This document shows positions 1 through 64,000 of a DNA stretch of 64,000 nucleotides, piece by piece. Within the stretch, counting starts at the first letter, position 1. Each line of letters begins with the position of its first letter. This DNA comes from Rhodopseudomonas pseudopalustris. Its GTDB lineage: Bacteria > Pseudomonadota > Alphaproteobacteria > Rhizobiales > Xanthobacteraceae. The translations under genes were made by a program, and so were the position numbers. The DNA lies in the NCBI RefSeq assembly GCF_900110435.1, contig NZ_FODT01000002.1, positions 372,001 through 436,000 of the forward strand, written 5' to 3'. The notes under the pieces are model-generated. The model searched no databases, was not told where the DNA came from, and was given only the letters and a program-made list of their open reading frames with translations.

Positions 1-423
1 CACGGCGGGCCGAAGGCCGCCATGGTCGAAGCGTTGAAGCTGGTGCAGGAGGCCGAAGGCTGGGTTTCCGATGCGCATCTGAAGGAAGCCGCGCAGGCGC
101 TCGGCGTCACCACCGCCGAAATCGAAAGCCTCGCGACGTTCTACAGCCAGATCTTCCGCAGGCCTGTCGGCGACACCGTGATCCTGCTGTGCGACGGCTT
201 GAGCTGCTATCTCTGCGGCGGCGATGCGGTGCGCGATGCGATCATGAGCAGGCTCGGCATCGGCTTCGGCGAGACCACGCCGGACGGCAAGTTCACGCTG
301 ATCAATATCTGCTGCGTCGGCGGTTGCGACCGCGCGCCGGTGGCTCTCGTCGGGCCGGAGCGCAAGCTGGTCGGTCCGCTGACGGCTGACGATCTCGACG
401 CGTTGATCGGAGGCAGACCATGA
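1..423 (+). CDS. nuoE: NADH-quinone oxidoreductase subunit E (partial, 5' end outside window)
   Basis: Peripheral-arm subunit of respiratory complex I, carrying the N1a [2Fe-2S] cluster. The reading frame is open back to base 1 (HGGPKAAM precedes the first ATG at 22) and the usual N-terminal helices are missing, so the true start lies upstream of the window. The thioredoxin-like fold is marked by the ligand pattern C-x4-C (LLCDGLSC) and C-x3-C (CCVGGC). The stop overlaps the nuoF start by four bases (ATGA). nuoA to nuoD are expected upstream. Confidence 0.95.
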   Translation, partial: HGGPKAAMVEALKLVQEAEGWVSDAHLKEAAQALGVTTAEIESLATFYSQIFRRPVGDTVILLCDGLSCYLCGGDAVRDAIMSRLGIGFGETTPDGKFTLINICCVGGCDRAPVALVGPERKLVGPLTADDLDALIGGRP

Positions 424-1706
424 GCAAGAAGCCGCTCACCGGCCGCGCCAGAGCCGACCGTCAGCCGCACAGCCTCGCCGCATGGCGCGGGCTCGGCGGT
501 GGTGCTGCGTTGGCGCTGGCCTTGAAGCGCCACAGCCCCGAGGCCGTCATCGCGATGGTCGAGGCCGCGGGTCTGCGCGGCCGCGGCGGCGCGGGATTCC
601 CGACCGCGAACAAATGGCGCTTCATGCGCGCCGGCGCGGATAAAGCGGGGCCGGGCGCGCGTTATCTCTGCGTCAATGGCGACGAGACCGAGCCGGGTTC
701 GTTCAAGGACCGGCTGCTGATGGAGGCGTTGCCGCATCAGCTGATCGAGGGCGCGACGATCGCGGCCTATGCGACCGGCGCGACCGAAGTGATCATCCTC
801 GTGCGCGACGAGTATCGCGCCGCCGCGGCCGCGCTGACCCGCGCGATCACCGAGGCCGAACAGGCCGGTTGGCTCGGACGGGACATTCTCGGCTCCGGCT
901 TCGATCTGATGATGCGCGTCCATACCTCGGCCGGCCGCTATATTGTCGGCGAAGAGACCGCGCTGATCGCCGCCCTCGAAGGCGAGCGTCCGGTGCCGCG
1001 ACATCGCCCGCCCTATCCGGCGGTGAGCGGGCTTTGGGGACGGCCGACCACGGTCAACAATGTCGAGACGTTGTCGGCGGTGCCTTCGATCATCGAGAAC
1101 GGCGCCGATTGGTATCGTGGCCTGTCGCGGTCGGACGAAGGCGGCACCAAGCTCTACGGGGTGTCCGGCTGCGTCGCGCGCCCGCAATTGATCGAAGCCC
1201 CGATGGGCACCACAGGGCGCGAGTTGATCGAGATTTGCGGCGGCATTCGCAACGGCCGCGCGTTGTTCGCGTTCCAGCCCGGCGGCGGCGCGACTGCGTT
1301 TCTGGAAACGGCCGAACTCGACGTGCCGCTGGACTTCACCCACACCAAGAAGGCCGGCAGTTCGCTCGGCACCGGCGCGCTGATCGTGCTCGACGATCGC
1401 GCCTGTCCGGTCGCAGCGATCGGCCGCCACATGCGGTTCTATGCGCGCGAGAGCTGCGGGCTTTGCACGCCCTGCCGAGATGGCTTGCCGTGGGTCGCGA
1501 AACTGCTCGATACGCTGGAAGCCGGCCGTGGCGCGAAAGCCGATCTCGATCTGCTGCACAGCCATGTCCAATTGTCCGCTCCCTCGGGGCGCAGCTATTG
1601 CGACCTCAACACCGGCGCGCTGACGCCGCTGAAGAGCGGACTCGAACGCTTCGGCGACATCTTCACGGCCCATCTGCAGGGCTCCTGTCCGGTGGGCCGC
1701 GCATGA
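420..1706 (+). CDS. nuoF: NADH-quinone oxidoreductase subunit F
   Basis: NADH-oxidising subunit of complex I (428 residues, normal length). It binds FMN and NADH through the glycine-rich GRGGAGFP segment near residue 57 and passes electrons to the N3 [4Fe-4S] cluster, whose ligands are visible as ESCGLCTPC plus a later Cys in GRSYC. It overlaps nuoE and nuoG by ATGA junctions, indicating translational coupling within the operon. Confidence 0.97.
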   Translation: MSKKPLTGRARADRQPHSLAAWRGLGGGAALALALKRHSPEAVIAMVEAAGLRGRGGAGFPTANKWRFMRAGADKAGPGARYLCVNGDETEPGSFKDRLLMEALPHQLIEGATIAAYATGATEVIILVRDEYRAAAAALTRAITEAEQAGWLGRDILGSGFDLMMRVHTSAGRYIVGEETALIAALEGERPVPRHRPPYPAVSGLWGRPTTVNNVETLSAVPSIIENGADWYRGLSRSDEGGTKLYGVSGCVARPQLIEAPMGTTGRELIEICGGIRNGRALFAFQPGGGATAFLETAELDVPLDFTHTKKAGSSLGTGALIVLDDRACPVAAIGRHMRFYARESCGLCTPCRDGLPWVAKLLDTLEAGRGAKADLDLLHSHVQLSAPSGRSYCDLNTGALTPLKSGLERFGDIFTAHLQGSCPVGRA

Positions 1707-4321
1707 CCAGGAAGATCGAGATCGATGGACGCGTGATCGAGGCCGGCGACGGCGACGATCTGTTGTCGGCATGTCTGACCCATGGCATCGACGTGCCGTA
1801 TTTCTGCTGGCACGGCGCGCTCGGCTCGGTCGGCGCCTGCCGGCAATGCGCGGTGAAGGTCTATTCCGGCCCCGACGACACCGAAGGCCGCATCGTGATG
1901 TCGTGCATGACCCCGGTCGCCGATGTCGAGCGCGTGTCCGTCAGCGACCCCGAAGCTGCGCAGTTCCGCGCGCAGGTGATCGAATGGTTGATGGTCAATC
2001 ATCCGCACGATTGCCCGGTCTGCGAAGAGGCCGGCTCCTGCCATCTGCAGGACATGACGATCGCCACCGGCCATAACATCCGCCGCTATCGCTTCGACAA
2101 GCGCACCCATCGCAATCAGGATCTCGGGCCGCTGCTGACGCACGAGATGAACCGCTGCATCGCCTGTTATCGCTGCACCCGGTTCTATCGCGACTATGCC
2201 GGCGGCCGCGACCTCGACGCCTTCGGCGCGCACGACAACGTGTATTTCGGCCGCGCCGAGGACGGTCCGTTGGAGAGCCCGTTCGCCGGCAATCTGGCCG
2301 AGGTCTGCCCGACCGGCGTGTTCAACGACAAGGGCTGGTCGCAGGACTACGCCCGTAAATGGGACATGCGCGCGACGCCTTCGGTCTGTCCGCATTGCGC
2401 GGTCGGCTGCAACATCCTGGTCGACCAGCGCGGTGGACGGGTCAAGCGGGTGCAGAACCGCTATCATGGCGCGCTCAACGGCTACTTCATCTGCGATCGC
2501 GGCCGGTATGGCCCGCTGCACGTCGTCTCCGATGCGCGATTGCTGACGCCGCTGATAAACGGCGAGGCGGCCGGCGAGCACGACGCCTGCGCGGCGGCGC
2601 ACGCCGCGGTCGCCGAAGGCGCAATCGGCATCGGTTCGCCCCGCGCCTCGCTGGAGGCGAACTACGCGCTGCAGCGTTTGGTCGGCCCGGAACGGTTCTT
2701 CGCCGGCGTCTCGGACGCCGAAGCCGCGATGGTCCGGCGCATCGTGGCCATTCTGCGCGCCGGCCCGGCGCAGATCGCCTCGCTCGCGGATGTCGAGCAA
2801 GCCGACGCGGTGCTGGTGCTCGGCGAAGATCTCACCAACACATCCCCGCGCATTGCGCTGGCGTTGCGCCAGACCGCGCGCGGCGCCGAGCGCGAGCTCG
2901 CCGCGCAAAAGGGCGTGCCGCAGTGGCTCGATCCGGCGGTCCGTGTCGCCGGTGAAGGCCGCCGTTCGCCGATCATCCTCGCTACGCCGGTCGTCGATCC
3001 GCTCGACGACATTGCGGCGCTGGCTCTGCGACGCGACCCGCAGGCCATCATTAATTTCGGCGCATGCCTCGCCGCCGCGCTCGGCGGCGTCGCGAGCGCA
3101 GATGCCGACGCAAACCGCGTCGCCGACATTCTCGCGGCTGCCGAGCGCCCGCTGATCATCGCCGGTTGCTCGCTCGGGACAGCCGGCATCATCGAAGTCG
3201 CTGCAGCGCTCGTCTCGACGCTCGGTCCCAAGGCGCGGATTGCGCTGCTGCCGCCGGAGGCCAACAGCATCGGCCTGGCGTTGCTCGGCGGCGACGGCGT
3301 CGAGAGCGCTGCTGCGCTGCTGGAGCGCGGCGCGGCCAAGGCCGCGATCGTGCTCGAAAGCGATCTGTTCGAACGCGCGCCGCGCGCCAGCGTCGAGCGG
3401 CTGTTCGCCGCCGCCAAATCCGTGGTGGTGCTGGATTCGATGGCCAGCGAGACCACCGCGCGGGCGTCGATCGCGCTGCCGGTCGCGCCCTTCACCGAAT
3501 GCGCCGGGACCTTCGTCAACTACGAAGGCCGCGCGCAACGCTTCTTCGCCGCCGTGCCGTCGTCCGAAGCGACGCCTGCGTCGTGGCGACGGCTCGACGT
3601 GTTCGGCGCCGGCGACTGGCACGGGCTCGACGCGTTGATCGGCGACCTGATCGTCGAGCGTCCCGATCTGGTCGGCGTCGCGGATGCCGCGCCCGACGCC
3701 GATTTCATGATGGCCGACGGCCAGGTGACCCGTGCGCCGCGGCCCTATTCCGGCCGCACGGCTGACGACCGCGCCGGTCAGTTCGCCGACGCAGCGCCGC
3801 CGATCGATCTCGACGGGCCGATGACTTTCGGCATCAAGGGCGCGCGCGGCACGGCCGTGCCGCCGGCGCTGATCACCAGCTACAAGACCTCAGGGCACCA
3901 CTCCGCCAACAACGTCACGCGCTTCATGGAAGAGGTCGGCGGCCCGCTGCGCGGCGGCGATCCCGGCGCGATGCTGCTGAAGGCGGGCGAGGCATCGCTG
4001 CCCGACGCGCCGCCGTCTCGGGCGGTCGAAGGCGACGGGCTATTGCTGGTGCCGTTGCACGACGCGTTCTCCGGCTGGGAGTTGAGCCGCGCCAGCGCGC
4101 TGCTCGCCGCGCGCGCGCCTGCGCCGCGGCTCCTGCTGCATCCTGACGACGCTGCGCTGCATGGCCTCACGCACGGCGCCGCCGCGCTGGTCGACGGCCG
4201 GCTTTACCCCGCGACGGTTTCGCTCGATGCCTCGCTGCCACGCGGCACGGTGGCGATCAGCGCCGGCGTCGGCGTGCCGCGCGGGCCGCTGCACCGCGTC
4301 CGAGTGGAGGCGGCGCGATGA
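1703..4321 (+). CDS. nuoG: NADH-quinone oxidoreductase subunit G (E. coli-type, with N7 cluster)
   Basis: Iron-sulfur wire subunit of complex I, 872 residues from ATG 1703, which overlaps the nuoF stop. The frame is open further upstream, but that stretch only shadows nuoF. Ligands: [2Fe-2S] C35, C46, C49, C68; [4Fe-4S] H100, C104, C107, C113; second [4Fe-4S] C152, C155, C158, C202. An extra C-x2-C-x3-C-x27-C set (C229, C232, C236, C264) matches the N7 cluster of E. coli NuoG. A molybdopterin-oxidoreductase-like domain fills the C-terminal two thirds. The length and N7 site separate it from the shorter (about 690-residue) mitochondrial-type NuoG of many alphaproteobacteria. Confidence 0.96.
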   Translation: MTRKIEIDGRVIEAGDGDDLLSACLTHGIDVPYFCWHGALGSVGACRQCAVKVYSGPDDTEGRIVMSCMTPVADVERVSVSDPEAAQFRAQVIEWLMVNHPHDCPVCEEAGSCHLQDMTIATGHNIRRYRFDKRTHRNQDLGPLLTHEMNRCIACYRCTRFYRDYAGGRDLDAFGAHDNVYFGRAEDGPLESPFAGNLAEVCPTGVFNDKGWSQDYARKWDMRATPSVCPHCAVGCNILVDQRGGRVKRVQNRYHGALNGYFICDRGRYGPLHVVSDARLLTPLINGEAAGEHDACAAAHAAVAEGAIGIGSPRASLEANYALQRLVGPERFFAGVSDAEAAMVRRIVAILRAGPAQIASLADVEQADAVLVLGEDLTNTSPRIALALRQTARGAERELAAQKGVPQWLDPAVRVAGEGRRSPIILATPVVDPLDDIAALALRRDPQAIINFGACLAAALGGVASADADANRVADILAAAERPLIIAGCSLGTAGIIEVAAALVSTLGPKARIALLPPEANSIGLALLGGDGVESAAALLERGAAKAAIVLESDLFERAPRASVERLFAAAKSVVVLDSMASETTARASIALPVAPFTECAGTFVNYEGRAQRFFAAVPSSEATPASWRRLDVFGAGDWHGLDALIGDLIVERPDLVGVADAAPDADFMMADGQVTRAPRPYSGRTADDRAGQFADAAPPIDLDGPMTFGIKGARGTAVPPALITSYKTSGHHSANNVTRFMEEVGGPLRGGDPGAMLLKAGEASLPDAPPSRAVEGDGLLLVPLHDAFSGWELSRASALLAARAPAPRLLLHPDDAALHGLTHGAAALVDGRLYPATVSLDASLPRGTVAISAGVGVPRGPLHRVRVEAAR

Positions 4322-5277
4322 TCGGTCTCATCATCACCGCGACGATTTCGGTCACCCTGATCATGGTGCTGCTGGTGGTCGCCGGCACTTTCACCTGGGT
4401 GGAGCGGCGACTGCTCGGATTCGTGCAGGAGCGGCTCGGGCCGAACCGCGTCGGGCCGTTCGGCTCGCTGCAATGGGTCGCCGACACCGTCAAGATTCTC
4501 ACCAAGGAGGATCGCCCGCCGCCTGGTGCCGACAAGTTCACTTACATCCTTGCGCCCGCGGTCGCCGCGACGCCGGTGCTCGCCGGCTTTGGCGTCATCG
4601 AATTCGGCGACGGCCTGTCGCTCGCCGCGGTCGATGTCGGCGTGCTGTTTCTGATCGGCATGTTGGGTCTCACCGCCTATGCCGTGGTGCTCGGCGCCTG
4701 GGCGTCGCATAGTCGCTTCGCGCTGATGGGCGGGATGCGCGCCGCGGCGCAGATGCTCGCTTACGAAGTGTTCCTCGGCCTGTCGCTGATGGGCGCAGTC
4801 ATGCTTGCCGGTTCGCTCTCGATGAACGCGATTGTCGAGGCGCAGCGCGACGTCTGGTTCGTTGTGCTGCAGCCGCTCGGCGCGGCGCTGTTCTGCATCG
4901 CCGGCGTCGCCGCCGCGCACCGGCTGCCGTTCGATCTGCCGGAGTCCGAGAACGACCTCGTCGCCGGCTTCATGACCGAGTACACCGGCATGTCGTTCGG
5001 TCTGTTCTTCCTCGGCGAATATCTTGCGGTGCTGCTGGTGTCGGCCCTGGCGGTGACGCTGTTTTTCGGCGGCTGGCTGGGGCCGTGGCTGCCGGGGCCG
5101 ATCTGGTTCGGACTGAAGACGGGGGTGATCGCCGTGGTGTTCGTCTGGCTGCGCGCGACGCTGCCGCGGCCGCGCTACGACCAGTTACTGAGTTTCGCCT
5201 GGAAGATCGCGCTGCCGTTGTCGCTGGCCAATCTGCTGCTGACCGGCATCGTCGTGGTGGCGAGGAGCGCGTCATGA
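4318..5277 (+). CDS. nuoH: NADH-quinone oxidoreductase subunit H
   Basis: Membrane subunit of complex I that helps form the quinone pocket and links the peripheral arm to the proton-pumping arm. At 319 residues it has normal length, with about eight hydrophobic segments. Family signatures include [18 protein letters not shown] near the N-terminus and the acidic loop [12 protein letters not shown]. Its start overlaps the nuoG stop and its stop overlaps the nuoI start (ATGA). Confidence 0.97.
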
Positions 5278-5789
5278 TCGGCTGGCTGGAGGCGATGTTG
5301 CGGGTCGGCCGCAAACTGTTCGTCAAGGCGGAGACCCAGCTCTATCCGGAGGAGAAGCCGAAGCTGTATCCGCGCAGCCGCGGCCGCATCGTGCTGACCC
5401 GCGATCCGGATGGTCAGGAGCGCTGCGTCGCCTGCAACCTGTGTGCGGTGGTGTGCCCGGTCGGCTGCATCGACCTCACCAAAGCGGTGGCCGACGACGG
5501 CCGCTGGTATCCCGAACATTTCCGCATCAATTTCGCGCGCTGCATCTTCTGCGGCTTCTGCGAGGAGGCGTGCCCGACCTCGGCGATCCAGCTCACGCCG
5601 GATTTCGAACTCGGCGAGTGGCGGCGCGACGCGCTGGTCTACGAGAAGCACGATCTTCTGATCTCCGGCGAGGGCAAGGTGCGCGGCTATCGCTACTGGT
5701 CGGTTGCCGGCAAGGCGATCGACGGCAAGGACAAGGGCGATGCCGAGCACGAATCCCCGCCGGTCGACTTGAGGGGGCTGCTGCCATGA
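5274..5789 (+). CDS. nuoI: NADH-quinone oxidoreductase subunit I
   Basis: Ferredoxin-like subunit with two [4Fe-4S] clusters (N6a, N6b) that passes electrons towards quinone. The ATG at 5274 overlaps the nuoH stop and gives 171 residues; the frame is open further upstream but that stretch is antisense-free shadow of nuoH. Both cluster motifs are present: [12 protein letters not shown] and [16 protein letters not shown] overlap with nuoJ follows. Confidence 0.97.
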
Positions 5790-6292
5790 GCCTGCTGCTC
5801 GCCATCTATGCCGGAGCCTTCGCGCTGGTGTCCGCGGCGATCGCGGTGACGCGACCGAACGCGGTGCATGCGCTGCTGTATCTGGTGGTGACGCTGCTGG
5901 CGCTGGCGGTTGCGTTCTTCGCGCTCGGCGCTGCGTTCGCGGCCGTGCTGCTGATCATGATCTACGCCGGCGCGATCGTGGTGCTGTTCGTCTTCGTGGT
6001 AATGACGCTGCCGATCTCGCCGGAATCGATGACGCGGGAGCGCGCCAGCTTGCGCGGCGCCTGGCCGGTGCCATTGCTGCTGTCGGTGCTGATCATCGCG
6101 CCGTTCGTGTTCGGCGAATTCGGCATCGCGGCCAACACCGCCGCCGCGCCGGTGTCGGCGCAGCAGGTCGGGCGTCTGCTGTTCGGGCCGTGGGCGCTGG
6201 CGGTCGAACTCGCCTCGCTGCTGCTGCTCGCCGGCCTGATCGGCGTTCGTCATATCGGCCGCAGCGACCGCACCCCGAGGAGCCGCCCATGA
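5786..6292 (+). CDS. nuoJ: NADH-quinone oxidoreductase subunit J
   Basis: Membrane-arm subunit of complex I, 168 residues from ATG 5786, chosen because it overlaps the nuoI stop. Five hydrophobic segments are apparent, and the conserved [15 protein letters not shown] stretch in the third one is typical of NuoJ. It overlaps nuoK by four bases. Confidence 0.95.
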
Positions 6293-6597
6293 CCGGTTCC
6301 GACCTGATCGCGATGATGATCCTCGCCGCCGGCCTGTTCGCCATCGGGCTGTTCGGCGTGCTGGCGCGGCGCGGCATCATGTTTCAGCTGGTCGCGCTGG
6401 AAGTCGCGTTGAGCGGCCCGGCACTCGGCTTCGTCGCCGCCGGCGCCTATCATGCCGATCCGCAAGGGCAGGGGATGTTCATTCTGGTGCTGACGCTCGC
6501 CGCGGCCGAGGTCGCGGTCGGGCTCGCTTTGTTTCTGCGCATCCGCCGCATCGCCGGCAGCGACGACAGCGACGTTATCAGTGGGATGAAGGGATGA
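6289..6597 (+). CDS. nuoK: NADH-quinone oxidoreductase subunit K
   Basis: Small (102-residue) membrane-arm subunit of complex I with three hydrophobic segments. The glutamates expected for proton transfer are present in FQLVALEVALSG and LTLAAAEVAVGLA. The start at 6289 overlaps the nuoJ stop; the stop overlaps the nuoL start at 6594. Confidence 0.95.
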   Translation: MTGSDLIAMMILAAGLFAIGLFGVLARRGIMFQLVALEVALSGPALGFVAAGAYHADPQGQGMFILVLTLAAAEVAVGLALFLRIRRIAGSDDSDVISGMKG

Positions 6598-8666
6598 GCA
6601 TGATCAGCTTGCTTCCCTTCGTGCCGGTGCCGGCGCTGGTTGGCTTCATCGTGCTGTCGCTGACGCCGGCGACGCTGTCGCGCGCCGTCGTCATTGCGAT
6701 CGGCGTCGGCGCAGCGGTGCTGCCGGCAATTCTGTTCGCGCCGGTCGCGCTGTCCTGCCTCGACGGCGCCTGCGTGTCTGGCGCAGTGGCGCCGATCCTG
6801 TCGATCGACGTCGGCGTTTTCGTCGCGCAAATCGCGATGTCGCTCGATCCGCTCAGCATGGTCACCGGCGGCACCGTCGCGGTGGTCGCCGCGCTGGTGC
6901 TGATCTATTCCGGCGCCTATATGGGCTCCGAACCGCTGCCCGAGCTGCGCCGTTACTTCGCGCTGATGAATCTGTTTCTCGCCGGCATGCTGGCGGTGGT
7001 GTTCGCCGGCGATGTCATCCTGCTGTTCCTCGGCTGGGAAACCATCGGCCTGTGCAGCTTCATGCTGATCGCTTTCTACACCAAGCTGCCGAAGGCGGTG
7101 TCGGCCGGGCGCAAGGCGCTGATCACCACGCGCATCGCCGACACCATGCTGCTGGCCGGCCTGATGATGCTGTTCCTCTCCGCCGGCACCACGCGGCTCG
7201 ACGGCATGCTCGCCGCGGTGCCGTCGATCGACCCGTGGCGGCTGGCGCCGATCGCCGGCCTGATCGCGCTCGGCGCACTCGGCAAATCGGCGCAGTTTCC
7301 GTTTCACACCTGGTTGCCGAGCGCGATGGCGGGCCCGACGCCGGTGTCGGCGCTGCTGCATTCCGCGACCATGGTGGCTGCCGGCGTGATCCTGCTCGCG
7401 CGGCTCGCGCCGCTGTTCGCCGCGGCGCCGGAAATCTCCGCCATGGTGGCGATGCTCGGCATCCTGACCGCGGCGTTTGGCGCGCTGATCGCGGTGATCC
7501 AGCCCGACATCAAGAAGCTGCTGGCCTTCTCCACGATGAGCCAGATCGGCTTCATGGTGCTGGCGCTCGGGCTCGGTGCGCCGGCGGTGGCGCTGGCGCA
7601 TTTCGCGATCCACGCCGCGTTCAAATCGCTGCTGTTCCTCAGCGCCGGCGTGATGAGCCATGCCTCGGGCGGCTCGACCGCGATCGAGGCGCTGCGCGGT
7701 GCGCGCTATCGTCAGCCCTGGGCGTTCTGGAGCTTCGCGATCGGCGCCGCGTCGCTGGCTGGCCTGCCGGTGATCACCGCCGGCTGGTACTCCAAGGAAG
7801 CGGTGCTCGCCGCGGTGTGGAGCAGCGGACCGTGGGGCGTGCCGCTGTGGTTGCTCGCCGCGATTGCGGCGATGCTGACCGCCACCTATGCCTTCCGCGT
7901 CGTGTTCATCGCCGGCAGTCAGTCCGCCGATCTCGCAGCGCCGCCCTGGGGCGGCCTCGCGGTGCTGGTGCCGCTCGTCGTGCTGGCCACGGTGGCGGTG
8001 GTCGGCGGCTTGTCGGTCGGTGCGCTGATCAGTTTCGCCGGCGGCCCGCCGGAGGACATTCCGCTGTTGCTGGCGCTGCTCGGCGCCGCCGCGCCGATCC
8101 TCGGCGTGTTGCTCGCGCGACGATTCGTCCGCAATCCGCGTGAGCTCGAGCGGATCGCGGCCCGGTTGCGGCACGTCCGCGCATTCCGGATCGAGATCTT
8201 GTACTATTACTACTTCGTGCGGCGCTTCCGGCACGTCGCCACGGTACTCGGTAACGCTGAAGGCACCGAAGCAGTCGCACAAGCCGCGGCGCTGCGCCGC
8301 GAGGGCATTGACGTGCCCGGAACGGTAGCCGACGATCCGGCCGCGCGCGCCTTCGGCGTAGACGCAACGAAGCCGGATTTCATCGCGCGCGTGACCGACG
8401 GGCAGACGCCAATGGTGCGTCTCGTCTCCGGCGATCCGGTCGGACGGATTCTGATTGCCGTCGCGCGGGTGTTCGTCGGCAGTTTCGTCGCGCGCTTCAG
8501 TCCCGATCAGATCGATCGGGCCTGGATGGGCTTCGCGGGCGGTTTCGGCCATGCCTGGGCACAGGCGCGGCGGATACAGACCGGCCGCGTTCGCGATCAC
8601 TCGCTCTGGATTGCGCTCGGTTGCGTAGGACTTCTGTTGTTTGCCTGGGGGACGTCATGGCGCTGA
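6594..8666 (+). CDS. nuoL: NADH-quinone oxidoreductase subunit L
   Basis: Antiporter-like proton-pumping subunit at the distal end of the membrane arm, 690 residues. Recognisable segments include FLGWETIGLCSFMLIAFY and the FPFHTWLPSAMAGPTPVSALLHSATMV signature around residue 240. The C-terminus carries the long lateral helix region. ATG 6594 overlaps the nuoK stop; a second in-frame ATG at 6600 would remove only two residues. The end overlaps nuoM by ten bases. Confidence 0.96.
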   Translation: MSMISLLPFVPVPALVGFIVLSLTPATLSRAVVIAIGVGAAVLPAILFAPVALSCLDGACVSGAVAPILSIDVGVFVAQIAMSLDPLSMVTGGTVAVVAALVLIYSGAYMGSEPLPELRRYFALMNLFLAGMLAVVFAGDVILLFLGWETIGLCSFMLIAFYTKLPKAVSAGRKALITTRIADTMLLAGLMMLFLSAGTTRLDGMLAAVPSIDPWRLAPIAGLIALGALGKSAQFPFHTWLPSAMAGPTPVSALLHSATMVAAGVILLARLAPLFAAAPEISAMVAMLGILTAAFGALIAVIQPDIKKLLAFSTMSQIGFMVLALGLGAPAVALAHFAIHAAFKSLLFLSAGVMSHASGGSTAIEALRGARYRQPWAFWSFAIGAASLAGLPVITAGWYSKEAVLAAVWSSGPWGVPLWLLAAIAAMLTATYAFRVVFIAGSQSADLAAPPWGGLAVLVPLVVLATVAVVGGLSVGALISFAGGPPEDIPLLLALLGAAAPILGVLLARRFVRNPRELERIAARLRHVRAFRIEILYYYYFVRRFRHVATVLGNAEGTEAVAQAAALRREGIDVPGTVADDPAARAFGVDATKPDFIARVTDGQTPMVRLVSGDPVGRILIAVARVFVGSFVARFSPDQIDRAWMGFAGGFGHAWAQARRIQTGRVRDHSLWIALGCVGLLLFAWGTSWR

Positions 8667-10102
8667 TTGCGCTCATTCTGCTACCGGCCATTGGCGGCCT
8701 CGTCGCATTCTTCATCGCGGGACGCGGCGAGCGCGAACGATGGGTCACGATCGCGACCTTTGCGTTGATGCTCGTGCTGCTCGCCGCGATCGTCGCCGGC
8801 GCCGACGATGGCCGTTGGTACGCGAAAGTCTCCTATCCGTGGGTGCCGTCGTTCGGCATTTCGCTCGACTTCGCGATGGACGGGCTGTCGGCGGCCCTGA
8901 TCGCCATCGCCGCCGGACTCGGCATCATTTCGGTGATGGCGTCGTGGTCGGAGATCCGCACCCAGTCCGGGCTGTTTCACGCCAGCCTGTGCTGGACCGT
9001 GGCTGCGACGATCGGCGTGTTCCTGTCGTTCGACCTCTTGATCTTCGCGTTCTTCTGGGAAGCGATGCTGGTGCCGGCGTTCACACTGATCGCGGTGTGG
9101 GGCCATGGCGACCGCGAAGGCGCAGCGCTGAAATTCCTGATCTTCAACGCGGTCGCGGGATTTGGACTGCTGGCGGCGTCGTTCGCGCTGGCGTCGATGG
9201 CCGACCACATGACCTTCAACGCCTTCGAACTTGCGGAGATGAAGCTCAGCACGTCGGTGCAGGTCTGGATGCTGCTCGGCTTTTCGCTCGCCTTCCTGGT
9301 CAAGCTGTCGGTGCCGCCGTTCCACGCCTGGCTGCCTGAGGCTCATACGCTGGCCCCGACCGCAGGCTCGATCCTGCTTGCGGGCGTGCTGCTGAAGACC
9401 GGCGCCTACGGCCTGTTCCGGTTCGCGCCGATGCTGTTTCCGCAAGGCCTGGAGGCTGTGGCGCCCTACGGCATCGCGCTCGGCGCGGCCGGCGCGCTGT
9501 ACGGCGGCTTCGTCGCCTGCGGCCAGAACGACGCCAAGCGGCTGGTCGCCTACACCTCGATCGCGCATATGTCGATCGTGCTGATGGGCATCTCAGCCGG
9601 CGTGCAGTATGCGCTGGCCGGCGCTGCGGTCGAGATGATCGCGCATTCGTTCTCGGCCTCGGCTCTGTTTTTGCTGATCGGCGCGCTCTACGAGCGCACC
9701 CACACGCGCGATCTGCGCCAGCTCGGCGGTCTGCAACAGCTCGCGCCGCGTTTCGCTGCGGCTTTCGCGCTGTTCTGCTCTGCGCTGCTGGCGCTGCCCG
9801 GCACCGCGAACTTTGTCGGCGAGGCGCTGATCGTGGTGGGCATCTTCCAGGTCAACTGGGTGTTCGCGCTGCTGGCGCTGTCAACGCTGGTGGTCTCGGT
9901 GATCTACGCGACGCGGCTGCTGAAGGGGCTGGTGTTCGGCGTGCCGCGGACCAACGCGCCGCTCGCCGATCTCAACTGGCGCGAATATTGGCCGGTGCTG
10001 GTGATGAGCCTCGCCACCTTGATCATCGGGCTTTACCCGCAGGGCCTGCTGGCGCTGCTCGAACCGGCCATCAAGGCCGCGCTGGTGCTGCCTCGGCCAT
10101 GA
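8657..10102 (+). CDS. nuoM: NADH-quinone oxidoreductase subunit M
   Basis: Antiporter-like proton-pumping subunit, 481 residues from ATG 8657 (MALIALILLPAIGG). An upstream in-frame ATG at 8621 lies deeper inside nuoL and would add a non-hydrophobic leader, so it was rejected. Motifs: FFWEAMLVPAFTLI with the pump glutamate, and VPPFHAWLPEAHTLAPTAGS. The start lies inside the end of nuoL and the stop overlaps nuoN (ATGA). Confidence 0.96.
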   Translation: MALIALILLPAIGGLVAFFIAGRGERERWVTIATFALMLVLLAAIVAGADDGRWYAKVSYPWVPSFGISLDFAMDGLSAALIAIAAGLGIISVMASWSEIRTQSGLFHASLCWTVAATIGVFLSFDLLIFAFFWEAMLVPAFTLIAVWGHGDREGAALKFLIFNAVAGFGLLAASFALASMADHMTFNAFELAEMKLSTSVQVWMLLGFSLAFLVKLSVPPFHAWLPEAHTLAPTAGSILLAGVLLKTGAYGLFRFAPMLFPQGLEAVAPYGIALGAAGALYGGFVACGQNDAKRLVAYTSIAHMSIVLMGISAGVQYALAGAAVEMIAHSFSASALFLLIGALYERTHTRDLRQLGGLQQLAPRFAAAFALFCSALLALPGTANFVGEALIVVGIFQVNWVFALLALSTLVVSVIYATRLLKGLVFGVPRTNAPLADLNWREYWPVLVMSLATLIIGLYPQGLLALLEPAIKAALVLPRP

Positions 10103-11463
10103 CCGCAGCCCAGTTCGTCGCGCTCTTGCCGCTCATTGTGCTGGCGATCGCCGCGGTCGCGGCGATGATGCTTGTGCCGCTGGCGCGTCTTGAAGCCGCC
10201 CAAGCCGCCGCCGGCGTTGGCCTGCTCGCCGCTTTGGCGCTGGTGTTGCTGCGGGTCGGCGCACCGGCGGCGCCGCTCGGTGCGCTGTTCACGGACGACG
10301 GCATGGCGCGGTTCGGTATCGCCTATGCCTGCCTTTCTTCGCTCGGCGCTCTGGTCTTCCTGCGCACCGGCGTGCCGGCGAAAGAGGCGCCCTCTCTGCT
10401 GGTCTTGGTCGCGCTCGGCGCGGCCACGCTGGCCGGCGCCGGCCATGCCGCAACACTTTTTCTCGGCATCGAGATCGTCAGCCTGTCGCTGATCGCGCTG
10501 TTTGCGTTCCGGCTTTCGCGGCAGGGGCTGGAGGCAGCCTACAAGTTTCTGGTGATGAGCGGGCTCGCGTCGTCGGCTCTGTTGCTCGGCATTGCGCTGA
10601 TCTACGCCGAGACCGGCGCGCTCGATTTCGTCGGCTGGACAGGCCACGGCGCTCTGGCTGCGTTCGGGACCGCGCTGCTCCTGGCCGGCCTCGCATTCAA
10701 ATTCTCGCTGGCGCCGTTTCATATGTGGACGCCTGACGCCTTCGAGGCCTCGCCCGCGAGCGCCGCGGCGCTGGCCGGCGTGGTGTCGAAAGCGGCGGTG
10801 GCGATCGTCATCCTGCGACTGTTCCTCACCGCGCATCTGCCGGAGCCGGTCTGGAGCAGCGGGCTCGCAGCGCTGGGCGCCGCTTCGGTCCTGGTCGGTA
10901 ATCTGTTGGCGCTGCGCCAGCCGCAATTGCCGCGGATGCTCGGCTATTCGACCATCGCGCATTCCGGCTACATCGCGCTGATCCTGGCGTCGGGCGCGCC
11001 GCGCGCCGGCGAGGCGGTGCTGTTCTATCTCGGCATCTATGCGCCGGCGATGCTGGGCGCGTTATGCGTGTCGGCGGCGCTCGGCCGCGCGCCGACGTTG
11101 CCGGATCTGCATGGGCTGATCAGAAGGCGACCGCTGGAGGCGATCGCGCTGTCGTTGTCCTTGCTGTCGCTGGCGGGCTTGCCGGCCGCGGGCGGCTTCA
11201 TCGCCAAGCTGTATCTGTTGCGCGTGCTGGTCGATGGCGGTTTGTGGACGCTGCTGGCGATCGTGGTCGCCGGTTCCTCGCTCGGCTTTTATTACTACGC
11301 GCGGTTCTTCACCGCGCCGTTCTTCGGCCAGTCGAGCCCCGAGGCAGAGCCGTTGCCGCGGCTCGACCAGGGGCTTCTGGCGGTGTGCGTGGTGCTGATC
11401 GTATTGTTCGGCGTCGCGCCGGCGGTTCTGATCGACGTCGTGCGGGCGACGCTGGCGCCGTGA
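10099..11463 (+). CDS. nuoN: NADH-quinone oxidoreductase subunit N
   Basis: Last gene of the complex I operon, an antiporter-like proton-pumping subunit of 454 residues. Expected features are the SLIALFAF segment and FKFSLAPFHMWTPDAFEASPA near residue 205. ATG 10099 overlaps the nuoM stop. A strong symmetrical hairpin follows five bases after the stop and separates it from the convergent metY gene. Confidence 0.96.
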   Translation: MTAAQFVALLPLIVLAIAAVAAMMLVPLARLEAAQAAAGVGLLAALALVLLRVGAPAAPLGALFTDDGMARFGIAYACLSSLGALVFLRTGVPAKEAPSLLVLVALGAATLAGAGHAATLFLGIEIVSLSLIALFAFRLSRQGLEAAYKFLVMSGLASSALLLGIALIYAETGALDFVGWTGHGALAAFGTALLLAGLAFKFSLAPFHMWTPDAFEASPASAAALAGVVSKAAVAIVILRLFLTAHLPEPVWSSGLAALGAASVLVGNLLALRQPQLPRMLGYSTIAHSGYIALILASGAPRAGEAVLFYLGIYAPAMLGALCVSAALGRAPTLPDLHGLIRRRPLEAIALSLSLLSLAGLPAAGGFIAKLYLLRVLVDGGLWTLLAIVVAGSSLGFYYYARFFTAPFFGQSSPEAEPLPRLDQGLLAVCVVLIVLFGVAPAVLIDVVRATLAP

Positions 11464-11467
11464 TCAC

Positions 11468-11511
11468 ACCATCAGGTGGGTTGGCGCGAAGCGCGCAACC
11501 CACCTGATGGT
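11468..11511. terminator. Bidirectional terminator between nuoN and metY
   Basis: A perfect 16-base-pair stem (arms 11468-11483 and 11496-11511) with a short GC-rich apical part. It lies between the convergent nuoN stop (11463) and metY stop (11516), so it can end transcription from both sides. No long T-tract is present. Confidence 0.75.
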
Positions 11512-11515
11512 CGCG

Positions 11516-12823
11516 TCAAGCCGCTTTGGCGAGCCGCCCTGCGGCGAGGCCGCGTTCCAGATCGGCGATGATGTCGTCGATGTGCTCGAGGCCGACCGAC
11601 AGCCGCACATAGCCGTCCGTGACGCCGGTCGCGAGTTGGTCCTCGGTGGAGAGCTGCGAGTGGGTTGTCGTCGCCGGATGGATCGCGAGGCTTCGGGCGT
11701 CGCCGATATTGGCGACGTGATACAGTAACTGCAGCGCGTCGATAAACTTGCGTCCAGCGTCGAGGCCGCCGGCGAGTTCGAAGCCGACCAGGCCGCCGAA
11801 CTTGCCCTTGAGATATTTGTCGGCGCGTTCGCGGGCGATTCCGGTCTGCTTCGACGGGTGGATCACCTTGACGATCTCGGGCCGCTTTTCGAGATAATCG
11901 GCGACCGCCTGCGCGTTCTGCACATGACGCTCGATCCGCAGCGGCAGCGTTTCCAGGCCCTGCAGGATCTGGAAGGCGTTGAACGGCGACAGCGCCGAGC
12001 CGATGTCACGCAGCAGCGTGGTGCGCGCCTTGATGATGTAGGCGACCGGACCGATCGGCTTCACCGCCTCCACCCAGACCGCGCCGTGATAGCTCGGGTC
12101 CGGGGTGTTGAGCGCCGGCTGACGCTGCGGGAATTTATCCCATTCGAAATTGCCGCCGTCGACGATCAGGCCGCCGATCGAGGTGCCGTGGCCGCCGAGA
12201 TATTTGGTCGCCGAATACACCACGATCGCGGCGCCGTGCTCGAGCGGCTTCACCAGCAGCGGCGCCGCGGTGTTGTCGACGATCAGCGGGATGCCATGCT
12301 TGCGGCCGATCGCGGCGACTTCGGCGATCGGAAACACCGCGAGCTTCGGGTTTGGCAGCGTCTCGGCGTAATAGGCGCGAGTGCGGTCGTCGGTGGCCCG
12401 TTCGAACGCTTCCGGATCGGACGGGTCGACGAAGCGGACTTCGATGCCCTGGTCCTTCAGCGTGTTGGCGAACAGATTCCAGGTGCCGCCGTAGAGATCG
12501 GTCGAACTGACGATGTTGTCGCCGACCCGGGCGAGGTTCTGCAGAGCAAGGGCGGAGGCCGCTTGGCCCGATGCGACCGCGAGCGCGGCGACGCCGCCTT
12601 CCAGCGCCGCGACGCGCTTTTCGAGCACGTCGGTCGTCGGGTTGCCGATGCGGGTGTAGATGTTTCCGAGCTCCCTCAGCGCGAACAGGTTGGCCGCGTG
12701 CTCGGTGTTGTTGAACTGATACGACGTGGTCTGAAAGATCGGCACTGCAACCGAGCCGGTCGAAGGATCGGCGCGCCAGCCTGCGTGCAGAGCGAGGGTT
12801 TCAGGATGAAGTTTCTGGGTCAT
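11516..12823 (-). CDS. metY: O-acetylhomoserine sulfhydrylase (MetY-type)
   Basis: PLP enzyme of methionine synthesis that forms homocysteine from O-acetylhomoserine and sulfide. The 435-residue length fits MetY better than the roughly 400-residue MetZ. PLP-binding landmarks are VASGQAAS near residue 83, D183 in LIVDNT, and the Schiff-base lysine K207 in SATKYLGGHGTSIGG. Substrate could be O-succinylhomoserine if the enzyme is MetZ-like, which sequence alone does not settle. An AT-rich stretch at 12945-12961 upstream is a possible promoter. Confidence 0.9.
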   Translation of the reverse strand: MTQKLHPETLALHAGWRADPSTGSVAVPIFQTTSYQFNNTEHAANLFALRELGNIYTRIGNPTTDVLEKRVAALEGGVAALAVASGQAASALALQNLARVGDNIVSSTDLYGGTWNLFANTLKDQGIEVRFVDPSDPEAFERATDDRTRAYYAETLPNPKLAVFPIAEVAAIGRKHGIPLIVDNTAAPLLVKPLEHGAAIVVYSATKYLGGHGTSIGGLIVDGGNFEWDKFPQRQPALNTPDPSYHGAVWVEAVKPIGPVAYIIKARTTLLRDIGSALSPFNAFQILQGLETLPLRIERHVQNAQAVADYLEKRPEIVKVIHPSKQTGIARERADKYLKGKFGGLVGFELAGGLDAGRKFIDALQLLYHVANIGDARSLAIHPATTTHSQLSTEDQLATGVTDGYVRLSVGLEHIDDIIADLERGLAAGRLAKAA

Positions 12824-13075
12824 GACAAGGTCCTTCGATTGAGAACGGCAAAGCTGCCCTGCGCCTTGCCCTTCTGGGGTCGATGCGAAGGTCCGCCGGA
12901 GCGTCCATCAGGTCGGGGCGCCCCGTCCAAGTCAATCGGTCGATTGAAATAAAAATCTATCAGGCGGGGAATTTGCGCCTGTGACGAGTTCATTCTTCAG
13001 GTATTGTGGTTTCTGGTAGAAAATTCTTTTGATTTTTGCGAAGACCTGCTCGCGCCATCGGCTTCTATCTGCAGC
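12824..13075. other. metY upstream region
   Basis: About 250 bases between metY and the fixK terminator without a credible gene. An AT-rich run at 12945-12961 could hold the metY promoter, leaving a leader of roughly 100 bases. I looked for the SAM-II core common upstream of alphaproteobacterial methionine genes and did not find it. Confidence 0.4.
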
Positions 13076-13100
13076 AAAAAGGCCGCCATTGCTGGCGGCC
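13076..13100 (-). terminator. Rho-independent terminator after fixK
   Basis: Read on the minus strand: a perfect 7-bp GC stem (GGCCGCC/GGCGGCC, arms 13094-13100 and 13081-13087) with a six-base loop, followed by a run of five T (complement of 13076-13080). It sits about 70 bases after the fixK stop and ends the minus-strand fix transcript before metY. Confidence 0.85.
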
Positions 13101-13169
13101 GATCCGTCGAGAGTGATGTAGGCCCGCCGACCGTTGGCGACGTTGCCGTCGGTCGGTAGGCGTCTGCGA

Positions 13170-13859
13170 TCAGGCGTCCAGATTGCGGAGCTGCTGGCGA
13201 TTGCGCAGCTCGATCTGGCGGGCGCCGGAGAAACCGAGAATGCCCTGGCTCTGCAGCTGCGACAGCGCGCGCGACACGGTTTCGAGGGTGAGGCCGAGAT
13301 AGTCGCCGATATCGCGGCGGCACATCGGCAGCGCCATCATGCCCGCGACGGCGAGGCGGCGGTCCATTTCCAGCAGGAAGTTGGCGACGCGCTCCATCGC
13401 ATTCTTGCGGCCGAGCAGCAGCATGTGGTCTTCGGCGTGGCGCAGCTCGCCGGCGGTCATCGACCACAGGCTGCGGGCGACATGAACGTCGGTGGCGGCG
13501 GCCTGTTCGAGGCTGCGGCGCTTCAGCAGGCGGACGGTGGTGTCGACGATGGCTTCCGCGGTGAGGCGATGGGTCGGTCCCGATTCCAGCCCGAACACGT
13601 CACCGGCAAGATAGAAAGCGCCGATCTGACGGCGGCCATCTGACAGCAGCTTGTAGCTGCGGACGGCGCCCGACACAACTTGATAGACGTATTCCGACGG
13701 CTCGTCCTCGCCGTAGATTTCCTCTTCCTTTTTGTAGGAAAACTCCGAGGCAATCAGCCCGGCATGGCCCGTAGTTGCAAAAAACTGAACCGCCGGGGAA
13801 CAGGAAGGGTCAACCGGAGCCTTGGCGGCGGTATGTGCCCTGAGCGACTGGTTCAGCAT
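13170..13859 (-). CDS. fixK: FixK transcription factor (Crp/Fnr family, FixK2-like)
   Basis: Activator of micro-oxic genes, 229 residues. It has an N-terminal cyclic-nucleotide-binding-type beta roll (about residues 35-120) and a C-terminal helix-turn-helix (CRRDIGDYLGLTLETVSRALSQLQSQG, about 180-206). There are no N-terminal cysteines for an FNR iron-sulfur cluster, as expected for FixK, which is not itself an oxygen sensor. C180, just before the recognition helix, corresponds to Cys183 of Bradyrhizobium FixK2, whose oxidation switches off that protein. Gene order fixL-fixJ-receiver-fixK on one strand matches the Bradyrhizobium locus, where FixJ activates fixK2. Confidence 0.93.
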   Translation of the reverse strand: MLNQSLRAHTAAKAPVDPSCSPAVQFFATTGHAGLIASEFSYKKEEEIYGEDEPSEYVYQVVSGAVRSYKLLSDGRRQIGAFYLAGDVFGLESGPTHRLTAEAIVDTTVRLLKRRSLEQAAATDVHVARSLWSMTAGELRHAEDHMLLLGRKNAMERVANFLLEMDRRLAVAGMMALPMCRRDIGDYLGLTLETVSRALSQLQSQGILGFSGARQIELRNRQQLRNLDA

Positions 13860-13951
13860 CTTGCCATCTCCTAACGGGTATCGGGATCGGATGGCCAGGT
13901 TGTATTGAAGAATTCTCAGGTGAGAAATTTCGCCCCTTATCTTAAGGAGGT

Positions 13952-13963
13952 CTACCTAAGTAG
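13952..13963 (-). promoter_or_regulatory. Candidate FixJ-binding site upstream of fixK
   Basis: A near-palindrome, CTACCTAAGTAG, lies about 95 bases upstream of the fixK start. It contains 7 of 8 bases of GTAMGTAG, the class I FixJ site described for Sinorhizobium. Position and context fit, but the match is imperfect. Confidence 0.4.
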
Positions 13964-14050
13964 TTTTACGGAGGCGGCGTGGCCGCCGGCTGATAAAATA
14001 AAGCCGAAATTCTTCAATGGCTTGGAAGTCGGGGAGGGCGTTGCGGCGAT

Positions 14051-14446
14051 TCACGCCGAGGCGTCGCTGCCCTGTAGCGCGCCGCGGATATGAGAGGCCA
14101 GGCTCTCTTCCAGATGCGGCTTCAGCACCACGTGGCGCACGCCGGCGGCGGCGGCGCGGCTGGAAATGCTCTCATCCGGGTATCCGGTGATCATGACTAC
14201 CGGAGTCTTGACCTTGCGATCGCGGAGCTTCAGCGCGAGGTCGATGCCATTCATGCCCGGCATCTTGTAGTCCACGACGATGCAGTCGGCTCGCCCGTCA
14301 TCGAGCGAGTCGAGTAAGGCTGGCCCGCTCCGAAAAGTGCGAACCGCGAACCCGTCGGTTTCCAGCAGAAACCGCAGAGATCCGAGTACGCCCTGATCGT
14401 CGTCAACCACATAGACAACAGTTTTTACCGGCGCGGAGGTCATCAA
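14051..14446 (-). CDS. Single-domain response regulator between fixJ and fixK
   Basis: Stand-alone receiver domain of 131 residues with no output domain. The acidic pocket DDD (residues 15-17), the phosphoacceptor D59 in VVDYKMPG and the conserved Lys in VLKPH are all present. A lone receiver at this place is also found in the Bradyrhizobium fixLJ-fixK2 cluster. It could act as a phosphate sink or alternative partner for FixL, which is inference. The second codon is also ATG, so the start may be one codon later. Confidence 0.9.
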   Translation of the reverse strand: MMTSAPVKTVVYVVDDDQGVLGSLRFLLETDGFAVRTFRSGPALLDSLDDGRADCIVVDYKMPGMNGIDLALKLRDRKVKTPVVMITGYPDESISSRAAAAGVRHVVLKPHLEESLASHIRGALQGSDASA

Positions 14447-14528
14447 TTGATTCCACGCACCCGGCCCAGCTGCAATTTTCTCATGGTCGCGAGAATAGGC
14501 GCCGGCGTACGAAGCAGGTTGATCTGCC

Positions 14529-15146
14529 TCAATCCTTGATCACGCCGCCACGCATCGCCATCCGGACAAGTTCCGACAGGCTGCTGGCCTGCATCTTGGT
14601 CATGACGTTGGCGCGGTAGACTTCGATGGTACGCGGGCTGATATCGAACTCGCGGGCGATCGCCTTGTTCGACATTCCGGCGATCAGCCCCTCCATCACC
14701 TGAAGCTCGCGCGGGCTGAGCGACTGGATTCGCGCCACGATATCTTGCGACACCGCTTCGCTCTTGGCCTCTTCGCCGGCCAGTTTCAGGGAGGTCTCGA
14801 TCATGCCGATCAGCCGGTCGTCGTCGAACGGCTTCTCGATGAAGTCGACCGCGCCGAGCTTCATCGCCTCGACCGCGAGCGGGACGTCGCCGTGCCCGGT
14901 CATGATCACGACTGGCAACCGGCTCCGGCTGGCCTTCAGCCGTTTCAACAAATCGAGCCCATCGATTCCGGGCATTCGCACGTCGGACAGCACGCAGCCG
15001 AATTCGACATCGGCCATGGCATCGAGAAAGGCCGGCGCGGATTCGAACAGGCGGACTTCGTAATTGGCGGAGGTGAGCAGGAAGTCGATCGACTCCCGCA
15101 TCGCCTGGTCGTCGTCGATCACATAGACGATTCCCTTATGCGGCAT
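14529..15146 (-). CDS. fixJ: Oxygen-response regulator FixJ
   Basis: Response regulator paired with FixL, 205 residues. The receiver domain (about 5-120) has DDD at 11-13 and phosphoacceptor D55 in LSDVRMPG. A LuxR-type helix-turn-helix follows (LSPRELQVMEGLIAGMSNKAIAREF onwards, about 138-200). Its start overlaps the 3' end of fixL by 11 bases, so the two are translated together. Its likely target is the fixK promoter downstream. Confidence 0.96.
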   Translation of the reverse strand: MPHKGIVYVIDDDQAMRESIDFLLTSANYEVRLFESAPAFLDAMADVEFGCVLSDVRMPGIDGLDLLKRLKASRSRLPVVIMTGHGDVPLAVEAMKLGAVDFIEKPFDDDRLIGMIETSLKLAGEEAKSEAVSQDIVARIQSLSPRELQVMEGLIAGMSNKAIAREFDISPRTIEVYRANVMTKMQASSLSELVRMAMRGGVIKD

Positions 15147-16668
15147 CGGTCACGTCCTCGCCCGGCGCCATCGGCAGCGTGAAGCGAAACGTCGCGCCGC
15201 CAGCGCTGTTGGTTTCAGCCCACATCCGGCCGCCATGGGCCTCGATGATCGAGCGGCTGATGGATAGTCCAACGCCCATTCCGGTGTCCTTGGTAGTGAA
15301 AAATGTCTGGAACAGTTTGGCCTTGACGTCGTCGGGGATGCCGCTGCCGCTGTCGGCCACCGTCACCTCGATCATGTCGTCCGCCACCCGTGCATTCGAC
15401 GCGGACAACTCCTTGCGCCGTGAAGTCGCCATCGCCTCGAGCGCATTTCGGAACAGATTGACGAGCACTTGCTGGATCTGCACGCGGTCGACCAGCACCA
15501 GATCGTTGGCCTGGTCCATGTGGAAGCGCAGCACCACGCCCTGCTCGCGCGCGCCGGTCAGGCCCAGCGCACCGGCTTCCTCGACCAGCTTGGCGAGGCT
15601 CTCGACCCGCTTTTCGGATTCGCCGCGGGCGACGAAGTCGCGCAGCCGTCGGATGATCTGGCCTGCGCGCAGTGCCTGCTCGGCGGCGCGCTCCATCGCG
15701 TTTTCGATCTTGGAGATGTTCGGGTCGCTGCTCCCCGCGAGCAGCCGGCGCGAGCCCTTCATGTAGTTGCTGATTGCCGACAGCGGCTGATTGAGCTCGT
15801 GCGCCAACGCCGACGCCATCTCGCCCATCGCTGTCAGCCGCGAGACGTGCACCAGCTCCGCCTGCAGTTCGTGCAGCCGCGCCTGGGTCTGCTGATATTC
15901 GGTGAGGTCGCGGATGAATCCCGTGAAATATCGCTCGCCGCTGGACACCATCTCGCCGATCGACAGATGGATCGGGAAGGTGGTGCCGTCCTTGCGCTGG
16001 CCGGTGACGATGCGGCCGATGCCGATAATGTGGCGCTCGCCCGTATTGCTGTAGCGGGAAATGTAATTGTCGTGGCGTGACGCGTCCGGCCGGGGCATCA
16101 GGATGCTGATGTTCTGGCCGATCGCTTCTCTCTCGGACAGTCCGAACATCCGCTCTGCGGCGCTGGAGAAGAACCGCATGATGCCGCGGCCGTCGATCAG
16201 GATCATCGCATCAGGCACCGTGTCGAGAATCGAGCGGAGCTGATTCTGCTGCAGCCGAAGTTCCTGTTCGAGCACCTTCTGCTGGTCGATGTCGAGCACG
16301 ATGCCGCACAGGTAGCCGGCCGTGCCGTTCTCCCTGACGAGACCGCCGCGGGCGCGCAGCCAATGGCTCGGCTGGCCCCTGTCGGCGACCCGAAACATGA
16401 TGTCGAGGTACTCGCTGTGCTCGATCGTGCGCTGCACCGCCTGCGTGACGCGGTCGCGGTCTTCCGGATCGACCAGAGAGACGAAGGTGTCGAAGTCGAC
16501 CGGTGCGTCGGGCGCGACACCGAGCAATCGTCGCGTCGTCGCAGACCACGCCAATTCCCGCGTGGCGAGATTCAATTCCCAACTTCCCACGCCGTAGCTA
16601 TCGATGCCCTGCTGCAGCCGCCTATCGCGCGCCAGGGCCTCCGATGACGATTGGGCTTGATCCGTCAC
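15136..16668 (-). CDS. fixL: Oxygen-sensing haem histidine kinase FixL
   Basis: Soluble sensor kinase, 510 residues, that autophosphorylates when oxygen leaves its haem. Domains: a first PAS (about 20-130), a haem PAS (about 140-258), HisKA and HATPase. Haem-pocket residues aligning with Bradyrhizobium FixL are visible: proximal H199 in SRHDNY (their H200), R205 and R219 in IGIGR (their R206 and R220). The phosphorylated His is H290 in SALAHELNQPLSA. N box LFRNALEAM and G boxes DSGSGIPDD and GMGVGLSI are intact. No membrane segment is present, as in Bradyrhizobium FixL. Confidence 0.97.
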   Translation of the reverse strand: MTDQAQSSSEALARDRRLQQGIDSYGVGSWELNLATRELAWSATTRRLLGVAPDAPVDFDTFVSLVDPEDRDRVTQAVQRTIEHSEYLDIMFRVADRGQPSHWLRARGGLVRENGTAGYLCGIVLDIDQQKVLEQELRLQQNQLRSILDTVPDAMILIDGRGIMRFFSSAAERMFGLSEREAIGQNISILMPRPDASRHDNYISRYSNTGERHIIGIGRIVTGQRKDGTTFPIHLSIGEMVSSGERYFTGFIRDLTEYQQTQARLHELQAELVHVSRLTAMGEMASALAHELNQPLSAISNYMKGSRRLLAGSSDPNISKIENAMERAAEQALRAGQIIRRLRDFVARGESEKRVESLAKLVEEAGALGLTGAREQGVVLRFHMDQANDLVLVDRVQIQQVLVNLFRNALEAMATSRRKELSASNARVADDMIEVTVADSGSGIPDDVKAKLFQTFFTTKDTGMGVGLSISRSIIEAHGGRMWAETNSAGGATFRFTLPMAPGEDVTDAA

Positions 16669-16750
16669 GCGCTACCTTCGTCATTCATTGTCTTAGTCTT
16701 ATCATAGCGGTGTTCCGATCCGCAACGGACGCGGTGCACAACAAAACGCG

Positions 16751-16777
16751 CTGCGGCAAACCATCCGTTTGCCGCAG
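16751..16777 (-). terminator. Hairpin terminator after the CBS/BON gene
   Basis: Perfect 11-bp stem (arms 16751-16761 and 16767-16777) with a five-base loop. On the minus strand it is followed within a few bases by a T-rich tract. It sits 46 bases after the stop of the CBS/BON gene and upstream of fixL. Confidence 0.65.
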
Positions 16778-16822
16778 TCGTCGAGCCTGTCAAGCCCCTG
16801 CGCGCCGGCCGGCGCGCCGCGC

Positions 16823-17575
16823 TCAGCGCTGCTTCTTGGCGGAGCGATCGTCCTCCGGCGAATTCAAGTAGAAGCCGGACATGGTGTCGACCCAGCAAAG
16901 GTGATCGTGCACCTCCCTGACCCCGCATACATTCTCCGCGGCGACGATCGCCGCCTGGCGCGAGCGCTCCTCGGTGATCACGCCGCTAAGGTGCACGACG
17001 CCTTCGCGCACCAGCACGCTGAGCCCGAACGGTCGCCAGTCGTTGCGTTCGATTTCGGCGACGATCTTCTCGCGGATCTTGTCGTCGGCCGCGCTCGGGT
17101 CCGGAACTTCGCGCGCCAGGTTGGCGACCGCGCGCAGCAAGTTCTTGCGGGTGACGATGCCGACCAGCAGGTCGCCGCGCATCACCGGCAGGCGCTTGAC
17201 GTGATGCTTCTCCATCGTCTTGACGATGGCCTCGATCGGCGTGTCTTCCGTGATCGTATGCGGATGATGGGTCATCACCTCGCCGACCTTGCGGCCGTGC
17301 TCGTGGACGAAGTCGGCAGCACAGGTTCCTGGGCCGAGCAGCAGCCGCAGCCAGCGGCTGCGTTTGCGCTGGGTGCCGAGCTCAGCGCGGCGGATGAAGT
17401 CGCCTTCCGAGATGATGCCGACCAGTTTGCCGTCGGCGTCGACCACCGGCAGGCCGCTGACGTGGTTTTCGAGCATTACATTGGCGGCGTCGATAATCGA
17501 GGCTTCGGGCCCGATCGTCATCACCTGTTCCGTCATGATCTGCTGCGCACGCATGATCTGGCTCTCCTCCGGCAC
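16823..17575 (-). CDS. CBS-pair and BON domain protein
   Basis: Cytoplasmic protein of 250 residues with two CBS motifs (about 10-65 and 97-155), which usually bind adenine nucleotides, and a C-terminal BON domain (about 165-235, REGVVHLSGVITEERSRQAA). No catalytic domain is attached. It lies 69 bases downstream of a universal stress protein gene on the same strand, so the two probably form an operon read from the FixK-like box at 18547. Function is likely energy-state sensing or stress-related, but no specific role can be read from sequence. Confidence 0.85.
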   Translation of the reverse strand: MPEESQIMRAQQIMTEQVMTIGPEASIIDAANVMLENHVSGLPVVDADGKLVGIISEGDFIRRAELGTQRKRSRWLRLLLGPGTCAADFVHEHGRKVGEVMTHHPHTITEDTPIEAIVKTMEKHHVKRLPVMRGDLLVGIVTRKNLLRAVANLAREVPDPSAADDKIREKIVAEIERNDWRPFGLSVLVREGVVHLSGVITEERSRQAAIVAAENVCGVREVHDHLCWVDTMSGFYLNSPEDDRSAKKQR

Positions 17576-17644
17576 GGCTGTGCCGTCAATCGTCTAGCGC
17601 CCGGCGACTCCGGCATCGATGCGTCGGCGGCCGGTCGTGTCGCC

Positions 17645-18478
17645 TCAGTGCGAGATCAGCGCCGGCAGCGTCAGCGACTTGAAGATGCCGCGGGTCACGC
17701 CGCCGAGGATGAATTCGCGCAGCCGCGAATGGCCGTAGCCGCCCATCACCAGCATGTCGGCGCCGAGATCGGCGGCCAGCGACAGGATGGTGTTGTGGAT
17801 ATTGCCCGGGGGTGAGGTGTAGCGGTGCGCGGTGGCAGCGAGGTCGTGGCGCAGCAGATGCGCCAGCAGGGCGTCGGTCGACGACTGGCCGACATCCTCC
17901 TCATCCTCGTTGACGGCCACGACATCGATGGTCTTGGCGCGGCGTAGAAACGGCATCGCGTCATGCACGGCGCGCGCGGCCTGGCGTCCGCCGTCCCAGC
18001 AGATCAGCATGCGATCTAGCTGCATCGGCCCTGTATGGATGTAAGGCACCATCAGCATGGGTTTGCCGGAATTGAACAGGATGCTCTCCGGCAGCGGATC
18101 CTGGTGGCCCGGCTTGGCGCGATCGGGCTGTGGCACGACGCTGAGGTCGTACAGCCGCGAGATCTCCGACAGCGACTCATTGGCAAGCACCGGAGTGTCG
18201 CAGATGCTGCGCGCGCCATGGGTGATACCCGCGGCGCGGGCCGCGATTTCGAATTGGTCCAGGCGCGCCGCCGCTTCGTCATTGTCGGTGTTGTACTGAT
18301 TGGCTGCTGCGTAGTACGCCGCCGACGCGCCGACGACAATCGCCGGATTGATCGGCTGATAGGTGCAGACGATGCCGTCGAGATGCGCGCCGAACGCTTT
18401 GGCGATCGAGACGGCGCAGCCGACGATGCCATCAGCCGGTCGGTCCGCCGGAATATGCACGACAATATCATTCAGCAT
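17645..18478 (-). CDS. Universal stress protein (UspA family, tandem)
   Basis: A 277-residue protein, twice the length of a single UspA domain, so a tandem form. The C-terminal half keeps the nucleotide-binding signature GGYGHSRLREFILGGVTR (G-x2-G-x9-G pattern); the N-terminal half is diverged. It is divergent from a second tandem Usp gene at 18663, with a near-consensus FixK/FNR box between them. The family helps survival under growth arrest or low oxygen; the exact role here is unknown. Confidence 0.88.
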   Translation of the reverse strand: MLNDIVVHIPADRPADGIVGCAVSIAKAFGAHLDGIVCTYQPINPAIVVGASAAYYAAANQYNTDNDEAAARLDQFEIAARAAGITHGARSICDTPVLANESLSEISRLYDLSVVPQPDRAKPGHQDPLPESILFNSGKPMLMVPYIHTGPMQLDRMLICWDGGRQAARAVHDAMPFLRRAKTIDVVAVNEDEEDVGQSSTDALLAHLLRHDLAATAHRYTSPPGNIHNTILSLAADLGADMLVMGGYGHSRLREFILGGVTRGIFKSLTLPALISH

Positions 18479-18546
18479 GGCAGTGTTCCCCGCATAATGC
18501 CTGTTCCGAGTTTCGGCGAAATATACCGGCGTTGACGCGCCGTACT

Positions 18547-18560
18547 TTGATCTAGCTCAT
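18547..18560. promoter_or_regulatory. FixK/FNR-like box between divergent usp genes
   Basis: TTGATCTAGCTCAT has a perfect left half-site and one mismatch in the right half-site of TTGAT-N4-RTCAA-type boxes, plus a further change next to it. The box centre is about 76 bases from the minus-strand usp start and about 110 from the plus-strand one, so it could serve either side from position -40. Confidence 0.55.
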
Positions 18561-18662
18561 CGTGCGGGCTTGGCCCCGTTGCAGAAACATGGCTCAATTG
18601 CAGCAATGAGGATGCCCCGAACAATACGGTTAGTTCGGGGTGGATGCGCTGGGGGGATACCG

Positions 18663-19487
18663 ATGACCTATTCGACGATGATGGTGACCTTGTCTTGCGA
18701 TCATACGAATGCGTGTCAGCTCGGGATCGCCGCTGAACTCGCAGAACGGTTCGAAGCCCGGGTGATCGGCATCGCGGCCTCTGACATCAGTCCGCCACTC
18801 TACTTTACCTCCGGGGATCAGGCCGAGCGGCTGCTCGAGCACGGACTCGCTGCGATCCGGCAGCGCCTTGGCGAAGTGGAAGCCGAATTCCGGCAGGCGA
18901 TGGGCGGCCATGCGCGGGAGCTGCAATGGCGCTCGGCGATCGACCAGCCGGCTAAGTACATCGTGCAGCAGGCGCGCGCTGCGGACATCGTGATCAGCCG
19001 CGCCGCCGGGCCGCTGACCGACCCGTTTGCCTTGGCCGATCCGGCGGATCTGGTGATGCAGATCGGACGGCCGTTGCTGGTTGTCCCCGACGATAATTGT
19101 CGCGTCGATCTGTCGAGCGTGCTGGTGGCGTGGAAGGACAATCCGGAGGCACGCCGCGCGATCGTCAATGCGCTCCCGCTTCTGCGTCAAGCAAGCCACG
19201 TCACAGTGGTGGAGATCGTCGAACATGACGGCAGCCGCGCCGACGCGCTTGCCGGCGTTCACGATGTAGTCGACTGGCTGTCGCGCCATCATATTCACGC
19301 CACAGGCGAGGTGCCGGCGCCGGCCGGCGATGTCGCCAGGCAACTCGATACGGTCGCAACCCAGGTCCGCGCCGGAATTGTCGTCGCCGGTGCCTATGGG
19401 CACTCGCGATTCCGCGAATGGATCCTTGGCGGCGTCACCCAGCACCTGATCGAGCAGACCGCCCGCTGCGCCTTGCTGGCGCGCTGA
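18663..19487 (+). CDS. Universal stress protein (UspA family, tandem)
   Basis: Second tandem UspA-type protein, 274 residues from ATG 18663. The longer in-frame start at 18570 was rejected because a GGGGGAT ribosome-binding stretch directly precedes 18663 and the homologous fold begins there. The C-terminal nucleotide-binding signature GAYGHSRFREWILGGVTQHL is intact. It is divergent from the usp/CBS-BON pair and shares the FixK-like box at 18547. Confidence 0.86.
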   Translation: MTYSTMMVTLSCDHTNACQLGIAAELAERFEARVIGIAASDISPPLYFTSGDQAERLLEHGLAAIRQRLGEVEAEFRQAMGGHARELQWRSAIDQPAKYIVQQARAADIVISRAAGPLTDPFALADPADLVMQIGRPLLVVPDDNCRVDLSSVLVAWKDNPEARRAIVNALPLLRQASHVTVVEIVEHDGSRADALAGVHDVVDWLSRHHIHATGEVPAPAGDVARQLDTVATQVRAGIVVAGAYGHSRFREWILGGVTQHLIEQTARCALLAR

Positions 19488-19559
19488 TGCATGATCGTCC
19501 TGGAAATGGATCCCGGTCTTCGGGGAAAATCGCGCGACAAACATCAGCCGGGCTGTTGA

Positions 19560-19893
19560 TGACGTCCACTCGCTTCAGCACCAGGCGCTTGGCAATTTCA
19601 GCGCAGGCCAGATAACACACGACGATCGCGCCGAGCGCCAAGGCACCTCGACCCCGATCGACCATCCGAACACCGTCCGCAGCGGGCCGATCACCAGCGC
19701 GATGGCGACAGCCACCGATCGGCGCAGCGCCCACCGCGAGGAGCGCCTGTCGGATCGGCTGATGGAATGCGTTGTGGCCATAACGCAGCAACCGCTGCGC
19801 GGCCTCGCCGGAGGTCAGCCCCGTGCGCTGGCTGTTGGACTCAGCGAGCAGGGCATCGATCGATGACAGCCAGAACTGCGCTTGGTCTTTCAC
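19560..19893 (-). pseudogene. Remnant of a cation-transporting P-type ATPase
   Basis: Minus-strand fragments match the two ends of a Mg2+/Ca2+-type P-ATPase with everything between them lost. From a GTG at 19893, about 50 residues resemble the N-terminus (FWLSSIDALLAES, GLTSGEAAQRLLRYGHNAF). Directly afterwards come pieces typical of the last membrane helices (VAVAIALVIGPLRTVFGWS in another frame, then GAIVVCYLACAEIAKRLVLKR). The phosphorylation motif DKTGT, the ATP-binding domain and most helices are missing, and the last part needs frame changes. It cannot make a working pump. Confidence 0.75.
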
Positions 19894-19905
19894 GTGACCC
19901 CTGCA

Positions 19906-19919
19906 TTGATTGGCGTCAA
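19906..19919. promoter_or_regulatory. FixK/FNR box upstream of phaC and the ATPase remnant
   Basis: TTGATTGGCGTCAA is an exact match to the TTGAY-N4-RTCAA pattern bound by FixK and FNR proteins. It lies 13 bases before the start of the minus-strand ATPase remnant and about 226 bases before phaC on the plus strand. For phaC, a start of transcription near 19954 and a leader of about 185 bases would follow. Confidence 0.75.
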
Positions 19920-20138
19920 CGACGCCAAATCGCCGAATGGGATGCTCTCTCGCCGATCCGACGTGACGCTTCCTTAACCATCGGGCAAGCTGCGTTGCGT
20001 CGCTTGGATGCAGGACTGCGAGATGACGATTTCGCCATCCTATATGTGTATCGCAATGCCGTGCCGTGAATCCGCTCGACGATTTCGCAAGAGTCCCGAC
20101 CGTTTTCACGCCGAACTGGCCCGCACCGACATGAGGCG
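19920..20138 (+). other. phaC leader region
   Basis: About 220 bases without a convincing gene between the FixK box and phaC. A 44-codon open frame (ATG 20008 to stop 20142) overlaps the phaC start by an ATGA-type junction, but its composition (Arg- and Cys-rich) does not resemble a conserved protein. It may be only a leader. Confidence 0.3.
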
Positions 20139-21902
20139 ATGATGCTGCAAACGCCGTCAAACCCAATTGCCGTAGCGCCGCAAGCGCCGGTCAGGCATGT
20201 CGGGTCGACCGACAGCGACCGCTCGCTGCACGCCGCGCTGGCGCCGCTGACCGGCGGGCTGTCGCCGACCGCACTGTCGCTCGCTTATGCCGACTGGCTC
20301 TCGCATCTGTTTTGGGCGCCGGCGCGCCGGCTCGACCTCGCGCAGGATGCGCTGCGCGGCGCCGCGCAATTGGCGCAAGCCGCTGTCCATCCCGCGCCTC
20401 CGTGGTCGCTGATCACGCCGCAGCCGCAGGATCGACGCTTTGCCGGGCCGGAATGGCGGCAGCCGCCATTCAACCTCATGGCGCAGAGTTTTCTGCTCGC
20501 CGAGGAATGGTGGCGCGACGCCACCAACGGGATCCGCGGCGTGTCCCAGCAGAACGCGAAGATCGTCGAATTCGCCATGCGGCAGATGCTCGACGTGTTT
20601 GCGCCGTCGAACTTCGCGCTCACGAATCCCGAGGTGATCCGCCGCACTCTCACGTCCGAAGGCGGCAACGTCACCGCAGGCCTGCGGAATTGGTGGGAGG
20701 ATCTGCTGCAGACGATGTCGCACGACACCGACCTGAAGCACGATTTCGAGGTCGGGCGCGACGTCGCGGTGACGCCGGGCAAGGTGGTCTACAGCAACGA
20801 TCTGATCGAGCTGATCCAATATGCGCCCGCAACGGGGGAGGTTCGGCCGGAGCCGATCCTGATCGTGCCGGCCTGGATCATGAAGTACTACATTCTCGAT
20901 TTGTCGCCGCACAACTCATTGGTGAAGTACCTCACCGAACAGGGCTTCACCGTCTTCATGGTCTCGTGGCGCAATCCGACGGCGAAACACCGGGATCTCA
21001 CGCTGGAGGACTATCGCCGGCTCGGCGTGATGGCTGCGATCGAGACCATCCGTGCGATCGTCCCGCACCAGCCGATCCACGCGGTCGGCTATTGCCTCGG
21101 CGGCACATTGCTGTCGATCGCGGCGGCGGCGATGTCGCGCGATGGCGACGATCGGCTGCGATCGATCACGCTGTTCGCGGCCCAGACCGACTTCACCGAA
21201 GCCGGCGAGTTAACTCTGTTCATCAATGAAAGCCAGGTGGCTTTTCTCGAGGACATGATGTGGAAGCGCGGGGTGCTCGACACCACGCAGATGGCCGGCG
21301 CTTTCCAGATCTTACGCTCCAACGATCTGGTCTGGTCGCGGATGGTGCGCGACTATCTGATGGGAGAGCGGTCCGAGCCGAACGATCTGATGGCGTGGAA
21401 TGCCGACGCCACCCGGATGCCGTATCGGATGCATTCCGAATATCTGCGCAAGCTGTTCCTCGACAACGACCTTGCCGAGGGGCGCTACACCGTCGACGAC
21501 AGGGCGATCGCGCTGTCGGACATTCACACTCCGATGTTCGTGGTCGGCACGCTGCGCGACCACGTGGCGCCGTGGCGCTCCACCTTCAAGATCCATCTGC
21601 TGGCCGACGCCGAGATCACCTTCTGCCTGACCGGCGGCGGCCACAATGCCGGCATCGTCTCGCCGCCGTCGCCGAAAGCGCACGGCTATCAGGTGATGAT
21701 GAAGGAGGCTGATGGTCCCTATATCGGCCCGGACGATTGGATCAAGGAGGCGCCGCACGCCGAAGGATCGTGGTGGACCGAATGGGTGCACTGGCTCGAG
21801 GCACGATCTGGCCAGCCGGTGCCGCCGCCGCGGATCGGGCTTTCGGATACGAACGCCGCCGAGCTGCCGGATGCCCCCGGCCATTACGTGCTGCAGGCCT
21901 GA
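20139..21902 (+). CDS. phaC: Poly(3-hydroxyalkanoate) synthase, class I
   Basis: Polymerises (R)-3-hydroxyacyl-CoA into storage polyester on granules. It has 587 residues, normal for class I. The lipase-like box GYCLGG holds the nucleophile C319; the catalytic Asp is in RDHVAPW and the His in GGGHNAGIVSPP. GAGG at 20133 serves as ribosome-binding site; ATG 20142 is an equally good start. The gene overlaps the convergent phosphotransferase gene by 19 bases. An exact FixK/FNR box upstream suggests low-oxygen control, and a 3-hydroxybutyrate dehydrogenase for the breakdown product lies at 60534. Confidence 0.95.
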   Translation: MMLQTPSNPIAVAPQAPVRHVGSTDSDRSLHAALAPLTGGLSPTALSLAYADWLSHLFWAPARRLDLAQDALRGAAQLAQAAVHPAPPWSLITPQPQDRRFAGPEWRQPPFNLMAQSFLLAEEWWRDATNGIRGVSQQNAKIVEFAMRQMLDVFAPSNFALTNPEVIRRTLTSEGGNVTAGLRNWWEDLLQTMSHDTDLKHDFEVGRDVAVTPGKVVYSNDLIELIQYAPATGEVRPEPILIVPAWIMKYYILDLSPHNSLVKYLTEQGFTVFMVSWRNPTAKHRDLTLEDYRRLGVMAAIETIRAIVPHQPIHAVGYCLGGTLLSIAAAAMSRDGDDRLRSITLFAAQTDFTEAGELTLFINESQVAFLEDMMWKRGVLDTTQMAGAFQILRSNDLVWSRMVRDYLMGERSEPNDLMAWNADATRMPYRMHSEYLRKLFLDNDLAEGRYTVDDRAIALSDIHTPMFVVGTLRDHVAPWRSTFKIHLLADAEITFCLTGGGHNAGIVSPPSPKAHGYQVMMKEADGPYIGPDDWIKEAPHAEGSWWTEWVHWLEARSGQPVPPPRIGLSDTNAAELPDAPGHYVLQA

Positions 21903-23449
21903 ACGTCGAGCTTCAGCGCCGTCACGGCGCGCGCCAGCGTCTGGCCAGGCCCGCCGGAGGCGTCAATCGCGGCCCAGCCGATCTCGCCTTGCTCATAATC
22001 CTGCTGCTGTCGGACAATTTCCGGCGTCGCGTCCGACGCATCGCCGACGCGGTGGCCGACGCGATCCAGCCGGGTCTTCAGATCGGCGACCAGAAACAGA
22101 CCCGCGAACGCGGACCTTGTCTGCGCCGCGATGGCTTCGATCGCCTGCCGCTCCTCGCCTTTCGAGAACACCGCATCGACGATCACCGAATGACCTTGCT
22201 TCAGAATATGCCCGGCCCGTTCGCCGAGGTTGCGATAGACCTGCGCCGTCACCTCAGCTGAATAGGCGGTATCGGGCAGCCGTTCGGTCTCGTCGACGCC
22301 GAACAGCCGCTTGCGCGCGACGTCGGAGCGCAGCACCACCGCGCCCGGAAGCGGCGAGATGTGGCCGGCGAGCGCGCGGGCCAGCACCGACTTTCCGGTG
22401 CCGGACAGCCCGCCCACGGCGATCAGCCGGGGCGGCGGCGGCGCGATCAGGCGCGCGGCGAGGACGAAATAGGCCTCCGCGGTCTGTCGGTGGCTACGCT
22501 TCGTCACAGCATCGCCGGCGGGCCGCGCCAGCATCACCTTGGCGCGGATCGCGGCGCGCAATGACAGCAGCAGAGGCAACAGGCCGAGCGCGTCGCCGTT
22601 CGGCGCGCGCGTCACCGCAAGATAACGGTTCAGCAGGTCGGCGGCGGCCTCGCAGCGGCCGTAATGGATGAAATCCATCAACGCGAAGGCGAGGTCGTAC
22701 AGCACGTCGACCGACGCGAATGCCGGATCGAATTCAATCGCGTCGAACAGCACCGGTGCGTCGTCGATCAGCACGATATTGGCGAGATGCAGATCGCCGT
22801 GGCACCAGCGCACGAAGCTCTGTCCACCGCGCCATTCGAGCAACCCACGCGTGCGTTCGAATTCGGCGCGGGTGGCGCGATCGAGCGCCGCGACCGCGTC
22901 GGCCGGAAAGCCGCCGGCTTCGAACGCTGCGGCATTGTCGGCGATGATCGGGACGATGGATGCGATCCAGGGGGCAGCGGCGGCTTCCGGCGCCGCGCGA
23001 TGCGACGCGGCAATTACATCGGCAATGGCGACGACAAGGGCGGGATCGAGCGGACCGGCGGCTGCGAGATGGTCGATCGTGCGCCTTTCGTCGAAGCGCT
23101 GCATCTCGACCGCCCACTCGATCGGCTCGCCGTCGCCGCCGATCCGCAGCGTGCCGTCCGCAGCGCGGGTGATCGGCAACACCTGGCGATAGATCTGCGG
23201 CGCGAATCGACGGTTGACCTGGAGTTCCTGCTCGCAGGCCGCCTTGCGCTGCACCAGCGTCGAATAGTCGAGAAACGGGAAACGCACCGCGCGTTTGATC
23301 TTCAGCACGCGATCACCGGTGAGAAACACCGCCGCGCCGTGCGTGTCGATTTGCGTGACGGGCGCGCCGCCATGCGTCGCCGGATCGGCGACAAACCGGA
23401 ACACTTCTTCCTGCCGCGCCCGGTCTGATGCTGTGATCGGCTCTGCCAT
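21884..23449 (-). CDS. Aminoglycoside-phosphotransferase-like kinase fused to P-loop ATPase
   Basis: Two-domain protein of 521 residues from ATG 23449; the frame extends to 23533 but the extension would lie at or before the transcription start predicted from the FNR box at 23558. The N-terminal half is an APH/choline-kinase fold with the catalytic loop CHGDLHLANI (about 230) and DAIEFDPAF metal-binding Asp. The C-terminal half is an AAA-type kinase domain with Walker A GGLSGTGKS (about 347). Such fusions are widespread in proteobacteria, sometimes in low-oxygen regulons; the substrate is unknown and antibiotic resistance should not be assumed. Confidence 0.85.
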   Translation of the reverse strand: MAEPITASDRARQEEVFRFVADPATHGGAPVTQIDTHGAAVFLTGDRVLKIKRAVRFPFLDYSTLVQRKAACEQELQVNRRFAPQIYRQVLPITRAADGTLRIGGDGEPIEWAVEMQRFDERRTIDHLAAAGPLDPALVVAIADVIAASHRAAPEAAAAPWIASIVPIIADNAAAFEAGGFPADAVAALDRATRAEFERTRGLLEWRGGQSFVRWCHGDLHLANIVLIDDAPVLFDAIEFDPAFASVDVLYDLAFALMDFIHYGRCEAAADLLNRYLAVTRAPNGDALGLLPLLLSLRAAIRAKVMLARPAGDAVTKRSHRQTAEAYFVLAARLIAPPPPRLIAVGGLSGTGKSVLARALAGHISPLPGAVVLRSDVARKRLFGVDETERLPDTAYSAEVTAQVYRNLGERAGHILKQGHSVIVDAVFSKGEERQAIEAIAAQTRSAFAGLFLVADLKTRLDRVGHRVGDASDATPEIVRQQQDYEQGEIGWAAIDASGGPGQTLARAVTALKLDVQACST

Positions 23450-23557
23450 GATGCTACTTCGGAACTTGCGACCTGTCCGGAAATGGATCAGCGCCGCAGG
23501 CCGACGTGCCGAGCATAATTGCACGGATAACAAGACGCCCGGGAAAACGGCGCCGGA

Positions 23558-23571
23558 TTGACCTTGATCAA
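23558..23571. promoter_or_regulatory. FixK/FNR box between phosphotransferase and CBS genes
   Basis: TTGACCTTGATCAA is an exact TTGAY-N4-RTCAA site. A centre at -41 would put transcription starts near 23523 on the minus strand and 23606 on the plus strand. Both fit the chosen start codons (23449 and 23676) and argue against the longer upstream starts. Confidence 0.8.
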
Positions 23572-23675
23572 TTCAATTCCGCAAAGCTGCGGTCAATTTG
23601 CCCGAAACGGCGATTATCAGGTGTCTCAATACACTTTGTACGCCATCGACTGCAGTTCGACTGATTGGAATTAGC

Positions 23676-24104
23676 TTGTACAAGTTTCTCGAGGCAATCG
23701 TTGCCGACCACATGACGCGTCCGGTGAAATCCGTGTCGCGGGAAATGACGATGCGCGAGCTGGAGGACCAGTTCGAGCGCGACGATTACAACGCCTATCC
23801 GGTGTTGGAAGATTCACGCGCGATCGGGCTGGTGACGAAGTACGATTTTCTCAATTGCTTCGCCTTTCACCCGACCCAGATGCTGCCGCATTATGACGAC
23901 CTGATGAACCGCACCGTCGGCGACATCATGACGCCCGACTTCATCTATGTTCATGCCGACACCAAGCTGACGCGGGTGCTGCAATTGATGGTCGAGCACC
24001 AGACCCGTAGCATCCCGGTGCTCGATGCCGACCGCAAGCTGGAAGGCATCATCTCGCGCGAGGACGTGATCAAGGCTCTCGCGAGTTTCACCAAGGTAAA
24101 ATGA
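23676..24104 (+). CDS. CBS-pair domain protein
   Basis: Small cytoplasmic protein made only of two CBS motifs (142 residues), MTRPVKSVSREMTMREL and MTPDFIYVHADTKLTRVLQLMVE. The start is taken as TTG 23676 with GGAA eight bases before it. The longer frame from ATG 23598 would begin before the transcription start predicted from the FNR box. ATG 23712 is the other candidate. It likely senses adenine nucleotides for an unknown partner; pairing with the phosphotransferase gene through a shared box suggests a low-oxygen role. Confidence 0.82.
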   Translation: MYKFLEAIVADHMTRPVKSVSREMTMRELEDQFERDDYNAYPVLEDSRAIGLVTKYDFLNCFAFHPTQMLPHYDDLMNRTVGDIMTPDFIYVHADTKLTRVLQLMVEHQTRSIPVLDADRKLEGIISREDVIKALASFTKVK

Positions 24105-24235
24105 CAGCCGCGCGGCGCTGGGCCGCGGTAGCGAAAATTGGAAACGCCGGGGCATTTGTAATACACAGGTTGCGGGCAGCCCCGGAATCGCGCAACGGCT
24201 GATATCGGCCTCCGGCTGCCCGGTGCCGAGGTGGG

Positions 24236-26959
24236 ATGTCGACTTATCGATTGAGCAATCTCCTGTCGCCTGCCGCGGTGGCGGTGATCGGCGCAAGCCC
24301 GCGGCCAGCATCGCTCGGCCGCGCCGTGCTCGACAATCTGCGTAACGCCGGCTTCAAGGGCGAGATCGGCGTCGTTAACCCGCGCTATCCGGAGATTGGC
24401 GGCTTCAAGACGGTTCGCGCGCTGGCCGAGCTTTCGTTCGTACCGGATCTGATCGTCATCACCGCGCCTTCGCGGACGGTAGCTAAGATCGTCGCCGAAG
24501 CCGGCGAACGCGGCGTCGCCGGGGCGATCATCATCAGCGCCGAGATGGGTCGTGGCAAAGGCTCTTACGCCGAGGCCGCCAATCGCGCCGCGCGCAAATC
24601 GGGAATACGACTGATCGGCCCGAATTGCCTTGGCATCATGGTGCCGAGTTCCAACCTCAACGCCAGCTTCGCCGCGCATATGCCGCGGCGGGGCAATCTG
24701 GCGCTGATTTCGCAGTCCGGCGCGATCGCGGCCGGTATGGTCGACTGGGCCGCCGTCAAGAACATCGGTTTCTCGGGGATCGTGTCGATCGGCGATCAGC
24801 TCGACGTCGACATCGCCGATATGCTCGACTTCTACGCTGCCGACATCGAGACCCGCGCGATCCTTCTGTACATCGAGGCGGTGACCGACGCCCGCAAGTT
24901 CATGTCGGCGGCGCGCGCCGCCGCGCGGGTGAAGCCGGTGGTGGTGGTCAAATCGGGACGGATGGCGCACGGCGCCATGGCGGCCGAGACGCACACCGGC
25001 GCGCTCGCCGGCGCCGACGCCGTATACGGCGCTGCATTCCGCCGCGCCGGCATGTTGCGGGTGTTCGATCTGCGCGAATTGTTCGATTGCGCCGAAACCC
25101 TTGGCCGGGTCAGCGCCCCGCGCGGTAAGCGCGTGGCGATCCTGACCAATGGCGGCGGTATCGGCGTTCTCGCCGTCGATCGGCTGGCAGAACTCGGCGG
25201 CATCCCGGCGACGCTCTCGAAAGACATCTGCGACAAGCTCGACGCCGTTCTGCCGCCGAGCTGGTCGGGCTCGAATCCGATCGACATCACCGGCGATGCC
25301 GATGCCGAACGCTATGCGGCATCCCTGGAGGTGTTGCTCGCCGATCCGGACAACGACGCCATCCTGGTGATGAATGTGCAGACCGCGATGACGTCGTCGG
25401 CCGAGATCGCCAAGGCGGTGATCCGGGTGGTCGGTGAGGAACGGGTTCGCCGCTCCTTCTTCAAACCGGTGTTCGCGGTCTGGGTGGGCGCTGACGACAC
25501 CGTGACCAAGGCTTTCGACGCAGCATCGATTCCGAACTATCTCACCGAAGACGACGCGGTCCGCAGCATCATCAATCTGGTGCGCTATCGCGAAGCCGCG
25601 CAGCTCTTGACCGAGGTGCCGCCGAGCCTGCCGAAGGAGTTCGATCCGGACACCGAGGCCGCGCGGTTGGTGATCGAGAAGGCGTTGCGGGAGGGGCGCT
25701 CCTGGCTCGATCCGATCGAAGTCGGTGCGCTGTTCGCCGCGTATCAGATCCCGATGGTCCCGACGCTGGCTGCGGCCGATGCCGACGAGGCGGTGGCGTG
25801 GGCCGAGCCGTTTCTGGCGCAGGGCGTGACGGTGGTGGTCAAGGTGATGTCGCGTGACATCACCCACAAATCCGACGTCGGCGGTGTGGTGCTCAACCTC
25901 ACCAGCGCCGATGCGGTGCGCACCGCCGTCGGCGAAATTCTCGCCCGCGCCGCAAAGCTGCGGCCGAAAGCGCGGCTCGAGGGCGTGATCGTGCAGCCGA
26001 TGATCATACGTCGCAAGTCGCGCGAGCTGACGGTCGGCATCGCCGACGATCCGACCTTCGGACCGGTGATCGCGTTCGGCCATGGCGGCACCGGCGTCGA
26101 AATGATCGACGACCGTGCCCTGGCGCTGCCGCCGCTCGATCTGCCGCTCGCCGATTCGCTGATCGCGCGCACCCGGGTATCGAAGCTGCTACAGGCCTAT
26201 CGTGACGTGCCGGCGGTGAAGGACGGCGCCGTTGCGCTGACGCTCGTCAAGCTGTCTCAGATAGCGGCGGACTTTCCGGAGATCCACGAACTCGACATCA
26301 ACCCGCTGCTCGCCGACGAGGGCGGCGTGGTGGCGATCGACGCCCGCGTCCTCGTGCGGAAAGCCGAGCGCAAATTTGCAGGGCTCGGCAACAGCACCTT
26401 CGCGGTGAAGCCGTATCCATCGGAATGGCAGCGGCATCTGGTCGTGAAAGACGGCTGGCGCGTGCTGGCGCGTCCGCTCCGGCCCGACGACGAGCCGGCG
26501 ATCCACGAATTCCTCAAGCACGTGACACCCGAGGATCTGCGGCTGCGATTCTTCGCGGCGATGAAGGAGTTCAGCCACGCCTTCATCGCGCGGCTGACCC
26601 AGATCGACTATGCCCGCGCGATGGCGTTCGTCGCGATCGACGAGGCGACCGGCGAAACTCTCGGCGTGGTGCGGATTCACTCGGACTCGATCTACGAAAG
26701 CGGCGAATACGCCATCCTGCTGCGCTCCGACCTCAAGGGCAAAGGCCTCGGTTGGGCCCTGATGAAGCTGATCATCGAATATGCGCGCGCCGAAGGGCTG
26801 AAATTCGTTTGCGGTCAGGTGCTCCGCGAGAACGCCGCGATGCTCGGAATGTGCCGTCAGCTCGGTTTCGAGGCGAAGACCGATTACTCCGAACCGGACA
26901 TCCTCAACGTGACGCTGCCGCTGACCGACGAGTCGGCTCGCGCCGCCGCCAAATCTTGA
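24236..26959 (+). CDS. Acyl-CoA synthetase (NDP-forming) domain fused to GNAT acetyltransferase (Pat-like)
   Basis: A 907-residue protein. In order: CoA-binding domain (about 8-130, VIGASPRPASLGRAVL), succinyl-CoA-ligase-like domains (about 150-460), ATP-grasp (about 490-710), then a GNAT domain (about 735-895, acetyl-CoA loop RSDLKGKGLGWAL). This layout matches Pat/PatZ lysine acetyltransferases that silence acyl-CoA synthetases. H253 in ETHTGALAG occupies the catalytic His position of ADP-forming acetyl-CoA synthetases, so ligase activity cannot be excluded. It starts 131 bases after the CBS gene on the same strand and may be read from the same FNR box. Confidence 0.88.
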   Translation: MSTYRLSNLLSPAAVAVIGASPRPASLGRAVLDNLRNAGFKGEIGVVNPRYPEIGGFKTVRALAELSFVPDLIVITAPSRTVAKIVAEAGERGVAGAIIISAEMGRGKGSYAEAANRAARKSGIRLIGPNCLGIMVPSSNLNASFAAHMPRRGNLALISQSGAIAAGMVDWAAVKNIGFSGIVSIGDQLDVDIADMLDFYAADIETRAILLYIEAVTDARKFMSAARAAARVKPVVVVKSGRMAHGAMAAETHTGALAGADAVYGAAFRRAGMLRVFDLRELFDCAETLGRVSAPRGKRVAILTNGGGIGVLAVDRLAELGGIPATLSKDICDKLDAVLPPSWSGSNPIDITGDADAERYAASLEVLLADPDNDAILVMNVQTAMTSSAEIAKAVIRVVGEERVRRSFFKPVFAVWVGADDTVTKAFDAASIPNYLTEDDAVRSIINLVRYREAAQLLTEVPPSLPKEFDPDTEAARLVIEKALREGRSWLDPIEVGALFAAYQIPMVPTLAAADADEAVAWAEPFLAQGVTVVVKVMSRDITHKSDVGGVVLNLTSADAVRTAVGEILARAAKLRPKARLEGVIVQPMIIRRKSRELTVGIADDPTFGPVIAFGHGGTGVEMIDDRALALPPLDLPLADSLIARTRVSKLLQAYRDVPAVKDGAVALTLVKLSQIAADFPEIHELDINPLLADEGGVVAIDARVLVRKAERKFAGLGNSTFAVKPYPSEWQRHLVVKDGWRVLARPLRPDDEPAIHEFLKHVTPEDLRLRFFAAMKEFSHAFIARLTQIDYARAMAFVAIDEATGETLGVVRIHSDSIYESGEYAILLRSDLKGKGLGWALMKLIIEYARAEGLKFVCGQVLRENAAMLGMCRQLGFEAKTDYSEPDILNVTLPLTDESARAAAKS

Positions 26960-27032
26960 ACATCAAGAGGCTTGAATATCTCGGAACGCGCCGCCGGCGC
27001 CGCGTGATGCTTGCTCGATCGACGGGAAAGAC

Positions 27033-27443
27033 CTATAGCCGGCTCACCGCCACGACGCGGAAAGTATGCATGTCGCCTTCCTCGCGAATCGAGACGTATT
27101 CGCCCTGCACGAAGCGTTCGTCGCCGAAGTGGTAGCCTGCCTCATCCGGGATGTTGGCGGCAGCGTCGTACTGAAACGCCCAAGAGCCGCCGGGACGATG
27201 AACCAAATGGCCGAGACTGTCCGGTTGCTGCGGACGCTGCCGCGCCACGCGGCAGGCCTCGCGATGCTTCTTCCAGGTTTCGGCGTCGATCCGGTCGTTC
27301 TCGTCGAGCGGCGCTACGATCACGTAAGCGATCCGCGATTCGCCTTCCGGATGTCCGGGCTCGCGCGCAAGCTCGAGCCGGATTTGGCGGAAGCGCGCGG
27401 GCAACGAAGAGTTGAGGATGGCGGACGGAGAGCCCTTGGTCAT
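27033..27443 (-). CDS. Hypothetical protein, FixK-box associated
   Basis: A 136-residue protein I cannot place in a family. It is charged and probably cytoplasmic, with a C-terminal part (YHFGDERFVQGEYVSIREEGDMHTFRVVAV) that looks like a small beta fold. The start MTKGSPSAIL at 27443 is supported by AGGA eight bases before it and by the exact FixK/FNR box at 27502, which predicts transcription from about 27467. The upstream extension of the frame overlaps that box and was rejected. It is divergent from the Mla-type operon. Confidence 0.65.
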   Translation of the reverse strand: MTKGSPSAILNSSLPARFRQIRLELAREPGHPEGESRIAYVIVAPLDENDRIDAETWKKHREACRVARQRPQQPDSLGHLVHRPGGSWAFQYDAAANIPDEAGYHFGDERFVQGEYVSIREEGDMHTFRVVAVSRL

Positions 27444-27501
27444 TGGATCGATCCTATCATCGCTGCAGGGACAAAGCTTACGCAGCGCCGGGGCGCGATA
27501 A

Positions 27502-27515
27502 TTGATTTGCATCAA
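27502..27515. promoter_or_regulatory. FixK/FNR box upstream of the Mla-type operon
   Basis: TTGATTTGCATCAA is an exact, almost fully symmetrical FNR/FixK site. Assuming a centre at -41, predicted starts are near 27467 (minus, 24 bases before the hypothetical gene) and 27550 (plus, about 70 bases before the permease GTG). Confidence 0.82.
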
Positions 27516-27621
27516 TCGCATCCCGCGACGCAAGCTGTCGGCTCGAGGGTGCCGCTCCGGCGGCTCGCGAATCGCAAACGGAGCATCGGATGGCGGCATT
27601 GAAGGCCGGGCAGGAGCGGCA

Positions 27622-28758
27622 GTGATTTCTGCGCCAGTTCTGACTGTAGTGACCGACGGCGACGTGCTGGAACTGCATCCCGGCGGCGCGTGGATCGCCA
27701 GCCAATCGGCCGCGCTGGAACGGCTGTTCGAGGGCGTCGCGCCGCAGGTCGCCGCTGCAAAATCACTCAAGATCGACATGACCGAGGTGATCGAGATCGA
27801 CACCATCGGCGCTTGGCTGCTGGAAAAGGCGTCACGCGAGGCCGCGCAGGCTGGTCGCACCGCGCATTTCGTCGGGGTCGGCGAACGCTACGCCGGGTTG
27901 ATCGAAGAGGTCCGGCAAGTCAACCGCCACAGACCGACGCCGAAACCCAAGGTCAATCCGATCATCGCGCGACTCGATCAGGTCGGTCGCTCAGCCTGGA
28001 GCGCCACGCAGGACATCGCGGTATTCCTCGACATGTTCGGTGCGCTCGGCGTCGCGTTGCTCGGCGTGCTGCGGCGGCCGCGTTCGCTGCGGCTGACCTC
28101 GTTGACCTACCAGATCTATCGCGTCGGCTGGCGGGCGATCCCGATCGTCGTGCTGATCACCTTCTTGATCGGCGCGATCATCGCGCAGCAGGGCATTTTC
28201 CACTTCCGCAAATTTGGTGCGGAATCCTACGTGGTCGACATGGTCGGCATCCTGGTGTTGCGCGAGATCGGCGTTCTGATCGTCGCCATCATGGTCGCCG
28301 GCCGCTCGGGCAGCGCCTACACGGCCGAACTCGGCTCGATGAAAATGCGCGAGGAGATCGACGCGCTATCGACCATGGGGCTCGACCCGGTCGAGGTGCT
28401 GATCCTGCCACGCATCATCGCGCTGGTGATCGCGCTGCCGATCCTGACCTTCATTGGATCGATGTCGGCGCTGTACGGCGGATTGCTGACCGCGTGGTTC
28501 TACGGCGGCATGCAGCCCGCGGTATACATCGCGCGGTTGCACGAGGCGGTGTCGCTCAACAGTTTCGAGGTCGGGATCTGGAAGGCGCCGTTCATGGCGC
28601 TGGTGATCGGCATCGTCGCCTGCAGCGAGGGCCTGCGGGTCAAGGGCAGCGCCGAGTCGCTCGGCCTGCAGACCACCACTTCGGTGGTGAAGTCGATCTT
28701 TCTGGTGATCGTGCTCGATGGCCTGTTCGCTGTATTCTTCGCCTCGATCGGGTTGTAG
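27622..28758 (+). CDS. MlaE-type phospholipid ABC permease with N-terminal STAS domain
   Basis: Inner-membrane permease of an MCE/Mla-type lipid transporter, 378 residues. Residues about 1-105 form a STAS (MlaB-like) domain fused to the MlaE permease (about 120-378; landmarks AGRSGSAYTAELGSMKMREEIDAL and VKGSAESLGL). GTG 27622 is chosen because AGGAG lies six bases before it; the upstream in-frame ATG at 27502 coincides with the FNR box. It is followed two bases later by the ATPase gene. Substrate is probably phospholipid, by family. Confidence 0.88.
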   Translation: MISAPVLTVVTDGDVLELHPGGAWIASQSAALERLFEGVAPQVAAAKSLKIDMTEVIEIDTIGAWLLEKASREAAQAGRTAHFVGVGERYAGLIEEVRQVNRHRPTPKPKVNPIIARLDQVGRSAWSATQDIAVFLDMFGALGVALLGVLRRPRSLRLTSLTYQIYRVGWRAIPIVVLITFLIGAIIAQQGIFHFRKFGAESYVVDMVGILVLREIGVLIVAIMVAGRSGSAYTAELGSMKMREEIDALSTMGLDPVEVLILPRIIALVIALPILTFIGSMSALYGGLLTAWFYGGMQPAVYIARLHEAVSLNSFEVGIWKAPFMALVIGIVACSEGLRVKGSAESLGLQTTTSVVKSIFLVIVLDGLFAVFFASIGL

Positions 28759-28760
28759 CG

Positions 28761-29537
28761 ATGGACGCATTCGCCGATCTTTATTCTATTCGCGTTTCCG
28801 AACTCGTGGTTGGTTTTGGCCACCAGATCGTGATCGATCATCTGTCGCTCGATGTCCGCCGCGGCGAAATTCTCGGCCTGGTCGGCGCCTCAGGGGGCGG
28901 CAAATCGGTGCTGATGCGCACCATCATCGGCCTGATCCCGAAGCAGGAAGGGCGCATCACGGTGATGGGGCGGGACAGCGATCTTGGGCTCGGCCGCGGC
29001 ACGGCGGTCGCCGCCACATGGGGCATCCTGTTCCAGCAGGGCGCGCTGTTCTCGTCGCTGACCGCGCGGCAGAACGTGCAGTTTCCGCTGCGCGAGATGC
29101 TCGACATCTCGGAGAAGCTGCAGGACGAAATCGCGACCGCCAAGCTCGAGATGGTCGGCATTGCGCCTGACGACTGGGACAAATACCCGGCGCAGCTCTC
29201 AGGCGGCATGACCAAGCGCGTCGCGCTCGCGCGTGCGCTGGCGCTGGATCCAAGCATTGTGTTTCTCGACGAGCCGACCTCCGGCCTCGATCCGATCGCC
29301 GCCGGCGATTTCGATCAGCTCATCAAGACGCTGCAGACCACGCTCGGGCTGACTGTGTTCATGGTGACCCACGATCTCGCCAGCCTCAACGTCGTCTGCG
29401 ACCGCGTCGCGGCCCTGGCCGACGGCAAGATCGTGGCGATCGGCCCGATGACCGAACTGCTGCAATCCGAACATCCCTGGGTGCGCGCCTATTTCCACGG
29501 CAAGCGCTCGGAGATGCTGCGCCCCAAACAGGACTAG
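28761..29537 (+). CDS. MlaF-type ABC transporter ATPase
   Basis: ATP-binding subunit, 258 residues from ATG 28761. Walker A GASGGGKS (about 38), signature QLSGGMTKRVALARAL with the M-T-K-R variant typical of the MlaF group, Walker B IVFLDEPTSGLDP, and the H-loop VTHD are all intact. It begins two bases after the permease stop and ends seven bases before the MCE gene, so the three form one operon. Confidence 0.93.
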   Translation: MDAFADLYSIRVSELVVGFGHQIVIDHLSLDVRRGEILGLVGASGGGKSVLMRTIIGLIPKQEGRITVMGRDSDLGLGRGTAVAATWGILFQQGALFSSLTARQNVQFPLREMLDISEKLQDEIATAKLEMVGIAPDDWDKYPAQLSGGMTKRVALARALALDPSIVFLDEPTSGLDPIAAGDFDQLIKTLQTTLGLTVFMVTHDLASLNVVCDRVAALADGKIVAIGPMTELLQSEHPWVRAYFHGKRSEMLRPKQD

Positions 29538-29544
29538 AACGCCC

Positions 29545-30717
29545 ATGGAAACCCGTGCTCCCTTCGTCATTGTCGGTGCGTTCGTGCTTGCGGCCATCCT
29601 CGCGGTGTTCGGCTTCGTGTTCTGGCTGCACAACACCAGCGGGATCGGCGCGCGCACCAGTTATCACATCCAGTTTCGCGATCCGGTGCCGGGCCTGCTG
29701 GTCGGCGCCGCCGTATTGTTCAACGGCATCCGCGTCGGCGAGGTTACCGCGCTCGGGCTTGCGACCGACGATCCGCGCCGCGTCAACGCGACGATCGCGG
29801 TGGCGACCGATACGCCGGTGCGGCCGGACACCAGGGTCGGGCTCGACTTCCAGGGGCTCACTGGCGTGCCGGTGGTTGCGCTGGAGGGCGGCAAGGATCT
29901 GACGGGATCTGCAATCGCCACCACCTTGATCGCGGAGCCGGGCGCGGGGATGAGCATGACCCAGGCGGCGCGCGAGGCGCTGCGCAAGGTCGATTCGGTG
30001 CTCGGTGAGAATTCGCAGCCATTGAAGGAGACAATCGGGAATCTGAAGACCTTCTCGGAATGGCTGTCGAACAAGACCGGCAAGCTCGATGGTATTCTCG
30101 GCGGCGTCGAGCGGATGACCGGGGCCAACGAGCCGGTGGTGAAAAAGGTCGTGTACGATCTCCAGCCCGCCAAGGGCTTTCCGCCGCCGACCAAGTCGAT
30201 CCGAGGCCAACTCACCATTCCGGAGCCGACCACGGTGGTGCTGTACGATTCTCAGAAAATGCTGTTGGCGCCCGGCCTCGAACTGCCGGCCTTCGCCGGT
30301 GCGCAATGGAGCGACAGCATTCCGAAAATGCTCCAGGAAAAGCTGATCCAGAGCTTCGAAAACTACGACATCGCTCATCCGCCGCTGCGGCCGAACGATG
30401 CAGTGCAGCCGGATTATCAGTTGCTCATCGACCTTAGAAGTTTTCAGATCGCCGGCCGCGAGGCTGAGCTGGTCGCTGAAGTCGCCTTCGGCGCCAAGAT
30501 CATCGACAAGGGCGGAAAGCTCGTCGCGGCGCGGCTGTTTCAGCAGTCGTCCAAATTAGGTAACCCAGAGCCCGCAGCGGCCGTTGCGGCCTTCGAAACG
30601 GCCTTCGACGCCACCGCCAAAGCGTTGATCCTATGGACCGTGGATAGTCTGGCCACCGGCGCAGGTGAGGCGAGACCGGTTACTCCAGGCTCTTCAGGTA
30701 CGACAAAAGGTCGTTGA
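29545..30717 (+). CDS. MCE (MlaD-type) lipid-binding protein fused to transport auxiliary domain
   Basis: Membrane-anchored periplasmic protein, 390 residues. One N-terminal helix (about 6-28) is followed by an MCE domain (about 38-115, VLFNGIRVGEV) and a helical region. The C-terminal half (about 215-370) resembles the ABC-type transport auxiliary lipoprotein family (PqiC-like), normally a separate protein with its own lipid anchor. It ends 38 bases inside the convergent cytochrome gene. Together with the STAS-permease fusion it makes a compact three-gene system. Confidence 0.85.
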   Translation: METRAPFVIVGAFVLAAILAVFGFVFWLHNTSGIGARTSYHIQFRDPVPGLLVGAAVLFNGIRVGEVTALGLATDDPRRVNATIAVATDTPVRPDTRVGLDFQGLTGVPVVALEGGKDLTGSAIATTLIAEPGAGMSMTQAAREALRKVDSVLGENSQPLKETIGNLKTFSEWLSNKTGKLDGILGGVERMTGANEPVVKKVVYDLQPAKGFPPPTKSIRGQLTIPEPTTVVLYDSQKMLLAPGLELPAFAGAQWSDSIPKMLQEKLIQSFENYDIAHPPLRPNDAVQPDYQLLIDLRSFQIAGREAELVAEVAFGAKIIDKGGKLVAARLFQQSSKLGNPEPAAAVAAFETAFDATAKALILWTVDSLATGAGEARPVTPGSSGTTKGR

Positions 30718-30994
30718 TCTGATCCGGCTCGAGCTCGAACGCCGGCATCTTCGAATGTCCGGTGTAAATGCCCTCGGCGAACGCCTCGGCCAGAGTCTCG
30801 ACCGGATAGTGGTTGTGCAACGTGCGGAACGGCGGCGCTTTCTTCAATCGACTTTTGCCGGTCCGGCCGATTGCGTGGCAGCGCGCGCAATGCGATTTGG
30901 CAAATACCAGTCCCCGCCGCTCGACGTCTGTCGACGCCGAAGCAGTGCTGACCATCAGAAGCATAATCGCGGAAAACCCGGAAACAATTCGCAT
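30680..30994 (-). CDS. Small periplasmic c-type cytochrome
   Basis: A 104-residue class I cytochrome c. ATG 30994 gives a clean signal peptide (MRIVSGFSAIMLLMVSTASAS); the longer frame from 31036 would start before the transcript predicted from the FixK box. The haem site is CARCH and the likely axial Met is in HSKMPAFEL. It probably shuttles electrons in the periplasm; the partner is unknown. An exact FixK box lies 66 bases upstream. Confidence 0.9.
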   Translation of the reverse strand: MRIVSGFSAIMLLMVSTASASTDVERRGLVFAKSHCARCHAIGRTGKSRLKKAPPFRTLHNHYPVETLAEAFAEGIYTGHSKMPAFELEPDQINDLLSYLKSLE

Positions 30995-31059
30995 TGGCGC
31001 TCTGTCTAGAAAAGGCGCAATTGCGCACCCGACCATCGATGGAGACAGGCTGAATGGCC

Positions 31060-31073
31060 TTGATCTGTGTCAA
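31060..31073. promoter_or_regulatory. FixK/FNR box between cytochrome c and the aadR-like gene
   Basis: TTGATCTGTGTCAA is an exact match, differing by one central base from the FixK2 consensus TTGATCTGGGTCAA. It predicts transcription from about 31025 (minus, cytochrome) and 31108 (plus, regulator). Confidence 0.83.
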
Positions 31074-31182
31074 GCCGCCTTGACGATTTGCCGACATATT
31101 AACTTTTTTAGCGCATGGTACGCGATCATTCGATGGCAGTGCGCGGCAAAGCAGTAGATCTAGCGACCGCATGGAGTAATGG

Positions 31183-31902
31183 ATGCCGCACCTCGCTTTT
31201 CCGAACTCGAACTGCGACGGTTTCCGTTGCGCCACGCATTGCGCGGTGCGCCCGCTGGCAATTTGTGGCGAGCTGGAACAGGCGGAGCACGAGGAGTTCG
31301 AACGCCTCGCCCAGCACGTTCGCTACGGGGCGAAGGAAGCCCTGTTCTCGGAGGATGAAGTCGCCGATGCGGTCTACAGCCTGGTCGAAGGCATCGCGCG
31401 GCTCTACAAGTTGTTGCCCGACGGCCGCCGTCAGATCATCGGATTTGCGTTGCCTGGCGATTTTCTCGGGATGGCGCCTTCGGCCCGCTACTCGTTCTCG
31501 GCGGATGCGATCGGCGGTGTCACCGTCTGCAAATTCTTCCGTGGGCCGTTCCTGCGCTTCATCGAAAACAAGCCGCATATGCTGATGCGGATGAACGAGT
31601 TCGCCACGCGCGAACTCAGCCTGGCGCAGGATCAGATGCTGCTGCTCGGACGCCGCTCCGCCGAAGAGAAGGTCGCGGCCTTTCTGGTCGGCTGGCGCGA
31701 TCGACTTGCCCGGCTCGAAGGCGTCACCAAGACCGTCAGTTTGCCGATGGGACGGCAGGATATCGCCGACTTCCTGGGGCTGACCATTGAAACCGTAAGC
31801 CGCACCTTCACCAAGCTGGAGCGGGAAAAGTTGATCGTGATCGTCCCGGACGGGGTACGCGTGCTGGATCCGAAGCGTTTCGACGCGCTCGCCGCGGCCT
31901 GA
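31183..31902 (+). CDS. aadR: FNR-type anaerobic regulator, probably AadR
   Basis: Crp/Fnr-family activator of 239 residues, the length of R. palustris AadR, which controls anaerobic aromatic degradation. Unlike FixK at 13170 it has cysteines that can hold an oxygen-labile [4Fe-4S] cluster: C11, C16, C20 and C28 at the N-terminus plus C116. The helix-turn-helix (GRQDIADFLGLTIETVSRTFTKLEREK) shares the E-x2-S-R recognition core with FixK, so both should read the same boxes. The exact box upstream suggests control by FixK or itself. The aadR name rests on length, cysteines and genomic setting, not on a search. Confidence 0.82.
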   Translation: MPHLAFPNSNCDGFRCATHCAVRPLAICGELEQAEHEEFERLAQHVRYGAKEALFSEDEVADAVYSLVEGIARLYKLLPDGRRQIIGFALPGDFLGMAPSARYSFSADAIGGVTVCKFFRGPFLRFIENKPHMLMRMNEFATRELSLAQDQMLLLGRRSAEEKVAAFLVGWRDRLARLEGVTKTVSLPMGRQDIADFLGLTIETVSRTFTKLEREKLIVIVPDGVRVLDPKRFDALAAA

Positions 31903-31949
31903 ACCGGTTCGTCTAACGGCGCGTCCGCTCGGGGCCCATTCGAGGCCCA

Positions 31950-33209
31950 ATGATGCGTCACGACCGGTCGCTCCATCTGAGAGCACGGCAATACATCTAC
32001 GAAATTCTCGAATCGCACGCGGAAAGCACGCGCGTCGGCGTGAGCGTCAATCGCGTCATCATCTTCTTCATCACACTCAGCATCGGCGTTACGGTGGTGG
32101 AGTCGGTGCCGCGGTTCCGCGAGGGATACGAGCCGCTGTTTCACGCGCTCGAATTCGTCTGCCTAGTGTTCTTCTCGATCGAGTACTACGTCCGGATCTG
32201 GATTGCAGCGGAGCATGTCCCGTACCGCGAGACGAGCGCGCTCAGGGCCGGCTGGGCCTACATGATCAGCCCGCAGGGCATCGTCGATTGCCTCGCAGTA
32301 ATGCCGCTGTGGGTGGCGATGCTCGGCTTCGACGATCTGCGGGTGCTGATCATCCTGCGGGTGCTGCGGGTCCTGAAATTCGCCCGTTACTCGTCCGGAA
32401 TGCGGTCGCTGCTGGAAGTGCTGGAATCCGAACGGCGCGCGCTGCTGGCCTGCCTGGTGATTTTGGGCTGCGCCACGCTGGTGTCCGCGACCGCGATGCA
32501 TATCGTCGAGGGCCACGCGCAGCCGGACAAGTTCGGCACAATTCCCGATGCAATGTGGTGGGCGATCGTGACGCTGACCACGATCGGCTATGGCGATGTG
32601 GTGCCGGTGACCGGCGTCGGCCGGATGATCGCATCGGTCACCATCGTTGGCGGGCTGGTGATGATCGCGCTTCCGGTCGGCATCGTCGCCAATGCTTTTT
32701 CCGATGTGATCCACCGCCGCGATTTCATCGTCAACTGGAGCATGGTGGCGAGGGTGCCGCTGTTCTCGCACCTCACCGCGGGTGACATTGCCCATATCAT
32801 GCAGTTGCTTCAGGCGCGGCAGATCGACCGTGGCGACGTCATCTTCCGCCGCGGCGATCCGGCGACCGCGATGTATTTCATCGCCGAAGGCGACGTTGAG
32901 ATCGAGCTTGGGCCAGAAGAGAAGGGCCGCCGAATAAGGCTCGGCACCGGGCACTTCTTCGGAGAGATCGCGGTACTGAAGCGGGCGGAGCGCTCTGCGA
33001 CGGTGAAGGCGGTGTCGCGGGTCAGGCTGCTGGTGCTCGACGCCGCTGACTTGCGGGCTTTAATCAGCCGCGAACCCGGCATCGCACGCAAGATAGACCA
33101 GATTGTCGAGGGTCGCACGGGCCGCAATCTGAATCTCGAGATCGCCGATCTCGAAGGCCAGGATGAGGTGAGTTCGGAGAAAGATGTGACCTTGGAAAAG
33201 ACCGCTTAG
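31950..33209 (+). CDS. Cyclic-nucleotide-gated potassium channel (MloK1-like)
   Basis: Six-helix membrane channel of 419 residues. The S4-like segment VLIILRVLRVLKFARYSSG (about 132-150) is present, and the pore filter TTIGYGD (210-216) is that of a K+-selective channel. The C-terminal cyclic-nucleotide-binding domain (about 275-395) has the phosphate-binding cassette FGEIAVLKRAERSATV. The layout matches the prokaryotic channel MloK1 with a longer C-terminus. The gene starts 48 bases after the regulator gene and may be co-transcribed with it. Confidence 0.9.
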   Translation: MMRHDRSLHLRARQYIYEILESHAESTRVGVSVNRVIIFFITLSIGVTVVESVPRFREGYEPLFHALEFVCLVFFSIEYYVRIWIAAEHVPYRETSALRAGWAYMISPQGIVDCLAVMPLWVAMLGFDDLRVLIILRVLRVLKFARYSSGMRSLLEVLESERRALLACLVILGCATLVSATAMHIVEGHAQPDKFGTIPDAMWWAIVTLTTIGYGDVVPVTGVGRMIASVTIVGGLVMIALPVGIVANAFSDVIHRRDFIVNWSMVARVPLFSHLTAGDIAHIMQLLQARQIDRGDVIFRRGDPATAMYFIAEGDVEIELGPEEKGRRIRLGTGHFFGEIAVLKRAERSATVKAVSRVRLLVLDAADLRALISREPGIARKIDQIVEGRTGRNLNLEIADLEGQDEVSSEKDVTLEKTA

Positions 33210-33313
33210 TAGGCCGTAGAAAAAGAGAACAACGTTCCCGTTCCGATCCCACTTCGTTCGCGGCTCGAATCCGTTGTGTTCACGCCGAAAGCGACTTTCA
33301 ACAGTCTGTTAGG

Positions 33314-33640
33314 TCAGTGCGCTGCGCTTGGACGTGGCGAACGGTCGGCCACTTTTTGGAACTGTCTCCGCCTGCGGGGGAACTCATTCACGGACGTCAG
33401 CGACTTTTGCGCTGCAATCGAAGCCATCAGCTGTGACGCAGCGTCAGCGTAACAGGCGCCTTCAGGCAAGTTGAACGCCGCGCAATACTCCGGCCGCATC
33501 GATTCCGTTTCGGCTCGCAACTCCATGGCCGTTCCCCACCACCACGCCGCGGCGGGCGCTCGATCGTCATCGCGGATCGCGCGCCATGTACTGAATTCCT
33601 TCAAGAGCCGTTCGAACTGGAAAATTCTCGCCGGGTGCAC
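33314..33640 (-). CDS. Small conserved-looking hypothetical protein
   Basis: A 108-residue frame with protein-like composition: an N-terminal amphipathic helix (FERLLKEFSTWRAI), a proline/tryptophan segment (APAAAWWWG) and a cysteine-containing stretch (AAFNLPEGACYADAASQL). I recall similar small proteins from this bacterial family but cannot name a domain. The C-terminal 30 residues are basic and low in conservation signals. Confidence 0.45.
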   Translation of the reverse strand: MHPARIFQFERLLKEFSTWRAIRDDDRAPAAAWWWGTAMELRAETESMRPEYCAAFNLPEGACYADAASQLMASIAAQKSLTSVNEFPRRRRQFQKVADRSPRPSAAH

Positions 33641-33782
33641 GGGCTGCCCAATCTGATATCAGAGGCAGTAACTGCCGAACGGCCGGGAAGTTGCGTGGCG
33701 GTCAGCAAGTTCCAGGCACGCCAGGAATAGCGCGCCCCGGCGACCGTTCTCAGTGGCGGCTTAATATGCTAATAGTTCGCAA

Positions 33783-35894
33783 ATGAATCAGCGCCCAGAC
33801 ATCGAGATCCGACATTCGACGTGTCCGCATGATTGTCCGTCTGCCTGTGCGCTCGACGTCGAGGTGATCGACCGTTCGACCATCGGCCGCGTGCGCGGGT
33901 CGAAGCAGCAAACCTATACGGCTGGCGTCATCTGCGCCAAGGTTGCGCGCTACGCCGAGCGCATCCATCACCCCGACCGGCTTAAATACCCGATGCGCCG
34001 TTCCGGCCCGAAGGGATCGGGGCAGTTCGTCAGGATCAGTTGGGACGAGGCGCTCGACGAGATCGCCGCGCGGTTCAACGCCGCAGAAGCGGAATTCGGC
34101 GCGGAGTCGGTCTGGCCCTATTACTACGCCGGAACGATGGGACTGGTGATGCGCGACGGCATCAACCGGTTGGCCAACGCCAAGAAGTACTCGCGATTCT
34201 ACGCGACGATCTGCTCCAACGTCGCCTGGGCGGGGTATGCGGCCGGCGTCGGCAAGGTCGCCGGCGTCGATCCGCGGGAAATGGCGAAGTCGGACCTGAT
34301 CGTGATCTGGGGAACCAACGCGGTCTCGACCCAGGTCAATGTGATGACGCACGCCTCCCGCGCCCGCAAGGAGCGGGGAGCGCGGATCGCCGCGGTCGAT
34401 ATCTACGACAACGAGACCATGAAGCAGGCCGATATCCGGATCATCCTGCGTCCGGGCACCGACGGTGCGTTCGCCTGCGGCGTCATGTATGTGCTGTTCC
34501 GCGACGGCTACGCCGACCGAGACTATCTCGCCCGCTACACCGATTGCCCTGATGAGCTGGAGGCGCATCTGGCGGTGCGCACGCCGGAATGGGCGTCCGC
34601 GATTTGCGGCGTGCCGGTGGCCGAAATCGAGGCCTTCGCCCATGCGATCGGCGAGACCAAACGTAGTTTCTTCCGGCTCGGCTATGGCTTCACGCGTAGC
34701 CGCAACGGCGCGGCGCAGATGCATGCGGCACTGTGTATCCCGGCGGTGACCGGCGCCTGGCAGTACGAAGGCGGCGGCGCCTTCTTCAATAACGGCGCTA
34801 TCTTCGGCTTCGACAAGACGTTGATCGAGGGACTTGATACGCTTGATCCGTCGACGCGGGTGCTGGACCAATCGAAGATCGGCCGCATCCTCACCGGCGA
34901 CGCCGAGGCGCTCGGCGGCGGCGCGCCGGTCAAGGCGATGCTGATCCAGAACACCAACCCGATGACGGTTGCGCCGGAGCAGACGCTGGTTCGCGACGGC
35001 TTTGCGCGCGAGGATCTGTTCGTCGCGGTGCACGAGCAGTTCATGACCGAAACCGCGCTGATGGCCGACATTGTGCTGCCTGCAACGATGTTTCTCGAAC
35101 ATGACGATTTGTACTACGGCGGCGGGCACCAGCACATTTCTGTCGGGGCCAGACTGATTGATCCGCCGGGCGAATGTCGCTCCAACCACGAGGTTCTGCA
35201 GGGCCTCGCGATCAGGCTCGAGGTCCGGCACCCGGCGTTCGAAATGACGTCGCGCGAAGTGATCGATGCCACGCTGAAGAAAAGCGGCTGGGGCGAAATT
35301 GCGGCGCTTGAGGCGGAATTGTGGCGTGACCTGCAGCCCGATTTCCGCGCGGCGCACTTTCTCGACGGCTTCGCTCATGTCGACGGAAAATTCCACTTCC
35401 GCGCCGACTGGGGCGAGGTGAACGTGCCGCGGCAGATGAAATTCGGTCCGTGGCAGGCGATGCCGAGTCTGCCCGACCATTGGGCGGTGACTGAGCATGC
35501 CGACGACGAACATCGGTTCCGGCTGGCGACCAGTCCGGCGCGAAGCTTTCTCAATACGACATTCAATGAGACGCCGTCGTCGCGCGCGCGCGAAGGCGCG
35601 CCGACGGTTTTGATACACCCGGCTGATGCCGCAACGATCGGAGTGGGCGAGGGGGATGCGGTGACGCTCGGAAATCAGCGCGGCGAGACGACGCTGACTG
35701 CGAAGCTCGACGCCGGGCTACGCCGCGGCGTGCTGATCGCCGTGTCGATCTTCCCGAACCGCGCACATGCGGGCGGCCGCGGGATCAATGTCTTGACCAG
35801 CGCAGACTCGATCGCGCCGCACGGCGGTGCAGCGTTTCACGACAATAAAGTATGGGCGAAGAAGGCCTTACCGCCGCTCGCGAAGCGCGACTGA
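33783..35894 (+). CDS. Molybdopterin-dependent oxidoreductase (DMSO reductase family)
   Basis: Large catalytic subunit of 703 residues. The N-terminus binds a [4Fe-4S] cluster through C-x3-C-x3-C (CPHDCPSAC) and a fourth Cys in VICAKV (about 51). Molybdopterin-binding segments follow (IWGTNAVSTQ, NTNPMTVAPEQ), with a C-terminal dinucleotide-binding domain (HPADAATIGVGEGD). There is no Tat signal, so it should be cytoplasmic. No partner subunit gene is next to it. Substrate unknown; this subgroup is usually annotated only as a molybdopterin oxidoreductase. Confidence 0.88.
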   Translation: MNQRPDIEIRHSTCPHDCPSACALDVEVIDRSTIGRVRGSKQQTYTAGVICAKVARYAERIHHPDRLKYPMRRSGPKGSGQFVRISWDEALDEIAARFNAAEAEFGAESVWPYYYAGTMGLVMRDGINRLANAKKYSRFYATICSNVAWAGYAAGVGKVAGVDPREMAKSDLIVIWGTNAVSTQVNVMTHASRARKERGARIAAVDIYDNETMKQADIRIILRPGTDGAFACGVMYVLFRDGYADRDYLARYTDCPDELEAHLAVRTPEWASAICGVPVAEIEAFAHAIGETKRSFFRLGYGFTRSRNGAAQMHAALCIPAVTGAWQYEGGGAFFNNGAIFGFDKTLIEGLDTLDPSTRVLDQSKIGRILTGDAEALGGGAPVKAMLIQNTNPMTVAPEQTLVRDGFAREDLFVAVHEQFMTETALMADIVLPATMFLEHDDLYYGGGHQHISVGARLIDPPGECRSNHEVLQGLAIRLEVRHPAFEMTSREVIDATLKKSGWGEIAALEAELWRDLQPDFRAAHFLDGFAHVDGKFHFRADWGEVNVPRQMKFGPWQAMPSLPDHWAVTEHADDEHRFRLATSPARSFLNTTFNETPSSRAREGAPTVLIHPADAATIGVGEGDAVTLGNQRGETTLTAKLDAGLRRGVLIAVSIFPNRAHAGGRGINVLTSADSIAPHGGAAFHDNKVWAKKALPPLAKRD

Positions 35895-35964
35895 TACCCG
35901 AACGAGCGGCGGAAGCCGCCGATCGGCAGTCGTTGATCGCTTCGCGAGGCGGGTTTTGCCGACC

Positions 35965-36249
35965 TCAGCGCTGATGGCCGAGACCGATACCAAGCTTGAG
36001 CGCCTTCTGACGCAGCGAACCGACGGTCCGCTTGGTCAGCTTGGCGATCTGCGCCACCGGAGTCCGCGCCTTCGAATGCGCGCGCAACTCCTTGATGTCT
36101 TCCTTGGTGTATTCGCGCCGAGTGATCTTGGTTTTCTTGGCGACCTTGGTAGCGGGTTTCGCAACGGTCTTCGCTACGGTCTTCGCCTTCTTCGTCTTTG
36201 CTGCAGTCTTTGCAGTCTTTGCAGTCTTCGCTTTTGCTTTCTTTGCCAC
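35965..36249 (-). CDS. Lysine/alanine-rich basic DNA-binding-type protein
   Basis: A 94-residue protein. The first half is a histone-H1-like tail of repeated KTAKTAK/TVAKTVAK units. The second half (YTKEDIKELRAHSKARTPVAQIAKLTKRTVGSLRQKALKLGIGLG) looks like a small helix-turn-helix common in Bradyrhizobium relatives. The start is GTG 36249, with GGAG eight bases before it; the longer frame has an unrelated leader. It is probably nucleoid-associated. Confidence 0.75.
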   Translation of the reverse strand: MAKKAKAKTAKTAKTAAKTKKAKTVAKTVAKPATKVAKKTKITRREYTKEDIKELRAHSKARTPVAQIAKLTKRTVGSLRQKALKLGIGLGHQR

Positions 36250-36614
36250 GCGTAGGGCTCCTTTAGTGAAGCGCCCTTCTACTACACTCGTTTCGTGTCG
36301 ACAATTCTCATTTTCACGATTCGTCCTCAGCAGGACGGCGTCGGTTAGCATTCGCTTAAGCGTGCTTAGTTGAGATTCCGGCGGAAATCAGCGCGGCTTA
36401 GGTAGTAAATACAGGTCATGCCCCCGACTGATCTGCCCCGGCCCACGATATTCGTGACGAGCGGCCGCTAAGCGCCCGCCTTGGGGTGCGCTGATTCGTC
36501 ACGATTGAAGGCGAATGCGATGCGAAGATTGCGCGCTGCGTCCGCATAGCGGGATATTCGTGCAACCAAAGACGTAGTGGGACTAACCGGGCGGCCCGGC
36601 CGAGCGCTATAGGC
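36250..36614. other. Intergenic region with no gene seen
   Basis: About 365 bases between two minus-strand genes. Promoter sequences for the basic-protein gene are expected in the first 100 bases. I see no open frame with protein-like composition, RNA gene or strong hairpin. Confidence 0.4.
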
Positions 36615-37013
36615 TCAGCGGCGGGGCTTCATCGGCTGAGACAGCAGCTTTCGCGTGCGGGCCAAGGTCTCGTCGTAATACTTTTCGCGATCCTGGCGCA
36701 ATTTGACCTGCAAATTTCGGAATGCAGCAATGCGTTTGAGGATTTCGGCGCGTTCGTCAGGCGCATTTCGCGCAATATCGGGCTCTGGAGCCGCTGTGGC
36801 AGCGTTCTCCGCGGCGGATTGGGCCGCGCGCGCTTCGCCGCCGGCCGCTGACATAGCGCTGCTATCTGGCGCGGCGGACGCTGATAGCTCGCTCCGAGGC
36901 GCGGCCGGCGGAGGTGTCTCAGTCCGATTTCGGGACGCAGGAGCTGTCCGGCGGGTGTCGGGATTCCCTGAACGCCCCGCGATCTCGTTGTTCGGCAGTT
37001 TCGATGAAGTCAT
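36615..37013 (-). CDS. Hypothetical protein with disordered N-terminus
   Basis: A 132-residue frame. Residues 1-80 are Ala/Pro/Ser-rich and probably disordered. Residues 85-130 (ERAEILKRIAAFRNLQVKLRQDREKYYDETLARTRKL) form a likely long helix or coiled coil. No known domain recognised. The helical end supports a real gene. Confidence 0.5.
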   Translation of the reverse strand: MTSSKLPNNEIAGRSGNPDTRRTAPASRNRTETPPPAAPRSELSASAAPDSSAMSAAGGEARAAQSAAENAATAAPEPDIARNAPDERAEILKRIAAFRNLQVKLRQDREKYYDETLARTRKLLSQPMKPRR

Positions 37014-37428
37014 TGTGATCCCCGATCAGCATCTTTGAGTCCAGCGGCGCGCGGGCGTCAACCCACATGCAGGCGTGCTTTCTCGGCCGGTGGACAATTC
37101 CGTCGGACGCTCGCGGCTTAAGCGGTACCCGGCAGCCAATCGTCGATTTGGAGAGCCAGCCGATGTCGATGACCGAGCTCGACGCGCTCAGCATCGAAGT
37201 GCTGAAGTCCGCGCGCGGCGATGCCGGCTGGAATCTCTCAAGAGAAGAATGCGGACGCGTCGGGCCGCGCGCGCGGCGAAGCTGGCGACGTTGTGACGCA
37301 AACGCCCGCGCGGACGGCGGCCGCCGCTGAGCCGCGGAACGATGCAAAGATCAACGATGGCGGCCAACGAGGATGGCGCGAAGGGACTGCGCCGAAGAAG
37401 CGGCCGAATTCCGCGTCGATCAGACATG
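37014..37428. other. Intergenic region with a possible decayed small gene
   Basis: An open frame from ATG 37163 (GGAGAG eight bases before it) to 37330 starts protein-like (MSMTELDALSIEVLKSARGDAGWNLS) but becomes Arg-rich, as if shifted. The continuation in the third frame (NADASGRARGEAGDVVTQ) has a more natural composition. This may be a frameshifted small gene. Nothing else was seen. Confidence 0.3.
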
Positions 37429-37535
37429 CTCCTGGAGCTTCGGTTCTGATTGAATCAGAACTGAAGCTCCAACTTTTTGTTCTGACGCGTTTCTTCAGGC
37501 GAACCGGTTTCCACTTTGCTCGAAAACGCTCCTAG
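37429..37535. repeat. Dispersed palindromic repeat, copy A
   Basis: Inverted repeat around GGTTCTGATTGAATCAGAAC followed by a conserved tail (TGTTCTGACGCG, GCGAACCGG, CACTT, CGAAAACGCTCCTAG). Two related copies lie at 43035 and 46357. Repeats of this form are common in Rhodopseudomonas and Bradyrhizobium intergenic regions. Confidence 0.75.
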
Positions 37536-37646
37536 TCGACGGTATCTTGCATTCTTTGACCGCATCGTTCTTATTTGCTCACGGTGCGGCGCCATCGTCG
37601 AGCTGCCGCCATCGGCCACGATAAGCCTGCATTATTGGAAAAATCC

Positions 37647-38279
37647 ATGTCAACTCATCACGGTCCTTTGCGCGTCGGCATCGGCGGCCCGGTCGGGTCG
37701 GGCAAGACGGCGCTGATGGATCTGCTGTGCAAGTCGATGCGCGAGCGCTACGACATCGCCGCGATCACCAACGACATCTACACCAAATGGGACGCTGAGT
37801 TCCTGGTGCGGTCCGGGTCCCTGACTCCCGATCGCATCGCCGGCGTCGAGACCGGCGGCTGTCCGCACACCGCCATCCGCGAAGACGCGTCGATGAATCT
37901 CGCCGCCGTGGCGGAGATGCGGAGCAAGTTTCCCGGTCTCGATCTGGTGTTGATCGAATCCGGCGGCGACAATCTCGCCGCCACTTTCTCTCCGGAACTC
38001 GCAGACCTGACGATCTATGTGATCGACGTCTCTGCGGGCGACAAGATACCGTCGAAGGGTGGTCCCGGTATCACCCGTTCGGACCTGCTGGTCATCAACA
38101 AGATTGATCTGGCCCCGTATGTCGGCGCGTCGTTGGACAAGATGGATGCCGATGCCAGGCGGATGCGCGGGGAGCGGCCGTTCGTGATGACCAATCTCAA
38201 GACGCACGAGGGGCTCGAGCGCATTCTGAGCTTCATCGAGACCAAGGGCGGCTTGAAACCAAAGGCGGACACTGCCTGA
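37647..38279 (+). CDS. ureG: Urease accessory GTPase UreG
   Basis: SIMIBI-class GTPase that helps load nickel into urease, 210 residues. P-loop GGPVGSGKT, the metal-related [15 protein letters not shown] region with the conserved C-P-H, and the nucleotide-specificity NKIDLAP are intact. ATG 37647 is chosen over the longer frame because the UreG fold starts there. No other urease gene is next to it: upstream are a repeat and small hypothetical genes, downstream a stress kinase. Confidence 0.95.
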
Positions 38280-38320
38280 TTCAGCATTTGCAGCCTATCG
38301 GCCCAAAGCCTGTCCTGCCG

Positions 38321-38345
38321 GAACATTCCGAGGTTGTGTACGTTG
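38321..38345 (+). promoter_or_regulatory. EcfG-type promoter of the stress kinase gene
   Basis: Exact GGAAC (38321-38325), 16-base spacer, CGTT (38342-38345), the alphaproteobacterial general-stress sigma factor pattern. It lies about 150 bases before the kinase start. Confidence 0.75.
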
Positions 38346-38497
38346 TGCCGCTTCGTGTCAGCCAATAGCGTTGCCAAGGATGTTCACCAGAAATGGTCCC
38401 AGTTGCCCTGCGACGGTTATTCCTCCTGATCGTTTGTGGCTCTGATACATCATGATAGGTGGCAGCAGCGCCCTCCCTATATTGATCGAGTAAAAGC

Positions 38498-40153
38498 GTG
38501 GTTCGGCTGGGTTTCATCATCGCTCTGGTTGCGATCGTGGGGATGCTACTCTCCGGTTTCGCGGCCTATCGGATCTACGATCAGGAGTCGGCGATCGAGC
38601 GAATTGCGCTTGGGCGGGCGATCGACGTTCATGCCAGCCAGGTACAGGACCGATTGACCGAGCGCGAACTACTCGGAAGAGTTGCATCCGGGCTGTTCCG
38701 CACGCCGGCTGTTATCAAGGCCGACATGCTGAAGCCGCTGCGCTCGTCGATCTACGCGTTCAAGACGGACTTCCAACTGGCAAGCTGGGTGGTCAGGCTG
38801 AAGGCCGACGAGTTTTCCGCCGCCCAGGCCGAACTGGCCAAGGCCGGTTTCGCCGACACCACGATCCGGCATTCCGACGGCGCGGCGATCGATCCCGCGA
38901 CGCTCAGGGAGCCGGTCGACGTTGTCATGGACATCGAGCCGCGCAACGCCGAGACCGTCGCACTGCCGGGCCGTTCGCTCGACGATCATCCCGTGCTTGG
39001 GCAGATGTTCGCCCGCTCGCTCGCCGCAGGCAAACCCGAGGCCTCCGATCCAATGCACCTCAACGGTCCCGATGGTCCGATCGGGGTGGTTCTCGCCGCG
39101 CCGGTCATGACGGACGACTCATCGGCGGTGATCGGATTCATCACCTTCTCCTACGATCTCTCGGCGCTGATGCTGACCAACGACGATATGTCGTTGTTCT
39201 CGGTGGTTCTGAAGGACCCTCGGCAGGCCGATGTCGAACTGATTGCTGATGATCGCGGCAAGGTCACCGAGCGGCCGGCGCGCCCGGGCGGCGAGGGGCC
39301 GACGATCGTCAGGACCGTGACGTTCGGCGCCCGCGACTGGTCGCTGGCCTATTACGCGCGCGTCAATCCGTTCGTCCGCGCCCAACAGGTCGCCGCCATC
39401 GTTGCAGCGGTCGGTCTGGCGCTGACCATCATCGTCTGCGGCTTGTTCGGCTACGTCAGCAACAGCAATCTCAGGCTGCGACGCGAGATCGAGATCAGGA
39501 TCGGCTTCGAGCGCCGGCTGACCGCGGTGATCGACGAGCTCAATCACCGGGTCAAAAACATCCTCGCCGTGATCCAGTCGATCGTGACCCGCACGCTTCG
39601 GAGCGGTTCGGACATGGATGTCGCCCGCGAGCTGCTGATCGGGCGGATTCATGCCATGTCGAACGTCGTCTCGCTGCTGAGCGAGAGCCAGTGGCAGGGC
39701 GTATTGCTGAAGGGGCTGTTCGCGGCGCGCGCGATTCCGCATTCGGACCGCATCGCGGTGAATGGGCCCGACATCGCGGTGAGCGCCCGCGCGGCGCAGA
39801 GCCTGTCGTTGCTGTTTTTCGAACTCGCCTCGCATTCCGACGAGGGGCTGTCGCTGGTCGGAAAGCACCCGCATATCGTCGCGAGCTGGGAGGTGATCGG
39901 CAAGGGCGCCGACTCCATTTTCAACTTTCGCTGGGAGGAGTTCAATACCAGCGAAGCGACGCGACGGGCCGAAAGCGAGTTCGGCGTTATCCTGTTGGAT
40001 CGCGTTGCGCCGGAAGCGCTCGGCGGCACCGCCAAGCGCTATTTCACGGATGTCAGCTATGTCTATGAGCTGACGGCACCGATGGATACGGTCGTTGATA
40101 TGAACGAACGCGATCGCACCGGCCAGATCTCGGCGCCGCTGCGGAACAGATGA
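38498..40153 (+). CDS. Membrane sensor histidine kinase of the general stress locus (HWE/HisKA_2-like)
   Basis: A 551-residue kinase starting at GTG 38498 (an in-frame stop lies just upstream). Helices at about 3-24 and 297-320 flank a periplasmic sensor domain of about 270 residues. The phosphoacceptor H350 sits in DELNHRVKNILAVIQSIVTRTLR, a HisKA_2/HWE dimerisation box. The ATP-binding domain is diverged: the expected HELATNA-type N box reads FELASHSDEG and the G-box region is poorly kept. It is convergent with ecfG and has an exact EcfG promoter, so it is probably a PhyR-pathway kinase or modulator. Confidence 0.82.
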   Translation: MVRLGFIIALVAIVGMLLSGFAAYRIYDQESAIERIALGRAIDVHASQVQDRLTERELLGRVASGLFRTPAVIKADMLKPLRSSIYAFKTDFQLASWVVRLKADEFSAAQAELAKAGFADTTIRHSDGAAIDPATLREPVDVVMDIEPRNAETVALPGRSLDDHPVLGQMFARSLAAGKPEASDPMHLNGPDGPIGVVLAAPVMTDDSSAVIGFITFSYDLSALMLTNDDMSLFSVVLKDPRQADVELIADDRGKVTERPARPGGEGPTIVRTVTFGARDWSLAYYARVNPFVRAQQVAAIVAAVGLALTIIVCGLFGYVSNSNLRLRREIEIRIGFERRLTAVIDELNHRVKNILAVIQSIVTRTLRSGSDMDVARELLIGRIHAMSNVVSLLSESQWQGVLLKGLFAARAIPHSDRIAVNGPDIAVSARAAQSLSLLFFELASHSDEGLSLVGKHPHIVASWEVIGKGADSIFNFRWEEFNTSEATRRAESEFGVILLDRVAPEALGGTAKRYFTDVSYVYELTAPMDTVVDMNERDRTGQISAPLRNR

Positions 40154-40198
40154 ACCCGCTGCGGGCTCCGGAGCAATGTCCCGGGGAGTTTGTTTCAG

Positions 40199-40247
40199 AC
40201 AAGCAGCAATAGCGAAGCGGCCCGGAGGCCAACTTCGCATTGCTTTG
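40199..40247. terminator. Possible hairpin between kinase and ecfG
   Basis: An interrupted inverted repeat (AAGCAGCAAT...ATTGCTT around GCGAAG...CTTCGC) lies between the convergent ends of the kinase gene and ecfG. Pairing is imperfect and there is no T-tract. Confidence 0.35.
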
Positions 40248-40274
40248 CCTGATCCGTGGAGAGGATGACGTCGA

Positions 40275-40820
40275 TCAGCCGTTTCCGCCGATCACGGCCC
40301 GCACAGTATTGTCAGGGCCGAAGTCTTCCGCGCCATCGACATAGAGAAGCGCACTCAGCTTCGAACGCGCGCGGTTGACGCGACTCTTGATGGTGCCGAC
40401 CGCACAGCCGCAGATCGCGGCTGCGTCTTCGTAGGAGAAGCCGGAGGCGCCGACCAGGATCAGGGCTTCGCGCTGGTCCTGCGGAAGCTTGTCCAGGGCC
40501 ACACGGAATTCCTCGAATTCCAGATGCGCGTTCTGGCCCGGTTGCGACTTCAGCGTCTTGGCGTAGCTGCCATCGGCATCCTCGACCTCGCGCCGCCGTT
40601 TCCGGTAGTCGGAGCGAAACAGATTGCGCAAAATCGTGAACAGCCACGCCGGAAGGTTCGAGCCGGGCTGAAACGAATCGATGTTGGCGAGCGCGCGCAG
40701 CAGAGTTTCCTGCACCAGATCGTCGGCGCGATCACCATTTCCGCTGAGCGAAATTGCGAACGCACGCAAGCTCGGCACCGCCGCCAGAATGTCGTCCCGA
40801 AGAGAGTCTGTGAGAGGCAT
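40275..40820 (-). CDS. ecfG: General stress response sigma factor EcfG
   Basis: ECF sigma factor (181 residues) that directs RNA polymerase to GGAAC-N16-CGTT promoters in the alphaproteobacterial stress response. Region 2 spans about residues 15-80 (DDLVQETLLRALANIDSF) and region 4 about 110-165 (LPQDQREALILVGASGFSYEDAAAICGCAVGTIKSRVNRAR). Its start overlaps the nepR stop by one base (TAATG), so anti-sigma and sigma are translated together. It is held inactive by NepR until phosphorylated PhyR captures NepR. Confidence 0.93.
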   Translation of the reverse strand: MPLTDSLRDDILAAVPSLRAFAISLSGNGDRADDLVQETLLRALANIDSFQPGSNLPAWLFTILRNLFRSDYRKRRREVEDADGSYAKTLKSQPGQNAHLEFEEFRVALDKLPQDQREALILVGASGFSYEDAAAICGCAVGTIKSRVNRARSKLSALLYVDGAEDFGPDNTVRAVIGGNG

Positions 40821-41038
40821 TATTCCCTCCTCTCGTTGTCGGCGGCCGCCGGATTGCCTTGTTGGGGATCGTCGAGCCGCTTGACCAAGTCCGCAAACCG
40901 ATCCGGGACGCCCTGTCTGACCACGTCATCATACATGGCGCGGAGCTGATGACCGATCCGGGCCTGGATCTCTTGGTTGAGACCGCCCTTGCTGCCAGGC
41001 GCGGACTTCTTGCTTGTCTGAGCCTTGAAATCTTTCAT
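40820..41038 (-). CDS. nepR: Anti-sigma factor NepR
   Basis: Small partner of EcfG and PhyR, 72 residues from ATG 41038 (MKDFKAQTSKKS). The core GLNQEIQARIGHQLRAMYDDVVRQGVPDRFADLVKRLD is characteristic of NepR, with two helices that bind either EcfG or the sigma-like domain of PhyR. The frame is open to 41137 but that extension lacks NepR features. It is in one operon with ecfG and divergent from phyR. Confidence 0.92.
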   Translation of the reverse strand: MKDFKAQTSKKSAPGSKGGLNQEIQARIGHQLRAMYDDVVRQGVPDRFADLVKRLDDPQQGNPAAADNERRE

Positions 41039-41165
41039 GACTGATCCAATGTCTTCCCCATGGTCAAGTACCCTGAAACTTTGAGGGTTTTGCTTGATTT
41101 TTGAAGGTTTTGCCGTGTCACTGAAAGCACAATTCACTCGCGGCGGTAAAGTTCCCCGCTTCGAT

Positions 41166-41190
41166 GGAACTTTCCCCGCGCTCCGGCGTA
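41166..41190 (+). promoter_or_regulatory. EcfG-type promoter of phyR
   Basis: GGAAC (41166-41170), 16-base spacer, CGTA (41187-41190): one mismatch from GGAAC-N16-CGTT. It sits 73 bases before the chosen phyR start and is the reason for rejecting the earlier in-frame ATG at 41164. A mirrored GTTCC at 41151 gives a GGAAC on the other strand, but no matching -10 follows for nepR. Confidence 0.65.
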
Positions 41191-41262
41191 GGTAGTGCTA
41201 CTGGGGAGCCCGGCCGCTCCGAAGAGCCAACGGCCGAGACAAGATTCGAGATTGGAGTGGGG

Positions 41263-42069
41263 ATGTCGAGATCTCAATTGGTTGCCGAGCATTTGCCGTT
41301 GTTGCGCCGTTATGCTCGGGCGCTGACCGGAAGCCAGGCGTCGGGTGACGCCTATGTGGGGGCGATGCTGGAGGCCCTGCTTCAGGACCCGGCATTGCTC
41401 GACGAAAGGCATGGGCCGCGCGTCGGCCTTTTCCGCCTGTTCGCGCAGATCTGGAATTCTGTGGCGCTGAACGACGATTCCGAGGTGCGAATTCTGCCTA
41501 TGCCGTCCGAACGCCGGCTCTCGGCGATCACGCCGTTGCCGCGGCAGGCCTTCTTGCTGCTGTCGCTCGAAGGCTTTTCCGAGGAAGAAGTCGCCTTCGT
41601 GCTGCGCACCAATGTCGGTGAAATTCGCCAACTAGCTGACACCGCCGGCCGCGAGATGGCCGAAGAGATCGCGACCGACGTTCTGATCATCGAGGACGAG
41701 ACCTTCATCCCGATGGATCTCGAGAGCCTGGTGAAGAATCTCGGCCACAATGTCATCGGCGTCGCCCGAACCCATGCCGATGCGATCGCGCTGGCGCAAA
41801 CCAAGAAGCCCGGCCTGATCCTGGCTGATATCCAGCTGGCCGACGGTAGCTCCGGTCTCGATGCTGTTAACGAATTACTAAAGAAGTTCGAAGTGCCGGT
41901 GGTGTTCATCACCGCCTATCCGGAGCGTTTCCTGACCGGCGAGCGACCGGAACCCGCGTTCCTGATCTCCAAGCCGTTCCAGCCCGCGATGGTTTCGGCG
42001 GTGGCAAGTCAGGCGTTGTTCTTCCAGCGCAATTCACGCAATCGCACGCCCAAAGCCGCCGTTTCCTGA
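41263..42069 (+). CDS. phyR: Anti-anti-sigma response regulator PhyR
   Basis: Master switch of the alphaproteobacterial general stress response, 268 residues. Residues about 1-130 mimic an ECF sigma factor (RYARALTGSQASGDAYVGAML; PLPRQAFLLLSLEGFSEEEVAFVL) and residues 138-258 form a receiver with acidic pocket E-D at 144-145 and phosphoacceptor D189 in LILADIQL. When phosphorylated, the sigma-like part binds NepR and releases EcfG. ATG 41263 is chosen since the earlier ATG (41164) coincides with the promoter. A rho-independent terminator follows. Confidence 0.95.
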   Translation: MSRSQLVAEHLPLLRRYARALTGSQASGDAYVGAMLEALLQDPALLDERHGPRVGLFRLFAQIWNSVALNDDSEVRILPMPSERRLSAITPLPRQAFLLLSLEGFSEEEVAFVLRTNVGEIRQLADTAGREMAEEIATDVLIIEDETFIPMDLESLVKNLGHNVIGVARTHADAIALAQTKKPGLILADIQLADGSSGLDAVNELLKKFEVPVVFITAYPERFLTGERPEPAFLISKPFQPAMVSAVASQALFFQRNSRNRTPKAAVS

Positions 42070-42107
42070 GGTCTGGAGCTTGTCAGGCTCTGAGCAGATC
42101 GACCGAA

Positions 42108-42139
42108 GCCGTCCGCGCCAACAGCGCGGGCGGCTTTTT
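42108..42139 (+). terminator. Rho-independent terminator of phyR
   Basis: An 11-bp GC-rich stem (arms 42108-42118 and 42124-42134, one G-T pair) followed by five T. It lies 38 bases after the phyR stop. Confidence 0.88.
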
Positions 42140-42540
42140 GTCGCGGATGAGGGGACAAAGCAGGCGGCTGTGCGATTAGGGCCCGGCGCTGCTGCGTAAG
42201 CTGCGAACTACTTTGCCCACTGCGGTTAGCCTTGCCCAAAAGAGTTGGCCTTGCCCAAAAGAGTTGGCCTTGCCAAAAAGAACAGGGCGCAGCTGGCATC
42301 ACCACAGCTGCGCCCTGTGTCGCCGGTTAATTGGGGCAGGGGGACTAACCGGCGTTCTCACAACGCCGACCCATCTGCATCGGTTCCACCGAGCGGTCCG
42401 GAAAAACCACACACTTAGTTGATCAGTTATTATCGAACCTCTGCGGCACCAACGCGATTAATTGGTGCGGCGGGTGTTGACAAGCCGCCGAAAACAGGGA
42501 AGCGGCGATCATGCCGCGCAAACAAAGAGCGGCTGGATCC
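42140..42540. other. Structured intergenic region after phyR
   Basis: About 400 bases without a gene. It contains a 19-base tandem repeat (42231-42280), a perfect 14-bp hairpin (arms 42282-42295 and 42305-42318), a 9-bp hairpin (42321-42329 and 42346-42354) and a 7-bp palindrome near 42447-42474. The stems are too many for a plain spacer and could belong to a small RNA or mRNA leader; no EcfG promoter was found in front of them. Confidence 0.4.
42231..42280. repeat. 19-base tandem repeat
   Basis: Two exact copies of CTTGCCCAAAAGAGTTGGC (42231-42249 and 42250-42268) followed by a partial third copy that decays after 42280. Confidence 0.85.
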
Positions 42541-42921
42541 ATGTCACAGATCGTGCGGGGAATTTTAGGCGCCATCGCCGTCACCGGCACACTTGGCGCA
42601 GCGCAATTGGCGATGGGTGGCGATCTCGGTCAGCTCCGTTCGCAAAATCAGGCAACGATCGCACAGGACGTCAACCGCGGTGGCAAGGCCGATCGCGCGG
42701 CGCTGGCGCAGCAACTGCAGGCTGGCGAGACGTTCGCCGTCAAGCTGGTCGGCCAATCGGTGCTGGTCCGCATTCCCGAACAGCAGATCGGCCAGGCGAC
42801 CCGCGTCCGGGTTCAGCAACCCACCACCGCACCGCGCCGCACGATGGTCGCCTGCGAGCCGGTGGTCAGCGTCCTGACCGATGTGGCCAAGCAACTCGAG
42901 CCCGGCCGCTGCATGACCTGA
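42541..42921 (+). CDS. Hypothetical exported protein
   Basis: A 126-residue protein from ATG 42541 with an N-terminal signal-peptide-like stretch (IVRGILGAIAVTGTLGAAQLAMGG). The mature part has no recognised domain but contains two cysteines (VACEPVVS and GRCMT) that could form a disulfide. An alternative ATG at 42511 adds ten basic residues. A strong hairpin terminator follows. It is probably periplasmic; function unknown. Confidence 0.65.
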   Translation: MSQIVRGILGAIAVTGTLGAAQLAMGGDLGQLRSQNQATIAQDVNRGGKADRAALAQQLQAGETFAVKLVGQSVLVRIPEQQIGQATRVRVQQPTTAPRRTMVACEPVVSVLTDVAKQLEPGRCMT

Positions 42922-42966
42922 GCTTCATGACCTGACCCGGTCGCGTCACGACGAAAATCCGGCAAG

Positions 42967-43004
42967 ACGAAAGCATCCGCCAATCGTTTGGCGGATGCTT
43001 TCGT
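42967..43004. terminator. Strong hairpin terminator
   Basis: Perfect 17-bp stem (arms 42967-42983 and 42988-43004) with a four-base loop and a short T-run on both strands. It ends the hypothetical exported gene at 42921. Confidence 0.85.
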
Positions 43005-43034
43005 TTGAGCGCTGTTTGCCGCCTACGGACCTGA

Positions 43035-43140
43035 TTAGAGCCTTTCCGGTTCTGATAGATTCAGAACCGGAGCTCTAACTCTCTGTTCTGACGCGTTTTC
43101 TTGACGCGAACCGGCATCCACTTCGCTTGAAACGCTATAG
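43035..43140. repeat. Dispersed palindromic repeat, copy B
   Basis: Same family as copy A at 37429: a CCGGTTCTGA/TCAGAACCGG inverted repeat, then GAGCTCTAACT, TGTTCTGACGCG, GCGAACCGGCATCCACTTCGCT and a final GCTATAG. Confidence 0.75.
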
Positions 43141-43182
43141 CCTTCCCCGGATGCGATCCGCCATCGGCCGGCCGGGCCGCGA

Positions 43183-44292
43183 TCAGTCGTCACGGCCGGG
43201 CAGTTGCGGCGCGTCGTCGGGCGTCAGATGTTCTTTGAGGACCAGACCCACGATCAGGAGCGGGGAGGCAAGGAAGCCGCCCATCGGGCCCCACAGCCAG
43301 GTCCAGAACGCCAGCGCGATGAACACAGCGAGCGCGTTCAGCTCCAGCCGCCGACCGATGATGGTCGGGGTGATGAAATGGCCTTCGACGAAGGTCAGGA
43401 GGACGAAGCCGATCGGCGCCAGCAGGCCTTCGCCCATCGTCGGCATACTGATGATTCCGACCAACGTCAGAATGACGAACATCACGACCGGCCCGATCAC
43501 CGGGATGAAATTCAGCGTCGCCGCGAGCGCCCCGAGCCCGGCCGGATTGGGCATCCCGGCGAGCGCGCAGATCACGCCGGTCGCCGCCCCGTAGCACAGG
43601 TTGATCACCGTCACGGTGAGCAGATAGCCGCCCAGGCTCTGCTCGATCTCGTTGAGGATCCGCAGCATCCGCAGCCGCGCGTCGCGGCCGCCGAAATTCA
43701 TCACCAGCGCGCGGCGCAGGTCCTTCCAGGTGGCAATGAACAGCACCAAGGTGACCAGGAACAGCAGGAACTCGGTGAGGGTCGGCGACAGGAATTCGAC
43801 GGTCGGCTGCATCCAGTCGATCTGCGGCATCTGGATCGGCGTCGACGGCAGCTCCGAGCCGCCCATAGCCGATTGCAATTGCCGCCAGAACGCCATCGGC
43901 CGCTCGAAGAAGGTCAGCTTGTCGCGCAGGATGGCGCCGAGCTCCGGCAGGCGGCTGGTCCAGTCGATCAGCGGCACCGAGATCAGCGCCACCATGAAGC
44001 CAACGCCGGCCAGCGCCAGTCCGACGATCAGCACCGCGCTGACCGCGCGTGGAATACGCCCGCGCTCCATATAGGTCGCCGCCGGCGACAGCATGGTGCC
44101 GACCACGAAGGCGGTTACGATCGGCAGGAAGAACGGCTTGGCGACATAGAGGAGGCCGATCACCACGACGATCAGCAGGGCCACCAGCGCGAACGCGACG
44201 ATTTCGGTTCGCCGGATCAGCGGCGGCCGCTCTTCCTTGCTGTCGGGGAGCGGAGCGCCTGCAGGCTCGACGGGAAGACTTCGCACAATCAC
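43183..44292 (-). CDS. AI-2E family (PerM-type) membrane transporter
   Basis: Inner-membrane protein of 369 residues with about eight hydrophobic segments and the conserved NFIPVIGP loop and GIISMPTMGEGL segment of the AI-2E/PerM family. Members export small molecules or ions, and autoinducer transport is proved for only a few, so the substrate is unknown. A near-consensus EcfG promoter lies upstream on the same strand. Confidence 0.85.
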   Translation of the reverse strand: MIVRSLPVEPAGAPLPDSKEERPPLIRRTEIVAFALVALLIVVVIGLLYVAKPFFLPIVTAFVVGTMLSPAATYMERGRIPRAVSAVLIVGLALAGVGFMVALISVPLIDWTSRLPELGAILRDKLTFFERPMAFWRQLQSAMGGSELPSTPIQMPQIDWMQPTVEFLSPTLTEFLLFLVTLVLFIATWKDLRRALVMNFGGRDARLRMLRILNEIEQSLGGYLLTVTVINLCYGAATGVICALAGMPNPAGLGALAATLNFIPVIGPVVMFVILTLVGIISMPTMGEGLLAPIGFVLLTFVEGHFITPTIIGRRLELNALAVFIALAFWTWLWGPMGGFLASPLLIVGLVLKEHLTPDDAPQLPGRDD

Positions 44293-44381
44293 CCACCCAG
44301 CTTCTGCGTTCGAGATCGCATTGACGACGTGCCGCGCCCGGCTCTCAGCCGCGGCGTGGTACCGCGATAACTCGGCGGCTT

Positions 44382-44406
44382 AACATCAACTCGTCGCGAA
44401 AGTTCC
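44382..44406 (-). promoter_or_regulatory. Candidate EcfG promoter of the AI-2E-type gene
   Basis: On the minus strand: GGAAC (44406-44402), 16-base spacer, TGTT (44385-44382), one mismatch from CGTT. It is about 90 bases before the transporter start. Confidence 0.55.
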
Positions 44407-44459
44407 AGAGCTCAACGGCCCGCGGCCCGGCGTGCCCGCAAGCGCCTGCCGGGCGGCGC

Positions 44460-44484
44460 GGAACGCTTATGACCACATCGCGTT
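44460..44484 (+). promoter_or_regulatory. EcfG-type promoter of the L,D-transpeptidase gene
   Basis: Exact GGAAC (44460-44464), 16-base spacer and CGTT (44481-44484). Transcription from about 44492 excludes the in-frame ATG at 44487 and supports the start at 44532. Confidence 0.78.
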
Positions 44485-44531
44485 GATTGGCGGCATCTCA
44501 AACGATGCAACGCAAATTCGGGGACATCGCC

Positions 44532-45284
44532 ATGATTACTTCCGGGATCGCATCGCGACGAAGTTCGATGGCTCCGTTGTTGGCCTTCGCGGCCGCCATT
44601 CTGCTGACTGCCGCGCTTCCTGGCGGAGCATCGGCGCAGATGCTGGGCTACGCGGCCGCGCCACAGGCCGGTCCGTTCGAGGCCGACGACGAGATCATGG
44701 CCGCCCCGCCCCGGACGGCGTCGCCCGACGAAGCCGTCGGCGGCGATGACGCGCAACTCGCTGACCGGCTACGGCGGCAGGTCGTCGCCTATGACGGCAA
44801 CCAGCCGGCCGGCACCATCGTGATCGATACCGCGAACACCTATCTCTATTACGTGCTGGGCGGCGGCCGGGCGATCCGCTACGGCGTCGGCGTCGGCCGC
44901 GAGGGCTTCACCTGGGCGGGGACGCAGACCATCACCCGCAAGGCTGAATGGCCGGATTGGCATCCGCCGGCCCAGATGATTGCGCGCCAGCCCTATCTGC
45001 CGCGCTTCATGGCTGGAGGCCCCGGCAATCCGCTCGGCGCGCGGGCGATGTATCTCGGATCGACCCAGTATCGCATCCACGGCACCAACGATCCCTCGAC
45101 CATCGGCAAGTACGTCTCGTCGGGATGCATCCGGCTCACCAATGAGGACGTCGCCGACCTGTTCAGCCGCGCCAATATCGGCGCCCGGGTTGTCGTGCTG
45201 CCGAAATCGTCGCCGAACCGCGAGGCCCGCAAGGCCCGGCCCGACCGGCAGGCGATGATCATTTCGGTTTCGTCGGTCGACTAG
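44532..45284 (+). CDS. L,D-transpeptidase (YkuD family)
   Basis: Periplasmic peptidoglycan cross-linking enzyme, 250 residues from ATG 44532, with a signal peptide (LLAFAAAILLTAALPGGASA). The YkuD domain (about 95-220) has the catalytic signature HGTNDPSTIGKYVSSGCIRLTNEDV with the nucleophilic Cys and conserved His. The upstream ATG at 44487 would precede the EcfG transcription start. The TAG stop is part of a repeat element. Stress-dependent wall remodelling is the likely role. Confidence 0.9.
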   Translation: MITSGIASRRSSMAPLLAFAAAILLTAALPGGASAQMLGYAAAPQAGPFEADDEIMAAPPRTASPDEAVGGDDAQLADRLRRQVVAYDGNQPAGTIVIDTANTYLYYVLGGGRAIRYGVGVGREGFTWAGTQTITRKAEWPDWHPPAQMIARQPYLPRFMAGGPGNPLGARAMYLGSTQYRIHGTNDPSTIGKYVSSGCIRLTNEDVADLFSRANIGARVVVLPKSSPNREARKARPDRQAMIISVSSVD

Positions 45285-45360
45285 AGCAAAATGACTCATC
45301 TTCGGATCGTCATCCCGTTCAAGATTCTTGTTCGAGCATGATCGTTTCCGAAAGCCGTTG
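45281..45360. repeat. Dispersed repeat with GAGCATGATC core
   Basis: Starts as CTAGAGC at the L,D-transpeptidase stop and includes CATCTTCGGATCGTCATCC, TTCGAGCATGATCGTTTCCGAAA. A related copy lies at 56479-56580. The family is typical of Rhodopseudomonas/Bradyrhizobium intergenic regions. Confidence 0.6.
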
Positions 45361-45409
45361 CCCGGTTGTCGCGATCGCGCTCTCTTTCACCACGGACCGG
45401 AGGTCCAGG

Positions 45410-46075
45410 ATGCGCCGCTCTGCTGCGAGAATAATCGGGATTGGATGCGTCGCGTGGCTGTCGGTGGCGGGCATGGAATCGGGCGCGCAGGCACAGGACT
45501 TTTTCTCGGCGCTGTTCCATGGATCTCAACCGTCGACGCGCGGCTATGCGCCGGAGCGCGCAATTCCGTTCGCCATCGAAGGCGACTATGCGCCACGCCT
45601 GCCTCGCTCCAGCCCGCGCGCTTACAGCCCGCGCGTGCACGCCAGCGGCGGTCAGGCCTATTGCGTCCGGACTTGCGACGGGCGTTATTTCCCGATCTCG
45701 GCCACAGGCGGAGAGAGCAAGAACGAGACTTGCAGCAGTCTGTGTCCCGCGAGCGACACGAAGGTAGTTTATGGCTCGGGCATCGATGGTGCCCGCACGT
45801 CGAGCGGCAAGTCGTATTCGGAACTACCGAACGCTTTCAAGTATCGCACCGAGATCGTGGCCGGCTGCACCTGTAACGGCAAGGATCATTTCGGCCTGGC
45901 GCAGATCAAGATCGAAGACGATCCGACCGTGCGCAAGGGCGACATCGTCGCGAGCGAGGACGGCCTGAAGGTCGCCGGAAGAACCGACCGCCGCGAAGGC
46001 GCGGTCAATTTCTCGCCTGCGCCGGCGTCGATCCGCGCCGTTTATGGCAGGGCGCCTGTGGTGGCGGCGAACTGA
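45410..46075 (+). CDS. Exported DUF2865-type protein
   Basis: A 221-residue protein from ATG 45410 with GGAGG-type ribosome-binding sequence nearby and a signal peptide (AARIIGIGCVAWLSVAGMESGAQA). The core has a repeated-cysteine region (AYCVRTCDGRYFPIS, CSSLCPASDTKVVYGSGID, GCTCNG) matching what I know of DUF2865, a family of small secreted alphaproteobacterial proteins of unknown function. The frame extends to 45338 but this part belongs to the repeat. Confidence 0.78.
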   Translation: MRRSAARIIGIGCVAWLSVAGMESGAQAQDFFSALFHGSQPSTRGYAPERAIPFAIEGDYAPRLPRSSPRAYSPRVHASGGQAYCVRTCDGRYFPISATGGESKNETCSSLCPASDTKVVYGSGIDGARTSSGKSYSELPNAFKYRTEIVAGCTCNGKDHFGLAQIKIEDDPTVRKGDIVASEDGLKVAGRTDRREGAVNFSPAPASIRAVYGRAPVVAAN

Positions 46076-46136
46076 GCCGCATCATTGCGGCACTGAGCGG
46101 TCCTCCGCCGACCCCATCGCAATCAGTTCCAATCGT

Positions 46137-46161
46137 GGAACCGTCGCGCGTTCACTTCGTT
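46137..46161 (+). promoter_or_regulatory. EcfG-type promoter of a 51-residue membrane protein gene
   Basis: Exact GGAAC (46137-46141), 16-base spacer and CGTT (46158-46161), about 42 bases before the start codon. Confidence 0.78.
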
Positions 46162-46202
46162 ATTGCAGCGCGGGCAAGGGCTCGGGCTGAAAGGATTCTA
46201 CG

Positions 46203-46358
46203 ATGCTGATCGGTATTCTGATTACGTTTCTGGTCGTCATTCTGGTCTTGTATCTCATCAATCTGCTGCCGCTCGACGGCCGCGCCAAACAGATCGCGCG
46301 CGTCGTCGTCATCATCATCGGCATCATCTCGCTGCTGAAATATCTGGCGGTGTTTTAG
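46203..46358 (+). CDS. Small two-helix membrane protein (Thivi_2564-like)
   Basis: A 51-residue protein, MLIGILITFLVVILVLYLIN then LPLDGRAKQIARVVVIIIGIISLLKYLAVF: two membrane helices joined by a short loop. AAAGGA lies ten bases before ATG 46203. Composition and the LPLDGRAKQI loop resemble the family named Thivi_2564 membrane proteins. An exact EcfG promoter precedes it, so it is probably a stress-induced envelope protein. Its TAG stop coincides with the start of a repeat. Confidence 0.8.
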   Translation: MLIGILITFLVVILVLYLINLLPLDGRAKQIARVVVIIIGIISLLKYLAVF

Positions 46359-46395
46359 AGCGTTCCGGTTCTGATAGATCAGAACCGGAGCTCTC
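46357..46395. repeat. Dispersed palindromic repeat, copy C (short)
   Basis: Only the inverted-repeat head of copies A and B (AGAGCGTTCCGGTTCTGAT...ATCAGAACCGGAGCTCT) is present; the tail is missing. It begins within the stop codon of the preceding gene. Confidence 0.7.
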
Positions 46396-46427
46396 ATACC
46401 AAAAGCCTTAAATATCGAACCACTCAA

Positions 46428-46548
46428 CGTCATCCTGAGGTGTCCGGTATGCCGCGCTCCTGCGCGGCGCACCGGACCTCGAAGGATGAGCCACGGTGAC
46501 TGTCGCCGCATCCTTCGAGGCTCGCTACGCTCGCACCTCAGGATGACG
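46428..46548. repeat. Long inverted repeat (CGTCATCCTGAGG family)
   Basis: Ends are CGTCATCCTGAGGTG and CACCTCAGGATGACG with a second internal pair (CCTCGAAGGATG / CATCCTTCGAGG). This is a well-known intergenic repeat form in Bradyrhizobium relatives. It lies between the small membrane protein gene and csbD. Confidence 0.8.
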
Positions 46549-46569
46549 ACCGCTCTAGGATGTCTAACG

Positions 46570-46603
46570 AAGAAAGCCCCGGCGTCATCGCCGGGGCTTT
46601 CTT
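46570..46603. terminator. Terminator after csbD
   Basis: Perfect 15-bp stem (arms 46570-46584 and 46589-46603) with a four-base loop. Both arms end in an A/T run, so it works on either strand. It lies 22 bases after the csbD stop. Confidence 0.85.
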
Positions 46604-46624
46604 GTTCAGCGCATCGCGCGCCGA

Positions 46625-46825
46625 TCAGGGCAGGGATTTGAACCAGGCGTCGACGTCGGTGCGAACCTGCTCCTTGGCGAAGCCATAGCGCTCCTGCAGC
46701 TTGCCTTCGAGCTGGTCGCGGCGGCCGGCGATCACATCGAGATCGTCGTCGGTGAGTTTGCCCCACTTCTCTTTGACGTTCCCCTTGAACTGCTTCCAGT
46801 TGCCTTCAACGCGGTCCCAATTCAT
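46625..46825 (-). CDS. csbD: CsbD family stress protein
   Basis: A 66-residue hydrophilic protein (MNWDRVEGNWKQFKGNVKEKWGKLTDDDLDVIAGRRDQLEGKLQERYG) matching the CsbD family from end to end. ATG 46825 is chosen with GGAG eight bases before it; the longer frame has no family similarity. An exact EcfG promoter on this strand makes it a likely member of the EcfG regulon, as in related bacteria. Biochemical function is unknown. Confidence 0.92.
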   Translation of the reverse strand: MNWDRVEGNWKQFKGNVKEKWGKLTDDDLDVIAGRRDQLEGKLQERYGFAKEQVRTDVDAWFKSLP

Positions 46826-46854
46826 CGTCAACTCCTCTTGTTCGTATGCAGGAC

Positions 46855-46879
46855 AACGGACCGCTGCGAGCAAGGTTCC
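46855..46879 (-). promoter_or_regulatory. EcfG-type promoter of csbD
   Basis: On the minus strand: exact GGAAC (46879-46875), 16-base spacer and CGTT (46858-46855), about 30 bases before the csbD start. Confidence 0.82.
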
Positions 46880-46935
46880 CGACATGTGATCGGGCAAGGT
46901 TCGCTTCGATCGCCGGCTCAAATCATTCAATCCCA

Positions 46936-46970
46936 AACAAAAAAAACCTCCCCCGCGAGGGAGAGGTTTT
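46936..46970 (-). terminator. Rho-independent terminator after malate synthase
   Basis: Read on the minus strand: an imperfect stem (AAACCTC / GAGGTTT plus CCC/GGG) followed by a run of eight T, 46 bases after the glcB stop. Confidence 0.82.
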
Positions 46971-47015
46971 GTCGTGTGAGGGTCGGCGGACCGACCGATC
47001 AGTGTGGTATCTGGA

Positions 47016-49232
<2,217 letters not shown>

Positions 49233-49337
49233 TCAGGGGTCAAAATGAGCCGATGACCGCGGAGAGGCGGCCTCGGGAGGCCTCTTTTAGCGCCAAAGGC
49301 GAGGGCTTTGGAAGGCCCCCTCGGCGAGGGCGCCGGA

Positions 49338-50204
49338 TCAGGGCTGCGGACGCTCGTCGCCGGCCAGCCGCTCCAGCAGCATTTTCAGCAGGATGGTGAC
49401 CACCGCCACGGCCGTCAAAGTGGTCGCGGCGGCGAATGCGCCTGCGACATTATAGTCCTGGTACAGCAGCTCGATCTGCAGCGGCAGCGTGGTGGTCTGG
49501 CCGCGGACATTGCCGGACACCACCGAAACCGCGCCGAATTCGCCCAGCACGCGCGCGTTGCACAGAATTGCGCCGTACAGCATCGCCCAGCGGATGTTCG
49601 GCAGTGTGACGCGGAAGAAGGTGGCGAACCCGCCTGCGCCGAGGGTGACGGCGGCCTCTTCCTCGTCGGTTCCCTGAACCTGCATCAGCGGGATCAACTC
49701 CCGGGCGACGTAAGGGGCGGTGACGAACATGCTGGCGAGCACGATGCCGGGCAGCGCGAACATCACCTTGAGGTCGAACTGGTCGAGCAGCGGCCCGAAC
49801 AGGCCCTGCGAGCCATAGACGAACAGATAGGCGACGCCGGCGACGATCGGCGAGATCGAGTAGGGCAGTTCGATCAGCGCAATCAGCAAAGTACGGCCGG
49901 GGAACTCGAACTTGGTAACGGTCCAGGCCGCGGCGACGCCGAACAGAATGTTGATCGGCACCGCGATCAGCGCGGTGATCGTGGTCAGCCACATCGCGTG
50001 CAGCGTGCCGGGATCGCCGAGATTGCGCAGGAAGACCCCGACGCCCTGCGCGAAGGCCGAGCTGAGGATCACCGCCAGGGGCGCGATCAGGATGAACAGC
50101 GTCACCACCGCGACCACGCTCAGCACGACGAAGCGCGCGACCGGGCCGGCCCCGACCGGCGTGACCATCCAGTCCGCTTTTGCAGCGCGTCGCGGTTTCG
50201 CCAT
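49338..50204 (-). CDS. cysW: Sulfate/thiosulfate ABC permease CysW
   Basis: Inner-membrane permease of the sulfate importer, 288 residues with six hydrophobic segments. The ABC-permease coupling loop (EEEAAVTLGAGGFATFFRVTLPNI) is typical. The ATG at 50204 overlaps the cysT stop (ATGA), which sets the start; the frame is open far upstream only as a shadow of cysT. No ATPase gene follows: the next gene is malate synthase. Confidence 0.94.
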   Translation of the reverse strand: MAKPRRAAKADWMVTPVGAGPVARFVVLSVVAVVTLFILIAPLAVILSSAFAQGVGVFLRNLGDPGTLHAMWLTTITALIAVPINILFGVAAAWTVTKFEFPGRTLLIALIELPYSISPIVAGVAYLFVYGSQGLFGPLLDQFDLKVMFALPGIVLASMFVTAPYVARELIPLMQVQGTDEEEAAVTLGAGGFATFFRVTLPNIRWAMLYGAILCNARVLGEFGAVSVVSGNVRGQTTTLPLQIELLYQDYNVAGAFAAATTLTAVAVVTILLKMLLERLAGDERPQP

Positions 50205-51031
50205 CACGCGTTGCCCCGTCCGAGATAGCGGAGCTGCCAGGCTTGAACCGCGTTGGTGACGATCAGCATGGCGAAAGCCATCGCCAGCATCACGGTCGCA
50301 ATCGCCGCGGCCGCCGGGTAGTCGTATTCCTCGAGCCGGATGAAGGCGAGCAGAGCGACGATCTCGGTCTTCATCGGCTGGTTGCCGGCGATGAAGATCA
50401 CCGCGCCGAACTCGCCGAGGCTGCGCGCGAACGCCAGCGAGCAACCGGCCAGCAGCGCGGGAAAGATCGATGGAAAGATGATCCGCGACAGGATCTGCAG
50501 ATCGCTGGCGCCGAGCGAGCGGCTGGCTTCCTCGACGTCGCTGCCGAGATCCTCGATCACCGGCTGCACGGTGCGCACCACGAAGGGAATGCTGGTGAAC
50601 GCCATGGCGATCGCGATGCCGAACGGGGTGTAGACCACACTCACGCCGAGCGGCTCGAGCGCTGCGCCGAACCAGCCGGTCTTCGAGAACAAAGCGGTCA
50701 GCGCCAGACCCGCGACCGCGGTCGGCAGCGCGAACGGCACGTCGACCAGCGCGTCGAGCAGGCGCTTGCCGGGAAACTGATAGCGCGCCAGAACCCAGGC
50801 GAGCAGCAGACCGTAGATCGCGTTGAACACCGTCGCAGCCAGCGCCATCGTCACCGTCAGCCGGATCGCCGCCAGCGTGCGCGGCGACGACAGGATCGCC
50901 CAGAGCTGCGCCGGGCCGATGTCGGAGGCCTTCAGAATCAGCGCGCACAGCGGCAGCAGCACGATCGCGCCGAGATACAGCACGGTGATGCCGAGGCTGA
51001 GGCCAAATCCGGGAATGACGCTGCGTCGCAA
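50204..51031 (-). CDS. cysT: Sulfate/thiosulfate ABC permease CysT (CysU)
   Basis: Second permease of the sulfate importer, 275 residues. The coupling loop EEASRSLGASDLQILSRIIFPSI and the membrane pattern match CysT. It is separated from the binding-protein gene upstream by 183 bases containing a dispersed repeat. Confidence 0.94.
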   Translation of the reverse strand: MRRSVIPGFGLSLGITVLYLGAIVLLPLCALILKASDIGPAQLWAILSSPRTLAAIRLTVTMALAATVFNAIYGLLLAWVLARYQFPGKRLLDALVDVPFALPTAVAGLALTALFSKTGWFGAALEPLGVSVVYTPFGIAIAMAFTSIPFVVRTVQPVIEDLGSDVEEASRSLGASDLQILSRIIFPSIFPALLAGCSLAFARSLGEFGAVIFIAGNQPMKTEIVALLAFIRLEEYDYPAAAAIATVMLAMAFAMLIVTNAVQAWQLRYLGRGNA

Positions 51032-51087
51032 GGCGAGTTGTATCCGATCCGCAGTTGGCGGTTAGTCGACGAGCACAAAACTCAAAT

Positions 51088-51190
51088 TGTCATTCCGGGA
51101 TGCGCCGCGGGAGCGGCGCAGACCCGGAATCCCGAGATGTTGCAAAGAGAGATTCCGGGTTCACGAGCTGCGCTCGTGCCCCGGAATGAC
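51088..51190. repeat. Dispersed inverted repeat (GTCATTCCGGG family)
   Basis: Ends GTCATTCCGGG and CCCCGGAATGAC enclose internal pairs (ACCCGGAATC / GATTCCGGGT). It sits between the sulfate-binding protein gene and cysT, in a transcript they probably share. Confidence 0.8.
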
Positions 51191-51214
51191 GAACTCTATT
51201 GCAGCGACAGCTGT

Positions 51215-52222
51215 TCACCGTCCGCCGAACAGCTGATCGAGCTTGGCGCCGGAGGCGAGGTGCGCGGCGTTGAGCCTGTCCCAGCCGCCGAATTCGTCCT
51301 CGACCCGGTACAGCTTCACCTCCGGGAACTTGTCCTTGAACTTCTCGATCACGGCCTTGTCTTGCACGCGGTTATACGCCTTGGCGAGGATGGTCTGGCC
51401 CTCGGGCGAATACAGATATTCGAGATAGGCGGTGGCGAGCGCGCGGGTACCGTGCTTGTCGGCGTATTTGTCGACCACGCTGACCGGGAATTCGGCCAGC
51501 AGGCTGGTCGGCGGCACCACGACTTGATACTTGTCGGCTCCGGCGAGGTCGCGGATCGAGCTGGTTTCGGCCTCGAAAGTGATCAGCACGTCGCCGGTCT
51601 GACGCTCGACGAAGGTCGTCGTCGCGGCGCGGCCGCCGGTGTCGAACACCGGCACATTGGCGAACAGCTTCTTGATAAACGCGTCGGCCTCCGCCTCGTT
51701 GCCGTATTTCTGCTTCGCGAAGGCATAGGCCGCCAGATAGGTATAGCGGCCGTTGCCCGAGGTCTTCGGGTTCGGGAAGATCACCTTGACGTCCGGCTTC
51801 ACCAGATCGTCCCAATCCTTGATCCCTTTCGGGTTGCCGGCGCGAACCAGAAACGCCGGCAGCGAATAATACGGCGAGGAATTGTTCGGCAGCCGCTTCG
51901 CCCAGTCGGCCGGGATCAGCTTGCCTTTGTCATGCAGCACCTGGACGTCGGTGACCTGGTTGAAGGTCACGACGTCGGCTTCGAGTCCTTCGAGGATCGA
52001 TCGCGCCTGCCGGGACGAGCCGCCATGCGACTGGTTGATGGCGATGTCCTGTCCGGTTTTCGCCTTCCATTGCGGAATGAACGCCGCGTTGATCTCGGCG
52101 TAGAGCTCGCGGGAGATGTCGTAGGAGACGTTGAGCAGCGTGGTCGGCGTCTGCGCCTGCGCAGGCAGCGCGGTTACGAGCGCGCCGACACCAGCGAACA
52201 ATGCAAGGGCGAAACGGTTCAC
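51215..52222 (-). CDS. sbp: Periplasmic sulfate-binding protein
   Basis: Solute-binding protein of the sulfate ABC importer, 335 residues with a signal peptide (MNRFALALFAGVGALVTALPAQAQ). Recognisable segments are LNVSYDISRELYAEINAAF, NQSHGGSSRQARSILEGLEADVVTFNQVTD and FPNPKTSGNGRYTYLAAY. It could equally be named cysP if thiosulfate is preferred. It is first in the cys transport operon. Confidence 0.93.
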   Translation of the reverse strand: MNRFALALFAGVGALVTALPAQAQTPTTLLNVSYDISRELYAEINAAFIPQWKAKTGQDIAINQSHGGSSRQARSILEGLEADVVTFNQVTDVQVLHDKGKLIPADWAKRLPNNSSPYYSLPAFLVRAGNPKGIKDWDDLVKPDVKVIFPNPKTSGNGRYTYLAAYAFAKQKYGNEAEADAFIKKLFANVPVFDTGGRAATTTFVERQTGDVLITFEAETSSIRDLAGADKYQVVVPPTSLLAEFPVSVVDKYADKHGTRALATAYLEYLYSPEGQTILAKAYNRVQDKAVIEKFKDKFPEVKLYRVEDEFGGWDRLNAAHLASGAKLDQLFGGR

Positions 52223-52572
52223 GGGAACTCCTATTGTTGGCCTACGGCATCAGGCGTCGGCGAGAAGCGACCCCTTCGCATGAAAAAAGTGGAGCTTCGA
52301 AGCCTCGGTTCGATCGCGCCGATTGTGGTCAGATAGTCGAGCTAATCGCGCGTGTGAAGCGGCCGGCGCCGGAACAACGCCGCCGCGGTGAAGGCGCGGA
52401 GCAGACCGCGGCGCGGGCCGGAGAATGGTTGTCTCCCGCAACTGACCTGGAGGGATGGAAATTCCACACTGCTCTGCGGCAGTGCAAAGGATTGGTTTTC
52501 TTTCGGCGAGACTTGTAACGACTCCAGGTAGAAAATAATTCTGGCGAACCCCGTCGGGGCAACGGAGCTGTG
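52223..52572. other. Divergent cys promoter region
   Basis: About 350 bases between sbp (minus) and cysG (plus). It should carry promoters for both sulfur operons. No FNR box, EcfG site or known riboswitch was seen; open frames here are antisense shadows. Confidence 0.45.
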
Positions 52573-54009
52573 ATGCGTTTCCTTCCGGTCTTTCTCGATC
52601 TCGCGGCAGGGCCGGTGGTGCTGGTTGGCGCCGGAGAGATGGCGCGCGCCAAGATGCGGCTGCTGTTGTCGGCCGGCGCGGCGATCCGCTGGTACGTGAC
52701 TGACGGCGATCGCGACCTCGCCGGCCTCGGCGAGGCCGACCGCGCGCGGGTGACATTCGCCGACGGCGATCCGCGTGACGCCGATCTGTCCGGCGCGATC
52801 GCGTTGCTGTGTGCGGGCGCCGGCGACATCGCGGCAACGCTCGCCGTCAAGGCCCGTGCGCTTGGCGTGCCGGTCAATGTGATGGACGAACTGTCGCATT
52901 CAACTTTCATCTTCCCGGCGATCGTCGATCGCGGCGATGTGGTGGTCGCGGTCGGCACCGGCGGCGCCTCGCCGGTGGTGGCGCGGCGCGTGCGCGAGAT
53001 GATCGAGAAGATGCTGCCGGCGCGGATCGGCGATCTCGCGGCGCTGATCGGCCGCTGGCGCCATCCGATCAAGGGGCGGCTTCCGGAGTTTCCGCTGCGC
53101 CGCCGGTTCTGGGAGCGCGTCGTCGATGGACCGATCGGCAAGGCCGTGCTGGACGGCCGGCTCGCCGAGGCGGAAGACCAGTTGAAGATGATCGGCGATC
53201 CGTCGGCCTATGCGCGCGGCTCTGAATCGGGACATGCCGAGGGCCACGTCACGCTGGTCGGCGCCGGTCCCGGCGATCCCGATCTGCTGACGATCAAGGC
53301 ACTGCGCGCGCTGCAGGACGCCGACGTGGTGTTCTACGACGAGCTGGTGTCGCCCGAGATTCTCGACCGCATCCGCCGCGACGCCGCGCGCGTCCCGGTC
53401 GGCCGCCGTATCGGCAAACCGGGGATCGGCCAGGATGCTATCAACACGCTGCTGATCGAAGCCGCGCAGGCCGGTCAGCGCGCGGTGCGGCTGAAGGGCG
53501 GCGATCCGTTCGTGTTCGGCCGCGGCGGCGAAGAGATCGAGGCGCTGCGCGACGCCGGCGTGTCGTATTCGGTGGTGCCCGGCATCAGCGCCGGCCTCGG
53601 CGCCGCCGCGCAGTTCGAAGTGCCGCTGACCTATCGTCACGAGGCGCTGCGCATCACCTTCCTCACCGCGCACAAGGCCAGAGACGCCGAGGCGGTCGAC
53701 TGGTCGGCGCTGATCGACGAGAAGATGACCATCGTCGTCTATATGGGCATGACCGCCGCGGCGACCGTTCGCGAAGGCCTGCTCGACGCGGGGCGTTCGC
53801 CGCAGACGCCGGTCGGCGTGTTCGCGCGGGTGACGCGGCCGGACGCCAGCGCCGCGGTCGGCACGCTCGACGACTTGCCGGCCTTGGTCGATCAGGTCGG
53901 GGCCGGCCCGGCGATCCTGGTGATCGGCGACGTCGTCGCGCATTCGGCGCCGTGGCGCCAGCAACAACTCCAGCAACTCTTGTCGACCTATCAGGTGGCC
54001 GCCGAATGA
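52573..54009 (+). CDS. cysG: Siroheme synthase CysG (trifunctional)
   Basis: Makes siroheme, the cofactor of sulfite reductase, from uroporphyrinogen III. It has 478 residues. The N-terminal dehydrogenase/ferrochelatase part (1-205) has the NAD-binding GAGEMARAKMRLLLSAGA, and the C-terminal methyltransferase part (about 215-470) has VGAGPGDPDLLTIKAL, YDELVSP and RLKGGDPFVFGRGGEE. A GTG directly before ATG 52573 is an alternative start. ATGA overlap with the DUF2849 gene. Confidence 0.95.
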   Translation: MRFLPVFLDLAAGPVVLVGAGEMARAKMRLLLSAGAAIRWYVTDGDRDLAGLGEADRARVTFADGDPRDADLSGAIALLCAGAGDIAATLAVKARALGVPVNVMDELSHSTFIFPAIVDRGDVVVAVGTGGASPVVARRVREMIEKMLPARIGDLAALIGRWRHPIKGRLPEFPLRRRFWERVVDGPIGKAVLDGRLAEAEDQLKMIGDPSAYARGSESGHAEGHVTLVGAGPGDPDLLTIKALRALQDADVVFYDELVSPEILDRIRRDAARVPVGRRIGKPGIGQDAINTLLIEAAQAGQRAVRLKGGDPFVFGRGGEEIEALRDAGVSYSVVPGISAGLGAAAQFEVPLTYRHEALRITFLTAHKARDAEAVDWSALIDEKMTIVVYMGMTAAATVREGLLDAGRSPQTPVGVFARVTRPDASAAVGTLDDLPALVDQVGAGPAILVIGDVVAHSAPWRQQQLQQLLSTYQVAAE

Positions 54010-54320
54010 CCTCTCCGCTGCAACAGAAGATCAAGATCACCGGCCCGTCGGTCGTGACGGCGAACCGCACCTTCGACGGCGTCGTGATCTACCGCACTGG
54101 CGCGCAGGGCTGGTCGACCGATCTGACGGAGGCTGCGATCGTGCGTGAGGCGGCGACGGCGCGCGCGTTGCTCGCCGAATCCGTCGCCGACGATGTCGGC
54201 GCGGTCGGCGCCTATATCGCACCGGTGAAGATCGACGACGCCGGCGTCATCATTCCCGGCAATCTGCGCGAACAGATCCGCAAAAGCGGCGTCACCATCG
54301 CGCTGCCCGCTCAGGCCTAA
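54006..54320 (+). CDS. DUF2849 family protein
   Basis: A 104-residue cytoplasmic protein starting at 54006 inside the cysG stop. DUF2849 genes sit regularly between cysG and cysI in alphaproteobacteria, which links it to sulfite reduction. Sequence shows a small beta-rich N-terminus (ITGPSVVTANRTFDGVVIYRT) and a helix. Precise function unknown. Confidence 0.85.
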   Translation: MTSPLQQKIKITGPSVVTANRTFDGVVIYRTGAQGWSTDLTEAAIVREAATARALLAESVADDVGAVGAYIAPVKIDDAGVIIPGNLREQIRKSGVTIALPAQA

Positions 54321-54329
54321 GGTTCTTCA

Positions 54330-55985
54330 ATGTACGCATATGACGACATCGACCGCACGCTGGTCAACGAACGGGTCGCCGAATTTCGCGACCAGGTGCA
54401 GCGCAGGCTCAGCGGCGAACTGACCGAGGACGAGTTCAAGGTCCTGCGGCTGATGAACGGAGTCTATCTGCAACTCCACGCCTATATGTTCCGCGTCGCG
54501 ATTCCCTACGGCACGCTGTCGTCGCCGCAATTGCGCAAGCTCGCCCATGTCGCGCGCAAATACGACCGCGGCTACGGCCACTTCACCACGCGGCAGAACA
54601 TCCAGTTCAACTGGATCGCGCTCGCCGATCTGCCGGACGCGCTGGCCGACCTCGCCGAGGTCGGCATCCATGCGATGCAGACCTCGGGCAACTGCACCCG
54701 CAACGTCACCGCCGACCAATGGGGCGGCGTCGCGCCCGACGAGGTCGAGGACCCGCGGGTGTGGGCGGAGATCCTGCGTCAGCACACCTCGCTGCATCCG
54801 GAATTCTCGTTTCTGCCGCGCAAGTTCAAATTCGCAATCACCGCGGCCGATCACGACCGCGCCGCTATCAAGGTCCACGACATCGGGCTGCGGCTGCGCA
54901 AGAACGATTCCGGCGAGACCGGCTTCGAAGTGCTGGTCGGCGGTGGCCTCGGCCGCTCGCCGTTCATCGGCAAGACCATCAAGGCGTTCGTCCCCGGCCG
55001 CGATATCCTCAGCTATGTCGAGGCGATCCTGCGCGTCTACAATCAGTACGGCCGCCGCGACAACATCTATAAAGCGCGGATCAAGATCCTGGTGCACGAA
55101 CTCGGCATCGAGAAATTCGCCGCCGAGGTCGAACAGGCGTGGCGCCCGATCGCCGACGGACCGCTGACGCTCGATGACGAGATGATCGCGGACATCCGCT
55201 CGCGCTTCATCTATCCGGCCTACGAAAAGCTGCCGGCGATGCCGGACGAATTGCGCAAGGCTGCGCACGACGCCCGCTTCGAGGCGTGGCGCAAGAACTC
55301 GGTCGCGCCGCATCGCGAGCCGGGCTACGCCATCGTCACGCTGTCGCTGAAGCCGGTCGGCGGCCCGCCCGGCGACGCCACCGCCGATCAGATGGATGCG
55401 ATCGCCGATCTCGCCGATAAATACTCGTTCGGCGAAATCCGCGTCGGCCACGAACAGAATCTGGCGCTGCCGCATGTCGCCAAGCGCGACCTGCCGGCGC
55501 TGTGGACTGCGCTCGACGCGATCGGCGTCGCCACGCCGAACGTCAATCTGGTCAGCGACATCATCGCCTGCCCGGGGCTGGACTATTGTTCGCTCGCCAA
55601 CGCCCGCTCGATCCCGATCGCGCAGGAGTTGACGCGGCGTTTCGCCAATCACGAGACCGCCAATCTGATCGGCCGGCTGCACGTCAATATTTCCGGCTGC
55701 ATCAACGCCTGCGGCCATCACCATGTCGGCCATATCGGCATTCTCGGCGTCGAAAAGAACGGCGAGGAGTTCTATCAGATCACCATCGGCGGCCGCGCCG
55801 ACGAGGACGCCCGCGTCGGCGATCTGATCGGCCCCGCGGTGCCTTATGCGGAGGTCGCCGACGTGATCGAGGATATCGTCGAGGCCTATCTGGCGTTGCG
55901 CGAAAAGCCGGAAGAATTGTTCGTCGACACCGTCAAGCGGCTCGGCGTCGAACCTTTCAAGGAGCGGGTCTATGCCACTCGTTAA
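54330..55985 (+). CDS. cysI: Sulfite reductase (ferredoxin/NADPH hemoprotein type)
   Basis: Siroheme [4Fe-4S] enzyme of 551 residues that reduces sulfite to sulfide. Cluster and siroheme ligands are C-x5-C (ACPGLDYC) and C-x3-C (GCINAC). The substrate-side arginine/lysine regions include RQNIQFNWI and SGNCTRNVTADQWGG. Nitrite reduction is possible by family, but the cysG/DUF2849/DUF934 context points to sulfite. It overlaps the next gene by 14 bases. Confidence 0.93.
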   Translation: MYAYDDIDRTLVNERVAEFRDQVQRRLSGELTEDEFKVLRLMNGVYLQLHAYMFRVAIPYGTLSSPQLRKLAHVARKYDRGYGHFTTRQNIQFNWIALADLPDALADLAEVGIHAMQTSGNCTRNVTADQWGGVAPDEVEDPRVWAEILRQHTSLHPEFSFLPRKFKFAITAADHDRAAIKVHDIGLRLRKNDSGETGFEVLVGGGLGRSPFIGKTIKAFVPGRDILSYVEAILRVYNQYGRRDNIYKARIKILVHELGIEKFAAEVEQAWRPIADGPLTLDDEMIADIRSRFIYPAYEKLPAMPDELRKAAHDARFEAWRKNSVAPHREPGYAIVTLSLKPVGGPPGDATADQMDAIADLADKYSFGEIRVGHEQNLALPHVAKRDLPALWTALDAIGVATPNVNLVSDIIACPGLDYCSLANARSIPIAQELTRRFANHETANLIGRLHVNISGCINACGHHHVGHIGILGVEKNGEEFYQITIGGRADEDARVGDLIGPAVPYAEVADVIEDIVEAYLALREKPEELFVDTVKRLGVEPFKERVYATR

Positions 55986-56481
55986 GAACGGCGCGATCGT
56001 CGCCGACGACTTCGTCGCGATCGCCGACGACGCCGAACTGCCCGCGGGCGGCGCCGTGCTGATCTCGGCCGCGCGTTTCCTTGCCGACGCCGAGGCGCTG
56101 GCGACCCGCAACGCGCCGCTGGGCGTGATCTGGCCGAACAATCGCGACGTCGCCGAGCTTGCGCCATGGCTAGACCGGCTGTCGCTGATCGCGCTGGTGT
56201 TCCCCACCTTCAGGGACGGCCGGGCGCACAGCCAGGCGCGGCGGTTGCGCGAGATCGACGGATTCCGCGGCGAGCTGCGCGCCACCGGGCAGATTCTCCG
56301 CGATCAGTTCACGTTTCTGCTGCGCAACGGCTTCGACGCCTTCGCCGTCGCCAAGGAGTCGGACGCGCACGCCTTCAGCGAGGCGACGCATCGCTACACC
56401 GAATTCTATCAGCCGACCGGCGACGGCCATCTCAGCGCGCTGCAGCGCCGCCGCAAGCGGCACACCGCGGCCGCTACCTAG
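55972..56481 (+). CDS. DUF934 family protein
   Basis: A 169-residue protein of the family that accompanies cysI and usually precedes cysH. The conserved part is FPTFRDGRAHSQARRLRE and LLRNGFDAFAV. It starts inside the end of cysI. The expected cysH is absent: the TAG stop merges into a dispersed repeat, and the next gene is a glutaminase. Likely role is an accessory to sulfite reductase. Confidence 0.9.
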   Translation: MPLVKNGAIVADDFVAIADDAELPAGGAVLISAARFLADAEALATRNAPLGVIWPNNRDVAELAPWLDRLSLIALVFPTFRDGRAHSQARRLREIDGFRGELRATGQILRDQFTFLLRNGFDAFAVAKESDAHAFSEATHRYTEFYQPTGDGHLSALQRRRKRHTAAAT

Positions 56482-56585
56482 ATCAGGATGACGAATCTTC
56501 GAATTGTCGTCCTGCTCTGGATTCCTGATTGAGCACGGTCTTTTCCGGAAACCTGCATCCACGTTTCGGGATCATGCTCTAACCG
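56479..56585. repeat. Dispersed repeat with GAGCA...TGCTC ends
   Basis: Related to the element at 45281: TAGATCAGGATGACGAATCTTCG, then GATTGAGCACGGTCTTTTCCGGAAACC and GTTTCGGGATCATGCTC. It begins at the stop codon of the DUF934 gene. Confidence 0.6.
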
Positions 56586-56713
56586 ACCGATACGATCCAA
56601 AGCGCTGGCCCGTCTTTGCGAGCAGGTGAGGCCGACGACGCAATTCAGGTCCTGACGGTCTGCCGCCTCTTTGATCTTGCGTTACCGTCGAGCTTGGCTT
56701 TCTCTCCGCCGCC

Positions 56714-57649
56714 ATGAGCACGGACCTTCTCGACCGCACCGTCGCAGAGATCGCCGAAGAGATGGCGCAGCGGACCGACCGCGGCGAGGTGGCGAACTAC
56801 ATTCCCGAACTGGCGCGGGTCGATCCGCAGGGCTTCGGCCTCGTGGTGATCGACGCCGATGGCCATGTCGCGGCCGGCGGCGATGCCGATCTGCCGTTCT
56901 CGATCCAGAGCATCTCGAAAGTGTTCACCCTGACGCTGGCGCTGGGCAAAGCCGGCGACCGGGTGTGGCGCAGGGTCGGCCGCGAGCCGTCCGGCACGGC
57001 GTTCAATTCGATCGTGCAGCTCGAGCGCGAGCGCGGCATTCCGCGCAATCCATTCATCAATGCCGGCGCGATCGCCGTCACCGATCTGATCCTGTCCGGG
57101 CATCAGCCGCGCGAGGCGCTCGGCGAAATTCTCCGTTTCATGCAATTTCTCGCCGCGGATTCGGCGATCACGATCGACGAGGCGGTGGCGGCCTCCGAAC
57201 AGCGCACCGGCTTCCGCAACGCTGCGCTCGCCAATTACATGAAATCCTTCGGCGTGCTCGACAATCCGGTCGACTACACGCTCGGCGTTTATTTCCACCA
57301 TTGCGCGATCGCGATGAGCTGCCGCCAACTTGCGATGGCCGGGCGCTTCCTCGCGCATAACGGCCGCAACCCGTCGACCGGTCACAACGTGGTGTCGGCG
57401 CAGCGGGCGCGGCGCATCAACGCGCTGATGCTGACCTGCGGGCACTACGACGGTTCGGGCGAATTCGCCTATCGGGTCGGTCTGCCGGGCAAAAGCGGGG
57501 TGGGCGGGGGCGTGCTGGCCGTGGCGCCTGGCAAGGCCTCGATCGCGGTGTGGTCGCCGGGGCTGGATGCCTCGGGAAATTCTCATCTCGGCCGGATTGC
57601 GCTGGAAGCGCTGACCAAGCGGCTGGGCTGGTCGATTTTCGGCGTCTGA
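56714..57649 (+). CDS. glsA: Glutaminase A
   Basis: Hydrolyses glutamine to glutamate and ammonia; 311 residues, normal length. The serine-dependent beta-lactamase-like active site S-x-x-K is visible as SIQSISK (about 62-68). Conserved EPSGTAFNS and NPFINAGAI segments follow, and the C-terminal [15 protein letters not shown] is intact. It is upstream of glnII, the reverse-direction enzyme of the glutamine cycle. Confidence 0.95.
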
Positions 57650-57676
57650 GCCGCCGATCCGGGACGAGGGCAAAAC

Positions 57677-57715
57677 AAAGGGCCGAAACGCTTGCACGCC
57701 GGCCCTTCGTCAGGT
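57677..57715. terminator. Possible terminator between glsA and the DUF2735 gene
   Basis: AGGGCCG/CGGCCCT stem of seven base pairs with a 14-base loop, between convergent gene ends. No T-tract, so only moderate support. Confidence 0.45.
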
Positions 57716-57753
57716 TTCGAAATTCACGCCACGCGGCGTCGCTGGCATCGGTG

Positions 57754-57930
57754 TCATTGCGGTTTGCGGGTCTGCTCTTCGAGCAACGCTGCTTCGTGGT
57801 ACCAGCTCGCGCAGGTCAACACATTGTGGGAGCCGGCGTCAGCTACGTTCGGCTCGCGCCGGCTTGGGCCGCTTCGACCGCCGACCGGGAACTGATAGAT
57901 CTTTGCGGATGTCTGGTTCAGGGGATTCAC
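57754..57930 (-). CDS. Small DUF2735-type protein
   Basis: A 58-residue protein from GTG 57930 with GGAGAG five bases before it. The NQTSAKIYQFPVGGRSG opening and the ASWYHEAALLEE ending match DUF2735, small proteins found next to glnII in rhizobia. It is divergent from glnII. A link to nitrogen metabolism is inferred from this conserved neighbourhood. Confidence 0.8.
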   Translation of the reverse strand: MNPLNQTSAKIYQFPVGGRSGPSRREPNVADAGSHNVLTCASWYHEAALLEEQTRKPQ

Positions 57931-58323
57931 TGTCTCTCCTTCTCTCCTTCGTTGCATTCACTCGATTGCACTACTCTACATGGTCCGATGATATCGGCCG
58001 CGCATATGCGTCGCGCAGAATGCCCAACGAAATATCATCGTTTGCCGAAAACATAGGCAATACGCCGTGCTCTCGCGCTCAGGTTGCTCGGGCAACGTCG
58101 CATTGCCGTCTTGGTTGCGAACGAGCAGGAACCATCCTGAGAGATTAAAGCGTGCGCCCGACCGGTTAATTTTTTCCGCGCGTCCGATCCGTTCGAATCC
58201 GGAGAGATTCTCGGGATTTCTCTGCCTGCCAAGCCCAGGGAACCGCAGGTTCCACAAAGGCTTGGTCGCGCCTGCGCGAGATTGCCGCAGCCTGTCGGAT
58301 TCCGGTGCAGCAAATGCTGACTC
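57931..58323. other. glnII upstream region
   Basis: About 390 bases between the divergent DUF2735 gene and the glnII promoter. A direct repeat of GCAGCAAATGCT/CAGCAAATGCT (near 58307 and 58330) overlaps the sigma-54 site. NtrC-binding sites are expected here but I could not identify a convincing pair. No gene seen. Confidence 0.4.
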
Positions 58324-58338
58324 TGGCACAGCAAATGC
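58324..58338 (+). promoter_or_regulatory. Sigma-54 promoter of glnII
   Basis: TGGCAC at 58324 and TGC at 58336 with the required GG/GC spacing (consensus TGGCAC-N5-TTGC, one mismatch). Predicted transcription start near 58350, 80 bases before glnII. NtrC/sigma-54 control of glnII is established in Bradyrhizobium. Confidence 0.75.
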
Positions 58339-58429
58339 TTACGAGTTGCCGGACGCCGACCGCCGGGTAGCGCGGTTCAAAGTCCGCTTCGGGTCAGTTT
58401 GCCCTTTGCAGATCAAGAGAGAGAATCGC

Positions 58430-59464
58430 ATGACGAAGTACAAGCTCGAGTACATCTGGCTCGACGGCTACAACCCGCCAAACCTGCGCGGCAAGACCCA
58501 GATCAAGGAGTTCGAGATCTTTCCGACGCTCGAACAGCTTCCGTTCTGGGGCTTCGACGGCTCGTCGACGATGCAGGCGGAAGGCCAGACCTCGGACTGC
58601 GTGCTGAAGCCGGTGGCGCTCTATCCCGACGCCGCCCGCAAGAACGGCATTCTCGTGATGTGCGAAGTGATGATGCCCGACGGCGTCACCCCGCATCCGT
58701 CGAACACGCGCGCGACGATCCTCGACGATGAGGGCGCCTGGTTCGGTTTCGAGCAGGAGTACTTCTTCTACAAGAACGGCCGTCCGCTCGGCTTCCCGGA
58801 AGCCGGCTATCCCGCGCCGCAGGGGCCGTATTACACCGGCGTCGGCTTCAAGAACGTCGGTGACGTCGCCCGCCAGATCGTCGAGGAGCATCTCGACCTC
58901 TGCCTCGCAGCCGGCATCAACCACGAAGGCATCAACGCCGAAGTGGCGAAAGGCCAGTGGGAATTCCAGATCTTCGGCAAGGGCTCGCGCAAGGCCGCCG
59001 ACGAGATGTGGATGGCGCGCTATCTCATGCTGCGTCTGACCGAGAAGTACGGCGTCGATATCGAATTCCACTGCAAGCCGCTCGGCGATACCGACTGGAA
59101 CGGCTCGGGGATGCATTGCAACTTCTCGACCACCTATATGCGCGAGGTCGGGGGCAAGGCGTATTTCGAAGCGCTGATGAAGGCGTTCGACGACAATCTG
59201 CACGACCACATCGCCGTCTACGGTCCGGACAACCACATGCGCCTGACCGGCAAGCATGAGACCGCGCCGTGGAACAAGTTCAGCTACGGCGTGGCGGATC
59301 GCGGCGCCTCGATCCGCGTCCCGCATTCGTTCGTCAACAACGGCTACAGGGGCTATCTGGAAGACCGCCGCCCGAACTCGCAAGGCGACCCCTACCAGAT
59401 CGCGTTCCAGGTTCTGAAGACGATCGCCTCGGTTCCTACCTCCAAGATCGCCGCCGCCGCCTGA
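58430..59464 (+). CDS. glnII: Glutamine synthetase type II
   Basis: Eukaryotic-type glutamine synthetase, 344 residues, typical of rhizobia and relatives as a second enzyme next to GlnA. The start at 58430 (MTKYKLEYIWLDGY) is preceded by GAGAGAG. Signature segments: PFWGFDGSSTMQAEG, metal-binding WFGFEQEYFFYKNGRPLGFP and GMHCNFSTTYMR with adjacent His. It lacks the adenylylation loop of type I. Controlled by the sigma-54 promoter upstream. Confidence 0.97.
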   Translation: MTKYKLEYIWLDGYNPPNLRGKTQIKEFEIFPTLEQLPFWGFDGSSTMQAEGQTSDCVLKPVALYPDAARKNGILVMCEVMMPDGVTPHPSNTRATILDDEGAWFGFEQEYFFYKNGRPLGFPEAGYPAPQGPYYTGVGFKNVGDVARQIVEEHLDLCLAAGINHEGINAEVAKGQWEFQIFGKGSRKAADEMWMARYLMLRLTEKYGVDIEFHCKPLGDTDWNGSGMHCNFSTTYMREVGGKAYFEALMKAFDDNLHDHIAVYGPDNHMRLTGKHETAPWNKFSYGVADRGASIRVPHSFVNNGYRGYLEDRRPNSQGDPYQIAFQVLKTIASVPTSKIAAAA

Positions 59465-59485
59465 GCCTCCACGGCGACTGCAAAC

Positions 59486-59511
59486 GCGGCCCGGACGCAA
59501 GTCCGGGCCGC
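59486..59511 (+). terminator. Hairpin after glnII
   Basis: Perfect 11-bp stem (arms 59486-59496 and 59501-59511) with a GCAA tetraloop, 21 bases after the glnII stop. Only a short T-run follows. Confidence 0.7.
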
Positions 59512-59639
59512 CGTCGTTTCGGGGCAGCTTGGCCCGATCTATCTTCACCTTTCAGCCACGGTTCCTGTGCAACAACGGAGCCGCGCGCGGCGGCCGGTGA
59601 CGGGACCGGCGACGCCGATGCGCGCATGGGGATTGCTGA

Positions 59640-60152
59640 ATGTTGCGTGGGGTGATGGCCGTTCTCGGCCTTCTGCTGCTGGCGGGGTGCGCCGGCGATG
59701 TTGGTCCGAGCGTCGAGGCGCCGTCGATGTACGCCAGCATGGCGCGCGAAGGCGCCAGGGTCGACGCGGTCGCCGCGGCGACAATGATCTCGCAATATCG
59801 CCAGAACAACGGTCTCGGCGCGGTGGTGGTCGATCCGGCGCTGACGCAGCTCGCCGAAGAGCAGTCGGCGACGATGGCGAAGCGCAACAAGCTCGATCAC
59901 GACGCCAAGGCGCCTCTGGCGCAGCGGCTCAACGCCTCGGCCTATCCGGCGTCGATCGCGGTCGAGAACGTCTCGGCCGGTTATCACACGCTGGCGGAGG
60001 CGTTTTCCGGCTGGCGCGACTCGCCGCCGCATCGCGCGAACATGTTGAAGGGCGGCGTCACCAAGCTCGGCATCGCCGCCAGCTACGCGCCGAACACCAA
60101 GTACAAGGTGTTCTGGACCCTGATCCTCGCGTCGACAGAACCGCCGCGCTAG
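59640..60152 (+). CDS. CAP/SCP domain lipoprotein
   Basis: A 170-residue protein with a lipobox (LLLLAGC, Cys 17), so probably an envelope lipoprotein. The CAP/SCP domain (about 45-165) has ISQYRQNNGLGAVVVDPALTQLAEEQSATMAKRNKLDH and the conserved SPPHRANML segment. Family members include secreted proteases-like and sterol-binding proteins; bacterial function is mostly unknown. Confidence 0.85.
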   Translation: MLRGVMAVLGLLLLAGCAGDVGPSVEAPSMYASMAREGARVDAVAAATMISQYRQNNGLGAVVVDPALTQLAEEQSATMAKRNKLDHDAKAPLAQRLNASAYPASIAVENVSAGYHTLAEAFSGWRDSPPHRANMLKGGVTKLGIAASYAPNTKYKVFWTLILASTEPPR

Positions 60153-60185
60153 GCCGGGTTTGACTGGAGTTCTCCGGTTGCGCGA

Positions 60186-60491
60186 TTGACGTCGCGGCGC
60201 TGGGCCGCGCCGCTGCGGCCTGCCCTGGAGCTGCGCAGCGATCTGGCCTGCGCGATCCTGCACGACGCGGCGCAGGAGAATGCCGTCACCGTGGTGCACC
60301 TGATTTACCGCAAACGCGACGACGAGGCGGCGTCCAAGGATTACGATTTCTCCCGCCTCAACATGATCGAACACTGGAAATCCGGCGAGCAGGATGTCTA
60401 TGTCTCGATGCGCCACGAGGAATGGCAGCGCGGGCCGCAGGACGGCGAGACCATGGTGACCTGGGACCTGACGCGGGATGCATTCAAATAG
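60186..60491 (+). pseudogene. C-terminal remnant of a patatin-like phospholipase (DUF3734)
   Basis: About 100 residues (LACAILHDAAQENAVTVVHLIYRKRDDE... FSRLNMIEHWKSGEQDVYVSMRHEEW) resemble only the C-terminal DUF3734 part of patatin-type phospholipases. The catalytic patatin domain (G-x-S-x-G) is missing, the frame opens with a TTG and no ribosome-binding site. In related genomes a full patatin gene commonly precedes the 3-hydroxybutyrate dehydrogenase gene, as this fragment does. Most likely a truncated relic. Confidence 0.65.
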
Positions 60492-60533
60492 CGGCCGCCA
60501 GCGCCGCTTTCGCAGACGTTCGAACAGGAGCAG

Positions 60534-61325
60534 ATGATGGCTAATCTCACCGGCAAAACCGCGGTCGTGACCGGATCGACCTCGGGCATCGGACTGGCCT
60601 ATGCGCGCGCCTTCGCCAAGTCCGGCGCCAATGTGGTGCTGAACGGCATGGGCGAGCCTGATGCGATCGAGGCGGCGCGCAAGGCGATCGAGACCGACTT
60701 CGCGGTGAAGGCGCTGTATTCGCCGGCCGACATGCTGAAGCCGGCGGAAATCGCCGAGATGATCAAGCTCGGCGAGAAAACCCTCGGCTCGGTCGATATC
60801 CTGGTCAACAATGCCGGCATCCAGTTCGTCTCGCCGGTCGAGGATTTTCCGGTCGACAAATGGGACGCGATCATCGCCATCAACCTGTCGTCGGCGTTTC
60901 ACGGCATCCGCGCCGCGGTGCCCGGCATGAAGAAGCGCGGCTGGGGCCGCATCATCAACACCGCCTCGGCGCATTCGCTGGTCGCCTCGCCGTTCAAGTC
61001 GGCCTATGTCGCCGCCAAGCACGGCATCGCCGGCCTGACCAAGACGGTGGCGCTGGAGCTTGCGACCCATAAGATCACCTGCAACTGCATTTCGCCGGGC
61101 TATGTCTGGACTCCGCTGGTCGAGAAGCAGATCCCGGATACGATGAAGGCGCGCGGCCTGACCAAGGATCAGGTGATCAACGACGTGCTGCTGCAGGCGC
61201 AGCCGACCAAGCAATTCGTCACGTCCGAACAGGTCGCGGCGCTGGCCGTCTATCTGTGCGGCGACGACGCCAGCCAGATCACCGGCGCCAACCTCTCGAT
61301 GGACGGCGGCTGGACCGCGGCGTAG
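60534..61325 (+). CDS. bdhA: D-3-hydroxybutyrate dehydrogenase
   Basis: Short-chain dehydrogenase of 263 residues that oxidises 3-hydroxybutyrate, released from PHB, to acetoacetate. NAD-binding TGSTSGIG near residue 14, NNAGIQ, the Ser-Tyr-Lys triad (S in NTASAHS, Y-x3-K in YVAAKHG) and the QPTKQFV segment typical of this enzyme are intact. ATG 60537 is an equal start. It connects with the PHA synthase at 20139. Confidence 0.92.
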   Translation: MMANLTGKTAVVTGSTSGIGLAYARAFAKSGANVVLNGMGEPDAIEAARKAIETDFAVKALYSPADMLKPAEIAEMIKLGEKTLGSVDILVNNAGIQFVSPVEDFPVDKWDAIIAINLSSAFHGIRAAVPGMKKRGWGRIINTASAHSLVASPFKSAYVAAKHGIAGLTKTVALELATHKITCNCISPGYVWTPLVEKQIPDTMKARGLTKDQVINDVLLQAQPTKQFVTSEQVAALAVYLCGDDASQITGANLSMDGGWTAA

Positions 61326-61334
61326 CGCAAGCGG

Positions 61335-61362
61335 CGCTGTCGTCCTTACGGGGACGACAGCG
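61335..61362. terminator. Hairpin between bdhA and the toxin gene
   Basis: Perfect 11-bp stem (arms 61335-61345 and 61352-61362) ten bases after the bdhA stop. The last codons and stop of the convergent toxin gene (ending at 61346) lie within it. Confidence 0.65.
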
Positions 61363-61636
61363 GCCGTCGCGATGTATGCCGGATGTGCAGGATCTCGATC
61401 TGGTTCTGCCGCAACCGATAGAAAATCCGAAACGGGTAGCGAATCACGGCTACCGTCCGGACATTGGATCGTTGTGAGACTCGAGGTGCCGAGTTGGGTG
61501 ATTTGGCGATCCGGTCGATGACATCCTCGATCCGTCGGCCGATCGATCGGGCGATGGTCGATCCGGCGTTGCCGGTGTAGTCGTCGACGACACGCTCCAG
61601 ATCGGCGAGAGCCTGTCGCGAAAAGACAACCCTCAC
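61346..61636 (-). CDS. ParE/RelE-type toxin
   Basis: A 96-residue protein (VVFSRQALADLERVVDDYTGNAGSTIARSIGRRIEDVIDRIAKSPNSAPRV... RYPFRIFYRLRQNQIEILHIRHTSR) with the ParE/RelE fold pattern and its typical C-terminal HIRHTSR end. The start overlaps the antitoxin stop by four bases. Whether it acts on gyrase (ParE) or ribosomal mRNA (RelE) is not decided by sequence; ParE-like is more likely. Confidence 0.88.
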   Translation of the reverse strand: MRVVFSRQALADLERVVDDYTGNAGSTIARSIGRRIEDVIDRIAKSPNSAPRVSQRSNVRTVAVIRYPFRIFYRLRQNQIEILHIRHTSRRPLSSP

Positions 61637-61863
61637 TGTCGAAATCGAGCGAAGGCTGTTCTGATTTCCTCGTCGGTCGCCTGCTCGCCTCGATCGAGCG
61701 AAGCCATCGCTGCGTCGATCACGTTCAGTTCGTCAGCGCTCGCGAAATACTCGCTGGTCTGCAATTCGCTTTCGATCTGTTCGGCGATTGATGCGAGTTC
61801 GTCCCGGGCCGCTTCGGGCCAGGTTTCGGCACGCTCGATCAGGGCTTTGAGGTCCACACTCAT
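61633..61863 (-). CDS. Antitoxin of the ParE/RelE-type pair
   Basis: A 76-residue acidic protein directly upstream of and overlapping the toxin gene, the usual antitoxin-toxin order. The N-terminal helix (VDLKALIERAETWPEAARDELASIAEQIE) and the C-terminal segment (DEEIRTAFARFRQ) fit an addiction-module antitoxin. No clear DNA-binding motif is visible. Confidence 0.82.
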   Translation of the reverse strand: MSVDLKALIERAETWPEAARDELASIAEQIESELQTSEYFASADELNVIDAAMASLDRGEQATDEEIRTAFARFRQ

Positions 61864-61914
61864 GGGGCGAGGCTAGCACGGGAGCCCCTTCGGAGCCAGT
61901 CCGCGGACTTCGGC

Positions 61915-63303
61915 TCAGCCCTTCTTCCCGAACGCCAGGACGTGCAGGCCGAGGCGGCGGCGAACGATCCAGAACAGCAGCACGGTTTCGAAGGTCAGCG
62001 CCGCGGAGGTCGCGGCCGCGGCGCCGTAGCCGCCGAATTTCGGCACCAGGGCGAGGCACAGCGCGAGGTTGACTGCGAACGCCAGCGCATAGGCGAGCGC
62101 GCAGATGTTCTGATGCCCGAGCATGTTCAGCAGCCGCTCGACCGGCCCGATCGCGGCGCGGACCATCAGCCCGATCGCGGCGACGAACATGATGCCGTAG
62201 CCCTCGGTGAATTGCGGGCCGAACAGCCACAGCAGCGGCTTGCCGAGCGCGAGCAGCACCACGGTCGCCGCGAGCGAGGGCCAGAACGTCCAGGCAATCG
62301 CGTGCTTCACATAGGCCGCCAGACGTTCCTTGTCGCCGGCGGCGTGATATTCGGTGAAGCGGTGCGCGGTGGTCGCCGACATCGCGTAATGGATGAACGA
62401 CACCAGCGCCAGCGTCTTGACCACCGCGTAGTAAACCCCGACTTCTTCGGCGGAGCGGAATTGCTGCAGCACCAGCACGTCGGTGTAGGACAGCAGCAGA
62501 TAGAAGCTCTCGACCAGCAGGATCGGCAACGAGGTGGCGAGCCAGCCGCGGAAATCGTAGGCGCGCGGACCGGCATCGACATGGCGGCCGAGCTTGCGGT
62601 TGAGCGCGATCATCTGCCCGATCATCGCGATCCACACCGCCGCGCAGCTCGCCGCCATCGCGGCGACCGCGCCGAGCTGGAAGCCGAGCACGAACAGGCC
62701 GGCGGTGAAGCCGATGATCAGCGCCTGCCGGATGATGAACTGCGGCATCAGCCCGAGCGGCATCCAGTCGTGCGAGCGGGCAATGCCGTCCTGGGTATTG
62801 GCGACGACGAACGCCGGCAAGGTCAGGCAACCGAGATACAGCGGCAGCACGGTGGCGGAGTCGAGCGACGACGACAGCGCCCAGACCAGGGCCGCCAGCA
62901 GCAGCGACGCCAGGCTGGAAGCCGCCAGCGTCGCCCAGCGGCTGCCTGAGAGAAACCCGCGCAACCGGTCGAGGTCGCCGCGCGCGCGATATTCGGGGAT
63001 GATCTTCTGGGCCGACGCCGAAATGCCGAAATCCAGCATCGATCCCAGCAGCAGGACCCAGGTCCAGACATAGACATAGACGCCGTAGTCGGAGCCGCCC
63101 ATCCAGCGCGCCAGCAGGATCTGCGCGAGATAGGCCATCCCGGCGCTGATGACGCGGATCAGGAAAATAGTACCGGCGAGGCGATTGGTCAGCGAACGCT
63201 CGTTCGCGCCGCCGAACAGCGCAGCGAGCCGCGCCTTCAGCCCGGCGAGCAGCGATGTTGCCGGTGGAGCATCCATGACAGCCAAAGCGAACCCCGAGGG
63301 CAT
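61915..63303 (-). CDS. Polysaccharide flippase (MOP superfamily, Wzx-like)
   Basis: Membrane protein of 462 residues with about 12-14 hydrophobic segments and the start typical of oligosaccharide flippases (LAGTIFLIRVISAGMAYLAQILLARWMGGSDYGVYVYVW). It probably moves a lipid-linked saccharide across the inner membrane. No glycosyltransferase genes are next to it in the window. ATG 63276 (MDAPPATSLL) is an equally plausible start; neither has a strong ribosome-binding site. Confidence 0.85.
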   Translation of the reverse strand: MPSGFALAVMDAPPATSLLAGLKARLAALFGGANERSLTNRLAGTIFLIRVISAGMAYLAQILLARWMGGSDYGVYVYVWTWVLLLGSMLDFGISASAQKIIPEYRARGDLDRLRGFLSGSRWATLAASSLASLLLAALVWALSSSLDSATVLPLYLGCLTLPAFVVANTQDGIARSHDWMPLGLMPQFIIRQALIIGFTAGLFVLGFQLGAVAAMAASCAAVWIAMIGQMIALNRKLGRHVDAGPRAYDFRGWLATSLPILLVESFYLLLSYTDVLVLQQFRSAEEVGVYYAVVKTLALVSFIHYAMSATTAHRFTEYHAAGDKERLAAYVKHAIAWTFWPSLAATVVLLALGKPLLWLFGPQFTEGYGIMFVAAIGLMVRAAIGPVERLLNMLGHQNICALAYALAFAVNLALCLALVPKFGGYGAAAATSAALTFETVLLFWIVRRRLGLHVLAFGKKG

Positions 63304-63555
63304 GGCCGCGGGTGACCGCGGTAGCCTGATCCCTTTAGCAACCAGATGTTAAGATTGGGTTGGGTGCGGCGGCAGACCACATCACGAATAATTTGCATAT
63401 TCATCCGCATGGGCGGTGTATCGTGGAAACCGGACGCTCACGGTCGCGTTGATACGCTACCGGTAGTCAAACGCGTTTTCGCTTCCGGACGCGTTCGCGT
63501 CGTCGGCGTCAGGACGGTCGTTCGTTACCACTCACGTGCAGGGCAGGATGTTACA

Positions 63556-63765
63556 ATGCCGAAACTCGCTCCGAAGACGATTGGTCTCATCGCTGCGGCG
63601 GGCTTCGCCGCCATCGTCGTCGCCGGTCTTCTCAGTATGATCACATCCACCACCTTGGGCTTCTCGGGAGAGGCGGTACGCGAGGGTGCGCTCAATGTGG
63701 TGAGTCTGGTCGTCGCGTTTCTGCTCGTCGCCGGAATAGGTCGCCAGCAAAAAGACAAAAGCTGA
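63556..63765 (+). CDS. Small two-helix membrane protein
   Basis: A 69-residue protein with two membrane helices (TIGLIAAAGFAAIVVAGLLSMI and GALNVVSLVVAFLLVAGIG) joined by a short loop. AGGATG lies eight bases before ATG 63556; the longer in-frame start at 63346 gives a leader without protein character. No family recognised. A weak GGAAA-N17-CGTT sequence (63425-63450) could be an imperfect EcfG-type promoter. Confidence 0.6.
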   Translation: MPKLAPKTIGLIAAAGFAAIVVAGLLSMITSTTLGFSGEAVREGALNVVSLVVAFLLVAGIGRQQKDKS

Positions 63766-64000
63766 GCGCTGCAATTATTTAGTCGCTCGTACTGCGACTT
63801 TCGTCGGGGTCGTGGAAGCGCAATCAGTATCTCGATATAGGAAGATCGGCGAATCCCGTAAATTATGCTGTGTTCGAGCATTAGACGCATTTTTAGAGCG
63901 AACTAACTCTTAAGTTCCTGGCCCGTATTTGTTCGAGGCCGGACCATTGCGGGTTCGGCGTGATCGTTCGCAGCCGGACATTGCCCGTGAAACAAGTCGT
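63766..64000. other. Window end, no gene seen
   Basis: The last 235 bases are less GC-rich than the rest and hold no open frame with protein character on either strand, RNA gene or strong hairpin. They may be the upstream region of a gene beyond the window. Confidence 0.4.

Follow-up and report, generated by a model that had tools for sequence, protein, structure and literature searches.

The 64-kb window, that is, the whole 64,000-nucleotide stretch of R. pseudopalustris DNA analysed here, holds a block of 17 genes running from fixK to aadR, within which the regulators FixK, FixJ, FixL, and the FNR-type AadR are all encoded. Gene limits were drawn with our own codon-usage caller, and several starts are assumed or uncertain; no strand is given for the boxes.

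13170..13859, minus: fixK, FixK2-type CRP/FNR regulator (Pfam cNMP_binding, HTH_Crp_2)
14051..14443, minus: RR1, single-domain response regulator (PF00072 only)
14519..14532: box TTGATCTGCCTCAA, one mismatch to TTGAY-N4-RTCAA, full FixK2-consensus match; TATTCT at offset 22 towards RR1
14529..15146, minus: fixJ (NF006900, 338 bits, cut-off 255)
15136..16668, minus: fixL (NF041777, 926 bits, cut-off 850)
16823..17575, minus: CBS-BON protein (PF00571, PF04972)
17645..18478, minus: universal stress protein USP1 (PF00582)
18547..18560: imperfect box TTGATCTAGCTCAT; TATATT at offset 22 towards USP1
18663..19487, plus: universal stress protein USP2 (PF00582 on the longer ORF; start by gene caller)
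19435..19896, minus: P-type cation ATPase remnant (PF00690, E 2.3e-6)
19906..19919: exact box TTGATTGGCGTCAA, upstream of phaC
20139..21902, plus: phaC, PHA synthase (PF07167; TIGR01838 552.7 bits, under the cut-off of 622.65)
21884..23449, minus: APH-AAA fusion kinase (PF01636, PF13671; ATG at 23449 assumed, longest ORF to 23533)
23558..23571: exact box TTGACCTTGATCAA, between the APH-AAA and CBS genes
23676..24104, plus: two-CBS-domain protein (PF00571 twice; start by gene caller)
24236..26959, plus: acyl-CoA synthetase (NDP-forming)-GNAT fusion, Pat-like (PF13380, PF13607, PF13549, PF13302)
27033..27443, minus: conserved protein (0 Pfam families matched)
27502..27515: exact box TTGATTTGCATCAA
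27649..30717, plus: Mla-type operon (PF02405, PF02470, PF03886, PF00005), comprising MlaE permease (start uncertain), ABC ATPase (28761-29537), and MlaD-ABC_trans_aux (29545-30717)
30680..30994, minus: cytochrome c (PF00034 on the longer ORF; ATG at 30994 assumed)
31060..31073: exact box TTGATCTGTGTCAA; CATATT at offset 22 towards aadR
31183..31902, plus: aadR-type FNR regulator (PF00027, PF13545)

FixK matches B. japonicum FixK2 (4i2o) with an E value of 1.3e-112 and carries an ETVSR recognition helix, with a Cys replacing the Ser of 4i2o. AadR has Cys at residues 11, 16, 20, and 28, plus a central one in GGVTVCKFF, together with an ETVSR helix, and is predicted to hold an Fe-S cluster. An mlaE start at 27502, the mechanical start of the ORF, is unlikely as it falls in the box itself; a later start is likelier.

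Box counts and the question of chance

Exact matches to TTGAYNNNNRTCAA occur in the window at 19906, 23558, 27502, and 31060 and nowhere else, just as an earlier note on this DNA had stated; dinucleotide shuffles of the window yield a mean of 0.10 exact boxes, and 0/100 contain at least four. Given this shuffle mean, the note's expectation of about 0.25 exact sites in 64 kb is, if anything, high. Our gene calls likewise bear out its placement of five boxes between genes: the four exact boxes are all intergenic, the 18547 near match sits between the starts of the divergent USP genes (18478 on the minus strand, 18663 on the plus strand), the boxes at 23558, 27502, and 31060 also separate divergent genes, and that at 19906 lies between the P-type ATPase remnant and phaC. 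The note overlooked a sixth, conserved box at 14519, before RR1, the response-regulator gene that comes after fixJ.

Two counts speak for a chance pile-up of boxes. With one mismatch allowed, the window contains 10 matches against 3.38 expected (1/100 shuffles reaches 10), so that a near match alone means little without conservation. The looser FixK2 consensus TTG(A/C)-N6-(T/G)CAA, as given in PMC9104804, finds six matches (the four exact boxes, 14519, and the intragenic 48178), a number not significant alone since 10/100 shuffles reach it; this consensus fits 5/6 island boxes, the exception being 18547, which has two mismatches to TTGAY-N4-RTCAA. Against chance, beyond the shuffles for exact sites, stand (i) the packing of the four exact boxes into 11,168 bases, with a simulated P of 0.0044-0.0046 at genome density (45 in 5.27 Mb), and (ii) footprints in related genomes, with Fisher p values of 3.6e-14 to 5.4e-9 obtained with columns treated as independent and from sequences that are related. 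Across the whole genome (5.27 Mb), moreover, the true pattern has 45 exact matches, 42 of them intergenic, versus 5 for the reversed pattern; the three permuted palindromes tried had 2, 0, and 13. On the strength of shuffles, permuted palindromes, density simulation, and footprints, we thus reject a chance origin as extremely improbable.

In favour of a low-oxygen role for such boxes, a second dense cluster elsewhere in the genome holds six boxes in 13.3 kb with hemN, bchE, bchJ, and a phosphoketolase; hemN, the anaerobic cyclase, and phosphoketolase belong to FNR or FixK sets already published.

Promoter geometry and conservation

When hexamers were scored against TATAAT, the -10 consensus, -10-like sequences across the genome peaked at offsets 22 and 23 (12 and 13 of 45 directions), versus only 0-7 of 45 directions at the other 43 offsets; this is where a class II promoter, with the box centre at -40.5/-41.5, needs its -10. 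Within the window, 8/10 gene-facing directions score at least 5 at offset 22 or 23 (background 0.135), a proxy for class II position using offsets picked after the genome-wide peak was seen, and with the window's four sites included among the genome's 45. The weighted score and offsets are our own, crude measure. The USP2 and mlaE directions score 4, below the test level. Control of the ATPase remnant by a box was rejected, the -10 score on that side being 2 and the box ending ~14 bases before the putative start.

The closest named relatives are Rhodopseudomonas, and strong footprints for 5/6 boxes extend to one or two other genera. The aadR box at 31060 is the most conserved, with 14/14 columns invariant (12 sequences). 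The imperfect 18547 box has 13/14 (13 sequences); the near match proposed in the earlier note is a conserved site, albeit with its two mismatches. At 14519, 11/14 columns are invariant (11 sequences); four of the columns of this box may be held by coding because it shares the last four bases of fixJ. The 23558 box is exact in 16/17 loci and the 27502 box in 15/15. The phaC box at 19906 is patchy: exact in 7/15 loci, missing or imperfect in 8/15, and not genus-wide. These footprints cover the nearer loci, the boxes not being kept at these places in distant loci L023-L025; the short L019 enters few counts, and L022 and L088, with contigs of equal length, are probably one strain. No P-type ATPase remnant was found in the USP2-phaC gap of the six relatives aligned, and the CBS-BON gene of the studied genome lacks its own box. 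For CBS-BON and phaC, boxes are gained and lost while the gene cluster stays together. The candidate target list in the earlier note proves uneven: USP2 and mlaE are without a good -10, CBS/BON is without a box, and phaC has a box that is not genus-wide.

Published expression in relatives and the regulators involved

The FixK regulon of R. palustris CGA009 and TIE-1 contains, by order and annotation in the accessible reports, the same genes, the studied genome being another strain or species with the ATPase remnant in the USP2-phaC gap. In TIE-1, aadR (Rpal_4713) to fixK (Rpal_4729) is likewise 17 genes inclusive. The CGA009 counterparts would be RPA4234 for aadR, RPA4235 for cytochrome c, RPA4236 and RPA4238 for ABC genes, RPA4239 for a hypothetical protein, and RPA4249 for the response regulator. 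Dufour 2010 gives RPA4235, RPA4236, RPA4238, RPA4239, and RPA4249 of R. palustris as FixK-dependent, along with 'RSP4237', which we read as RPA4237, and blr6070, blr6071, and blr6074 of Bradyrhizobium as FixK2-dependent; the FixK dependence of aadR comes from TIE-1, unlike that of the CGA009 loci. In a Bradyrhizobium fixK2 mutant, phaC2 is reported down 27.9-fold and a CBS gene 90.9-fold. In saying that a textbook FixK role is lacking for most targets, the earlier note is hence misleading. Others have shown, in relatives, that many orthologues depend on FixK or FixK2, and most of the wiring is already reported in close relatives, such that the island is not new in kind and does not reveal a new system. 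What our analysis adds is the sixth box, the two-way promoter geometry, and the gain and loss of boxes; the available R. palustris FixK-regulon literature yielded no description of the boxes at 14519 and 18547.

The bll6060-blr6074 region of B. diazoefficiens, belonging to the FixK2 regulon, is a microoxia-induced block that shares a CRP/FNR regulator as well as Mla, GNAT, USP, phaC2, and CBS genes. There, the same 14-mer, read once from each side, is listed for phaC2 and the CBS gene, both of which fall in the fixK2 mutant. Judging from one family genome in which the phaC2 14-mer occurs, the gene order differs. In the published list, bll6060, bll6063-6065, and bll6068 are not marked as direct; the bll6060 regulator, MCE, ABC, MlaE, and GNAT genes appear as microoxia-induced. 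Such absence of the aadR-like, Mla, and GNAT genes from the direct FixK2 targets counts against the island reading. So does the TIE-1 gene Rpal_4717, by its numbering the likely mlaE orthologue, which is mostly not induced (0.4-1.5-fold anaerobically, 0.36-1.8-fold in a fixK mutant, in the data available), though Dufour 2010 counts RPA4236 and RPA4238 among the FixK-dependent genes.

Together with the failed -10 tests for USP2 and mlaE and the patchy phaC box, which also count against the island reading, Rpal_4717 lends weight to a narrower alternative. Here, only 14519, 18547 towards USP1, 23558, 27502 towards the 27033..27443 gene, and 31060 would work; the phaC box would be a transient site specific to its lineage, and neither mlaE nor USP2 would be under the control of these boxes. 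Given the listing of RPA4236 and RPA4238, the reported FixK2 dependence of Bradyrhizobium phaC2 from its own box, and the crudeness of our -10 score, we put this at somewhat below even odds.

We favour, at a probability of roughly 0.88, the fixK-aadR block as a low-oxygen regulon island on whose class II boxes FixK acts. Low oxygen would activate FixL-FixJ, leading to FixK production; FixK would then bind the 14-bp palindromes in the island gaps, presumably directly at each box in the studied strain, and recruit RNA polymerase as at class II promoters, the box centre lying near -40.5/-41.5. In a divergent gap, one box could serve the promoters of both flanking genes. As a FixK target, aadR would supply an FNR-type regulator reading the same kind of box, thereby extending the response to anoxia in a plausible division of labour with FixK, while RR1, another target, could provide feedback by damping FixL signalling. 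The output (USP, CBS, PHA storage, kinase, protein-acetyltransferase-like fusion, lipid transport, cytochrome c) would resemble energy saving. The observed boxes, their conservation and spacing, and the gene families, alongside published orthologue expression, thus give good support to the compact low-oxygen regulon beside fixLJ-fixK that the earlier note had proposed.

This island is most likely a real FixK regulon, and probably an AadR regulon as well. Alternatively, the boxes could be used mainly by AadR or another FNR/DNR-type regulator, the effect of FixK then being largely indirect, through higher AadR. According to PMC2908626, FixK and FNR-type proteins are not told apart by box sequence; AadR carries the Cys cluster and shares the ETVSR helix of FixK, and its own gene has the most conserved box. 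However, wherever a locus extends far enough, fixK is part of the same block, and the orthologues are FixK2-dependent in Bradyrhizobium and FixK-dependent in R. palustris in the published data available, even if dependence does not prove direct action. We consider this alternative unlikely. A deeply conserved promoter set beside its own regulators, where one box may act on two divergent low-oxygen genes, would be useful for testing how FixK- and FNR-type proteins share sites.

More tentatively, and less likely than not, the divergent gaps may be one-operator, two-promoter switches, each worked by a single FixK or AadR dimer. The near-invariant site-specific spacers (the aadR box is invariant in 14/14 columns) would then be tuned features, as would the USP1 box, imperfect yet invariant. 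Such tuning would shift the balance between FixK and AadR, or between the two directions. As a single dimer would serve both outward-facing class II promoters, the two flanking genes would be tied together and could not both fire at the same moment from that dimer. In E. coli, divergent promoters can share a single CRP site; a literature search for one-box divergent FixK/FNR promoters returned nothing relevant.

The island's content may resemble the mycobacterial DosR set (USP, CBS, kinase); a literature search listed no direct comparison of such an island with it. The lxa (low-oxygen-activated) locus of Burkholderia cenocepacia, in another class of bacteria, is also described as a block that low oxygen switches on and that matters for survival under anoxia.

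As a class-wide direct box target, the APH-AAA kinase proved weak, with few loci carrying an exact box upstream. Such a box lies just upstream of the gene in 5/40 class loci (chosen from 95 other genomes with a match) and 9/35 family loci outside the genus (40 family loci were chosen from 117 matching genomes), versus 0.0 for 11 permuted palindromes. Around these loci, exact boxes are common, at 23 in 528 kb versus 0.7 and 49 in 648 kb versus 1.0.

FixK/FNR boxes of the fixLJ-fixK island

The gene series at 13170-31902 comprises fixK, a single-domain response regulator (RR1, 14051-14443, minus strand), fixJ, fixL, CBS-BON, two universal stress protein genes (USP1 and USP2), phaC, an APH-AAA fusion, a two-CBS protein, an acyl-CoA synthetase-GNAT fusion, an unassigned protein, a three-gene Mla-type operon, cytochrome c, and aadR. 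The earlier note had read five FixK/FNR boxes at 18547-31073 as marking a low-oxygen regulon beside fixLJ-fixK. That observation is correct and very likely reflects a genuine regulon, though not a new one: it is a known regulon, here in another Rhodopseudomonas genome. New here are (i) a sixth box, (ii) the promoter geometry, (iii) a conserved imperfect USP1 box, and (iv) box turnover within a stable gene cluster.

FixK residues 10-229 align to Bradyrhizobium FixK2 (4i2o; E 1.3e-112), and ETVSR in the recognition helix is common to FixK and AadR. The 4i2o crystal protein is described as C183S (PMC9104804), and a serine of the 4i2o chain aligns with a cysteine in FixK; the redox-sensitive cysteine is thus present. 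In AadR, one central cysteine accompanies four near the N terminus.

The strict pattern TTGAYNNNNRTCAA matches the window four times (19906, 23558, 27502, 31060), against a mean of 0.10 in shuffled windows (at least four in 0/100 shuffles); simulation at the genome's own box density gives P ~0.0045 for four sites in 11.2 kb. Of the five boxes originally claimed, these four stand as exact. The fifth, at 18547, has two mismatches, and since permitting one mismatch yields 10 window matches vs 3.38 expected, a near match alone needs more support. An exact box is found in 0/14 USP1/USP2 gaps; the best match is TTGATCTA(G/T)CTCAT in 13/14, and the fourteenth (L021) carries it in the alignment. Judged by alignment, the 18547 site is imperfect yet a genuine conserved element, because its columns are invariant at 13/14 positions vs 7/170 in the gap; its -10, TATATT, is also the island's best. 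Overlooked earlier was a similarly conserved sixth box overlapping the fixJ end. It agrees with the published FixK2 consensus, and motifs listed for Bradyrhizobium FixK2-dependent genes, TTGACCTGCCTCAA and TTGACCTGTCTCAA, are of the same type (PMC9104804).

Invariant columns among sequences of the window's genus and genera g6 and g41 (box; position; in box vs rest of gap; sequences)
14519-14532; upstream of RR1; 11/14 vs 1/74; 11
18547; USP1/USP2; 13/14 vs 7/170; 13
23558; APH-AAA/CBS; 11/14 vs 14/212; 14
27502; unassigned gene/mlaE; 12/14 vs 14/133; 12
31060; cytochrome c/aadR; 14/14 vs 33/194; 12

A protein search of named genomes returned 10 loci, the closest seven from Rhodopseudomonas. 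There, a box lies at the equivalent place in 6/6 aadR/cytochrome c gaps, 6/6 at 27502, and 7/7 at APH-AAA/CBS; the 14519 box recurs in 6/6, each with one mismatch, and the phaC box is exact in 3/7. Across wider loci, counted only where both neighbour genes were found, the exact box occurs in 16/17 (APH-AAA/CBS), 15/15 (27502), and 14/14 (31060); the sole miss, L067, is probably a different gap. Two flanking stretches exceed the length a -10 requires: CTTGACGATTTGNCGACATATT (31074-31100, past the aadR box), nearly invariant in 12 sequences, and GCTGCGGTCAATTTGC (23572-23600, CBS side of the 23558 box), retained in most relatives.

Genome-wide boxes and promoter geometry

The 5.27 Mb genome, in which the window lies on contig C12, holds 45 exact boxes vs 5 for the reversed pattern and 2, 0, and 13 for three permuted palindromes; 42/45 are intergenic according to gene calls based on codon usage, with 15 window genes as the training set. 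A second cluster (L032; G000:C12:526985-543300) has six exact boxes in 13.3 kb (one inside a gene, two 32 bases apart), a density unmatched in 50,000 simulations; it contains hemN, bchE, bchJ, and a phosphoketolase and acts as a positive control.

As a sequence proxy for the transcription-start mapping suggested in the earlier note, -10-like hexamers were scored in the 45 directions with a gene start 30-300 bases from a box. Scores of at least 5 of 9 occurred in 12/45 directions at offset 22 and 13/45 at offset 23, against 0-7 directions at the remaining 43 offsets; these two offsets correspond to box centres of -40.5 and -41.5. If directions that face no gene are included too (90 in total), a weak peak is left, with mean scores of 2.14 and 2.34 vs about 1.5-2.1. 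In the window, 8/10 gene-facing directions fit (background 0.135; binomial 3.8e-6, somewhat flattering, as the offsets were chosen after a genome-wide test that included the four window boxes); USP2 and mlaE, scoring 4, fall below the threshold of 5.

The best-supported model would run from FixL-FixJ through FixK to the boxes, which FixK would bind directly in this strain, with class II activation. AadR would be an FNR-type regulator downstream of FixK, with targets presumably divided between the two, and RR1 may act in feedback, the 14519 box possibly closing a FixK-to-FixL loop.

Published regulons in relatives

Dufour 2010 predicted targets of FixK; it also cites RPA4235, RPA4236, RPA4238, RPA4239, RPA4249, and "RSP4237" (taken here as RPA4237) as FixK-dependent, and blr6070, blr6071, and blr6074 as FixK2-dependent (PMC2908626). 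Bose and Newman report that aadR rose 2.6-10.1-fold under anaerobic conditions and stood at 0.2-0.7-fold in a fixK mutant; Rpal_4717, assigned as the mlaE orthologue from locus numbering, changed 0.4-1.5-fold and 0.36-1.8-fold, respectively (PMC3050613). In Bradyrhizobium, genes between bll6060 and blr6074 are listed as microoxia-induced; the direct FixK2 targets marked among them include phaC2, USP bll6069, and CBS blr6074, while no such mark is given to bll6060 or the MCE, ABC, MlaE, and GNAT genes (PMC6515984). A box shared by two FixK2-dependent neighbours is on record, because phaC2 and blr6074 are listed with one 14-mer, read from either side, and both are down in the fixK2 mutant (-27.9 and -90.9; PMC9104804). 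In some Rhizobiales, phbC and aadR also have reported candidate sites (PMC4999443).

Box gain and loss

Outside core Rhodopseudomonas, CBS-BON has its own exact box and a -10 score of at least 5 in 7/7 loci (L052-L056, L089, L091; L089 is labelled as the window's genus, yet is most divergent and was counted outside the core). Within 700 bases of CBS-BON (16823-17645 region), 0/11 core loci, the window among them, have such a box. The USP1-to-CBS-BON match gap is 60-96 bases in the 11 core loci vs 101-239 in four measurable outer loci, and the simplest reading is that CBS-BON would now be transcribed from the USP1 promoter.

Seven loci have an exact phaC box (window, L016, L019, L021, L052, L085, L087); in eight others (L017, L018, L020, L022, L053, L086, L088, L089) the box is imperfect or missing. 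Between USP2 and phaC lies a P-type cation ATPase remnant (PF00690; 19435-19896, minus strand), not found in the USP2-phaC gap of six aligned relatives.

Around the uncharacterised APH-AAA kinase in 40 loci of the class (L092-L131), 23 exact boxes were counted over 528 kb vs 0.7 for controls, and 9/40 have a USP1-like gene nearby; a wider low-oxygen link of this kinase is suggested. L091, from the window's family, has the Bradyrhizobium phaC2 14-mer in its CBS-BON/phaC gap; a TATCCT hexamer follows at offset 22 on the phaC side.
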